Shown here piece after piece: positions 1 through 64,000 of a stretch of DNA of 64,000 bases. The stretch spans positions 62,001 through 126,000 of the forward strand of contig JBAIAA010001568.1 of assembly GCA_037893245.1 (NCBI GenBank), written 5' to 3'. The position numbers and the translations under genes were made by a program. A model generated the notes under the pieces. The model saw nothing but the letters and a program-made list of their open reading frames with translations, had not been told where the DNA came from and did not search any database. How positions within the stretch are numbered: position 1 is the first letter of the stretch; each line of letters begins with the position of its first letter. This DNA is from Crossaster papposus (taxonomy: Eukaryota > Echinodermata > Asteroidea > Velatida > Solasteridae).

Positions 1-3000
1 AAGGGAAAGAAGTGTGCATAAGAAATATGTAAAGGGAAAGAAGTGTGCATAAGAAATATGTAAAGGGAAAGAAGTGTGCATAAGAAATATGTAAAGGGAG
101 AGAAGTGTGCAAAAGAAATATGTAAAGGGAAAGAAGTGTGCATAAGAAATATGTAAAGGGAAAGAAGTGTGCATAAGAAATATGTAAAGGGAAAGAAGTG
201 TGCATAAGAAATATGTAAAGGGAAAGAAGTGTGCATAAGAAATATGTAAAGGGAAAGAAGTGTGCATAAGAAATATGTAAAGGGAAAGAAGTGTGCATAA
301 GAAATATGTAAAGGGAAAGAAGTGTGCATAAGAAATATGTAAAGGGAGAGAAGTGTGCATAAGAAATATGTAAAGGGAAAGAAGTGTGCATAAGAAATAT
401 GTAAAGGGAAAGAAGTGTGCATAAGAAATATGTAAAGGGAAAGAAGTGTGCATAAGAAATATGTAAAGGGAAAGAAGTGTGCATAAGAAATATGTAAAGG
501 GAAAGAAGTGTGCATAAGAAATATGTAAAGGGAAAGAAGTGTGCATAAGAAATATGTAAAGGGAAAAAAGTGTGCATAGGAAATATGTAAAGGGAAAGAA
601 GTGTGCATAAGAAATATGTAAAGGAAAAGAAGTGTGCATAAAAAATATGTAAAGGGAAAGAAGTGTGCATAAGAAATATGTAAAGGGAAAGAAGTGTGCG
701 TAAGAAATATGTAAAGGGAAAGAAGTGTGCATAAGAAATATGTAAAGGGAAAGAAGTGTGCATAAGAAATATGTAAAGGGAAAGAAGTGTGCATAAGAAA
801 TATGTAAAGGGAAAGAAGTGTGCATAAGAAATATGTAAAGGGAAAGAAGTGTGCATAAGAAATATGTAAAGGGAAAGAAGTGTGCATAAGAAATATGTAA
901 AGGGAAAGAAGTGTGCATAAGAAATAAACACATGATGTCGGGACAAGCCCTCGAGTTAAATATGTAAAGGGAAAGAAGTGTGCATAAGAAATAAAAAAGG
1001 GAAAGAAGTGTGCATAAGAAATATGTAAAGGGAAAGAAGTGTGCATACGAAATATGTAAAGGGAAAGAAGTGTGCATAAGAAATATGTAAAGGGAAAGAA
1101 GTGTGCATAAGAAATATGTAAAGGGACAGAAGTGTGCATAAGAAATAAACACATGATGTCGGGACAAGCCCTCGAGTTAAATATGTAAAGGGAAAGAAGT
1201 GTGCATAAGACATATGTAAAGGGAAAGAAGTGTGCATAAGAAATATGTAAAGGGAAAGAAGTGTGCATAAGAAATATGTAAAGGGAAAGAAGTGTGCATA
1301 AGAAATATGTAAAGGGAAAAAAGTGTGCATAATAAATATGTAAAGGGAAAGAAGTGTGCATAAGAAATATGTAAAGGGAAAGAAGTGTGCATAAGAAATA
1401 TGTAAAGGGAAAGAAGTGTGCATAAGAAATATTTAAAGGGAAAGAAGTGTGCATAAGAAATATGTAAAGGGAAAGAAGTGTGCATAAGAAATATGTAAAG
1501 GGAAAGAAGTGTGCATAAGAAATATGTAAAGGGAAAGAAGTGTGCATAAGAAATATGTAAAGGGAAATAAGTGTGCATAAGAAATATGTAAAGGGAAAGA
1601 AGTGTGCATAAGAAATATGTAAAGGGAAAGAAGTGTGCATAATAAATATGTAAAGGGAAAGAAGTGTGCTTAAGAAATATGTAAAGGGAAAGAAGTGTGC
1701 ATAAGAAATATGTAAAGGGAAAGAAGTGTGCATAAGAAATATGTAAAGGGAAAGAAGTGTGCATAAGAAATATGTAAAGGGAAAGAAGTGTGCATAAGAA
1801 ATATGTAAAGGGAAAGAAGTGTGCATAAGAAATAAACACATGATGTCGGGACAAGCCCTCGAGTTAAATATGTAAAGGGAAAGAAGTGTGCATAAGAAAT
1901 AAAAAAGGGAAAGAAGTGTGCATAAGAAATATGTAAAGGGAAAGAAGTGTGCATAAGAAATATGTAAAGGGAAAGAAGTGTGCATAAGAAATATGTAAAG
2001 GGAAAGAAGTGTGCATAAGAAATAAACACATGATGTCGGGACAAGCCCTCGAGTTAAATATGTAAAGGGAAAGAAGTGTGCATAAGACATATGTAAAGGG
2101 AAAGAAGTGTGCATAAGAAATATGTAAAGGGAAAGAAGTGTGCATAAGAAATATGTAAAGGGAAAGAAGTGTGCATAAGAAATATGTAAAGGGAAAGAAG
2201 TGTGCATAAGAAATATGTAAAGGGAAAGAAGTGTGCATAAGAAATATGTAAAGGGAAAGAAGTGTGCATAAGAAATATGTAAAGGGAAAGAAGTGTGCAT
2301 AAGAAATATGTAAAGGGAAAGAAGTGTGCATAAGAAATATGTAAAGGGAAAGAAGTGTGCATAAGAAATATGTAAAGGGAAAGAAGTGTGCATAAGAAAT
2401 ATGTAAAGGGAAAGAAGTGTGCATAAGAAATATGTAAAGGGAAAGAAGTGTGCATAAGAAATATGTAAAGGGAAAGAAGTGTGCATAAGAAATATGAAAA
2501 GGGAAAGAAGTGTGCATAAGACATATGTAAAGGGAAAGAAGTGTGCATAAGAAATATGTAAAGGGAAAGAAGTGTGCATAAGAAATATGTAAAGGGAAAG
2601 AAGTGTGCATAAGAAATATGTAAAGGGAAAGAAGTGTGCATAAGAAATATGTAAAGGGAAAGAAGTGTGCATAAGAAATATGTAAAGGGAAAGAAGTGTG
2701 CATAAGAAATATGTAAAGGGAAAGAAGTGTGCATAAGAAATATGTAAAGGGAAAGAAGTGTGCATAAGAAATATGTAAAGGGAAAGAAGTGTGCATAAGA
2801 AATATGTAAAGGGAAAGAAGTGTGCATAAGAAATATGTAAAGGGAAAGAAGTGTGCATAAGAAATATGTAAAGGGAAAGAAGTGTGCATAAGAAATATGT
2901 AAAGGGAAAGAAGTGTGCATAAGAAATATGTAAAGGGAAAGAAGTGTGCATAAGAAATATGTAAAGGGAAAGAAGTGTGCATAAGAAATATGTAAAGGGA

Positions 3001-6000
3001 AAGAAGTGTGCATAAGAAATATGTAAAGGGAAAGAAGTGTGCATAAAAAATATGTAAAGGGAAAGAAGTGTGCATAAGAAATATGTAAAGGGAAAGAAGT
3101 GTGCATAAGAAATATGTAAAGGGAAAGAAGTGTGCATAAGAAATATGTAAAGGGAGAGAAGTGTGCAAAAGAAATATGTAAAGGGAAAGAAGTGTGCATA
3201 AGAAATATGTAAAGGGAAAGAAGTGTGCATAAGAAATATGTAAAGGGAAAGAAGTGTGCATAAGAAATATGTAAAGGGAAAGAAGTGTGCATAAGAAATA
3301 TGTAAAGGGAAAGAAGTGTGCATAAGAAATATGTAAAGGGAAAGAAGTGTGCATAAGAAATATGTAAAGGGAAAGAAGTGTGCATAGGAAATATGTAAAG
3401 GGAAAGAAGTGTGCATAAGAAATATGTAAAGGAAAAGAAGTGTGCATAAAACATATGTAAAGGGAAAGAAGTGTGCATAAGAAATATGTAAAGGGAAAGA
3501 AGTGTGCGTAAGAAATATGTAAAGGGAAAGAAGTGTGCATAAGAAATATGTAAAGGGAAAGAAGTGTGCATAAGAAATATGTAAAGGGAAAGAAGTGTGC
3601 ATAAGAAATATGTAAAGGGAAAGAAGTGTGCATAAGAAATATGTAAAGGGAAAGAAGTGTGCATAAGAAATATGTAAAGGGAAAGAAGTGTGCATAAGAA
3701 ATATGTAAAGGGAAAGAAGTGTGCATAAGAAATAAACACATGATGTCGGGACAAGCCCTCGAGTTAAATATGTAAAGGGAAAGAAGTGTGCATAAGAAAT
3801 AAAAAAGGGAAAGAAGTGTGCATAAGAAATATGTAAAGGGAAAGAAGTGTGCATAAGAAATATGTAAAGGGAAAGAAGTGTGCATAAGACATATGTAAAG
3901 GGAAAGAAGTGTGCATAAGAAATATGTAAAGGGAAAGAAGTGTGCATAAGAAATATGTAAAGGGAAAGAAGTGTGCATAAGAAATATGTAAAGGGAAGGA
4001 AGTGTGCATAAGAAATATGTAAAGGGAAAGAAGTGTGCATAAGAAATATGTAAAGGGAAAGAAGTGTGCATAAGAAATATGTAAAGGGAAAGAAGTGTGC
4101 ATAAGAAATATGTAAAGGGAAAGAAGTGTGCATAAGAAATATGTAAAGGGAAAGAAGTGTGCATAAGAAATATGTAAAGGGAAAGAAGTGTGCATAAGAA
4201 ATAAACACATGATGTCGGGACAAGCCCTCGAGTTAAATATGTAAAGGGAAAGAAGTGTGCATAAGACATATGTAAAGGGAAAGAAGTGTGCATAAGAAAT
4301 ATGTAAAGGGAAAGAAGTGTGCATAAGAAATATGTAAAGGGAAAGAAGTGTGCATAAGAAATATGTAAAGGGAAAGAAGTGTGCATAAGAAATATGTAAA
4401 GGGAAAGAAGTGTGCATAAGAAATATGTAAAGGGAAAGAAGTGTGCATAAGAAATATGTAAAGGGAAAGAAGTGTGCATAAGAAATATGTAAAGGGAAAG
4501 AAGTGTGCATAAGAAATATGTAAAGGGAAAGAAGTGTGCATAAGAAATATGTAAAGGGAAAGAAGTGTGCATAAGAAATATGTAAAGGGAAAGAAGTGTG
4601 CATAAGAAATATGTAAAGGGAAAGAAGTGTGCATAAGAAATATGTAAAGGGAAAGAAGTGTGCATAAGAAATATGTAAAGGGAAAGAAGTGTGCATAAGA
4701 AATATGTAAAGGGAAAGAAGTGTGCATAAGAAATATGTAAAGGGAAAGAAGTGTGCATAAGAAATATGTAAAGGGAAAGAAGTGTGCATAAGAAATATGT
4801 AAAGGGAAAGAAGTGTGCATAAGAAATATGTAAAGGGAAAGAAGTGTGCATAAGAAATATGTAAAGGGAAAGAAGTGTGCATAAGAAATATGTAAAGGGA
4901 AAGAAGTGTGCATAAGAAATATGTAAAGGGAAAAAAAGTGTGCATAAGAAATATGTAAAGGGAAAGAAGTGTGCATAAGAAATATGTAAAGGGAAAGAAG
5001 TGTGCATAAGAAATATGTAAAGGGAAAGAAGTGTGCATAAGACATATGTAAAGGGAAAGAAGTGTGCATAAGAAATAAAAAAGGGAAAGAAGTGTGCATA
5101 AGAAATATGTAAAGGGAAAGAAGTGTGCATAAGAAATATGTAAAGGGAAAGAAGTGTGCATAAGAAATATTTAAAGGGAAAGAAGTGTGCATAAGAAATA
5201 TGTAAAGGGAAAGAAGTGTGCATAAGAAATATGTAAAGGGAAAGAAGTGTGCATAAGAAATAAACACATGATGTGGGAACAAGCCCTCGAGTTAAATATG
5301 TAAAGGGAAAGAAGTGTGCATAAGAAATAAACACATGATGTGGGAACAAGCCCTCGAGTTAAATATGTAGAGGGAAAGAAGTGTGCATAAGAAATATGTA
5401 AAGGGAAAGAAGTATGCATAAGAAATATGTAAAGGGAAAGAAGTGTGCATAAGAAATATGTAAAGGGAAAGAAGTGTGCATAAGAAATATGTAAAGGGAA
5501 AGAAGTGTGCATAAGAAATATGTAAAGGGAAAGAAGTGTGCATAAGAAATATGTAAAGGGAAAGAAGTGTGCATAAGAAATATGTAAAGAGAAAGAAGTG
5601 TGCATAAGAAATATGTAAAGGGAAAGAAGTGTGCATAAGAAATATGTAAAGGGAAAGAAGTGTGCATAAGAAATATGTAAAGGGAAAGAAGTGTGCATAA
5701 GAAATATGTAAAGGGAAAGAAGTGTGCATAAGAAATAAACACATGATGTCGGGACAAGCCCTCGAGTTAAATATGTAAAGGGAAATAAGTGTGCATAAAA
5801 AATATGTAAAGGGAAAGAAGTGTGCATAAGAAATACGTAAAGGGAAAGAAGTGTGCATAAGAAATATGTAAAGGGAAAGAAGTGTGCATAAGAAATATGT
5901 AAAGGGAAATAAGTGTGCATAAGAAATATGTAAAGGGAAAGAAGTGTGCATAAGAAATATGTAAAGGGAAAGAAGTGTGCATAAGAAATATGTAAAGGGA

Positions 6001-8906
6001 AAGAAGTGTGCATAAGAAATATGTAAAGGGAAAGAAGTGTGCATAAGAAATATGTAAAGGGAAAGAAGTGTGCATAAGAAATATGTAAAGGGAAAGAAGT
6101 GTGCATAAGAAATATGTAAAGGGAAAGAAGTGTGCATAAGAAATATGTAAAGGGAAAGAAGTGTGAATAAGAAATATGTAAAGGGAAAGAAGTGTGCATA
6201 AGAAATATGTAAAGGGAAAGAAGTGTGCATAAGAAATATGTAAAGGGAAAGAAGTGTGCATAAGAAATATGTAAAGGGAAAGAAGTGTGCATAATAAATA
6301 TGTAAAGGGAAAGAAGTGTGCATAAGTAATATGTAAAGGGAAAGAAGTGTGCATAAGAAATATGTAAAGGGAAAGAAGTGTGCATAAGAAATATGTAAAG
6401 GGAAAGAAGTGTGCATAAGAAATAAACACATGATGTGGGAACAAGCCCTCGAGTTAAATATGTAAAGGGAAAGAAGTGTGCATAAGAAATAAACACATGA
6501 TGCGGGAACAAGCCCTCGAGTTAAATATGTAGAGGGAAAGAAGTGTGCATAAGAAATATGTAAAGGGAAAGAAGTGTGCATAAGAAATATGTAAAGGGAA
6601 AGAAGTGTGCATAAGAAATATGTAAAGGGAAAGAAGTGTGCATAAGAAATATGTAAAGGGAAAGAAGTGTGCATAAGAAATATGTAAAGGGAAAGAAGTG
6701 TGCATAAGAAATATGTAAAGGGAAAGAAGTGTGCATAAGAAATATGTAAAGGGAAAGAAGTGTGCATAAGAAATATGTAAAGGGAAAGAAGTGTGCATAA
6801 GAAATATGTAAAGGGAAAGAAGTGTGCATAAGAAATATGTAAAGGGAAAGAAGTGTGCATAAGAAATATGTAAAGGGAAAGAAGTGTGCATAATAAATAT
6901 GTAAAGGGAAAGAAGTGTGCATAAGAAATATGTAAAGGGAAAGAAGTGTGCATAAGAAATATGTAAAGGGAAAGAAGTGTGCATAAGAAATATGTAAAGG
7001 GAAAGAAGTGTGCATAAGAAATATGTAAAGGGAAAGAAGTGTGCATAAGAAATATGTAAAGGGAAAGAAGTGTGCATAAGAAATATGTAAAGGGAAAGAA
7101 GTGTGCATAAGAAATATGTAATGGGAAAGAAGTGTGCATAAGAAATATGTAAAGGGAAAGAAGTGTGCATACAAAATATGTAAAGGGAAAGAAGTGTGCA
7201 TAAGAAATATGTAAAGGGAAAGAAGTGTGCATAAGAAATATGTAAAGGGAAAGAAGTGTGCATAAGAAATATGTAAAGGGAAAGAAGTGTGCATAAGAAA
7301 TATGTAAAGGGAAAGAAGTGTGCATAAGAAATAAACACATGATGTCGGGACAAGCCCTCGAGTTAAATATGTAAAGGGAAAGAAGTGTGCATAAGACATA
7401 ATAAAGGGAAAGAAGTGTGCATAAGAAATATGTAAAGGGAAAGAAGTGTGCATAAGAAATATGTAATGGGAAAGAAGTGTGCATAAGAAATATGTAAAGG
7501 GAAAGAAGTGTGCATAAGAAATAAACACATGATGTCGGGACAAGCCCTCGAGTTAAATATGTAAAGGGAAAGAAGTGTGCATAAGAAATATGTAAAGGGA
7601 AAGAAGTGTGCATAAGAAATATGTAAAGGGAAAGAAGTGTGCATAAGAAATATGTAAAGGGAAAGAAGTGTGCATAAGAAATATGTAAAGGGAAAGAAGT
7701 GTGCATAAGAAATATGTAAAGGGAAAGAAGTGTGCATAAGAAATATGTAAAGGGAAAGAAGTGTGCATAAGAAATATGTAAAGGAAAAGAAGTGTGCATA
7801 CGAAATATGTAAAGGGAAAGAAGTGTGCATAAGAAATATGTAAAGGGAAAGAAGTGTGCATAAGAAATATGTAAAGGGAAAGAAGTCTGCATAAGAAATA
7901 TGTAAAGGGAAAGAAGTGTGCATAAGAAATATGTAAAGGGAAAGAAGTGTGCATAAGAAATATGTAAAGGGAAAGAAGTGTGCATAAGAAATAAACACAT
8001 GATGTCGGGACAAGCCCTCGAGTTAAATATGTAAAGGGAAATAAGTGTGCATAAAAAATATGTAAAGGGAAAGAAGTGTGCATAAGAAATACGTAAAGGG
8101 AAAGAAGTGTGCATAAGAAATATGTAAAGGGAAAGAAGTGTGCATAAGAAATATGTAAAGGGAAAGAAGTGTGCATACGAAATATGTAAAGGGAAAGAAG
8201 TGTGCATAAGAAATATGTAAAGGGAAAGAAGTGTGCATAAGAAATATGTAAAGGGAAAGAAGTGTGCATAAGAAATATGTAAAGGGAAAGAAGTGTGCAT
8301 AAGAAATATGTAAAGGGAAAGAAGTGTGCATAAGAAATATGTAAAGGGAAAGAAGTGTGCATAAGAAATATGTAAAGGGAAAGAAGTGTGCATAAGAAAT
8401 ATGTAAAGGGAAAGAAGTGTGCATAAGAAATATCTAAAGGGAAAGAAGTGTGCATAAGAAATATGTAAAGGGAAAGAAGTGTGCATAAGAAATATGTAAA
8501 GGGAAATAAGTGTGCATAAGAAATATGTAAAGGGAAAGAAGTGTGCATAAGAAATATGTAAAGGGAAAGAAGTGTGCATAAGAAATATGTAAAGGAAAAG
8601 AAGTGTGCATAAGAAATATGTAAAGGGAAAGAAGTGTGCATAAGAAATATGTAAAGGGAAAGAAGTGTGCATAAGACATGTGTAAAGGGAAAGAAGTGTG
8701 CATAAGAAATATGTAAAGGGAAAGAAGTGTGCATAATAAATATGTAAAGGGAAAGAAGTGTGCATAAGAAATATGTAAAGGGAAAGAAGTGTGCATAAGA
8801 AATAAACACATGATGTGGGAACAAGCCCTCGAGTTAAATATGTAAAGGGAAAGAAGTGTGCATAAGAAATAAACACATGATGCGGGAACAAGCCCTCGAG
8901 TTAAAT

Positions 8907-11900
8907 ATGTAGAGGGAAAGAAGTGTGCATAAGAAATATGTAAAGGGAAAGAAGTGTGCATAAGAAATATGTAAAGGGAAAGAAGTGTGCATAAGAAATA
9001 TGTAAAGGGAAAGAAGTGTGCATAAGAAATATGTAAAGGGAAAGAAGTGTGCATAAGAAATATGTAAAGGGAAAGAAGTGTGCATAAGAAATATGTAAAG
9101 GGAAAGAAGTGTGCATAAGAAATATGTAAAGGGAAAGAAGTGTGCATAAGAAATATGTAAAGGGAAAGAAGTGTGCATAAGAAATATGTAAAGGGAAAGA
9201 AGTGTGCATAAGAAATATGTAAAGGGGAAGAAGTGTGCATAAGAAATATGTAAAGGGAAAGAAGTGTGCATAAGAAATATGTAAAGGGAAAGAAGTGTGC
9301 ATAAGAAATATGTAAAGGGAAAGAAGTGTGCATAAGAAATATGTAAAGGGAAAGAAGTGTGCATAAGAAATATGTAAAGGGAAAGAAGTGTGCATAAGAA
9401 ATATGTAAAGGGAAATAAGTGTGCATAAGAAATATGTAAAGGGAAAGAAGTGTGCATAAGAAATATGTAAAGGGAAAGAAGTGTGCATAAGAAATATGTA
9501 AAGGGAAAGAAGTGTGCATAAGAAATATGTAAAGGGAAAGAAGTGTGCATAAGAAATATGTAAAGGGAAAGAAGTGTGCATAAGAAATATGTAAAGGGAA
9601 AGAAGTGTGCATAAGAAATATGTAAAGGGAAAGAAGTGTGCATAAGAAATATGTAAAGGGAAAGAAGTGTGCATAAGAAATATGTAAAGGGAAAGAAGTG
9701 TGCATAAGAAATATGTAAAGGGAAAGAAGTGTGCATAAGAAATATGTAAAGGGAAAGAAGTGTGCATACGAAATATGTAAAGGGAAAGAAGTGTGCATAA
9801 GAAATATGTAAAGGGAAAGAAGTGTGCATAAGAAATATGTAAAGGGAAAGAAGTGTGCATAATAAATATGTAAAGGGAAAGAAGTGTGCATAATAAATAT
9901 GTAAAGGGAAAGAAGTGTGCATAATAAATATGTAAAGGGAAAGAAGTGTGCATAAGAAATATGTAAAGGGAAAGAAGTGTGCATAAGAAATATGTAAAGG
10001 GAAAGAAGTGTGCATAAGAAATATGTAAAGGGAAAGAAGTGTGCATAAGAAATATGTAAAGGGAAAGAAGTGTGCATAAGAAATATGTAAAGGGAAAGAA
10101 GTGTGCATAAGAAATATGTAAAGGGAAAGAAGTGTGCATAAGAAATATGTAAAGGGAAAGAAGTGTGCATAAGAAATATGTAAAGGGGAAGAAGTGTGCA
10201 TAAGAAATATGTAAAGGGAAAGAAGTGTGCATAAGAAATATGTAAAGGGAAAGAAGTGTGCATAAGAAATATGTAAAGGGAAAGAAGTGTGCATAAGAAA
10301 TATGTAAAGGGAAAGAAGTGTGCATAAGAAATATGTAAAGGGAAAGAAGTGTGCATAAGAAATATGTAAAGGGAAATAAGTGTGCATAAGAAATATGTAA
10401 AGGGAAAGAAGTGTGCATAAGAAATATGTAAAGGGAAAGAAGTGTGCATAAGAAATATGAAAAGGGAAAGAAGTGTGCATAAGAAATATGTAAAGGGAAA
10501 GAAGTGTGCATAAGAAATATGTAAAGGGAAAGAAGTGTGCATAAGAAATATGTAAAGGGAAAGAAGTGTGCATAAGAAATATGTAAAGGGAAAGAAGTGT
10601 GCATAAGAAATATGTGAAGGGAAAGAAGTGTGCATAAGAAATATGTAAAGGGAAAGAAGTGTGCATAAGAAATATGTAAAGGGAAAGAAGTGTGCATAAG
10701 AAATATGTAAAGGGAAAGAAGTGTGCATACGAAATATGTAAAGGGAAAGAAGTGTGCATAAGAAATATGTAAAGGGAAAGAAGTGTGCATAAGAAATATG
10801 TAAAGGGAAAGAAGTGTGCATAATAAATATGTAAAGGGAAAGAAGTGTGCATAATACATATGTAAAGGGAAAGAAGTGTGCATAATAAATATGTAAAGGG
10901 AAAGAAGTGTGCATAAGAAATATGTAAAGGGAAAGAAGTGTGCATAAGAAATATGTAAAGGGAAAGAAGTGTGCATAAGAAATATGTAAAGGGAAAGAAG
11001 TGTGCATAAGAAATATGTAAAGGGAAATAAGTGTGCATAAGAAATATGTAAAGGGAAAGAAGTGTGCATAAGAAATATGTAAAGGGAAAGAAGTGTGCAT
11101 AAGAAATATGAAAAGGGAAAGAAGTGTGCATAAGAAATATGTAAAGGGAAAGAAGTGTGCATAAGAAATATGTAAAGGGAAAGAAGTGTGCATAAGAAAT
11201 ATGTAAAGGGAAAGAAGTGTGCATAAGAAATATGTAAAGGGAAAGAAGTGTGCATAAGAAATATGTAAAGGGAAAGAAGTGTGCATAAGAAATATGTAAA
11301 GGGAAAGAAGTGTGCATACGAAATATGTAAAGGGAAAGAAGTGTGCATAAGAAATATGTAAAGGGAAAGAAGTGTGCATAAGAAATATGTAAAGGGAAAG
11401 AAGTGTGCATAATAAATATGTAAAGGGAAAGAAGTGTGCATAATACATATGTAAAGGGAAAGAAGTGTGCATAATAAATATGTAAAGGGAAAGAAGTGTG
11501 CATAAGAAATATGTAAAGGGAAAGAAGTGTGCATAAGAAATATGTAAAGGGAAAGAAGTGTGCATAAGAAATATGTAAAGGGAAAGAAGTGTGCATAAGA
11601 AATATGTAAAGGGAAATAAGTGTGCATAAGAAATATGTAAAGGGAAAGAAGTGTGCATAAGAAATATGTAAAGGGAAAGAAGTGTGCATAAGAAATATGA
11701 AAAGGGAAAGAAGTGTGCATAAGAAATATGTAAAGGGAAAGAAGTGTGCATAAGAAATATGTAAAGGGAAAGAAGTGTGCATAAGAAATATGTAAAGGGA
11801 AAGAAGTGTGCATAAGAAATATGTAAAGGGAAAGAAGTGTGCATAAGAAATATGTAAAGGGAAAGAAGTGTGCATAAGAAATATGTAAAGGGAAAGAAGT

Positions 11901-13432
11901 GTGCATAAGAAATATGTAAAGGGAAAGAAGTGTGCATAAGAAATATGTAAAGGGAAAGAAGTGTGCATACGAAATATGTAAAGGGAAAGAAGTGTGCATA
12001 AGAAATATGTAAAGGGAAAGAAGTGTGCATAAGAAATATGTAAAGGGAAAGAAGTGTGCATAATAAATATGTAAAGGGAAAGAAGTGTGCATAATAAATA
12101 TGTAAAGGGAAAGAAGTGTGCATAAGAAATATGTAAAGGGAAAGAAGTGTGCATAAGAAATATGTAAAGGGAAAGAAGTGTGCATAAGAAATATGTAAAG
12201 GGAAAGAAGTGTGCATAAGAAATATGTAAAGGGAAAGAAGTGTGCATAAGAAATATGTAAGGGGAAAGAAGTGTGCATAAGAAATATGTAAAGGGAAAGA
12301 AGTGTGCATAAGAAATATGTAAAGGGAAAGAAGTGTGCACAAGAAATATGTAAAGGGAAAGAAGTGTGCATAAGAAATATGTAAAGGGAAAGAAGTGTGC
12401 ATAAGAAATATGTAAAGGGAAAGAAGTGTGCATAAGAAATATGTAAAGGGAAAGAAGTGTGCATAAGAAATATGTAAAGGGAAAGAAGTGTGCATAAGAA
12501 ATATGTAAAGGGAAAGAAGTGTGCATAAGAAATATGTAAAGGGAAAGAAGTGTGCATACGAAATATGTAAAGGGAAAGAAGTGTGCATAAGAAATATGTA
12601 AAGGGAAAGAAGTGTGCATAAGAAATATGTAAAGGGAAAGAAGTCTGCATAAGAAATATGTAAAGGGAAAGAAGTGTGCATAAGAAATATGTAAAGGGAA
12701 AGAAGTGTGCATAAGAAATATGTAAAGGGAAAGAAGTGTGCATAATAAATATGTAAAGGGAAAGAAGTGTGCATAAGAAATATGTAAAGGGAAAGAAGTG
12801 TGCTTAAGAAATATGTAAAGGGAAAGAAGTGTGCATAAGAAATATGTAAAGGGAAAGAAGTGTGCATAAGAAATATGTAAAGGGAAAGAAGTGTGCATAA
12901 GAAATATGTAAAGGGAAAGAAGTGTGCATAAGAAATATGTAAAGGGAAAGAAGTGTGCATAAGAAATATGTAAAGGGAAAGAAGTGTGCATAAGAAATAT
13001 GTAAAGGGAAAGAAGTGTGCATAAGAAATATGTAAAGGGAAAGAAGTGTGCATAAGAAATATGTAAAGGGAAAGAAGTGTGCATAAGAAATATGTAAAGG
13101 GAAAGAAGTGTGCATAAGAAATATGTAAAGGGAAAGAAGTGTGCATAAGAAATATGTAAAGGGAAAGAAGTGTGCATAAGAAATATGTAAAGGGAAAGAA
13201 GTGTGCATAAGAAATATGTAAAGGGAAAGAAGTGTGCATAAGAAATATGTAAAGGGAAAGAAGTGTGCATAAGAAATATGTAAAGGGAAAGAAGTGTGCA
13301 TAAGAAATATGTAAAGGGAAAGAAGTGTGCATAAGAAATATGTAAAGGGAAAGAAGTGTGCATAAGAAATATGTAAAGGGAAAGAAGTGTGCATAAGAAA
13401 TGTGTAAAGGGAAAGAAGTGTGCATAAGAAAT
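8907..13432 (+). repeat. Satellite sub-block without 36-bp segments
   Basis: About 4.5 kb of pure 31-bp units. Runs of consecutive GCATAATAAATATG units recur near 9861, 10820, 11410 and 12060, often with a GCATACGAAAT unit upstream (near 9768, 10727, 11317 and 11966) and GGGAAATAAG or ATGAAAAGGG variants between. The recurrence shows local segmental duplications with spacings close to multiples of 31 bp. No gene or other signal seen. Confidence 0.8.
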
Positions 13433-14954
13433 AAACACATGATGTGGGAACAAGCCCTCGAGTTAAATATGTAAAGGGAAAGAAGTGTGCATAAGAAATA
13501 AACACATGATGTGGGAACAAGCCCTCGAGTTAAATATGTAGAGGGAAAGAAGTGTGCATAAGAAATATGTAAAGGGAAGGAAGTATGCATAAGAAATATG
13601 TAAAGGGAAAGAAGTGTGCATAAGAAATATGTAAAGGGAAAGAAGTGTGCATAAGAAATATGTAAAGGGAAAGAAGTGTGCATAAGAAATAAACACATGA
13701 TGTGGGAACAAGCCCTCGAGTTAAATATGTAAAGGGAAAGAAGTGTGCATAAGAAATATGTAAAGGGAAAGAAGTGTGCATAAGAAATATGTAAAGGGAA
13801 AGAAGTGTGCATAAGAAATATGTAAAGGGAAAGAAGTGTGCATAAGAAATATGTAAAGAGAAAGAAGTGTGCATAAGAAATATGTAAAGGGAAAGAAGTG
13901 TGCATAAGAAATATGTAAAGGGAAAGAAGTGTGCATAAGAAATATGTAAAGGGAAAGAAGTGTGCATAAGAAATATGTAAAGGGAAAGAAGTGTGCATAA
14001 GAAATATGTAAAGGGAAAGAAGTGTGCATAAGAAATATGTAAAGGGAAAGAAGTGTGCATAAGAAATATGTAAAGGGAAAGAAGTGTGCATAAGAAATAT
14101 GTAAAGGGAAAGAAGTGTGCATAAGAAATATGTAAAGGGAAAGAAGTGTGCATAAGAAATATGTAAAGGGAAAGAAGTGTGCATAAGAAATAAACACATG
14201 ATGTGGGAACAAGCCCTCGAGTTAAATATGTAAAGGGAAAGAAGTGTGCATAATAAATAAACACATGATGCGGGAACAAGCCCTCGAGTTAAATATGTAG
14301 AGGGAAAGAAGTGTGCATAAGAAATATGTAAAGGGAAAGAAGTGTGCATAAGAAATATGTAAAGGGAAAGAAGTGTGCATAAGAAATATGTAAAGGGAAA
14401 GAAGTGTGCATAAGAAATATGTAAAGGGAAAGAAGTGTGCATAAGAAATAAACACATGATGTGGGAACAAGCCCTCGAGTTAAATATGTAAAGGGAAAGA
14501 AGTGTGCATAATAAATATGTAAAGGGAAAGAAGTGTGCATAATAAATATGTAAAGGGAAAGAAGTGTGCATAATAAATATGTAAAGGGAAAGAAGTGTGC
14601 ATAAGAAATATGTAAAGGGAAAGAAGTGTGCATAAGAAATATGTAAAGGGAAAGAAGTGTGCATAAGAATTATGTAAAGGGAAAGAAGTGTGCATAAGAA
14701 ATATGTAAAGGGAAAGAAGTGTGCATAAGAAATATGTAAAGGGAAAGAAGTGTGCATAAGACATATGTAAAGGGAAAGAAGTGTGCATAAGAAATAAAAA
14801 AGGGAAAGAAGTGTGCATAAGAAATATGTAAAGGGAAAGAAGTGTGCATAAGAAATATGTAAAGGGAAAGAAGTGTGCATAAGAAATATGTAAAGGGACA
14901 GAAGTGTGCATAAGAAATAAACACATGATGTCGGGACAAGCCCTCGAGTTAAAT

Positions 14955-17900
14955 ATGTAAAGGGAAAGAAGTGTGCATAAGACATATGTAAAGGGAAAGA
15001 AGTGTGCATAAGAAATATGTAAAGGGAAAGAAGTGTGCATAAGAAATATGTAAAGGGAAAGAAGTGTGCATAAGAAATATGTAAAGGGAAAGAAGTGTGC
15101 ATAAGAAATATGTAAAGGGAAAGAAGTGTGCATAAGAAATATGTAAAGGGAAAGAAGTGTGCATAAGAAATATGTAAAGGGAAAGAAGTGCGCATAAGAA
15201 ATATGTAAAGGGAAAGAAGTGCGCATAAGAAATATGTAAAGGGAAAGAAGTGCGCATAAGAAATATGTAAAGGGAAAGAAGTGCGCATACGAAATATGTA
15301 AAGGGAAAGAAGTGCGCATAAGAAATATGTAAAGGGAAAGAAGTGCGCATAATAAATATGTAAAGGGAAAGAAGTGTGCATAAGAAATATGTAAAGGGAA
15401 AGAAGTGTGCATAAGAAATATGTAAAGGGAAAGAAGTGTGCATAAGAAATATGTAAAGGGAAAGAAGTGTGCATAAGAAATATGTAAAGGGAAAGAAGTG
15501 TGCATAAGAAATATGTAAAGGGAAAGAAGTGTGCATAAGAAATATGTAAAGGGAAAGAAGTGTGCATAAGAAATATGTAAAGGGAAAGAAGTGTGCATAA
15601 GAAATATGTAAAGGGAAAGAAGTGTGCATAAGAAATATGTAAAGGGAAAGAAGTGTGCATAAGAAATATGTAAAGGGAAAGAAGTGTGCATAAGAAATAT
15701 GTAAAGGGAAAGAAGTGTGCATAAGAAATATGTAAAGGGAAAGAAGTGTGCATAAGAAATATGTAAAGGGAAAGAAGTGTGCATAAGAAATATGTAAAGG
15801 GAAAGAAGTGTGCATAAGAAATATGTAAAGGGAAAGAAGTGTGCATAAGAAATATGTAAAGGGAAAGAAGTGTGCATACGAAATATGTAAAGGGAAAGAA
15901 GTGTGCATAAGAAATATGTAAAGGGAAAGAAGTGTGCATAAGAAATATGTAAAGGGAAAGAAGTGTGCATAAGAAATATGTAAAGGGAAAGAAGTGTGCA
16001 TAAGAAATATGTAAAGGGAAAGAAGTGTGCATAAGAAATATGTAAAGGGAAAGAAGTGTGCATAAGAAATATGTAAAGGGAAAGAAGTGTGCATAAGAAA
16101 TATGTAAAGGGAAAGAAGTGTGCATAAGAAATATGTAAAGGGAAAGAAGTGCGCATAAGAAATATGTAAAGGGAAAGAAGTGCGCATAAGAAATATGTAA
16201 AGGGAAAGAAGTGCGCATAAGAAATATGTAAAGGGAAAGAAGTGTGCATACGAAATATGTAAAGGGAAAGAAGTGTGCATAAGAAATATGTAAAGGGAAA
16301 GAAGTGTGCATAAGAAACATGTAAAGGGAAAGAAGTGTGCATAAGAAATATGTAAAGGGAAAGAAGTGTGCATAAGAAATATGTAAAGGGAAAGAAGTGT
16401 GCATAAGAAATATGTAAAGGGAAAGAAGTGTGCATAAGAAATATGTAAAGGGAAAGAAGTGTGCATAAGAAATATGTAAAGGGAAAGAAGTGTGCATAAG
16501 AAATATGTAAAGGGAAAGAAGTGTGCATAAGAAATATGTAAAGGGAAAGAAGTGTGCATAAGAAATATGTAAAGGGAAAGAAGTGTGCATAAGAAATATG
16601 TAAAGGGAAAGAAGTGTGCATAAGAAATATGTAAAGGGAAAGAAGTGTGCATAAGAAATATGTAAAGGGAAAGAAGTGTGCATAAGAAATATGTAAAGGG
16701 AAAGAAGTGTGCATAAGAAATATGTAAAGGGAAAGAAGTGAGCATAAGAAATATGTAAAGGGAAAGAAGTGCGCATAAGAAATATGTAAAGGGAAAGAAG
16801 TGCGCATAAGAAATATGTAAAGGGAAAGAAGTGCGCATAAGAAATATGTAAAGGGAAAGAAGTGTGCATAAGAAATATGTAAAGGGAAAGAAGTGTGCAT
16901 AAGAAATATGTAAAGGGAAAGAAGTGTGCATAAGAAATATGTAAAGGGAAAGAAGTGTGCATAAGAAATATGTAAAGGGAAAGAAGTGTGCATAAGAAAT
17001 ATGTAAAGAGAAAGAAGTGTGCATAAGAAATATGTAAAGGGAAAGAAGTGTGCATAAGAAATATGTAAAGGGAAAGAAGTGTGCATAAGAAATATGTAAA
17101 GGGAAAGAAGTGTGCATAAGAAATATGTAAAGGGAAAGAAGTGTGCATAAGAAATATGTAAAGGGAAAGAAGTGTGCATAAGAAATATGTAAAGGGAAAG
17201 AAGTGTGCATAAGAAATATGTAAAGGGAAAGAAGTGTGCATAAGAAATATGTAAAGGGAAAGAAGTGTGCATAAGAAATATGTAAAGGGAAAGAAGTGTG
17301 CATAAGAAATATGTAAAGGGAAAGAAGTGTGCATAAGAAATATGTAAAGGGAAAGAAGTGTGCATAAGAAATATGTAAAGGGAAAGAAGTGTGCATAAGA
17401 AATATGTAAAGGGAAAGAAGTGTGCATAAGAAATATGTAAAGGGAAAGAAGTGTGCATAAGAAATATGTAAAGGGAAAGAAGTTTGCATAAGAAATATGT
17501 AAAGGGAAAGAAGTGTGCATAAGAAATATGTAAAGGGAAAGAAGTGTGCATAAGAAATATGTAAAGGGAAAGAAGTGTGCATAAGAAATATGTAAAGGGA
17601 AAGAAGTGTGCATAAGAAATATGTAAAGGGAAAGAAGTGTGCATAAGAAATATGTAAAGGGAAAGAAGTGTGCATAAGAAATATGTAAAGGGAAAGAAGT
17701 GTGCATAATAAATATGTAAAGGGAAAGAAGTGTGCATAAGAAATATGTAAAGGGAAAGAAGTGTGCATCAGAAATATGTAAAGGGAAAGAAGTGTGCATA
17801 AGAAATATGTAAAGGGAAAGAAGTGTGCATAAGAAATATGTAAAGGGAAAGAAGTGTGCATAAGAAATATGTAAAGGGAAAGAAGTTTGCATAAGAAATA

Positions 17901-20658
17901 TGTAAAGGGAAAGAAGTGTGCATAAAAAATATGTAAAGGGAAAGAAGTGCGCATAAGAAATATGTAAAGGGAAAGAAGTGTGCATAAGAAATATGTAAAG
18001 GGAAAGAAGTTTGCATAAGAAATATGTAAAGGGAAAGAAGTGTGCATAAAAAATATGTAAAGGGAAAGAAGTGCGCATAAGAAATATGTAAAAGGAAAGA
18101 AGTGTGCATAAGAAATATGTAAAGGGAAAGAAGTGTGCATAAGAAATATGTAAAGGGAAAGAAGTGTGCATAAGAAATATGTAAAGGGAAAGAAGTGTGC
18201 ATAAGAAATATGTAAAGGGAAAGAAGTGTGCATAAGAAATATGTAAAGGGAAAGAAGTGTGCATAAGAAATATGTAAAGGGAAAGAAGTTTGCATAAGAA
18301 ATATGTAAAGGGAAAGAAGTGTGCATAAGAAATATGTAAAGGGAAAGAAGTGTGCATAAGAAATATGTAAAGGGAAAGAAGTGTGCATAAGAAATATGTA
18401 AAGGGAAAGAAGTGTGCATAAGAAATATGTAAAGGGAAAGAAGTGTGCATAAGAAATATGTAAAGGGAAAGAAGTGTGCATAAGAAATATGTAAAGGGAA
18501 AGAAGTGTGCATAAGAAATATGTAAAGGGAAAGAAGTGTGCATAAGAAATATGTAAAGGGAAAGAAGTGTGCATAAGAAATATGTAAAGGGAAAGAAGTG
18601 TGCATAAGAAATATGTAAAGGGAAAGAAGTGTGCATAAGAAATATGTAAAGGGAAAGAAGTGTGCATAAGAAATATGTAAAGGGAAAGAAGTGTGCATAA
18701 GAAATATGTAAAGGGAAAGAAGTGTGCATAAGAAATATGTAAAGGGAAAGAAGTGTGCATAAGAAATATGTAAAGGGAAAGAAGTGTGCATAAGAAATAT
18801 GTAAAGGGAAAGAAGTGTGCATAAGAAATATGTAAAGGGAAAGAAGTGTGCATAAGAAATATGTAAAGGGAAAGAAGTGTGCATAAGAAATATGTAAAGG
18901 GAAAGAAGTGTGCATAAGAAATATGTAAAGGGAAAGAAGTGCGCATAAGAAATATGTAAAGGGAAAGAAGTGCGCATAAGAAGTATGTAAAGGGAAAGAA
19001 GTGCGCATAAGAAATATGTAAAGGGAAAGAAGTGCGCATAAGAAATATGTAAAGGGAAAGAAGTGCGCATAAGAAATATGTAAAGGGAAAGAAGTGTGCA
19101 TAAGAAATATGTAAAGGGAAAGAAGTGCGCATAAGAAATATGTAAAGGGAAAGAAGTGTGCATAAGAAATATGTAAAGGGAAAGAAGTGTGCATAAGAAA
19201 TATGTAAAGGGAAAGAAGTGTGCATAAGAAATATGTAAAGGGAAAGAAGTGTGCATAAGAAATATGTAAAGGGAAAGAAGTGTGCATAAGAAATATGTAA
19301 AGGGAAAGAAGTGTGCATAAGAAATATGTAAAGGGAAAGAAGTGTGCATAAGAAATATGTAAAGGGAAAGAAGTGTGCATAAGAAATATGTAAAGGGAAA
19401 GAAGTGTGCATAAGAAATATGTAAAGGGAAAGAAGTGTGCATAAGAAATATGTAAAGGGAAAGAAGTGTGCATAAGAAATATGTAAAGGGAAAGAAGTGT
19501 GCATAAGAAATATGTAAAGGGAAAGAAGTGTGCATAAGAAATATGTAAAGGGAAAGAAGTGTGCATAAGAAATATGTAAAGGGAAAGAAGTGTGCATAAG
19601 AAATATGTAAAGGGAAAGAAGTTTGCATAAGAAATATGTAAAGGGAAAGAAGTGTGCATACAAAATATGTAAAGGGAAAGAAGTGCGCATAAGAAATATG
19701 TAAAGGGAAAGAAGTGCGCATAAGAAATATGTAAAAGGAAAGAAGTGTGCATAAGAAATATGTAAAGGGAAAGAAGTGTGCATAAGAAATATGTAAAGGG
19801 AAAGAAGTGTGCATAAGAAATATGTAAAGGGAAAGAAGTGTGCATAAGAAATATGTAAAGGGAAAGAAGTGTGCATAAGAAATATGTAAAGGGAAAGAAG
19901 TGTGCATAAGAAATATGTAAAGGGAAAGAAGTGTGCATAAGAAATATGTAAAGGGAAAGAAGTGTGCATAAGAAATATGTAAAGGGAAAGAAGTGTGCAT
20001 AAGAAATATGTAAAGGGAAAGAAGTGTGCATAAGAAATATGTAAAGGGAAAGAAGTGTGCATAAGAAATATGTAAAGGGAAAGAAGTGTGCATAAGAAAT
20101 ATGTAAAGGGAAAGAAGTGTGCATAAGAAATATGTAAAGGGAAAGAAGTGTGCATAAGAAATATGTAAAGGGAAAGAAGTGTGCATAAGAAATATGTAAA
20201 GGGAAAGAAGTGTGCATAAGAAATATGTAAAGGGAAAGAAGTGTGCATAAGAAATATGTAAAGGGAAAGAAGTGTGCATAAGAAATATGTAAAGGGAAAG
20301 AAGTGTGCATAAGAAATATGTAAAGGGAAAGAAGTGTGCATAAGAAATATGTAAAGGGAAAGAAGTGTGCATAAGAAATATGTAAAGGGAAAGAAGTGTG
20401 CATAAGAAATATGTAAAGGTAAATAAGTGTGCATAAGAAATATGTAAAGGGAAAGAAGTGTGCATAAGAAATATGTAAAGGGAAAGAAGTGTGCATACGA
20501 AATATGTAAAGGGAAAGAAGTGTGCATAAGAAATATGTAAAGGGAAAGAAGTGTGCATAAGAAATATGTAAAGGGAAAGAAGTGTGCATAAGAAATATGT
20601 AAAGGGAAAGAAGTGTGCATAAAAAATATGTAAAGGGAAAGAAGTGTGCATAAGAAAT
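14955..20658 (+). repeat. Satellite sub-block with TGCGCA-bearing units
   Basis: About 5.7 kb of pure 31-bp units without any 36-bp segment. A T to C change turning GTGTGCAT into GTGCGCAT, which creates TGCGCA, occurs in consecutive runs: six units at about 15181-15355, three at 16141-16220, three at 16771-16850 and most units at 18931-19140, with scattered others near 17950, 18070 and 19680. Consecutive runs imply local amplification of a mutant unit. Confidence 0.85.
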
Positions 20659-22739
20659 AAACACATGATGTCGGGACAAGCCCTCGAGTTAAATATGTAA
20701 AGGGAAAGAAGTGTGCATAAGAAACAATAAAGGGAAAGAAGTGTGCATAAGAAATATGTAAAGGGAAATAAGTGTGCATAAGAAATATGTAAAGGGAAAG
20801 AAGTGTGCATAAGAAATATGTAAAGGGAAAGAAGTGTGCATAAGAAATAAACACATGATGTCGGGACAAGCCCTCGAGTTAAATATGTAAAGGGAAAGAA
20901 GTGTGCATAAGAAATATGTAAAGGGAAAGAAGTGTGCATAAGAAATATGTAAAGGGAAAGAAGTGTGCATAAGAAATATGTAAAGGGAAAGAAGTGTGCA
21001 TAAGAAATATGTAAAGGGAAAGAAGTGTGCATAAGAAATATGTAAAGGGAAAGAAGTGTGCATAAGAAATATGTAAAGGGAAAGAAGTGTGCATAATAAA
21101 TATGTAAAGGGAAAGAAGTGTGCATAATAAATATGTAAAGGGAAAGAAGTGTGCATAAGGAATATGTAAAGGGAAAGAAGTGTGCATAAGAAATATGTAA
21201 AGGGAAAGAAGTGTGCATAAGAAATATGTAAAGGGAAAGAAGTGTGCATAAGAAATATGTAAAGGGAAAGAAGTGTGCATAAGAAATATGTAAAGGGAAA
21301 GAAGTGTGCATAAGAAATATGTAAAGGGAAAGATGTGTGCATAAGAAATATGTAAAGGGAAAGAAGTGTGCATAAGAAATATGTAAAGGGAAAGAAGTGT
21401 GCATAAGACATATGTAAAGGGAAAGAAGTGTGCATAAGAAATATGTAAAGGGAAAAAAGTGTGCATAAGAAATATGTAAAGGGAAAGAAGTGTGCATAAG
21501 AAATATGTAAAGGGAAAGAAGTGTGCATAAGAAATATGTAAAGGGAAAGAAGTGTGCATAAGAAATATGTAAAGGGAAAGAAGTGTGCATAAGAAATATG
21601 TAAAGGGAAAGAAGTGTGCATAAGAAATATGTAAAGGGAAAGAAGTGTGCATAAGAAATATGTAAAGGGAAAGAAGTGTGCATAAGAAATATGTAAAGGG
21701 AAAGAAGTGTGCATAAGAAATATGTAAAGGGAAAGAAGTGTGCATAAGAAATATGTAAAGGGAAAGAAGTGTGCATAAGAAATATGTAAAAGGAAAGAAG
21801 TGTGCATAAGAAATATGTAAAGGGAAAGAAGTGTGCATAAGAAATATGTAAAGGGAAAGAAGTGTGCATAAGAAATATGTAAAGGGAAAGAAGTGTGCAT
21901 AAGAAATATGTAAAGGGAAAGAAGTGTGCACAAGAAATATGTAAAGGGAAAGAAGTGTGCATAAGAAATATGTAAAGGGAAAGAAGTGTGCATAAGAAAT
22001 ATGTAAAGGGAAAGAAGTGTGCATAAGAAATATGTAAAGGGAAAGAAGTGTGCATAAGAAATATGTAAAGGGAAAGAAGTGTGCATAAGAAATATGTAAA
22101 GGGAAAGAAGTGTGCATAAGAAATATGTGAAGGGAAAGAAGTGTGCATAAGAAATATGTAAAGGAAAAGAAGTGTGCATAAGAAATATGTAAAGGGAAAG
22201 TAGTGTGCATAAGAAATATGTAAAGGGAAAGAAGTGTGCATAAGAAATATGTAAAGGGAAAGAAGTGTGCATAAGAAATATGTAAAGGGAAAGAAGTGTG
22301 CATAAGAAATATGTAAAGGGAAAGAAGTGTGCATAAGAAATATGTAAAGGGAAATAAGTGTGCATAAGAAATATGTAAAGGGAAAGAAGTGTGCATAAGA
22401 ACTATGTAAAGGGAAAGAAGTGTGCATAAGAAATATGTAAAGGGAAAGAAGTGTGCATAAGAAATATGTAAATGGAAAGAAGTGTGCATAAGAAATATGT
22501 AAAGGGAAAGAAGTGTGCATAAGAAATATGTAAAGGGAAAGAAGTGTGCATAAGAAATATGTAAAGGGAAAGAAGTGTGCATAAGAAATATGTAAAGGGA
22601 AAGAAGTGTGCATAAGAAATATGTAAAGGGAAAGAAGTGTGCATAAGAAATATGTAAAGGGAAAGAAGTGTGCATAAGAAATATGTAAAGGGAAAGAAGT
22701 GTGCATAAGAAATATGTAAAGGGAAAGAAGTGTGCATAA

Positions 22740-25700
22740 GAAATATGTAAAGCGAAAGAAGTGTGCATACGACATATGTAAAGGGAAAAAAGTGTGCATA
22801 AGAAATATGTAAAGGGAAAGAAGTGTGCATAAGAAATATGTAAAGGGAAAGAAGTGTGCATAAGAAATATGTAAAGGGAAAGAAGTGTGCATAAGAAATA
22901 TGTAAAGGGAAAGAAGTGTGCATAAGAAATATGTAAAGGGAAAGAAGTGTGCATAAGAAATATGTAAAGGGAAAGAAGTGTGCATAAAAAATATGTAAAG
23001 GGAAATAAGTGTGCATAAGAAATATGTAAAGGGAAAGAAGTGTGCATAAGAAATATGTAAAGGGAAAGAAGTGTGCATAAGAAATATGTAAAGGGAAAGA
23101 AGTGTGCATAAGAAATATGTAAAGGGAAAGAAGTGTGCATAATAAATATGTAAAGGGAAAGAAGTGTGCATAAGAAATATGTAAAGGGAAAGAAGTGTGC
23201 ATAAGAAATATGTAAAGGGAAAGAAGTGTGCATAAGAAATATGTAAAGGGAAAGAAGTGTGCATAAGAAATATGTAAAGGGAAAGAAGTGTGCATAAGAA
23301 ATATGTAAAGGGAAAGAAGTGTGCATAAGAAATATGTAAAGGGAAAGAAGTGTGCATAAGAAATATGTAAAGGGAAAGAAGTGTGCATAAGAAATATGTA
23401 AAGGGAAAGAAGTGTGCATAAGAAATATGTAAAGGGAAAGAAGTGTGCATACGAAATATGTAAAGGGAAAGAAGTGTGCATAAGAAATATGTAAAGGGAA
23501 AGAAGTGTGCATAAGAAATATGTAAAGAGAAAGAAGTGTGCATAAGAAAAATGTAAAGGGAAAGAAGTGTGCATAAGAAATATGTAAAGGGAAAGAAGTG
23601 TGCATAAGAAATATGTAAAGGGAAAGAAGTGTGCATAAGAAATATGTAAAGGGAAAGAAGTGTGCATAAGAAATATGTAAAGGGAAAGAAGTGTGCATAA
23701 GAAATATGTAAAGGGAAAGAAGTGTGCATAAGAAATATGTAAAGGGAAAGAAGTGTGCATAAGAAATATGTAAAGGGAAAGAAGTGTGCATAAGAAATAT
23801 GTAAAGGGAAAGAAGTGTGCATAAGTAATATGTAAAGGGAAAGAAGTGTGCATAAGACATATGTAAAGGGAAAGAAGTGTGCATAAGAAATATGTAAAGG
23901 GAAAGAAGTGTGCATAAGAAATATGTAAAGGGAAAGAAGTGTGCCAAAGAAATATGTAAAGGGAAAGAAGTGTGCATAAGAAATATGTAAAGGGAAAGAA
24001 GTGTGCATAAGAAATATGTAAAGGGAAAGAAGTGTGCATAAGAAATATGTAAAGGGAAAGAAGTGTGCATAAGAAATATGTAAAGGGAAAGAAGTGTGCA
24101 TAAGAAATATGTAAAGGGAAAGAAGTGTGCATAAGAAATATGTAAAGGGAAAGAAGTGTGCATAAGAAATATGTAAAGGGAAAGAAGTGTGCATAAGAAA
24201 TAAACACATGATGTGGGAACAAGCCCTCGAGTTAAATATGTAAAGGGAAAGAAGTGTGCATAAGAAATAAACACATGATGTGGGAACAAGCCCTCGAGTT
24301 AAATATGTAAAGGGAAAAAAGTGTGCATAAGAAATATGTAAAGGGAAAGAAGTGTGCATAAGAAATATGTACAGGGAAAGAAGTGTGCATAAGAAATATG
24401 TAAAGGGAAAGAAGTGTGCATAAGAAATATGTAAAGGGAAAGAAGTGTGCATAAGAAATATGTAAAGGGAAAGAAGTGTGCATAAGAAATATGTAAAGGG
24501 AAAGAAGTGTGCATAAGAAATATGTAAAAGGAAAGAAGTGTGCATAAGAAATATGTAAAGGGAAAGAAGTGTGCATAAGAAATATGTAAAGGGAAAGAAG
24601 TGTGCATAAGAAATATGTAAAGGGAAAGAAGTGTGCATACGAAATATGTAAAGGGAAAGAAGTGTGCATAAGAAATATGTAAAGGGAAAGAAGTGTGCAT
24701 AAGAAATATGTAAAGGGAAAGAAGTGTGCATAAGAAATATGTAAAGGGAAAGAAGTGTGCATAAGAAATATGTAAAGGGAAAGAAGTGTGCATAAGAAAT
24801 ATGTAAAGGGAAAGAAGTGTGCATAAGAAATATGTAAAGGGAAAGAAGTGTGCATAAGAAATATGTAAAGGGAAAGAAGTGTGCATAAGAAATAAACACA
24901 TGATGTGGGAACAAGCCCTCGAGTCAAATATGTAAAGGGAAAGAAGTGTGCATAAGAAATAAACACATGATGTGGGAACAAGCCCTCGAGTTAAATATGT
25001 AAAGGGAAAAAAGTGTGCATAAGAAATATGTAAAGGGAAAGAAGTGTGCATAAGAAATATGTAAAGAGAAAGAAGTGTGCATAAGAAATATGTAAAGGGA
25101 AAGAAGTGTGCATAAGAAATATGTAAATGGAAAGAAGTGTGCATAAGAAATATGTAAAGGGAAAGAAGTGTGCATAAGAAATATGTAAAGGGAAAGAAGT
25201 GTGCATAAGAAATATGTAAAGGGAAAGAAGTGTGCATAAGAAATATGTAAAGGGAAAGAAGTGTGCATAAGAAATATGTAAAGGGAAAGAAGTGTGCATA
25301 AGAAATATGTAAAGGGAAAGAAGTGTGCATAAGAAATATGTAAAGGGAAAGAAGTGTGCATAAGAAATATGTAAAGGGAAAGAAGTGTGCATAAGAAATA
25401 TGTAAAGGGAAAGAAGTGTGCATAAGAAATATGTAAAGGGAAAGAAGTGTGCATAAGAAATATGTAAAGGGAAAGAAGTGTGCATAAGAAATATGTAAAG
25501 CGAAAGAAGTGTGCATACGAAATATGTAAAGGGAAAAAAGTGTGCATAAGAAATATGTAAAGGGAAAGAAGTGTGCATAAGAAATATGTAAAGGGAAAGA
25601 AGTGTGCATAAGAAATATGTAAAGGGAAAGAAGTGTGCATAAGAAATATGTAAAGGGAAAGAAGTGTGCATAAGAAATATGTAAAGGGAAAGAAGTGTGC

Positions 25701-27808
25701 ATAAGAAATATGTAAAGGGAAAGAAGTGTGCATACAAAATATGTAAAGGGAAAGAAGTGTGCATAAGAAATATGTAAAGGGAAAGAAGTGTGCATAAGAA
25801 ATATGTAAAGGGAAAGAAGTGTGCATAAGAAATATGTAAAGGGAAAGAAGTGTGCATAAGAAATATGTAAAGGGAAAGAAGTGTGCATAAGAAATATGTA
25901 AAGGGAAAGAAGTGTGCATAAGAAATATGTAAAGGGAAAGAAGTGTGCATAAGAAATATGTAAAGGGAAAGAAGTGTGCATAAGAAATATGTAAAGGGAA
26001 AGAAGTGTGCATAAGAAATATGTAAAGGGAAAGAAGTGTGCATAAGAAATATGTAAAGGGAAAGAAGTGTGCATAAGAAATATGTAAAGGGAAAGAAGTG
26101 TGCATAAGAAATATGTAAAGGGAAAGAAGTGTGCATAAGAAATATGTAAAGGGAAAGAAGTGTGCATAAGAAATATGTAAAGGGAAAGAAGTGTGCATAC
26201 GAAATATGTAAAGGGAAAGAAGTGTGCATAAGAAATATGTAAAGGGAAAGAAGTGTGCATAAGAAATATGTAAAGAGAAAGAAGTGTGCATAATAAATAT
26301 GTAAAGGGAAAGAAGTGTGCATAAGAAATATGTAAAGGGAAAGAAGTGTGCATAAGAAATATGTAAAGGGAAAGAAGTGTGCATAAGAAATATGTAAAGG
26401 GAAAGAAGTGTGCATAAGAAATATGTAAAGGGAAAGAAGTGTGCATAAGAAATATGTAAAGGGAAAGAAGTGTGCATAAGAAATATGTAAAGGGAAAGAA
26501 GTGTGCATAAGAAATATGTAAAGGGAAAGAAGTGTGCATAAGAAATATGTAAAGGGAAAGAAGTGTGCATAAGTAATATGTAAAGGGAAAGAAGTGTGCA
26601 TAAGACATATGTAAAGGGAAAGAAGTGTGCATAAGAAATATGTAAAGGGAAAGAAGTGTGCATAAGAAATATGTAAAGGGAAAGAAGTGTGCATAAGAAA
26701 TATGTAAAGGGAAAGAAGTGTGCATAAGAAATATGTAAAGGGAAAGAAGTGTGCATAAGAAATATGTAAAGGGAAAGAAGTGTGCATAAGAAATATGTAA
26801 AGGGAAAGAAGTGTGCATAAGAAATATGTAAAGGGAAAGAAGTGTGCATAAGAAATATGTAAAGGGAAAGAAGTGTGCATAAGAAATATGTAAAGGGAAA
26901 GAAGTGTGCATAAGAAATATGTAAAGGGAAAGAAGTGTGCATAAGAAATAAACACATGATGTGGGAACAAGCCCTCGAGTTAAATATGTAAAGGGAAAGA
27001 AGTGTGCATAAGAAATAAACACATGATGTGGGAACAAGCCCTCGAGTTAAATATGTAAAGGGAAAAAAGTGTGCATAAGAAATATGTAAAGGGAAAGAAG
27101 TGTGCATAAGAAATATGTACAGGGAAAGAAGTGTGCATAAGAAATATGTAAAGGGAAAGAAGTGTGCATAAGAAATATGTAAAGGGAAAGAAGTGTGCAT
27201 AAGAAATATGTAAAGGGAAAGAAGTGTGCATAAGAAATATGTAAAGGGAAAGAAGTGTGCATAAGAAATATGTAAAGGGAAAGAAGTGTGCATAAGAAAT
27301 ATGTAAAGGGAAAGAAGTGTGCATAAGAAATATGTAAAGGGAAAGAAGTGTGCATAAGAAATATGTAAAGGGAAAGAAGTGTGCATACGAAATATGTAAA
27401 GGGAAAGAAGTGTGCATAAGAAATATGTAAAGGGAAAGAAGTGTGCATAAGAAATATGTAAAGGGAAAGAAGTGTGCATAAGAAATATGTAAAGGGAAAG
27501 AAGTGTGCATAAGAAATATGTAAAGGGAAAGAAGTGTGCATAAGAAATATGTAAAGGGAAAGAAGTGTGCATAAGAAATATGTAAAGGGAAAGAAGTGTG
27601 CATAAGAAATATGTAAAGGGAAAGAAGTGTGCATAAGAAATAAACACATGATGTGGGAACAAGCCCTCGAGTCAAATATGTAAAGGGAAAGAAGTGTGCA
27701 TAAGAAATAAACACATGATGTGGGAACAAGCCCTCGAGTTAAATATGTAAAGGGAAAAAAGTGTGCATAAGAAATATGTAAAGGGAAAGAAGTGTGCATA
27801 AGAAATAT
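22740..27808 (+). repeat. 2,748-bp higher-order repeat, about 1.9 copies
   Basis: Rare variants recur at exactly 2,748 bp: AGCGAAAG with a following CATACGA (22751 and 25499), CATACGAAAT (23451 and 26199), TAAAGAGA (23523 and 26271), AAGTAATATG (23823 and 26571), and four 36-bp segments (24202/26950, 24269/27017, 24894/27642, 24961/27709), including the GTCAAAT variant. 2,748 equals 84 x 31 plus 4 x 36. The second copy breaks off shortly after 27,800. Extent is estimated from the outermost shared variants. Confidence 0.85.
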
Positions 27809-28644
27809 GTAAAGGGAAAGAAGTGTGCATAAGAAATATGTAAAGGGAAACAAGTGTGCATAAGAAATATGTAAAGGGAAAGAAGTGTGCATAAGAAATA
27901 AACACATGATGTCGGGACAAGCCCTCGAGTTAAATATGTAAAGGGAAAGAAGTGTGCATAAGAAATAATAAAGGAAAAGAAGTGTGCATAAGAAATATGT
28001 AAAGGGAAAGAAGTGTGCATAAGAAATATGTAAAGGGAAAGAAGTGTGCATAAGAAATATGTAAAGGGAAAGAAGTGTGCATAAGAAATAAACACATGAT
28101 GTCGGGACAAGCCCTCGAGTTAAATATGTAAAGGGAAAGAAGTGTGCATAAGAAATATGTAAAGGGAAAGAAGTGTGCATAAGAAATATGTAAAGGGAAA
28201 GAAGTGTGCATAAGAAATATGTAAAGGGAAAGAAGTGTGCATAAGAAATATGTAAAGGGAAAGAAGTGTGCATAAGAAATATGTAAAGGGAAAGAAGTGT
28301 GCATAAGAAATATGTAAAGGGAAAGAAGTGTGCATAAGAAATATGTAAAGGGAAAGAAGTGTGCATACGAAATATGTAAAGGGAAAGAAGTGTGCATAAG
28401 GAATATGTAAAGGGAAAGGAGTGTGCATAAGAAATATGTAAAGGGAAAGAAGTGTGCATAAGAAATATGTAAAGGGAAAGAAGTGTGCATAAGAAATATG
28501 TAAAGGGAAAGAAGTGTGCATAAGAAATATGTAAAGGGAAAGAAGTGTGCATAAGAAATATGTAAAGGGAAAGAGGTGTGCATAAGAAATATGTAAAGGG
28601 AAAGAAGTGTGCATAAGAAATATGTAAAGGGAAAGAAGTGTGCA

Positions 28645-28647
28645 TAA
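28645..28647 (+). repeat. Target site duplication TAA, left
   Basis: TAA immediately precedes the outer inverted repeat. The same TAA follows the right inverted repeat at 32900-32902, and the uninterrupted satellite unit has one TAA at this place (GCATAAGAAAT). A 3-bp duplication follows if the element begins with TAGTGGGG. Confidence 0.75.
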
Positions 28648-28987
28648 TAGTGGGGCGGCTTAGCTGATCAATTGTGCACTTTCCCTTAAAAGCATGAAAC
28701 TTGGCACATGGTTAGAGTAACACAATACAAAGATTTTTAGTCCAGGGGCCACCGGAAATTGCACCCCGTATGGCGGCTATCTTGGATTTCAAAATGGCCG
28801 CCATTGTGGATCTGTTTTGTTGAATATCTCCTTAACTGGTAGAGATATCGAGACAGTTGAAACGCCTATACCCACATTTTAGGGGTCTAGGAATCCATTG
28901 GTGACATAAAAGTTTGAAAATTGTGGCCGCCATCTTGAATTCCAAGATGGCCACCATCCACGAGCTATTTTGCTCAATATCTCATGA
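28648..28987 (+). repeat. Left terminal inverted repeat (340 bp)
   Basis: Reads TAGTGGGGCGGCTTAGCT at the tip and CTCAATATCTCATGA at the inner end. It matches the reverse complement of 32550-32899 with few substitutions. The main difference lies just inside the tip, where the left arm has GATCA and the right arm has a run of nine As followed by TGGCG (in the same orientation). The high identity indicates recent insertion or maintenance. Confidence 0.95.
28781..28888 (+). repeat. Internal direct repeat, copy 1 (108 bp)
   Basis: Begins CTTGGATTTCAAAATGGCC and ends TATACCCACATTTTAGGGGTCT. A diverged second copy of the same length lies at 28934-29041, a period of 153 bp. Both contain a GATGGC/AATGGC motif at the start, an ATATCTC block in the middle and the TATACCCAC..TTTAGGGGTCT end. 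Confidence 0.8.
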
Positions 28988-29041
28988 AGTAGTAAAGATA
29001 TCAATACATTTTTAACACCTATACCCACGTTTTAGGGGTCT
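28934..29041 (+). repeat. Internal direct repeat, copy 2 (108 bp)
   Basis: Diverged partner of 28781-28888, from CTTGAATTCCAAGATGGCC to TAGGGGTCT. Its last 54 bases extend beyond the part shared with the right arm, so this is the surviving centre of the outer element. The retroelement starts immediately after it. Confidence 0.75.
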
Positions 29042-29063
29042 TCTCCTCTCCTGCGAGCTGGAC

Positions 29064-29651
29064 TTGGGCCCATCTGCATCGGCAACCGGGCCGGCCGCGT
29101 TCTCGCGCGGACTGTCCGAGGAGGGCTTTAAACGGGTGAGGTTCCTGGCGGAAGGCGTCAGCGCTTTGACGGCTGCCGGGGAGCGCATCGCCCGCCAGGT
29201 GCGGCTCCTTTCCCGGTCGGTCGAGACTGGCACGCCGCCACCCTGTATCAAGGTGGACGTGCGGCCGCCGCATCTGCGCCGATCTCTGAGGTTTCAGAGT
29301 TCGTTCCGGGATCGTTGGAGCGGTCTCCGGAGGGGAGCATCGTTGCTGTTCGCGGGAATCTCGCTGGAGGGGTGCACGCACCGGCTGCCAGTCGCCGGGG
29401 ACCGGCTCGCCGGCGCCGGAAGCTCGGCGCAGGAAGGGCTTGCTGGGGGTTTCCAGGGTCGGGACCATTCTGCCGCTCGGAGGCTCCTTGACCCTGTCGG
29501 CCCAACGGGGGCGTCGGGAGGGGGCGACAGCCCTGAGCCGATCTCTGACCACTGCGGGGCCGAGCAGTCCTTTTCGGGGCTGCCACGCCTTCTCGGGGGA
29601 GGTGGGTCCGTCATTTTGCCCTTATTATTGTATGGTGGCTGTAATAAATAA
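29064..29651 (+). pseudogene. Possible 5' open reading frame of the Penelope-like element
   Basis: A 195-codon + strand frame from ATG to TAA, in a different frame from the reverse transcriptase, ending where two overlapping AATAAA hexamers occur. I do not recognise the product. The N-terminal third (residues about 10-60) is charged with regularly spaced Leu, Ala and Arg and could be helical; the C-terminal half is Gly- and Ala-rich and low in complexity. It shares the G-rich, A-poor composition of the downstream frame, so its openness may also come from loss of As in stop codons. It may be an accessory frame of the element or a fragment of another element. It is most likely non-functional. 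Confidence 0.4.
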
Positions 29652-31779
29652 ACTGGAATGTGGCCCATCCTGCATTGTCTGTTGTATCCGGGCCATTGGT
29701 CTCTTGGCTGCCGTGGCGGGAGGAGAACTCGACGGGAAAGCTGAGGGATCGCTTGGTCGGTCGAGGTCTGGCCGTTTCTCGGGCGGGTGCGGATCGAGAG
29801 CCGGGCGAGCCGGCTCCAGTCATTTGCGCTCGCTGGCGGTGCGGTGCCGGTCCTTCGTGGCAGGCCTATCCGGGGCGGCACTGTCGCGGACCGAAGCAGT
29901 TGCTTTGGGAAGGGGTTTAGGTTTCGTGCCTGCTCCTGCTGGGCCGGGCCGCGGAGCGCTTTTAGGTGGCGTGAGTGCCTTCAGTCGAAGGCTGGGAGTT
30001 GCATTCTTGGTGCGTGATGGGCGCTCCAGGGGCCATCCTTTCGGGCCGCCATCGGGCTGGCGACCTGAGTCGTCCCCTGGTGCAACGCTGGAAGAGTGCT
30101 TGGAGGCCGCTGGGTTCGAGCTGGCCCGTGTCGGGCTGGGGAGTCGGCGGGCGGACGTGACCGCGCGGGATTTGTCCGACATGGGTGGACTCGGGAACGG
30201 TCCTGACATCGTGGTCGAGCCGTGTGGCGGGGGCGGGGGCATTTGCATTGTGGGCCGCTCGGATTATCTACGGGTGGGTTGCCGCCGCCTTGAGTCCCAT
30301 CGCTGTGCCCAGCTGGACCGGGTTGTTGCCCCGCAAACTGTTGCGATGGTTCGCGGCACACTCGTGGAGGTGAGAGGCGGCAGGCGCATCGGCAGCGATG
30401 CTCTGAGGTGCCTCGGCCCACTTCTGCGGAGCTGTCAGTGTCCGGCCATGTGTTTTCTCCCCAAGGTGCGCGGGGCACCGCCACCGGGAGGGCCTTTTGT
30501 TGGACGTCCAATTGTGGGTGGTTGTACTGGCCCTACGGCGGGGGTTTCAGAGTGCATAGACTGCTTCCTTCTTTCCATGGTGGCCGCGCGGCCCACATGT
30601 GTCCGCTATACGGCGGACGTTTTGCGCGGGCTGGAGGAGGGACATTTTTCGCGGGATGTCCTGGTCGCGAGTATGGATGTTGTTTCTATGTGCACCGGTG
30701 TCCGACGGGCGGGGGCGGTCCAATGTGTTTGCGGTGCCCTCGAGGGCGCAGGCCGTTGCCGCCCAATCGCGGAACCACCTTCAATTTGCATCCGGGGGCT
30801 TCTGGAACTCATCCTCGGTCGCGGCTGCTTCCGTTTCGGGAGTGGGTTCTTTCTCCGGAGGGTTGGTTGTGCGGTGGGCTCCGCATCAGGCCCTGAAATT
30901 TGTGACGTCGCCCTGCACGGCTTCGAGGGCAAAGTGGTCCAGGGGGCGGGTGGCATCCTTGCATGGTGGCGCTGCGGAGGCGACATGTTGGTCATCTGCA
31001 ACGGAGCTCTGAACGAGTTCCGGGGTCTAGTCGCGGAGGTGGGCGGGATGCGCCCAACTCTAAGGTTTGCATGCGGGGCCTCTGAATCATCAATCGGCTA
31101 CCTTGACTTGACCATATTTGAAGGAGACCGTTTCCATGGGGCAGGAGTCCTGGACGCCGGGGTCTGCACGGGGCCGGCGGAGGCCTTCCAGTATATCCGT
31201 GGGGCATCATCCCGCCCACCCCGTATTTTCAAGGCGTTCATGTGCGGGGAGGCGCTCCGCTGCGCTAGGGGCGCCGGCAGCGCGGATGGTTTCCGCAGCG
31301 GAGTCGAGGTGTTCTCGGAGAGGCTAACCACGGGAGGCTGCACTTCCGGTGAAGTCGGAGCGGCAGCAGCCGGGGTCTCACGTGCCGACCGATCGAGACT
31401 GGTGCACGGCGCAGGGGATGGAGAGGGAGCAGGACGGGCTCCGCTTGTCTTCGCAGCCACCTGCAGCCCAGCCATGGATCGCGGTGACATGTGTCGAGCG
31501 GTGGGCAGGCACTGGAGCTTGATCGAGGGCAGTCGGGTGCTCTCGGAGCTTTTACCGAGGCCTCCTTTTGTTGCCTTCGAGGGGGCCCAGAGCATTCGAG
31601 AGAGGTTGGTGAGAGCTGAGCTGCCACAGCGGGGGCGGGGGCTCGAGCCGCTCCCGGCAGACTCTGACTTTTTCGAGCAGCCTGCTGAGCCGGTCGAGGC
31701 CCTCAACATGTTGCTCTCCTTGCTGGGGGGCGGTCTGAAGCCGGCTGGCGGACGTGTGGCTCGGTCCAAGCTTGCATGA
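29440..31779 (+). pseudogene. Penelope-like reverse transcriptase, catalytically dead
   Basis: A 779-codon frame; family similarity runs from about residue 141 to 730. Recognisable in order: the pre-RT segment with GRGLGFVP (157-164); DIVVEPCGGGGG (256-267), where the family has a Lys-Pro-Ala-Asp-Lys-Gly-Gly block; CFLPKVRG (338-345); GRPIVGGC (355-362); motif A with Asp413 in SMDVVSMCTG; the motif B region GCAVGSASGP (476-485); motif C at 509-515, reading WWRCGGD where a Tyr-x-Asp-Asp is required; LDLT (555-558); and the C-terminal APLVF, HWSLIEGS and LVRAEL blocks (667-728). Conserved Tyr, His, Lys, Asn and Asp are repeatedly replaced by Cys, Arg, Gly or Ser, each explained by A to G. Lys, Asn and Tyr are nearly absent. 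The GIY-YIG endonuclease is missing; residues 731-779 are translated 3' untranslated sequence. The upstream ATG is not trustworthy. Confidence 0.85.
29643..29652 (+). promoter_or_regulatory. Two overlapping AATAAA hexamers
   Basis: AATAAATAAA on the + strand, at the stop codon of the 195-codon frame and just after ATGs of the reverse transcriptase frame. It may be a polyadenylation signal of an upstream element fragment, or chance. It stands in a short stretch (about 29610-29690) that is less G-rich than its surroundings. Confidence 0.35.
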
Positions 31780-32058
31780 TTGGAGTGTGCCCGGTCCCAG
31801 CCGCAACCTCTCTGCGAGTCAGCTTCGATTCTTTTTGGGTCACCCATTTGCAGCTGACGAGTGCTGCAGCGGGGCGCGAAAGCATGCTGGTTGTCCAACC
31901 GGCTGGAGTCGCTCAGTCTCTTGTGTCCGCCCAATGTGCATTTTGGTTTGGACGTAGCCGGCGAAGACTGGGTCATGCTTGGGGTCCATTTTGGGCCGGA
32001 ACGGGTCGGGAGAGGGGGAGTGTCGCTGGGTGGGATGGTGCCATCTCATTTCTAAAAT
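31630..32058 (+). repeat. Retroelement 3' region, copy 1 (A-to-G hypermutated)
   Basis: Aligns with 32059-32549 over its whole length. It starts directly after the last recognisable reverse transcriptase residue and includes the frame's stop codon and a ribozyme remnant. Where the two copies differ by a purine, this copy has G and the other A at about 85 sites in my hand alignment, with one site reversed. It lacks 57 bp present in the second copy (32320-32376), with CT microhomology at the junction. Confidence 0.95.
31850..31889 (+). ncRNA. Hammerhead ribozyme remnant, inactivated
   Basis: Counterpart of 32281-32324 in the hypermutated copy. The core CTGACGA (31854-31860) and GAAA (31878-31881) remain. 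Stem II is GTGC/GCGC with a U-G wobble where the intact copy has U-A. The base after CU is G at 31889, which is not allowed at the cleavage position. The 3' strand of stem I is gone because a 57-bp deletion begins there. Not expected to cleave. Confidence 0.75.
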
Positions 32059-32549
32059 CAAAAGCAAAAGCTCGAACCACTCCCAACAGACTCTGGCTTT
32101 TTCGAACAACCTACTGAACCAGACGAAACCCCTTAACATATTGCTCTCCTTACTGGAGGAACAATCTGAAACCGACTAACAAACATATGGCTCAATCCAA
32201 ACTTACATGATTGGAATATACCCAATCCCATCCACAACCTCTCTGCGAGTCAGCTTCGATTCTTTTTGAATCACCCATTTGCAACTGACGAGTGCTACAG
32301 CAAGGCACGAAAGCATGCTATTGCTATCAAGAGGATTTGTAAACATAATCCTCTGCTCGCACCTCTAATCACATCTGATTATCCAACCAACTAAAGTCAC
32401 TCAATCTCTTATGTCCACCCAATATTTAAATTTTGACATAACCGGCAAAGACTAAGTCATGCTTAAAATCCATTTTAAGCCAAAACAAGTCAAGAGAAAG
32501 GGAGTGTCACTGAATGGGATAGTGCCATCTCATTTCTAAAATTCTAAAA
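32059..32549 (+). repeat. Retroelement 3' region, copy 2 (not hypermutated)
   Basis: Tandem copy of the preceding repeat without the G enrichment, consistent with a 5'-truncated second insertion or a terminal repeat of the same element. It has a complete hammerhead motif (32281-32324), followed by a perfect 8-bp inverted repeat (AGAGGATT 32330-32337, AATCCTCT 32347-32354, 9-nt loop), and ends with TTCTAAAATTCTAAAA next to the right arm of the outer element. No coding potential is visible. Confidence 0.9.
32281..32324 (+). ncRNA. Hammerhead ribozyme motif, type I, intact core
   Basis: Segments in order: stem I 5' strand GCAA (32281-32284); core CTGACGA (32285-32291); stem II GTGC (32292-32295), 9-nt loop and GCAC (32305-32308); core GAAA (32309-32312); very short stem III GC-AT-GC (32313-32318); T then A (32319-32320), giving the cleavable triplet CUA with predicted cleavage after 32320; stem I 3' strand TTGC (32321-32324), fully complementary to GCAA. 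All required core bases are present. The stem III sequence GCATGC is self-complementary, which suits cleavage as a dimer, as described for retroelement hammerheads. Role inferred from the family: processing of tandem transcripts of Penelope-like elements. Found by eye; outer stem I pairing and activity are untested. Confidence 0.8.
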
Positions 32550-32899
32550 TCATGAGATATTGAGCAAAATAGCTCGTGGATGGTGGCCATCTTGGAATTC
32601 AAGATGGCGGCCACAATTTTCAAACTTTTATGTCACCAATGGATTCCTAGACCCCTAAAATGTGGGTATAGGCGTTTCAACTGTCTCGATATCTCTACCA
32701 GTTAAGGAGATATTCAACAAAACAGATCCACAATGGCGGCCATTTTGAAATCCAAGATGGCCACCATACGGGGTGCAATTTCCGGTGGCCCCTGGACTAA
32801 AAATCCTTGTATTGTGTTACTCTAACTATGTGCCAAGTTTCATGCTTTTAAGGGAAAGTGCACAATCGCCATTTTTTTTTGAGCTAAGCCGCCCCACTA
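32550..32899 (-). repeat. Right terminal inverted repeat (350 bp)
   Basis: Reverse-complement partner of 28648-28987. It is about 10 bp longer because of a T9 run (about 32872-32880 on the + strand) near the tip. The inner end TCATGAG abuts the TTCTAAAA repeats that end the retroelement. Confidence 0.95.
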
Positions 32900-32902
32900 T
32901 AA
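32900..32902 (+). repeat. Target site duplication TAA, right
   Basis: Right partner of the TAA at 28645-28647. TWA 3-bp duplications are typical of PIF/Harbinger transposons, but the terminal sequence alone does not settle the superfamily. Confidence 0.75.
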
Positions 32903-33650
32903 GAAATATGTAAAGGGAAAGAAGTGTGCATAAGAAATAAACACATGATGTCGGGACAAGCCCTCGAGTTAAATATGTAAAGGGAAAGAAGTGTGCATAA
33001 GAAATAATAAAGGGAAAGAAGTGTGCATAAGAAATATGTAAAGGGAAAGAAGTGTGCATAAGAAATATGTAAAGGGAAAGAAGTGTGCATAATAAATATG
33101 TAAAGGGAAAGAAGTGTGCATAAGAAATATGTAAAGGGAAAGAAGTGTGCATAAGAAATATGTAAAGGGAAAGAAGTGTGCATAAGAAATATGTAAAGGG
33201 AAAGAAGTGTGCATAAGAAATATGTAAAGGGAAAGAAGTGTGCATAAGAAATATGTAAAGGGAAAGAAGTGTGCATAAGAAATATGTAAAGGGAAAGAAG
33301 TGTGCATAAGAAATATGTAAAGGGAAAGAAGTGTGCATAAGAAATATGTAAAGGGAAAGAAGTGTGCATAAGAAATATGTAAAGGGAAAGAAGTGTGCAT
33401 AAGAAATATGTAAAGGGAAAGAAGTGTGCATAATAAATATGTAAAGGGAAAGAAGTGTGCATAATAAATATGTAAAGGGAAAGAAGTGTGCATAAGAAAT
33501 ATGTAAAGGGAAAGAAGTGTGCATAAGAAATATGTAAAGGGAAAGAAGTGTGCATAAGAAATATGTAAAGGGAAAGAAGTGTGCATAAGAAATATGTAAA
33601 GGGAAAGAAGTGTGCATAAGAAATATGTAAAGGGAAAGAAGTGTGCGTAA

Positions 33651-36479
33651 GAAATATGTAAAGGGAAAGAAGTGTGCATAAGAAATATGTAAAGGGAAAG
33701 AAGTGTGCATAAGAAATATGTAAAGGGAAAGAAGTGTGCATAAGAAATATGTAAAGGGAAAGAAGTGTGCATAAGAAATATGTAAAGGGAAAGAAGTGTG
33801 CATAAGAAATATGTAAAGGGAAAGAAGTGTGCATAAGAAATATGTAAAGGGAAAGAAGTGTGCATAAGAAATATGTAAAGGGAAAGAAGTGTGCATAAGA
33901 AATATGTAAAGGGAAAGAAGTGTGCATAAGAAATATGTAAAGGGAAAGAAGTGTGCATAAGAAATATGTAAAGGGAAAGAAGTGTGCATAAGAAATATGT
34001 AAAGGGAAAGAAGTGTGCATAAGAAATATGTAAAGGGAAAGAAGTGTGCATAAGAAATATGTAAAGGGAAAGAAGTGTGCATAAGAAATATGTAAAGGGA
34101 AAGAAGTGTGCATAAGAAATATGTAAAGGGAAAGAAGTGTGCATAAGAAATATGTAAAGGGAAAGAAGTGTGCATAAGAAATATGTAAAGGGAAAGAAGT
34201 GTGCATAAGAAATATGTAAAGGGAAAGAAGTGTGCATAAGAAATATGTAAAGGGAAAGAAGTGTGCATAAGAAATATGTAAAGGGAAAGAAGTGTGCATA
34301 AGAAATATGTAAAGGGAAAGAAGTGTGCATAAGAAATATGTAAAGGGAAAGAAGTGTGCATAAGAAATATGTAAAGGGAAAGAAGTGTGCATAAGAAATA
34401 TGTAAAGGGAAAGAAGTGTGCATAAGAAATATGTAAAGGGAAAGAAGTGTGCATAAGAAATATGTAAAGGGAAAGAAGTGTGCATAAGAAATATGTAAAG
34501 GGAAAGAAGTGTGCATAAGAAATATGTAAAGGGAAAGAAGTGTGCATAAGAAATATGTAAAGGGAAAGAAGTGTGCATAAGAAATATGTAAAGGGAAAGA
34601 AGTGTGCATAAGAAATATGTAAAGGGAAAGAAGTGTGCATAAGAAATATGTAAAGGGAAAGAAGTGTGCATAAGAAATATGTAAAGGGAAAGAAGTGTGC
34701 ATAAGAAATATGTAAAGGGAAAGAAGTGTGCATAAGAAATATGTAAAGGGAAAGAAGTGTGCATAAGAAATATGTAAAGGGAAAGAAGTGTGCATAAGAA
34801 ATATGTAAAGGGAAAGAAGTGTGCATAAGAAATATGTAAAGGGAAAGAAGTGTGCATAAGAAATATGTAAAGGGAAAGAAGTGTGCATAAGAAATATGTA
34901 AAGGGAAAGAAGTGTGCATAAGAAATATGTAAAGGGAAAGAAGTGTGCATAAGAAATATGTAAAGGGAAAGAAGTGTGCATAAGAAATATGTAAAGGGAA
35001 AGAAGTGTGCATAAGAAATATGTAAAGGGAAAGAAGTGTGCATAAGAAATATGTAAAGGGAAAGAAGTGTGCATAAGAAATATGTAAAGGGAAAGAAGTG
35101 TGCATAAGAAATATGTAAAGGGAAAGAAGTGTGCATAAGAAATATGTAAAGGGAAAGAAGTGTGCATAAGAAATATGTAAAGGGAAAGAAGTGTGCATAA
35201 GAAATATGTAAAGGGAAAGAAGTGTGCATAAGAAATATGTAAAGGGAAAGAAGTGTGCATAAGAAATATGTAAAGGGAAAGAAGTGTGCATAAGAAATAT
35301 GTAAAGGGAAAGAAGTGTGCATAAGAAATATGTAAAGGGAAAGAAGTGTGCATAAGAAATATGTAAAGGGAAAGAAGTGTGCATAAGAAATATGTAAAGG
35401 GAAAGAAGTGTGCATAAGAAATATGTAAAGGGAAAGAAGTGTGCATAAGAAATATGTAAAGGGAAAGAAGTGTGCATAAGAAATATGTAAAGGGAAAGAA
35501 GTGTGCATAAGAAATATGTAAAGGGAAAGAAGTGTGCATAAGAAATATGTAAAGGGAAAGAAGTGTGCATAAGAAATATGTAAAGGGAAAGAAGTGTGCA
35601 TAAGAAATATGTAAAGGGAAAGAAGTGTGCATAAGAAATATGTAAAGGGAAAGAAGTGTGCATAAGAAATATGTAAAGGGAAAGAAGTGTGCATAAGAAA
35701 TATGTAAAGGGAAAGAAGTGTGCATAAGAAATATGTAAAGGGAAAGAAGTGTGCATAAGAAATATGTAAAGGGAAAGAAGTGTGCATAAGAAATATGTAA
35801 AGGGAAAGAAGTGTGCATAAGAAATATGTAAAGGGAAAGAAGTGTGCATAAGAAATATGTAAAGGGAAAGAAGTGTGCATAAGAAATATGTAAAGGGAAA
35901 GAAGTGTGCATAAGAAATATGTAAAGGGAAAGAAGTGTGCATAAGAAATATGTAAAGGGAAAGAAGTGTGCATAAGAAATATGTAAAGGGAAAGAAGTGT
36001 GCATAAGAAATATGTAAAGGGAAAGAAGTGTGCATAAGAAATATGTAAAGGGAAAGAAGTGTGCATAAGAAATATGTAAAGGGAAAGAAGTGTGCATAAG
36101 AAATATGTAAAGGGAAAGAAGTGTGCATAAGAAATATGTAAAGGGAAAGAAGTGTGCATAAGAAATATGTAAAGGGAAAGAAGTGTGCATAAGAAATATG
36201 TAAAGGGAAAGAAGTGTGCATAAGAAATATGTAAAGGGAAAGAAGTGTGCATAAGAAATATGTAAAGGGAAAGAAGTGTGCATAAGAAATATGTAAAGGG
36301 AAAGAAGTGTGCATAAGAAATATGTAAAGGGAAAGAAGTGTGCATAAGAAATATGTAAAGGGAAAGAAGTGTGCATAAGAAATATGTAAAGGGAAAGAAG
36401 TGTGCATAAGAAATATGTAAAGGGAAAGAAGTGTGCATAAGAAATATGTAAAGGGAAAGAAGTGTGCATAAGAAATATG
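33651..36479 (+). repeat. Invariant satellite core
   Basis: After a GTGCGTAAG variant at about 33647, about 90 consecutive units show no substitution that I can see, whereas elsewhere a variant occurs every few units. Homogeneity continues, apart from one aberrant unit, to 37359 and on to about 37849. It could be a recent expansion or a consensus-built assembly segment. Confidence 0.8.
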
Positions 36480-36494
36480 GGAAGCGGTAATATG
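36480..36494 (+). other. 15-bp aberrant insertion in the satellite
   Basis: A single GGAAGCGGTAATATG insertion stands after AAATATG. It ends with a duplicate of AATATG, leaving nine novel bases. It is the only such sequence I found in the window and it interrupts the otherwise invariant stretch. Confidence 0.85.
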
Positions 36495-37359
36495 TAAAGG
36501 GAAAGAAGTGTGCATAAGAAATATGTAAAGGGAAAGAAGTGTGCATAAGAAATATGTAAAGGGAAAGAAGTGTGCATAAGAAATATGTAAAGGGAAAGAA
36601 GTGTGCATAAGAAATATGTAAAGGGAAAGAAGTGTGCATAAGAAATATGTAAAGGGAAAGAAGTGTGCATAAGAAATATGTAAAGGGAAAGAAGTGTGCA
36701 TAAGAAATATGTAAAGGGAAAGAAGTGTGCATAAGAAATATGTAAAGGGAAAGAAGTGTGCATAAGAAATATGTAAAGGGAAAGAAGTGTGCATAAGAAA
36801 TATGTAAAGGGAAAGAAGTGTGCATAAGAAATATGTAAAGGGAAAGAAGTGTGCATAAGAAATATGTAAAGGGAAAGAAGTGTGCATAAGAAATATGTAA
36901 AGGGAAAGAAGTGTGCATAAGAAATATGTAAAGGGAAAGAAGTGTGCATAAGAAATATGTAAAGGGAAAGAAGTGTGCATAAGAAATATGTAAAGGGAAA
37001 GAAGTGTGCATAAGAAATATGTAAAGGGAAAGAAGTGTGCATAAGAAATATGTAAAGGGAAAGAAGTGTGCATAAGAAATATGTAAAGGGAAAGAAGTGT
37101 GCATAAGAAATATGTAAAGGGAAAGAAGTGTGCATAAGAAATATGTAAAGGGAAAGAAGTGTGCATAAGAAATATGTAAAGGGAAAGAAGTGTGCATAAG
37201 AAATATGTAAAGGGAAAGAAGTGTGCATAAGAAATATGTAAAGGGAAAGAAGTGTGCATAAGAAATATGTAAAGGGAAAGAAGTGTGCATAAGAAATATG
37301 TAAAGGGAAAGAAGTGTGCATAAGAAATATGTAAAGGGAAAGAAGTGTGCATAAGAAAT

Positions 37360-37392
37360 AAACACATGATGTGGGACAAGCCTCGAGTAAAT
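37360..37392 (+). repeat. Degenerate 36-bp segment with three homopolymer deletions
   Basis: This copy is 33 bp instead of 36. Compared with the TGTGGGAAC type it has lost one base in each of three homopolymer runs: GAAC to GAC, GCCCTC to GCCTC, and GTTAAAT to GTAAAT. No other copy shows this. The pattern resembles uncorrected long-read error. Confidence 0.85.
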
Positions 37393-40300
37393 ATGTAAAG
37401 GGAAAGAAGTGTGCATAAGAAATATGTAAAGGGAAAGAAGTGTGCATAAGAAATATGTAAAGGGAAAGAAGTGTGCATAAGAAATATGTAAAGGGAAAGA
37501 AGTGTGCATAAGAAATATGTAAAGGGAAAGAAGTGTGCATAAGAAATATGTAAAGGGAAAGAAGTGTGCATAAGAAATATGTAAAGGGAAAGAAGTGTGC
37601 ATAAGAAATATGTAAAGGGAAAGAAGTGTGCATAAGAAATATGTAAAGGGAAAGAAGTGTGCATAAGAAATATGTAAAGGGAAAGAAGTGTGCATAAGAA
37701 ATATGTAAAGGGAAAGAAGTGTGCATAAGAAATATGTAAAGGGAAAGAAGTGTGCATAAGAAATATGTAAAGGGAAAGAAGTGTGCATAAGAAATATGTA
37801 AAGGGAAAGAAGTGTGCATAAGAAATATGTAAAGGGAAAGAAGTGTGCAGAAGAAATATGTAAAGGGAAAGAAGTGTGCATAAGAAATATGTAAAGGGAA
37901 AGAAGTGTGCATAAGAAATATGTAAAGGGAAAGAAGTGTGCATAAGAAATATGTAAAGGGAAAGAAGTGTGCATAAGAAATAAACACATGATGTCGGGAC
38001 AAGCCCTCGAGTTAAATATGTAAAGGGAAAGAAGTGTGCATAAGAAATAATAAAGGGAAAGAAGTGTGCATAAGAAATATGTAAAGGGAAAGAAGTGTGC
38101 ATAAGAAATATGTAAAGGGAAAGAAATGTGCATAAGAAATATGTAAAGGGAAAGAAGCGTGCATAAGAAATATGTAAAGGGAAAGAAGTGTGCATAAGAA
38201 ATATGTAAAGGGAAAGAAGTGTGCATAAGAAATATGTAAAGGGAAATAAGTGTGCATAAGAAATATGTAAAGGGAAAGAAGTGTGCATAAGAAATATGTA
38301 AAGGGAAAGAAGTGTGCATAAGAAATATGTAAAGGGAAAGAAGCGTGCATAAGAAATATGTAAAGGGAAAGAAGTGTGCATAAGAAATATGTAAAGGGAA
38401 AGAAGTGTGCATAAGAAATATGTAAAGGGAAAGAAGTGTGCATAAGAAATATGTAAAGGGAAAGAAGTGTGCATAAGAAATATGTAAAGGGAAAGAAGTG
38501 TGCATAAGAAATATGTAAAGGGAAAGAAGTGTGCATAAGAAATATGTAAAGGGAAAGAAGTGTGCATAAGAAATATGTAAAGGGAAAGAAGTGTGCATAA
38601 GAAATATGTAAAGGGAAATAAGTGTGCATAAGAAATATGTAAAGGAAAGAAGTGTGCATAAGAAATATGTAAAGGGAAAGAAGTGTGCATAAGAAATATG
38701 TAAAGGGAAAGAAGTGTGCATAAGAAATATGTAAAGGGAAAGAAGTGTGCATAAGAAATATGTAAAGGGAAAGAAGTGTGCATAAGAAATATGTAAAGGG
38801 AAAAAGTGTGCATAAGAAATATGTAAAGGGAAAGAAGTGTGCATAAGAAATATGTAAAGGGAAAGAAGTGTGCATAAGAAATATGTAAAGGGAAAGAAGT
38901 GTGCATAAGAAATATGTAAAGGGAAATAAGTGTGCATAAGAAATAAACACATGATGTGGGAACAAGCCCTCGAGTTAAATATGTAAAGGGAATGAAGTGT
39001 GCATAAGAAATATGTAAAGGGAAAGAAGTGTGCATAAGAAATATGTAAAGGGAAAGAAGTGTGCATAAGAAATAAACACATGATGTGGGAACAAGCCCTC
39101 GAGTTAAATATGTAAAGGGAAAGAAGTGTGCATAAGAAATATGTAAAGGGAAAGAAGTGTGCATAAGAAATATGTAAAGGGAAAGAAGTGTGCATAAGAA
39201 ATATGTAAAGGGAAAGAAGTGTGCATAAGAAATATGTAAAGGGAAAGAAGTGTGCATAAGAAATATGTAAAGGGAAAGAAGTGTGCATAAAAAATATGTA
39301 AAGGGAAAGAAGTGTGCATAAGAAATATGTAAAGGGAAAGAAGTGTGCATAAGAAATATGTAAAGGGAAAGAAGTGTGCATAAGAAATATGTAAAGGGAA
39401 AGAAGTGTGCATAAGAAATATGTAAAGGGAAAGAAGTGTGCATAAGAAATATGTAAAGGGAAAGAAGTGTGCATAAGAAATATGTAAAGGGAAAGAAGTG
39501 TGCATAAGAAATATGTAAAGGGAAAGAAGTGTGCATAAGAAATAAACACATGATGTCGGGACAAGCCCTCGAGTTAAATATGTAAAGGGAAAGAAGTGTG
39601 CATAAGAAATAATAAAGGGAAAGAAGTGTGCATAAGAAATATGTAAAGGGAAAGAAGTGTGCATAAGAAATATGTAAAGGGAAAGAAATGTGCATAAGAA
39701 ATATGTAAAGGGAAAGAAGCGTGCATAAGAAATATGTAAAGGGAAAGAAGTGTGCATAAGAAATATGTAAAGGGAAAGAAGTGTGCATAAGAAATATGTA
39801 AAGGGAAAGAAGTGTGCATAAGAAATATGTAAAGGGAAAGAAGTGTGCATAAGAAATATGTAAAGGGAAAGAAGTGTGCATAAGAAATATGTAAAGGGAA
39901 AGAAGTGTGCATAAGAAATATGTAAAGGGAAAGAAGTGTGCATAAGAAATATGTAAAGGGAAAGAAGTGTGCATAAGAAATATGTAAAGGGAAATAAGTG
40001 TGCATAAGAAATATGTAAAGGAAAGAAGTGTGCATAAGAAATATGTAAAGGGAAAGAAGTGTGCATAAGAAATATGTAAAGGGAAAGAAGTGTGCATAAG
40101 AAATATGTAAAGGGAAAGAAGTGTGCATAAGAAATATGTAAAGGGAAAGAAGTGTGCATAAGAAATATGTAAAGGGAAAGAAGTGTGCATAAGAAATATG
40201 TAAAGGGAAAGAAGTGTGCATAAAAAATATGTAAAGGGAAAGAAGTGTGCATAAGAAATATGTAAAGGGAAAGAAGTGTGCATAAGAAATATGTAAAGGG

Positions 40301-41844
40301 AAAGAAGTGTGCATAAGAAATATGTAAAGGGAAAGAAGTGTGCATAAGAAATATGTAAAGGGAAAGAAGTGTGCATAAGAAATATGTAAAGGGAAAGAAG
40401 TGTGCATAAGAAATATGTAAAGGGAAAAAAGTGTGCATAAGAAATATGTAAAGGGAAAGAAGTGTGCATAAGAAATATGTAAAGGGAAAGAAGTGTGCAT
40501 AAGAAATATGTAAAGGGAAAGAAGTGTGCATAAGAAATATGTAAAGGGAAAGAAGTGTGCATACGAAATATGTAAAGGGAAAGAAGTGTGCATAAGAAAT
40601 ATGTAAAGGGAAAGAAGTGTGCATAAGAAATATGTAAAGGGAAAGAAGTGTGCATAAGAAATATGTAAAGGGAAAGAAGTGTGCATAAGAAATATGTAAA
40701 GGGAAAGAAGTGTGCATAAGAAATATGTAAAGGGAAAGAAGTGTGCATAAGAAATATGTAAAGGGAAAGAAGTGTGCATAAGAAATATGTAAAGGGAAAG
40801 AAGTGTGCATAACAAATATGTAAAGGGAAAGAAGTGTGCATAAGAAATATGTAAAGGGAAAGAAGTGTGCATAACAAATATGTAAAGGGAAAGAAGTGTG
40901 CATAAGAAATATGTAAAGGGAAAGAAGTGTGCATAAGAAATATGTAAAGGGAAAGAAGTGTGCGTAAGAAATATGTAAAGGGAAAGAAGTGTGCATAAGA
41001 AATATGTAAAGGGAAAGAAGTGTGCATAAGAAATATGTAAAGGGAAAGAAGTGTGCATAAGAAATATGTAAAGGGAAAGAAGTGTGCATAAGAAATATGT
41101 AAAGGGAAAGAAGTGTGCATAAGAAATATGTAAAGGGAAAGAAGTGTGCATAAGAAATATGTAAAGGGAAAGAAGTGTGCATAAGAAATATGTAAAGGGA
41201 AAGAAGTGTGCATAAGAAATATGTAAAGGGAAAGAAGTGTGCATAAGAAATATGTAAAGGGAAAGAAGTGTGCATAAGAAATATGTAAAGGGAAAGAAGT
41301 GTGCATAAGAAATATGTAAAGGGAAAGAAGTGTGCATAAGAAATATGTAAAGGGAAAGAATCGTGCATAAGAAATATGTAAAGGGAAAGAAGTGTGCATA
41401 AGAAATAAACACATGATGTCGGGACAAGCCCTCGAGTTAAATATGTAAAGGGAAAGAAGTGTGCATAAGAAATAATAAAGGGAAAGAAGTGTGCATAAGA
41501 AATATGTAAAGGGAAAGAAGTGTGCATAAGAAATATGTAAAGGGAAAGAAGTGTGGATAAGAAATATGTAAAGGGAAAGAAGCGTGCATAAGGAATATGT
41601 AAAGGGAAAGAAGTGTGCATAAGAAATATGTAAAGGGAAAGAAGTGTGCATAAGAAATATGTAAAGGGAAAGAAGTGTGCATAAGAAATATGTAAAGGGA
41701 AAGAAGTGTGCATAAGAAATATGTAAAGGGAAAGAAGTGTGCATAAGAAATATGTAAAGGGAAAGAAGTGTGCATAAGAAATATGTAAAGGGAAAGAATC
41801 GTGCATAAGAAATATGTAAAGGGAAAGAAGTGTGCATAAGAAAT

Positions 41845-43936
41845 AAACACATGATGTCGGGACAAGCCCTCGAGTTAAATATGTAAAGGGAAAGAAGTGT
41901 GCATAAGAAATAATAAAGGGAAAGAAGTGTGCATAAGAAATATGTAAAGGGAAAGAAGTGTGCATAAGAAATATGTAAAGGGAAAGAAGTGTGGATAAGA
42001 AATATGTAAAGGGAAAGAAGCGTGCATAAGGAATATGTAAAGGGAAAGAAGTGTGCATAAGAAATATGTAAAGGGAAAGAAGTGTGCATAAGAAATATGT
42101 AAAGGGAAAGAAGTGTGCATAAGAAATATGTAAAGGGAAAGAAGTGTGCATAAGAAATATGTAAAGGGAAAGAAGTGTGCATAAGAAATATGTAAAGGGA
42201 AAGAAGTGTGCATAAGAAATATGTAAAGGGAAAGAAGTGTGCATAAGAAATATGTAAAGGGAAAGAAGTGTGCATAAGAAATATGTAAAGGGAAATAAGT
42301 GTGCATAAGAAATATGTAAAGGAAAGAAGTGTGCATAAGAAATATGTAAAGGGAAAGAAGTGTGCATAAGAAATATGTAAAGGGAAAGAAGTGTGCATAC
42401 GAAATATGTAAAGGGAAAGAAGTGTGCATAAGCAATATGTAAAGGGAAAGAAGTGTGCATAAGAAATATGTAAAGGGAAAGAAGTGTGCATAAGAAATAT
42501 GTAAAGGGAAAGAAGTGTGCATAAGAAATATGTAAAGGGAAAGAAGTGTGCATAAGAAATATGTAAAGGGAAAGAAGTGTGCATAAGAAATATGTAAAGG
42601 GAAAGAAGTGTGCATAAGAAATATGTAAAGGGAAAGAAGTGTGCATAACAAATATGTAAAGGGAAAGAAGTGTGCATAAGAAATATGTAAAGGGAAAGAA
42701 GTGTGCATAAGAAATATGTAAAGGGAAAGAAGTGTGCGTAAGAAATATGTAAAGGGAAAGAAGTGTGCATAAGAAATATGTAAAGGGAAAGAAGTGTGCA
42801 TAAGAAATATGTAAAGGGAAAGAAGTGTGCATAAGAAATATGTAAAGGGAAAGAAGTGTGCATAAGAAATATGTAAAGGGAAAGAAGTGTGCATAAGAAA
42901 TATGTAAAGGGAAAGAAGTGTGCATACGAAATATGTAAAGGGAAAGAAGTGTGCATAAGAAATAAACACATGATGTCGGGACAAGCCCTCGAGTTAAATA
43001 TGTAAAGGGAAAGAAGTGTGCATAAGAAATAATAAAGGGAAAGAAGTGTGCATAAGAAATATGTAAAGGGAAAGAAGTGTGCATAAGAAATATGTAAAGG
43101 GAAAGAAATGTGCATAAGAAATATGTAAAGGGAAAGAAGCGTGCATAAGAAATATGTAAAGGGAAAGAAGTGTGCATAAGAAATATGTAAAGGGAAAGAA
43201 GTGTGCATAAGAAATATGTAAAGGGAAAGAAGTGTGCATAAGAAATATGTAAAGGGAAAGAAGTGTGCATAAGAAATATGTAAAGGGAAAGAAGTGTGCA
43301 TAAGAAATATGTAAAGGGAAAGAAGTGTGCATAAGAAATATGTAAAGGGAAAGAAGTGTGCATAAGAAATATGTAAAGGGAAAGAAGTGTGCATAAGAAA
43401 TATGTAAAGGGAAAGAAGTGTGCATAAGAAATATGTAAAGGGAAGTAAGTGTGCATAAGAAATATGTAAAGGAAAGAAGTGTGCATAAGAAATATGTAAA
43501 GGGAAAGAAGTGTGCATAAGAAATATGTAAAGGGAAAGAAGTGTGCATAAGAAATATGTAAAGGGAAAGAAGTGTGCATAAGAAATATGTAAAGGGAAAG
43601 AAGTGTGCATAAGAAATATGTAAAGGGAAAAAGTGTGCATAAGAAATATGTAAAGGGAAAGAAGTGTGCATAAGAAATATGTAAAGGGAAAGAAGTGTGC
43701 ATAAGAAATATGTAAAGGGAAAGAAGTGTGCATAAGAAATATGTAAAGGGAAATAAGTGTGCATAAGAAATAAACACATGATGTGGGAACAAGCCCTCGA
43801 GTTAAATATGTAAAGGGAATGAAGTGTGCATAAGAAATATGTAAAGGGAAAGAAGTGTGCATAAGAAATATGTAAAGGGAAAGAAGTGTGCATAAGAAAT
43901 AAACACATGATGTGGGAACAAGCCCTCGAGTTAAAT
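41845..43936 (+). repeat. Satellite block duplicated at 56630-58690
   Basis: 36-bp segments at 41845 and 42964 recur at 56630 and 57749 (shift 14,785), and 43772 and 43901 recur at 58526 and 58655 (shift 14,754, one unit less). Shared rare variants are GTGTGGATAAG followed by GCGTGCATAAGGAAT (near 41990 and 56776), the GTAAAGGAAAGAAG 30-bp units, GGGAAAAAGTG, and GGGAATGAAG after the 43772 and 58526 segments. A shorter form of the same pattern starts at 41407. Confidence 0.75.
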
Positions 43937-44586
43937 ATGTAAAGGGAAAAAGTGTGCATAAGAAATATGTCAAGGCAAAGAAGTGTGCATAAGAAATATG
44001 TAAAGGGAAAGAAGTGTGCATAAGAAATATGTAAAGGGAAAGAAGTGTGCATAAGAAATATGTAAAGGGAAAGAAGTGTGCATAAGAAATATGTAAAGGG
44101 AAAGAAGTGTGCATAAGAAATATGTAAAGGGAAAGAAGTGTGCATAAGAAATATGTAAAGGGAAAGAAGTGTGCATAAGAAATATGTAAAGGGAAAGAAG
44201 TGTGCATAAGAAATATGTAAAGGGAAAGAAGTGTGCATAAGAAATATGTAAAGGGAAAGAAGTGTGCATAAGAAATATGTAAAGGGAAAGAAGTGTGCAT
44301 AAGAAATATGTAAAGGGAAAGAAGTGTGCATAAGAAATATGTAAAGGGAAAGAAGTGTGCATAAGAAATATGTAAAGGGAAAGAAGTGTGCATAAGAAAT
44401 ATGTAAAGGGAAAGAAGTGTGCATAAGAAATATGTAAAGGGAAAGAAGTGTGCATAAGAAATATGTAAAGGGAAAGAAGTGTGCATAAGAAAGATGTAAA
44501 GGGAAAGAAGTGTGCATAAGAAATATGTAAAGGGAAAGAAGTGTGCATAAGAAATATGTAAAGGGAAAGAAGTGTGCATAAGAAAT

Positions 44587-47500
44587 AAACACATGATGTG
44601 GGAACAAGCCCTCGAGTTAAATATGTAAAGGGAAAGAAGTGTGCATAAGAAATAAACACATGATGTGGGAACAAGCCCTCGAGTTAAATATGTAAAGGGA
44701 AAGAAGTGTGCATAAGAAATATGTAAAGGGAAAGAAGTGTGCATAAGAAATATGTAAAGGGAAAGAAGTGTGCATAAGAAATATGTAAAGGGAAAGAAGT
44801 GTGCATAAGAAATATGTAAAGGGAAAGAAGTGTGCATAAGAAATATGTAAAGGGAAAGAAGTGTGCATAAGAAATATGTAAAGGGAAAGAAGTGTGCATA
44901 AGAAATATGTAAAGGGAAAGAAGTGTGCATAAGAAATATGTAAAGGGAAAGAAGTGTGCATAAGAAATATGTAAAGGGAAAGAAGTGTGCATAAGAAATA
45001 TGTAAAGGGAAAGAAGTGTGCATAAGAAATATGTAAAGGGAAAGAAGTGTGCATAAGAAATATGTAAAGGGAAAGAAGTGTGCATAAGAAATATGTAAAG
45101 GGAAAGAAGTGTGCATAAGAAATATGTAAAGGGAAAGAAGTGTGCATAAGAAATATGTAAAGGGAAAGAAGTGTGCATAAGAAATATGTAAAGGGAAAGA
45201 AGTGTGCATAAGAAATATGTAAAGGGAAAGAAGTGTGCATAAGAAATATGTAAAGGGAAAGAAGTGTGCATAAGAAATAAACACATGATGTGGGAACAAG
45301 CCCTCGAGTTAAATATGTAAAGGGAAAGAAGTGTGCATAAGAAATATGTAAAGGGAAAGAAGTGTGCATAATAAATAAACACATGATGTGGGAACAAGCC
45401 CTCGAGTTAAATATGTAAAGGGAAAGAAGTGTGCATAAGAAATATGTAAAGGGAAAGAAGTGTGCATAAGAAATATGTAAAGGGAAAGAAGTGTGCATAA
45501 GAAATATGTAAAGGGAAAGAAGTGTGCATAAGAAATAAACACATGATGTCGGGACAAGCCCTCGAGTTAAATATGTAAAGGGAAAGAAGTGTGCATAAGA
45601 AATAATAAAGGGAAAGAAGTGTGCATAAGAAATATGTAAAGGGAAAGAAGTGTGCATAAGAAATATGTAAAGGGAAAGAAGCGTGCATAAGAAATATGTA
45701 AATGGAAAGAAGCGTGCATAAGAAATATGTAAAGGGAAAGAAGTGTGCATAAGAAATATGTAAAGGGAAAGAAGTGTGCATAAGAAATATGTAAAGGGAA
45801 AGAAGTGTGCATAAGAAATATGTAAAGGGAAAGAAGTGTGCATAAGAAATATGTAAAGGGAAAGAAGTGTGCATAAGAAATATGTAAAGGGAAAGAAGTG
45901 TGCATAAGAAATATGTAAAGGGAAAGAAGTGTGCTTAAGAAATATGTAAAGGGAAAGAAGTGTGCATAAGAAATATGTAAAGGGAAAGAAGTGTGCATAA
46001 GAAATATGTAAAGGGAAAGAAGTGTGCATAAGAAATATGTAAAGGGAAAGAAGTGTGCATAAGAAATATGTAAAGGGAAAGAAGTGTGCATAAGAAATAA
46101 ACACATGATGTCGGGACAAGCCCTCGAGTTAAATATGTAAAGGGAAAGAAGTGTGCATACGAAATATGTAAAGGGAAAGAAGTGTGCATAAGAAATATGT
46201 AAAGGGAAATAAGTGTGCATAAGAAATATGTAAAGGAAAGAAGTGTGCATAAGAAATATGTAAAGGGAAAGAAGTGTGCATAAGAAATATGTAAAGGGAA
46301 AGAAGTGTGCATAAGAAATATGTAAAGGGAAAGAAGTGTGCATAAGAAATATGTAAAGGGAAAGAAGTGTGCATAAGAAATATGTAAAGGGAAAGAAGTG
46401 TGCATAAGAAATATGTAAAGGGAAAGAAGTGTGCATAAGAAATATGTAAAGGGAAAGAAGTGTGCATAAGAAATATGTAAAGGGAAAGAAGTGTGCATAA
46501 GAAATATGTAAAGGGAAAGAAGTGTGCATAAGAAATATGTAAAGGGAAAGAAGTGTGCATAAGAAATATGTAAAGGGAAAGAAGTGTGCATAAGAAATAT
46601 GTAAAGGGAAAGAAGTGTGCATAAGAAATATGTAAAGGGAAAGAAGTGTGCATAAGAAATATGTAAAGGGAAAGAAGTGTGCATAAGAAATATGTAAAGG
46701 GAAAGAAGTGTGCATAAGAAATATGTAAAGGGAAAGAAGTGTGCATAAGAAATATGTAAAGGGAAAGAAGTGTGCATAAGAAATATATAAAGGGAAAGAA
46801 GTGTGCATAAGAAATATGTAAAGGGAAAGAAGTGTGCATAAGAAATATGTAAAGGGAAAGAAGTGTGCATAAGAAATATGTAAAGGGAAAGAAGTGTGCA
46901 TAAGAAATATGTAAAGGGAAAGAAGTGTGCATAAGAAATATGTAAAGGGAAAGAAGTGTGCATAAGAAATATGTAAAGGGAAAGAAGTGTGCATAAGAAA
47001 TATGTAAAGGGAAAGAAGTGTGCATAAGAAATATGTAAAGGGAAAGAAGTGTGCATAAGAAAGATGTAAAGGGAAAGAAGTGTGCATAAGAAATATGTAA
47101 AGGGAAAGAAGTGTGCATAAGAAATATGTAAAGGGAAAGAAGTGTGCATAAGAAATAAACACATGATGTGGGAACAAGCCCTCGAGTTAAATATGTAAAG
47201 GGAAAGAAGTGTGCATAAGAAATAAACACATGATGTGGGAACAAGCCCTCGAGTTAAATATGTAAATGGAAAGAAGTGTGCATAAGAAATATGTAAAGGG
47301 AAAGAAGTGTGCATAAGAAATATGTAAAGGGAAAGAAGTGTGCATAAGAAATATGTAAAGGGAAAGAAGTGTGCATAAGAAATATGTAAAGGGAAAGAAG
47401 TGTGCATAAGAAATATGTAAAGGAAAAGAAGTGTGCATAAGAAATATGTAAAGGGAAAGAAGTGTGCATAAGAAATATGTAAAGGGAAAGAAGTGTGCAT

Positions 47501-48735
47501 AAGAAATATGTAAAGGGAAAGAAGTGTGCATAAGAAATATGTAAAGGGAAAGAAGTGTGCATAAGAAATATGTAAAGGGAAAGAAGTGTGCATAAGAAAT
47601 ATGTAAAGGGAAAGAAGTGTGCATAAGAAATATGTAAAGGGAAAGAAGTGTGCATAAGAAATATGTAAAGGGAAAGAAGTGTGCATAAGAAATATGTAAA
47701 GGGAAAGAAGTGTGCATAAGAAATATGTAAAGGGAAAGAAGTGTGCATAAGAAATATGTAAAGGGAAAGAAGTGTGCATAAGAAATATGTAAAGGGAAAG
47801 AAGTGTGCATAAGAAATATGTAAAGGGAAAGAAGTGTGCATAAGAAATATGTAAAGGGAAAGAAGTGTGCATAAGAAATAAACACATGATGTGGGAACAA
47901 GCCCTCGAGTTAAATATGTAAAGGGAAAGAAGTGTGCATAAGAAATATGTAAAGGGAAAGAAGTGTGCATAATAAATAAACACATGATGTGGGAACAAGC
48001 CCTCGAGTTAAATATGTAAAGGGAAAGAAGTGTGCATAAGAAATATGTAAAGGGAAAGAAGTGTGCATAAGAAATATGTAAAGGGAAAGAAGTGTGCATA
48101 AGAAATATGTAAAGGGAAAGAAGTGTGCATAAGAAATAAACACATGATGTCGGGACAAGCCCTCGAGTTAAATATGTAAAGGGAAAGAAGTGTGCATAAG
48201 AAATAATAAAGGGAAAGAAGTGTGCATAAGAAATATGTAAAGGGAAAGAAGTGTGCATAAGAAATATGTAAAGGGAAAGAAGCGTGCATAAGAAATATGT
48301 AAAGGGAAAGAAGCGTGCATAAGAAATATGTAAAGGGAAAGAAGTGTGCATAAGAAATATGTAAAGGGAAAGAAGTGTGCATAAGAAATATGTAAAGGGA
48401 AAGAAGTGTGCATAAGAAATATGTAAAGGGAAAGAAGTGTGCATAAGAAATATGTAAAGGGAAAGAAGTGTGCATAAGAAATATGTAAAGGGAAAGAAGT
48501 GTGCATAAGAAATATGTAAAGGGAAAGAAGTGTGCATAAGAAATATGTAAAGGGAAAGAAGTGTGCATAAGAAATATGTAAAGGGAAAGAAGTGTGCATA
48601 AGAAATATGTAAAGGGAAAGAAGTGTGCATAAGAAATATGTAAAGGGAAAGAAGTGTGCATAAGAAATATGTAAAGGGAAAGAAGTGTGCATAAGAAATA
48701 AACACATGATGTCGGGACAAGCCCTCGAGTTAAAT
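44587..48735 (+). repeat. About 2,601-bp higher-order repeat
   Basis: The 36-bp segments at 45279, 45377, 45537 and 46099 recur at 47880, 47978, 48138 and 48700, each shifted by 2,601 bp. The pair 44587/44654 recurs at 47157/47224, shifted by 2,570 bp, one 31-bp unit less. The same five-segment pattern appears again at 53100, 53167, 53823, 53921 and 54081, shifted 5,943 bp from the second copy. Confidence 0.8.
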
Positions 48736-51700
48736 ATGTAAAGGGAAAGAAGTGTGCATACGAAATATGTAAAGGGAAAGAAGTGTGCATAAGAAATATG
48801 TAAAGGGAAATAAGTGTGCATAAGAAATATGTAAAGGAAAGAAGTGTGCATAAGAAATATGTAAAGGGAAAGAAGTGTGCATAAGAAATATGTAAAGGGA
48901 AAGAAGTGTGCATAAGAAATATGTAAAGGGAAAGAAGTGTGCATAAGAAATATGTAAAGGGAAAGAAGTGTGCATAAGAAATATGTAAAGGGAAAGAAGT
49001 GTGCATAAGAAATATGTAAAGGGAAAGAAGTGTGCATAAGAAATATGTAAAGGGAAAGAAGTGTGCATAAGAAATATGTAAAGGGAAAGAAGTGTGCATA
49101 AGAAATAAACACATGATGTCGGGACAAGCCCTCGAGTTAAATATGTAAAGGGAAAGAAGTGTGCATAAGAAATAATAAAGGGAAATAAGTGTGCATAAGA
49201 AATATGTAAAGGGAAAGAAGTGTGCATAAGAAATATGTAAAGGGAAAGAAGTGTGCATAAGAAATATGTAAAGGGAAAGAAGCGTGCATAAGAAATATGT
49301 AAAGGGAAAGAAGTGTGCATAAGAAATATGTAAAGGGAAAGAAGTGTGCATAAGAAATATGTAAAGGGAAAGAAGTGTGCATAAGAAATATGTAAAGGGA
49401 AAGAAGTGTGCATAAGAAATATGTAAAGGGAAAGAAGTGTGCATAAGAAATATGTAAAGGGAAAGAAGTGTGCATAAGAAATATGTAAAGGGAAAGAAGT
49501 GTGCATAAGAAATATGTAAAGGGAAAGAAGTGTGCATAAGAAATATGTAAAGGGAAAGAAGTGTGCATAAGAAATATGTAAAGGGAAAGAAGTGTGCATA
49601 AGAAATATGTAAAGGGAAAGAAGTGTGCATAAGAAATATGTAAAGGGAAAGAAGTGTGCATAAGAAATATGTAAAGGGAAAGAAGTGTGCATAAGAAATA
49701 TGTAAAGGGAAAGAAGTGTGCATAAGAAATATGTAAAGGGAAAGAAGTGTGCATAAGAAATATGTAAAGGGAAAGAAGTGTGCATAAGAAATATGTAAAG
49801 GGAAAGAAGTGTGCATAAGAAATATGTAAAGGGAAAGAAGTGTGCATAAGAAATATGTAAAGGGAAAGAAGTGTGCATAAGAAATATGTAAAGGGAAAGA
49901 AGTGTGCATAAGAAATATGTAAAGGGAAAGAAGTGTGCATAAGAAATATGTAAAGGGAAAGAAGTGTGCATAAGAAATATGTAAAGGGAAAGAAGCGTGC
50001 ATAAGAAATATGTAAAGGGAAAGAAGTGTGCATAAGAAATAAACACATGATGTCGGGACAAGCCCTCGAGTTAAATATGTAAAGGGAAAGAAGTGTGCAT
50101 AAGAAATAATAAAGGGAAAGAAGTGTGCATAAGAAATATGTAAAGGGAAAGAAGTGTGCATAAGAAATATGTAAAGGGAAAGAAGTGTGCATAAGAAATA
50201 TGTAAAGGGAAAGAAGCGTGCATAAGGAATATGTAAAGGGAAAGAAGTGTGCATAAGAAATATGTAAAGGGAAAGAAGTGTGCATAAGAAATATGTAAAG
50301 GGAAAGAAGTGTGCATAAGAAATATGTAAAGGGAAAGAAGTGTGCATAAGAAATATGTAAAGGGAAAGAAGTGTGCATAAGAAATATGTAAAGGGAAAGA
50401 AGTGTGCATAAGAAATATGTAAAGGGAAATAAGTGTGCATAAGAAATATGTAAAGGGAAAGAAGTGTGCATAAGAAATATGTAAAGGGAAATAAGTGTGC
50501 ATAAGAAATATGTAAAGGAAAGAAGTGTGCATAAGAAATATGTAAAGGGAAAGAAGTGTGCATAAGAAATATGTAAAGGGAAAGAAGTGTGCATAAGAAA
50601 TATGTAAAGGGAAAGAAGTGTGCATAAGAAATATGTAAAGGGAAAGAAGTGTGCATAAGAAATATGTAAAGGGAAAGAAGTGTGCATAAGAAATAAACAC
50701 ATGATGTCGGGACAAGCCCTCGAGTTAAATATGTAAAGGGAAAGAAGTGTGCATAAGAAATAATAAAGGGAAAGAAGTGTGCATAAGAAATATGTAAAGG
50801 GAAAGAAGTGTGCATAAGAAATATGTAAAGGGAAAGAAGCGTGCATAAGAAATATGTAAAGGGAAAGAAGCGTGCATAAGAAATATGTAAAGGGAAAGAA
50901 GTGTGCATAAGAAATATGTAAAGGGAAAGAAGTGTGCATAAGAAATATGTAAAGGGAAAGAAGTGTGCATAAGAAATATGTAAAGGGAAAGAAGTGTGCA
51001 TAAGAAATATGTAAAGGGAAAGAAGTGTGCATAAGAAATATGTAAAGGGAAAGAAGTGTGCATAAGAAATATGTAAAGGGAAAGAAGTGTGCTTAAGAAA
51101 TATGTAAAGGGAAAGAAGTGTGCATAAGAAATATGTAAAGGGAAAGAAGTGTGCATAAGAAATATGTAAAGGGAAAGAAGTGTGCATAAGAAATATGTAA
51201 AGGGAAAGAAGTGTGCATAAGAAATATGTAAAGGGAAAGAAGTGTGCATAAGAAATAAACACATGATGTCGGGACAAGCCCTCGAGTTAAATATGTAAAG
51301 GGAAAGAAGTGTGCATACGAAATATGTAAAGGGAAAGAAGTGTGCATAAGAAATATGTAAAGGGAAATAAGTGTGCATAAGAAATATGTAAAGGAAAGAA
51401 GTGTGCATAAGAAATATGTAAAGGGAAAGAAGTGTGCATAAGAAATATGTAAAGGGAAAGAAGTGTGCATAAGAAATATGTAAAGGGAAAGAAGTGTGCA
51501 TAAGAAATATGTAAAGGGAAAGAAGTGTGCATAAGAAATATGTAAAGGGAAAGAAGTGTGCATAAGAAATATGTAAAGGGAAAGAAGTGTGCATAAGAAA
51601 TATGTAAAGGGAAAGAAGTGTGCATAAGAAATATGTAAAGGGAAAGAAGTGTGCATAAGAAATATGTAAAGGGAAAGAAGTGTGCATAAGAAATATGTAA

Positions 51701-54700
51701 AGGGAAAGAAGTGTGCATAAGAAATATGTAAAGGGAAAGAAGTGTGCATAAGAAATATGTAAAGGGAAAGAAGTGTGCATAAGAAATATGTAAAGGGAAA
51801 GAAGTGTGCATAAGAAATATGTAAAGGGAAAGAAGTGTGCATAAGAAATATGTAAAGGGAAAGAAGTGTGCATAAGAAATATGTAAAGGGAAAGAAGTGT
51901 GCATAAGAAATATGTAAAGGGAAAGAAGTGTGCATAAGAAATATATAAAGGGAAAGAAGTGTGCGTAAGAAATATGTAAAGGGAAAGAAGTGTGCATACG
52001 AAATATGTAAAGGGAAAGAAGTGTGCATAAGAAATATGTAAAGGGAAAGAAGTGTGCATAAGAAATATGTAAAGGGAAAGAAGTGTGCATAAGAAATATG
52101 TAAAGGGAAAGAAGTGTGCATAAGAAATATGTAAAGGGAAAGAAGTGTGCATAAGAAAGATGTAAAGGGAAAGAAGTGTGCATAAGAAATATGTAAAGGG
52201 AAAGAAGTGTGCATAAGAAATATGTAAAGGGAAAGAAGTGTGCATAAGAAATAAACACATTATGTGGGAACAAGCCCTCGAGTTAAATATGTAAAGGGAA
52301 AGAAGTGTGCATAAGAAATAAACACATGATGTGGGAACAAGCCCTCGAGTTAAATATGTAAAGGGAAAGAAGTGTGCATAAGAAATATGTAAAGGGAAAG
52401 AAGTGTGCATAAGAAATATGTAAAGGGAAAGAAGTGTGCATAAGAAATATGTAAAGGGAAAGAAGTGTGCATAAGAAATATGTAAAGGGAAAGAAGTGTG
52501 CATAAGAAATATGTAAAGGAAAAGAAGTGTGCATAAGAAATATGTAAAGGGAAAGAAGTGTGCATAAGAAATATGTAAAGGGAAAGAAGTGTGCATAAGA
52601 AATATGTAAAGGGAAAGAAGTGTGCATAAGAAATATGTAAAGGGAAAGAAGTGTGCATAAGAAATATGTAAAGGGAAAGAAGTGTGCATAAGAAATATGT
52701 AAAGGGAAAGAAGTGTGCATAAGAAATATGTAAAGGGAAAGAAGTGTGCATAAGAAATATGTAAAGGGAAAGAAGTGTGCATAAGAAATATGTAAAGGGA
52801 AAGAAGTGTGCATAAGAAATATGTAAAGGGAAAGAAGTGTGCATAAGAAAGATGTAAAGGGAAAGAAGTGTGCATAAGAAATATGTAAAGGGAAAGAAGT
52901 GTGCATAAGAAATATGTAAAGGGAAAGAAGTGTGCATAAGAAATATGTAAAGGGAAAGAAGTGTGCATAAGAAATATGTAAAGGGAAAGAAGTGTGCATA
53001 AGAAAGATGTAAAGGGAAAGAAGTGTGCATAAGAAATATGTAAAGGGAAAGAAGTGTGCATAAGAAATATGTAAAGGGAAAGAAGTGTGCATAAGAAATA
53101 AACACATGATGTGGGAACAAGCCCTCGAGTTAAATATGTAAAGGGAAAGAAGTGTGCATAAGAAATAAACACATGATGTGGGAACAAGCCCTCGAGTTAA
53201 ATATGTAAAGGGAAAGAAGTGTGCATAAGAAATATGTAAAGGGAAAGAAGTGTGCATAAGAAATATGTAAAGGGAAAGAAGTGTGCATAAGAAATATGTA
53301 AAGGGAAAGAAGTGTGCATAAGAAATATGTAAAGGGAAAGAAGTGTGCATAAGAAATATGTAAAGGAAAAGAAGTGTGCATAAGAAATATGTAAAGGGAA
53401 AGAAGTGTGCATAAGAAATATGTAAAGGGAAAGAAGTGTGCATAAGAAATATGTAAAGGGAAAGAAGTGTGCATAAGAAATATGTAAAGGGAAAGAAGTG
53501 TGCATAAGAAATATGTAAAGGGAAAGAAGTGTGCATAAGAAATATGTAAAGGGAAAGAAGTGTGCATAAGAAATATGTAAAGGGAAAGAAGTGTGCATAA
53601 GAAATATGTAAAGGGAAAGAAGTGTGCATAAGAAATATGTAAAGGGAAAGAAGTGTGCATAAGAAATATGTAAAGGGAAAGAAGTGTGCATAAGAAATAT
53701 GTAAAGGGAAAGAAGTGTGCATAAGAAATATGTAAAGGGAAAGAAGTGTGCATAAGAAATATGTAAAGGGAAAGAAGTGTGCATAAGAAATATGTAAAGG
53801 GAAAGAAGTGTGCATAAGAAATAAACACATGATGTGGGAACAAGCCCTCGAGTTAAATATGTAAAGGGAAAGAAGTGTGCATAAGAAATATGTAAAGGGA
53901 AAGAAGTGTGCATAATAAATAAACACATGATGTGGGAACAAGCCCTCGAGTTAAATATGTAAAGGGAAATAAGTGTGCATAAGAAATATGTAAAGGGAAA
54001 GAAGTGTGCATAAGAAATATGTAAAGGGAAAGAAGTGTGCATAAGAAATATGTAAAGGGAAAGAAGTGTGCATAAGAAATAAACACATGATGTCGGGACA
54101 AGCCCTCGAGTTAAATATGTAAAGGGAAAGAAGTGTGCATAAGAAATAATAAAGGGAAAGAAGTGTGCATAAGAAATATGTAAAGGGAAAGAAGTGTGCA
54201 TAAGAAATATGTAAAGGGAAAGAAGCGTGCATAAGAAATATGTAAAGGGAAAGAAGCGTGCATAAGAAATATGTAAAGGGAAAGAAGTGTGCATAAGAAA
54301 TATGTAAAGGGAAAGAAGTGTGCATAATAAATATGTACAGGGAAAGAAGTGTGCATAAGAAATATGTAAAGGGAAATAAGTGTGCATAAGAAATATGTAA
54401 AGGGAAAGAAGTGTGCATAAGAAATATGTAAAGGGAAAGAAGTGTGCATAAGAAATATGTAAAGGGAAAGAAGTGTGCATAAGAAATATGTAAAGGGAAA
54501 GAAGTGTGCATAAGAAATATGTAAAGGGAAAGAAGTGTGCATAAAAAATATGTAAAGGGAAAGAAGTGTGCATAAGAAATATGTAAAGGGAAAGAAGTGT
54601 GCATAAGAAATATGTAAAGGGAAAGAAGTGTGCATAAGAAATATGTAAAGGGAAAGAAGTGTGCATAAGAAATATGTAAAGGGAAAGAAGTGTGCATAAG

Positions 54701-57700
54701 AAATATGTAAAGGGAAAGAAGTGTGCATAAGAAATATGTAAAGGGAAAAAAGTGTGCATCAGAAATATGTAAAGGGAAAGAAGTGTGCATAAGAAATATG
54801 TAAAGGGAAAGAAGTGTGCATAAGAAATATGTAAAGGGAAAGAAGTGTGCATAAGAAATATGTAAAGGGAAAGAAGTGTGCATAAGAAATATGTAAAGGG
54901 AAAGAAGTGTGCATAAGAAATATGTAAAGGGAAAGAAGTGTGCATAAGAAATATGTAAAGGGAAAGAAGTGTGCATAAGAAATATGTAAAGGGAAAGAAG
55001 TGTGCATAAGAAATATGTAAAGGGAAAGAAGTGTGCATAAGAAATATGTAAAGGGAAAGAAGTGTGCATAAGAAATATGTAAAGGGAAAGAAGTGTGCAT
55101 AAGAAATATGTAAAGGGAAAGAAGTGTGCATAAGAAATATGTAAAGGGAAAGAAGTGTGCATAAGAAATATGTAAAGGGAAAGAAGTGTGCATAAGAAAT
55201 ATGTAAAGGGAAAGAATCGTGCATAAGAAATATGTAAAGGGAAAGAAGTGTGCATAAGAAATAAACACATGATGTCGGGACAAGCCCTCGAGTTAAATAT
55301 GTAAAGGGGAGGAAGTGTGCTTAAGAAATAATACAGGGAAAGAAGTGTGCATAAGAAATATGTAAAGGGAAAGAAGTGTGCATAAGAAATATGTAAAGGG
55401 AAAGAAGTGTGGATAAGAAATATGTAAAGGGAAAGAAGCGTGCATAAGGAATATGTAAAGGGAAAGAAGTGTGCATAAGAAATATGTAAAGGGAAAGAAG
55501 TGTGCATAAGAAATATGTAAAGGGAAAGAAGTGTGCATAAGAAATATGTAAAGGGAAAGAAGTGTGCATAAGAAATATGTAAAGGGAAGAAGTGTGCATA
55601 AGAAATATGTAAAGGGAAAGAAGTGTGCATAAGAAATATGTAAAGGGAAAGAAGTGTGCATAAGAAATATGTAAAGGGAAAGAAGTGTGCATAAGAAATA
55701 TGTAAAGGGAAAGAAGTGTGCATAAGAAATATGTAAAGGGAAAGAAGTGTGCATAAGAAATATGTAAAGGGAAAGAAGTGTGCATAAGAAATATGTAAAG
55801 GGAAAGAAGTGTGCATAAGAAATATGTAAAGGGAAAGAAGTGTGCATAAGAAATATGTAAAGGGAAAGAAGTGTGCATAAGAAATATGTAAAGGGAAAGA
55901 AGTGTGCATAAGAAATATGTAAAGGGAAAGAAGTGTGCATAAGAAATATGTAAAGGGAAAGAAGTGTGCATAAGAAATATGTAAAGGGAAAGAAGTGTGC
56001 ATAAGAAATATGTAAAGGGAAAGAAGTGTGCATAAGAAATATGTAAAGGGAAAGAAGTGTGCATAAGAAATATGTAAAGGGAAAGAAGTGTGCATAAGAA
56101 ATATGTAAAGGGAAAGAAGTGTGCATAAGAAATATGTAAAGGGAAAGAAGTGTGCATAAGAAATATGTAAAGGGAAAGAAGTGTGCATAAGAAATATGTA
56201 AAGGGAAAGAAGTGTGCATAAGAAATATGTAAAGGGAAAGAAGTGTGCATAAGAAATATGTAAAGGGAAAGAAGTGTGCATAAGAAATATGTAAAGGGAA
56301 AGAAGTGTGCATAAGAAATATGTAAAGGGAAAGAAGTGTGCATAAGAAATATGTAAAGGGAAAGAAGTGTGCATAAGAAATATGTAAAGGGAAAGAAGTG
56401 TGCATAAGAAATATGTAAAGGGAAAGAAGTGTGCATAAGAAATATGTAAAGGGAAAGAAGTGTGCATAAGAAATATGTAAAGGGAAAGAAGTGTGCATAA
56501 GAAATATGTAAAGGGAAAGAAGTGTGCATAAGAAATATGTAAAGGGAAAGAAGTGTGCATAAGAAATATGTAAAGGGAAAGAATCGTGCATAAGAAATAT
56601 GTAAAGGGAAAGAAGTGTGCATAAGAAATAAACACATGATGTCGGGACAAGCCCTCGAGTTAAATATGTAAAGGGAAAGAAGTGTGCATAAGAAATAATA
56701 AAGGGAAAGAAGTGTGCATAAGAAATATGTAAAGGGAAAGAAGTGTGCATAAGAAATATGTAAAGGGAAAGAAGTGTGGATAAGAAATATGTAAAGGGAA
56801 AGAAGCGTGCATAAGGAATATGTAAAGGGAAAGAAGTGTGCATAAGAAATATGTAAAGGGAAAGAAGTGTGCATAAGAAATATGTAAAGGGAAAGAAGTG
56901 TGCATAAGAAATATGTAAAGGGAAAGAAGTGTGCATAAGAAATATGTAAAGGGAAAGAAGTGTGCATAAGAAATATGTAAAGGGAAAGAAGAGTGCATAA
57001 GAAATATGTAAAGGGAAAGAAGTGTGCATAAGAAATATGTAAAGGGAAAGAAGTGTGCATAAGAAATATGTAAAGGGAAATAAGTGTGCATAAGAAATAT
57101 GTAAAGGAAAGAAGTGTGCATAAGAAATATGTAAAGGGAAAGAAGTGTGCATAAGAAATATGTAAAGGGAAAGAAGTGTGCATACGAAATATGTAAAGGG
57201 AAAGAAGTGTGCATAAGAAATATGTAAAGGGAAAGAAGTGTGCATAAGAAATATGTAAAGGGAAAGAAGTGTGCATAAGAAATATGTAAAGGGAAAGAAG
57301 TGTGCATAAGAAATATGTAAAGGGAAAGAAGTGTGCATAAGAAATATGTAAAGGGAAAGAAGTGTGCATAAGAAATATGTAAAGGGAAAGAAGTGTGCAT
57401 AAGAAATATGTAAAGGGAAAGAAGTGTGCATAACAAATATGTAAAGGGAAAGAAGTGTGCATAAGAAATATGTAAAGGGAAAGAAGTGTGCATAAGAAAT
57501 ATGTAAAGGGAAAGAAGTGTGCGTAAGAAATATGTAAAGGGAAAGAAGTGTGCATAAGAAATATGTAAAGGGAAAGAAGTGTGCATAAGAAATATGTAAA
57601 GGGAAAGAAGTGTGCATAAGAAATATGTAAAGGGAAAGAAGTGTGCATAAGAAATATGTAAAGGGAAAGAAGTGTGCATAAGAAATATGTAAAGGGAAAG

Positions 57701-60002
57701 AAGTGTGCATACGAAATATGTAAAGGGAAAGAAGTGTGCATAAGAAATAAACACATGATGTCGGGACAAGCCCTCGAGTTAAATATGTAAAGGGAAAGAA
57801 GTGTGCATAAGAAATAATAAAGGGAAAGAAGTGTGCATAAGAAATATGTAAAGGGAAAGAAGTGTGCATAAGAAATATGTAAAGGGAAAGAAATGTGCAT
57901 AAGAAATATGTAAAGGGAAAGAAGCGTGCATAAGAAATATGTAAAGGGAAAGAAGTGTGCATAAGAAATATGTAAAGGGAAAGAAGTGTGCATAAGAAAT
58001 ATGTAAAGGGAAAGAAGTGTGCAGAAGAAATATGTAAAGGGAAAGAAGTGTGCATAAGAAATATGTAAAGGGAAAGAAGTGTGCATAAGAAATATGTAAA
58101 GGGAAAGAAGTGTGCATAAGAAATATGTAAAGGGAAAGAAGTGTGCATAAGAAATATGTAAAGGGAAAGAAGTGTGCATAAGAAATATGTAAAGGGAAAT
58201 AAGTGTGCATAAGAAATATGTAAAGGAAAGAAGTGTGCATAAGACATATGTAAAGGGAAAGAAGTGTGCATAAGAAATATGTAAAGGGAAAGAAGTGTGC
58301 ATAAGAAATATGTAAAGGGAAAGAAGTGTGCATAAGAAATATGTAAAGGGAAAGAAGTGTGCATAAGAAATATGTAAAGGGAAAAAGTGTGCATAAGAAA
58401 TATGTAAAGGGAAAGAAGTGTGCATAAGAAATATGTAAAGGGAAAGAAGTGTGCATAAGAAATATGTAAAGGGAAAGAAGTGTGCATAAGAAATATGTAA
58501 AGGGAAATAAGTGTGCATAAGAAATAAACACATGATGTGGGAACAAGCCCTCGAGTTAAATATGTAAAGGGAATGAAGTGTGCATAAGAAATATGTAAAG
58601 GGAAAGAAGTGTGCATAAGAAATATGTAAAGGGAAAGAAGTGTGCATAAGAAATAAACACATGATGTGGGAACAAGCCCTCGAGTTAAATATGTAAAGGG
58701 AAAGAAGTGTGCATAAGAAATATGTAAAGGGAAAGAAGTGTGCATAAGAAATATGTAAAGGGAAAGAAGTGTGCATAAGAAATATGTAAAGGGAAAGAAG
58801 TGTGCATAAGAAATATGTAAAGGGAAAGAAGTGTGCATAAGAAATATGTAAAGGGAAAGAAGTGTGCATAAGAAATATGTAAAGGGAAAGAAGTGTGCAT
58901 AAGAAATATGTAAAGGGAAAGAAGTGTGCATAAGAAATATGTAAAGGGAAAAAAGTGTGCATAAGAAATATATAAAGGGAAAGAAGTGTGCATAAGAAAT
59001 ATGTAAAGGGAAAGAAGTGTGCATAAGAAATATGTAAAGGGAAAGAAGTGTGCATAAGAAATATGTAAAGGGAAAGAAGTGTGCATAAGAAATATGTAAA
59101 GGGAAAGAAGTGTGCATAAGAAATATGTAAAGGGAAAGAAGTGTGCATAAGAAAGATGTAAAGGGAAAGAAGTGTGCATAAGAAATATGTAAAGGGAAAG
59201 AAGTGTGCATAAGAAATATGTAAAGGGAAAGAAGTGTGCATAATAAATAAACACATGATGTGGGAACAAGCCCTCGAGTTAAATATGTAAAGGGAAAGAA
59301 GTGTGCATAATAAATAAACACATGATGTGGGAACAAGCCCTCGAGTTAAATATGTAAAGGGAAAGAAGTGTGCATAAGAAATATGTAAAGGGAAAGAAGT
59401 GTGCATAAGAAATATGTAAAGGGAAAGAGGTGTGCATAAGAAATATGTAAAGGGAAAGAAGTGTGCATAAGAAATATGTAAAGGGAAAGAAGTGTGCATA
59501 AGAAATATGTAAAGGGAAAGAAGTGTGCATAAGAAATATGTAAAGGGAAAGAAGTGTGCATAAGAAATATGTAAAGGGAAAGAAGTGTGCATAAGAAATA
59601 TGTAAAGGGAAAGAAGTGTGCATAAGAAATATGTAAAGGGAAAGAAGTGTGCATAAGAAATATGTAAAGGGAAAGAAGTGTGCATAAGAAATATGTAAAG
59701 GGAAAGAAGTGTGCATAAGAAATATGTAAAGGGAAAGAAGTGTGCATAAGAAATATGTAAAGGGAAAGAAGTGTGCATAAGAAATATGTAAAGGGAAAGA
59801 AGTGTGCATAAGAAATATGTAAAGGGAAAGAAGTGTGCATAAGAAATATGTAAAGGGAAAGAAGTGTGCATAAGAAATATGTAAAGGGAAAGAAGTGTGC
59901 ATAAGAAATATGTAAAGGGAAAGAAGTGTGTATAAGAAATATGTAAAGGGAAAGAAGTGTGCATAAGAAATATGTAAAGGGAAAGAAGTGTGCATAAGAA
60001 AT

Positions 60003-63000
60003 AAACACATGATGTGGGAACAAGCCCTCGAGTTAAATATGTAAAGGGAAAGAAGTGTGCATAAGAAATATGTAAAGGGAAAGAAGTGTGCATAATAAAT
60101 AAACACATGATGTGGGAACAAGCCCTCGAGTTAAATATGTAAAGGGAAAGAAGTGTGCATAAGAAATATGTAAAGGGAAAGAAGTGTGCATAAGAAATAT
60201 GTAAAGGGAAATAAGTGTGCATAAGAAATATGTAAAGGGAAAGAAGTGTGCATAAGAAATATGTAAAGGGAAAGAAGTGTGCATAAGAAATATGTAAAGT
60301 GAAAGAAGTGTGCATAAGAAATATGTAAAGGGAAAGAAGTGTGCATAAGAAATATGTAAAGGAAAAGAAGTGTGCATAAGAAATATGTAAAGGGAAAGAA
60401 GTGTGCATAAGAAATATGTAAAGGGAAAGAAGGGTGCATAAGAAATATGTAAAGGGAAAGAAGTGTGCATAATAAATATGTAAAGGGAAAGAAGTGTGCA
60501 TAAGAAATAAACACATGATGTCGGGACAAGCCCTCAAGTTAAATATGTAAAGGGAAAGAAGTGTGCATAAGAAATAATAAAGGGAAAGAAGTGTGCATAA
60601 GAAATATGTAAAGGGAAAGAAGTGTGCATAAGAAATATGTAAAGGGAAAGAAGTGTGCATAAGAAATATGTAAAGGGAAAGAAGTGTGCATAAGAAATAA
60701 ACACATGATGTCGGGACAAGCCCTGGAGTTAAATATGTAAAGGGAAAGAAGTGTGCATAAAAAATATGTAAAGGGAAAGAAGTGTGCATAAGAAATATGT
60801 AAAGGGAAAGAAGTGTGCATAAGAAATATGTAAAGGGAAAGAAGTGTGCATAAGAAATATGTAAAGGGAAAGAAGTGTGCATAAGAAATATGTAAAGGGA
60901 AAGAGGTGTGCATAAGAAATATGTAAAGGGAAAGAAGTGTGCATAAGAAATATGTAAAGGGAAAGAAGTGTGCATAAGAAATTTGTAAAGGGAAAGAAGT
61001 GTGCATACGAAATATGTAAAGGGAAAGAAGTGTGCATAAGAAATAAACACATGATGTCGGGACAAGCCCTCGAGTTAAATATGTAAAGGGAAAGAAGTGT
61101 GCATACGAAATATGTAAAGGGAAAGAAGTGTGCATAAGAAATATGTAAAGGGAAATAAGTGTGCATAAGAAATATGTAAAGGAAAGAAGTGTGCATAAGA
61201 AATATGTAAAGGGAAAGAAGTGTGCATAAGAAATATGTAAAGGGAAAGAAGTGTGCATAAGAAATATGTAAAGGGAAAGAAGTGTGCATAAGAAATATGT
61301 AAAGGGAAAGAAGTGTGCATAAGAAATATGTAAAGGGAAAGAAGTGTGCATAAGAAATATGTAAAGGGAAAGAAGTGTGCATAAGAAATATGTAAAGGGA
61401 AAGAAGTGTGCATAAGAAATATGTAAAGGGAAAGAAGTGTGCATAAGAAATATGTAAAGGGAAAGAAGTGTGCATAAGAAATATGTAAAGGGAAAGAAGC
61501 GTGCATAAGAAATATGTAAAGGGAAAGAAGTGTGCATAAGAAATATGTAAAGGGAAAGAAGTGTGCATAAGAAATATGTAAAGGGAAAGAAGTGTGCATA
61601 AGAAATATGTAAAGGGAAAGAAGTGTGCATAAGAAATATGTAAAGGGAAAGAAGTGTGCATAAGAAATATGTAAAGGGAAAGAAGTGTGCATAAGAAATA
61701 TGTAAAGGGAAAGAAGTGTGCATAAGAAATATGTAAAGGGAAAGAAGTGTGCATAAGAAATATGTAAAGGGAAAGAAGTGTGCATAAGAAATATGTAAAG
61801 GGAAAGAAGTGTGCATAAGAAATATGTAAAGGGAAAGAAGTGTGCATAAGAAATATGTAAAGGGAAAGAAGTGTGCATAAGAAATATGTAAAGGGAAAGA
61901 AGTGTGCATAAGAAATATGTAAAGGGGAAGAAGTGTGCATAAGAAATATGTAAAGGGAAAGAAGTGTGCATAAGAAATATGTAAAGGGAAAGAAGTGTGC
62001 ATAAGAAATATGTAAAGGGAAAGAAGTGTGCATAAGAAATATGTAAAGGGAAAGAAGTGTGCATAAGAAATATGTAAAGGGAAAGAAGTGTGCATAAGAA
62101 ATATGTAAAGGGAAAGAAGCGTGCATAAGAAATATGTAAAGGGAAAGAAGTGTGCATAAGAAATATGTAAAGGGAAAGAAGTGTGCATAAGAAATATGTA
62201 AAGGGAAAGAAGTGTGCATAAGAAATATGTAAAGGGAAAGAAGTGTGCATAAGAAATATGTAAAGGGAAAGAAGTGTGCATAAGAAATATGTAAAGGGAA
62301 AGAAGTGTGCATAAGAAATATGTAAAGGGAAAGAAGTGTGCATAAGAAATATGTAAAGGGAAAGAAGTGTGCATAAGAAATATGTAAAGGGAAAGAAGTG
62401 TGCATAATAAATATGTAAAGGGAAAGAAGTGTGCATAAGAAATATGTAAAGGGAAAGAAGTGTGCATAAGAAATATGTAAAGGGAAAGAAGTGTGCATAA
62501 GAAATATGTAAAGGGAAAGAAGTGTGCATAAGAAATATGTAAAGGGAAAGAAGTGTGCATAAGAAATATGTAAAGGGAAAGAAGTGTGCATAAGAAATAT
62601 GTAAAGGGAAAGAAGTGTGCATAAGAAATATGTAAAGGGAAAGAAGTGTGCATAAGAAATATGTAAAGGGAAAGAAGTGTGCATAAGAAATATGTAAAGG
62701 GAAAGAAGTGTGCATAAGAAATAAACACATGATGTGGGAACAAGCCCTCGAGTTAAATATGTAAAGGGAAAGAAGTGTGCATAAGAAATATGTAAAGGGA
62801 AAGAAGTGTGCATAAGAAATAAACACATGATGTGGGAACAAGCCCTCGAGTTAAATATGTAAAGGGAAAGAAGTGTGCATAAGAAATATGTAAAGGGAAA
62901 GAAGTGTGCATAAGAAATATGTAAAGGGAAATAAGTGTGCATAAGAAATATGTAAAGGGAAAGAAGTGTGCATAAGAAATATGTAAAGGGAAAGAAGTGT

Positions 63001-64000
63001 GCATAAGAAATATGTAAAGTGAAAGAAGTGTGCATAAGAAATATGTAAAGGGAAAGAAGTGTGCATAAGAAATATGTAAAGGGAAAGAAGTGTGCATAAG
63101 AAATATGTAAAGGGAAAGAAGTGTGCATAAGAAATATGTAAAGGGAAAGAAGTGTGCATAAGAAATATGTAAAGGGAAAGAAGTGTGCATAATAAATATG
63201 TAAAGGGAAAGAAGTGTGCATAAGAAATAAACACATGATGTCGGGACAAGCCCTCAAGTTAAATATGTAAAGGGAAAGAAGTGTGCATAAAAAATAATAA
63301 AGGGAAAGAAGTGTGCATAAGAAATATGTAAAGGGAAAGAAGTGTGCATAAGAAATATGTAAAGGGAAAGAAGTGTGCATAAGAAATATGTAAAGGGAAA
63401 GAAGTGTGCATAAGAAATAAACACATGATGTCGGGACAAGCCCTCGAGTTAAATATGTAAAGGGAAAGAAGTGTGCATAAAAAATATGTAAAGGGAAAGA
63501 AGTGTGCATAAGAAATATGTAAAGGGAAAGAAGTGTGCATAAGAAATATGTAAAGGGAAAGAAGTGTGCATAAGAAATATGTAAAGGGAAAGAAGTGTGC
63601 ATAAGAAATATGTAAAGGGAAAGAGGTGTGCATAAGAAATATGTAAAGGGAAAGAAGTGTGCATAAGAAATATGTAAAGGGAAAGAAGTGTGCATAAGAA
63701 ATATGTAAAGGGAAAGAAGTGTGCATACGAAATATGTAAAGGGAAAGAAGTGTGCATAAGAAATAAACACATGATGTCGGGACAAGCCCTCGAGTTAAAT
63801 ATGTAAAGGGAAAGAAGTGTGCATACGAAATATGTAAAGGGAAAGAAGTGTGCATAAGAAATATGTAAAGGGAAATAAGTGTGCATAAGAATTATGTAAA
63901 GGAAAGAAGTGTGCATAAGAAATATGTAAAGGGAAAGAAGTGTGCATAAGAAATATGTAAAGGGAAAGAAGTGTTCATAAGAAATATGTAAAGGGAAAGA
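60003..64000 (+). repeat. 2,720-bp higher-order repeat, second copy cut by window end
   Basis: Five 36-bp segments (60003, 60101, 60509, 60699, 61045) recur at 62723, 62821, 63229, 63419 and 63765, all shifted by 2,720 bp. Private variants recur at the same shift: GTAAAGTGAAAG (60295 and 63015), CCCTCAAGTT inside the 60509 and 63229 segments, and AAGAGGTGTG (60901 and 63621). The shift equals 82 x 31 plus 5 x 36 minus 2, matching two 30-bp units per period. Confidence 0.85.

Follow-up and report, generated by a model that had tools for sequence, protein, structure and literature searches.

The window analysed here, the whole 64,000-nucleotide stretch of Crossaster papposus DNA, contains a Penelope-like element in which, over about 3 kb, more than half of the As have been changed to G; the element appears to preserve a genomic record of RNA editing next to a second, unedited portion of itself. 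As the best overall explanation we propose, at a probability of roughly 0.87, that a sense RNA of the element was hyperedited in a long duplex, reverse transcribed and integrated. This reading draws on the computed kinship of the element, the A-to-G direction of change, the confinement of that change to one strand (the coding strand), the order of preferred 5′ neighbours and an editing border no more than 21 bases from the junction of two tandem units, within a scope of one locus, two copies and genomic sequence only.

The element ends in a tandem of a long unit and a 5′-truncated unit, the partial-tandem (pLTR) arrangement, and a blastn search with 29042-32549 across the window recovered these two units and no further copies. 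The edited 3′ end of the element (copy 1, 31630..32058) and the unedited, 5′-truncated second unit (copy 2, 32059..32549), both on the forward strand, had been compared by hand in the first-pass annotation, which counted about 85 one-way G/A differences and one reverse. A computed global alignment agrees: G in copy 1 faces A in copy 2 at 84 of 144 copy-2 A sites and the reverse occurs once (sign test 84:1, p = 4e-24). Only 1 of 102 T sites reads T in copy 2 and C in copy 1, the change that deamination of the opposite strand would leave, and the predicted restriction of the excess to the coding strand is thereby upheld. The other substitutions number six (copy 1/copy 2: two T/A, two G/T, one G/C and one C/T), copy 1 lacks the 57 bases that copy 2 carries at 32318-32374, and there are a few small indels. 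For one 83-base stretch the annotation had reported 21 exclusively one-way differences between 31952-32034 and 32433-32515; the one-way pattern stands, although the register is shifted by three bases (to 32436-32518) and the count is 22 of 22. Taking copy 2 as reference, As were edited at 16/20 sites after T, 41/59 after A, 22/42 after C and 5/23 after G (four-class p = 1.6e-4; G versus the rest, Fisher p = 1.5e-4), close to the earlier tallies of 17/19 after T and 6/25 after G. Sorted by 3′ neighbour, the edited fraction is 32/57 before A, 10/20 before G, 25/35 before C and 17/32 before T, and reveals no clear preference.

The contrast between the two units is real, but confining the change to them was too narrow, as a low-A state extends for about 3.0 kb, from about 29042 to 32058. 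In 100-base bins, A accounts for 10-19% over 29101-32000, against 25-40% in copy 2 and in the inverted arms that flank the element. The edited body (29042..32058, forward strand), delimited by composition, copy comparison and protein comparison, has 407 As in 3017 bases and is GC-rich inside a window of 34% GC; extrapolation from the measured editing rates (56-58%) gives an estimated 520-570 A-to-G changes within it. Its 5′ limit of 29042 is the point at which the host-repeat match stops, with no edit measured directly there. Since neither the arms nor copy 2 are depleted of A, the locus was not altered as a whole. Three-frame translation identifies an A-poor upstream open frame (29016..29651, forward strand) ahead of the predicted reverse transcriptase frame (29632..31779, forward strand; 715 codons plus stop), the coding part of which (29632-31776) contains no internal stop in its raw reading. 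Spanning the ATG of the latter (29632) and the stop of the former (29649-29651) is an unedited island (29614-29658, forward strand) with 12 TA/AA dinucleotides in 45 nt, a number reached in 0 of 2000 permutations (maximum 9). The island may have been unpaired, protein-bound or missing from an antisense partner.

According to Tandem Repeats Finder, one 31-bp satellite array spans the window and holds a single foreign block at 28648-32899; as host context the array occupies 1..28647 on the left, where its final unit ends ...GCATAA at 28647, and 32900..64000 on the right. The block is bounded by DNA-transposon-like terminal inverted repeats, namely a left arm of 340 bp (28648..28987, reverse strand), located by local alignment against the reverse complement of the right end, and a right arm of 350 bp (32550..32899, forward strand), located by inverted-repeat alignment. 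The main repeat pair is 317 nt long and 99% complementary, and a second pair (118 nt, 78%) matches 28924-29041 with inverted 32649-32766, its end marking the 54 bp (28988..29041) that prolong the left repeat as far as the A-poor sequence. TAA flanks the block on both sides (28645-28647 and 32900-32902), which we take to resemble a Harbinger-like TSD, Harbinger transposons having a TSD of 3 bp. Judging by the arms and their TAA flanks, this is probably a DNA transposon that received the Penelope-like element; inverted pLTRs also occur as a possible arrangement in Penelope-like elements, as stated in the available part of PMC3846280. Both inverted arms also contain internal repeats.

Searches with the raw reading failed to recognise the frame. 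Read from 29671 (702 residues), it matched nothing in Pfam or PDB at E values up to 10, and none of the 8000 candidates scored from a collection of 5.8 billion proteins reached E 0.001. A query with its reverse transcriptase core read so that G could stand for a former A, built with the help of motifs that we took to be Penelope-like, drew matches at E ≤0.001 from 2207 of 8000 scored proteins, the top one 67% identical to the query; relatives named among the listed matches include Patiria, Acropora, Mytilus and Pinctada. From at least 2207 matches, the 120 listed natural relatives were made into a profile, recruited, it should be borne in mind, by a partly A-to-G-read query. Against this profile the raw DNA scored 311.5 nats with no change and 553.5 nats with A to G, over 608 codons. 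The relatives are labelled Penelope-like by motif recognition together with listed PF00078 and PF26215 domains, and GIY-YIG in P0111 and P0115. By this profile alignment the element is classed as Penelope-like, with a predicted Penelope-type reverse transcriptase, as the first-pass annotation had proposed. As an A-to-G-recoded element escapes ordinary homology search, fossils of this kind may be overlooked.

Two copies alone cannot show which state was original, and proteins were therefore used to set the direction. The raw DNA was aligned to the 120-relative profile first unchanged and then with each of the 12 substitution types allowed in turn. A to G gained 242 nats over no change and the other 11 types gained nothing; the next best, C to G, reached 295.4 nats, 16 below no change, and the remaining types scored lower. 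A second script put A to G at +242.0 and the type ranked next at -16.2. As controls, three back-translated unedited relatives lost under their best type (-66, -68 and -82 nats), and the same three gained 187, 225 and 229 nats after in-silico A-to-G change. Among the 12 nearest relatives, 225 columns are at least 80% conserved, of which 141 are identical in the element and 84 different; allowing that types may overlap, the differences fit A to G in 69 cases, C to G in 6, T to G in 4, G to A in 1 and no single type in 3. With the top four relatives, 84 of 97 differences fit A to G. With all 120 relatives (197 columns, 70% conserved) 95 differ, 52 fitting A to G, 3 fitting G to A and 11 unexplained, and with the distant relatives P0036-P0120 (242 columns) 133 differ, A to G again being the largest class (54; G to A 3, unexplained 29). 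The weaker fit with distant relatives follows from the accumulation of ordinary divergence. The protein evidence sets the direction of change as A to G, with copy 2 keeping the original state.

The recoding has left its mark on the frame. The catalytic box of the relatives is lost, reading RCGGD at 30970-30984, and with conserved residues including this box gone, the reverse transcriptase frame, and the element copy with it, is presumed dead. Its remaining open agrees with the removal of stop codons by A-to-G change. The C-terminus of the frame resembles P0002 and P0004, whose listed Pfam domains lack PF01541, and the raw frame itself is without a Pfam match; endonuclease-deficient PLEs are known, as the accessible text of PMC3846280 describes.

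A second set of sites, with no overlap with the two-copy set, was taken from the codons of 29785-31623, at positions where the amino acid conserved among the 12 closest relatives needs an A. In this coding set 59 of 109 sites are edited, as are 11 of a further 15 lying behind an ambiguous 5′ purine, and the fraction reading G by 5′ base is 19/25 after T, 16/26 after A, 18/33 after C and 6/25 after G. The fractions in the copies and in the coding set accordingly run side by side, at.80 and.76 after T,.69 and.62 after A,.52 and.55 after C, and.22 and.24 after G, both in the order T>A>C>G. The change is confined to the coding strand and bears the signature of ADAR, with a 5′ U favoured and a 5′ G avoided; on that signature the responsible enzyme would be an ADAR. 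ADAR editing of long duplexes saturates near 50-60% of As and is poor near duplex ends. Upstream G is depleted at hyperedited sites across Metazoa, and downstream A is found at those of amphibians and invertebrates, in the portion of PMC5625713 available; the absence of a clear downstream preference in our copies departs from the latter and counts against the proposed explanation. The interpretation of copy 1 as a reverse-transcribed ADAR-hyperedited RNA, already put forward from the two copies, gains support from the protein-based direction together with the neighbour profile.

We propose that a sense transcript of the Penelope-like element paired with an antisense transcript to form a long RNA duplex, in which an ADAR-type adenosine deaminase would have turned about 54-58% of the As of the transcript into inosine. 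A Penelope-type reverse transcriptase, probably acting in trans, would then have copied the edited RNA, reading inosine as G, and the resulting copy would have integrated inside the DNA-transposon-like repeat within the 31-bp satellite. That the edited molecule which was copied was the sense RNA follows from A-to-G change on the coding strand with almost no T-to-C. An intramolecular hairpin was considered as the editing substrate and rejected, as edit-aware self-pairing of the edited body scored 64, no better than 20 mononucleotide shuffles (mean 65, maximum 86.5). Self-pairing at chance level implies that a partner strand was needed, for example an antisense transcript; the duplex would have joined two separate transcripts, or else have arisen from inverted copies. 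Some observations sit less easily with the proposal: 15 of the 84 conserved differences misfit A to G, as do 79 of 133 with distant relatives, and the island at 29614-29658 is unexplained by one uniform duplex.

The editing border, lying within 21 bases of the tandem junction, suggests two RNA templates, and synthesis may have started with an unedited template, giving copy 2, before jumping to another RNA that was edited and gave copy 1 and the body. The border is not exact, as edits in copy 1 span 31631 to 32037 and stop 21 bases short of the junction, leaving the final six As unchanged; a jump to an edited RNA whose end had escaped editing would be expected to place the border near the junction. 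Editing might then serve as a strand label, marking a sense-RNA template and a tandem made by a jump from unedited to hyperedited RNA, with antisense RNA making the duplex, ADAR disabling the template and a dead copy integrating as a record of ADAR defence, a fuller scenario to which we would give even odds. A possible though less favoured alternative dispenses with the template jump and invokes two successive events, the truncated unedited copy 2 inserting first and the hyperedited copy arriving later at the 5′ border of copy 2. Tandem and partial-tandem repeats are typical, and the six non-A/G substitutions and the 57-base gap mean that the templates were not identical, both of which suit two events. 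The second insertion would, however, have to strike the border of the first, given the host-repeat match left of 29042 and a 5′ end that carries no match to the 3′ unit (scores of 15, 15 and 14 against 95% shuffle levels of 19, 19 and 18).

It is improbable that the A-to-G changes arose at the DNA level, whether through an ADAR-like enzyme working on the sense DNA strand of an RNA:DNA hybrid or through a different adenine deaminase. Deoxyadenosine editing in DNA:RNA hybrids has been achieved in vitro, as cited in the available text of PMC12925331, but here editing stops near the junction of copies 1 and 2 and both arms are spared, and editing of first-strand cDNA would yield T to C on the coding strand, seen at 1 of 102 sites. 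Still less probable is that copy 1 is original and copy 2 underwent G-to-A change by an APOBEC-type DNA deaminase. Read backwards, the copy comparison does give such a bias, with G to A at 39 of 54 Gs before G against 4 of 23 before A. We nevertheless reject this reading, because G to A scores 35 nats under no change against the profile and fits 1 of the 84 conserved body differences, the C-terminus encoded by the stretch common to the two copies reads ...SLLEEQ... in P0002 and P0004, and also in copy 2, where a one-base shift has moved it to another frame, but ...SLLGGG... in copy 1, and the A-poor state of about 3 kb stands outside copy 2. Two further explanations we hold to be negligible. 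Error-prone copying of A, which the reverse transcriptases of diversity-generating retroelements misread, would account for changes falling nearly all at A, but is ruled out by their near-exclusive outcome (84 to G, 2 to T, 0 to C) and by a 5′ order that is that of a dsRNA deaminase. A merely GC-rich element, horizontally acquired or shaped by biased gene conversion, would match the high GC of the body in its 34% GC surroundings, but is ruled out by loss of A and not T (84/144 versus 1/102), the neighbour bias and the loss of conserved residues, catalytic box included.

Hypermutation of retroelements in genomes is usually described as G to A or C to T. ADAR-attributed clustered A-to-G changes have been reported in Rous-associated virus, avian leukosis virus, HTLV-2/STLV-3 and BLV proviruses, according to the available parts of PMC12925331 and PMC8025556. 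These retroviruses resemble the present element in having clustered A-to-G changes in reverse-transcribed genomes, with nearly 50% of As changed in the avian viruses; as far as those texts extend, the edits lie in U3 or an inverted-repeat region in the avian retroviruses and in three BLV proviruses span about 70 bp, whereas here they cover about 3 kb of genome sequence belonging to a Penelope-like element, which is joined to a unit free of editing. APOBEC editing of retroelements, as presented in the accessible part of PMC2873906, likewise produces clustered one-way changes, yet the DNA hypermutation described there is G to A, not A to G. Hyperediting of metazoan repeats shares with our element the depletion of upstream G, and arises in long near-perfect dsRNA formed by repeats in the available account of PMC5625713; it is known from that account at the RNA level, while here it is fixed in DNA, presumably via reverse transcription. 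Within the literature searched, which was of partial coverage and without preprints, we found no report of an ADAR-marked Penelope-like element or of a whole retroelement so marked; retroviral ADAR marks being already known, it is the Penelope-like case that is new within that literature.

Other Penelope-like elements (PMC11167929 and the available part of PMC3846280) share with this one the reverse transcriptase family and the full-length plus 5′-truncated partial tandem, and their hammerhead motifs may have a counterpart in a below-threshold motif here. The present element differs in that no GIY-YIG endonuclease is seen in the frame, that its body is recoded by A-to-G change and that the flanks are inverted and DNA-transposon-like. 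In the text available, PMC3846280 makes the case that Penelope-like elements use an antisense template, adding that a sense template cannot be excluded. The coding-strand A-to-G change points to a sense template here and so bears on the template question, and the mixed edited and unedited tandem offers a test case for template jumping.

The hammerhead-ribozyme-like motif of copy 2 (32281..32324, forward strand) falls below threshold, Rfam RF02275 being the sole match in a 91-base search at 12.3 bits (gathering score 52; E 1.2) and absent from the output of a 4.4-kb search. Rfam matches to mir-1269 and M23, under their gathering scores, were taken as chance. The 57-base stretch present in copy 2 and absent from copy 1 in the copy alignment (32318..32374, forward strand) starts near the presumed hammerhead cleavage site and contains by eye an 8-bp perfect hairpin. 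Scans against IMG/VR confirmed none of 22 stretches for the relatives and gave 0 matches for the satellite unit. In places the 31-bp satellite is interrupted by a 36-bp insert, giving a 67-bp unit (for example at 5227-5396 and 53065-53234; six period-67 rows).
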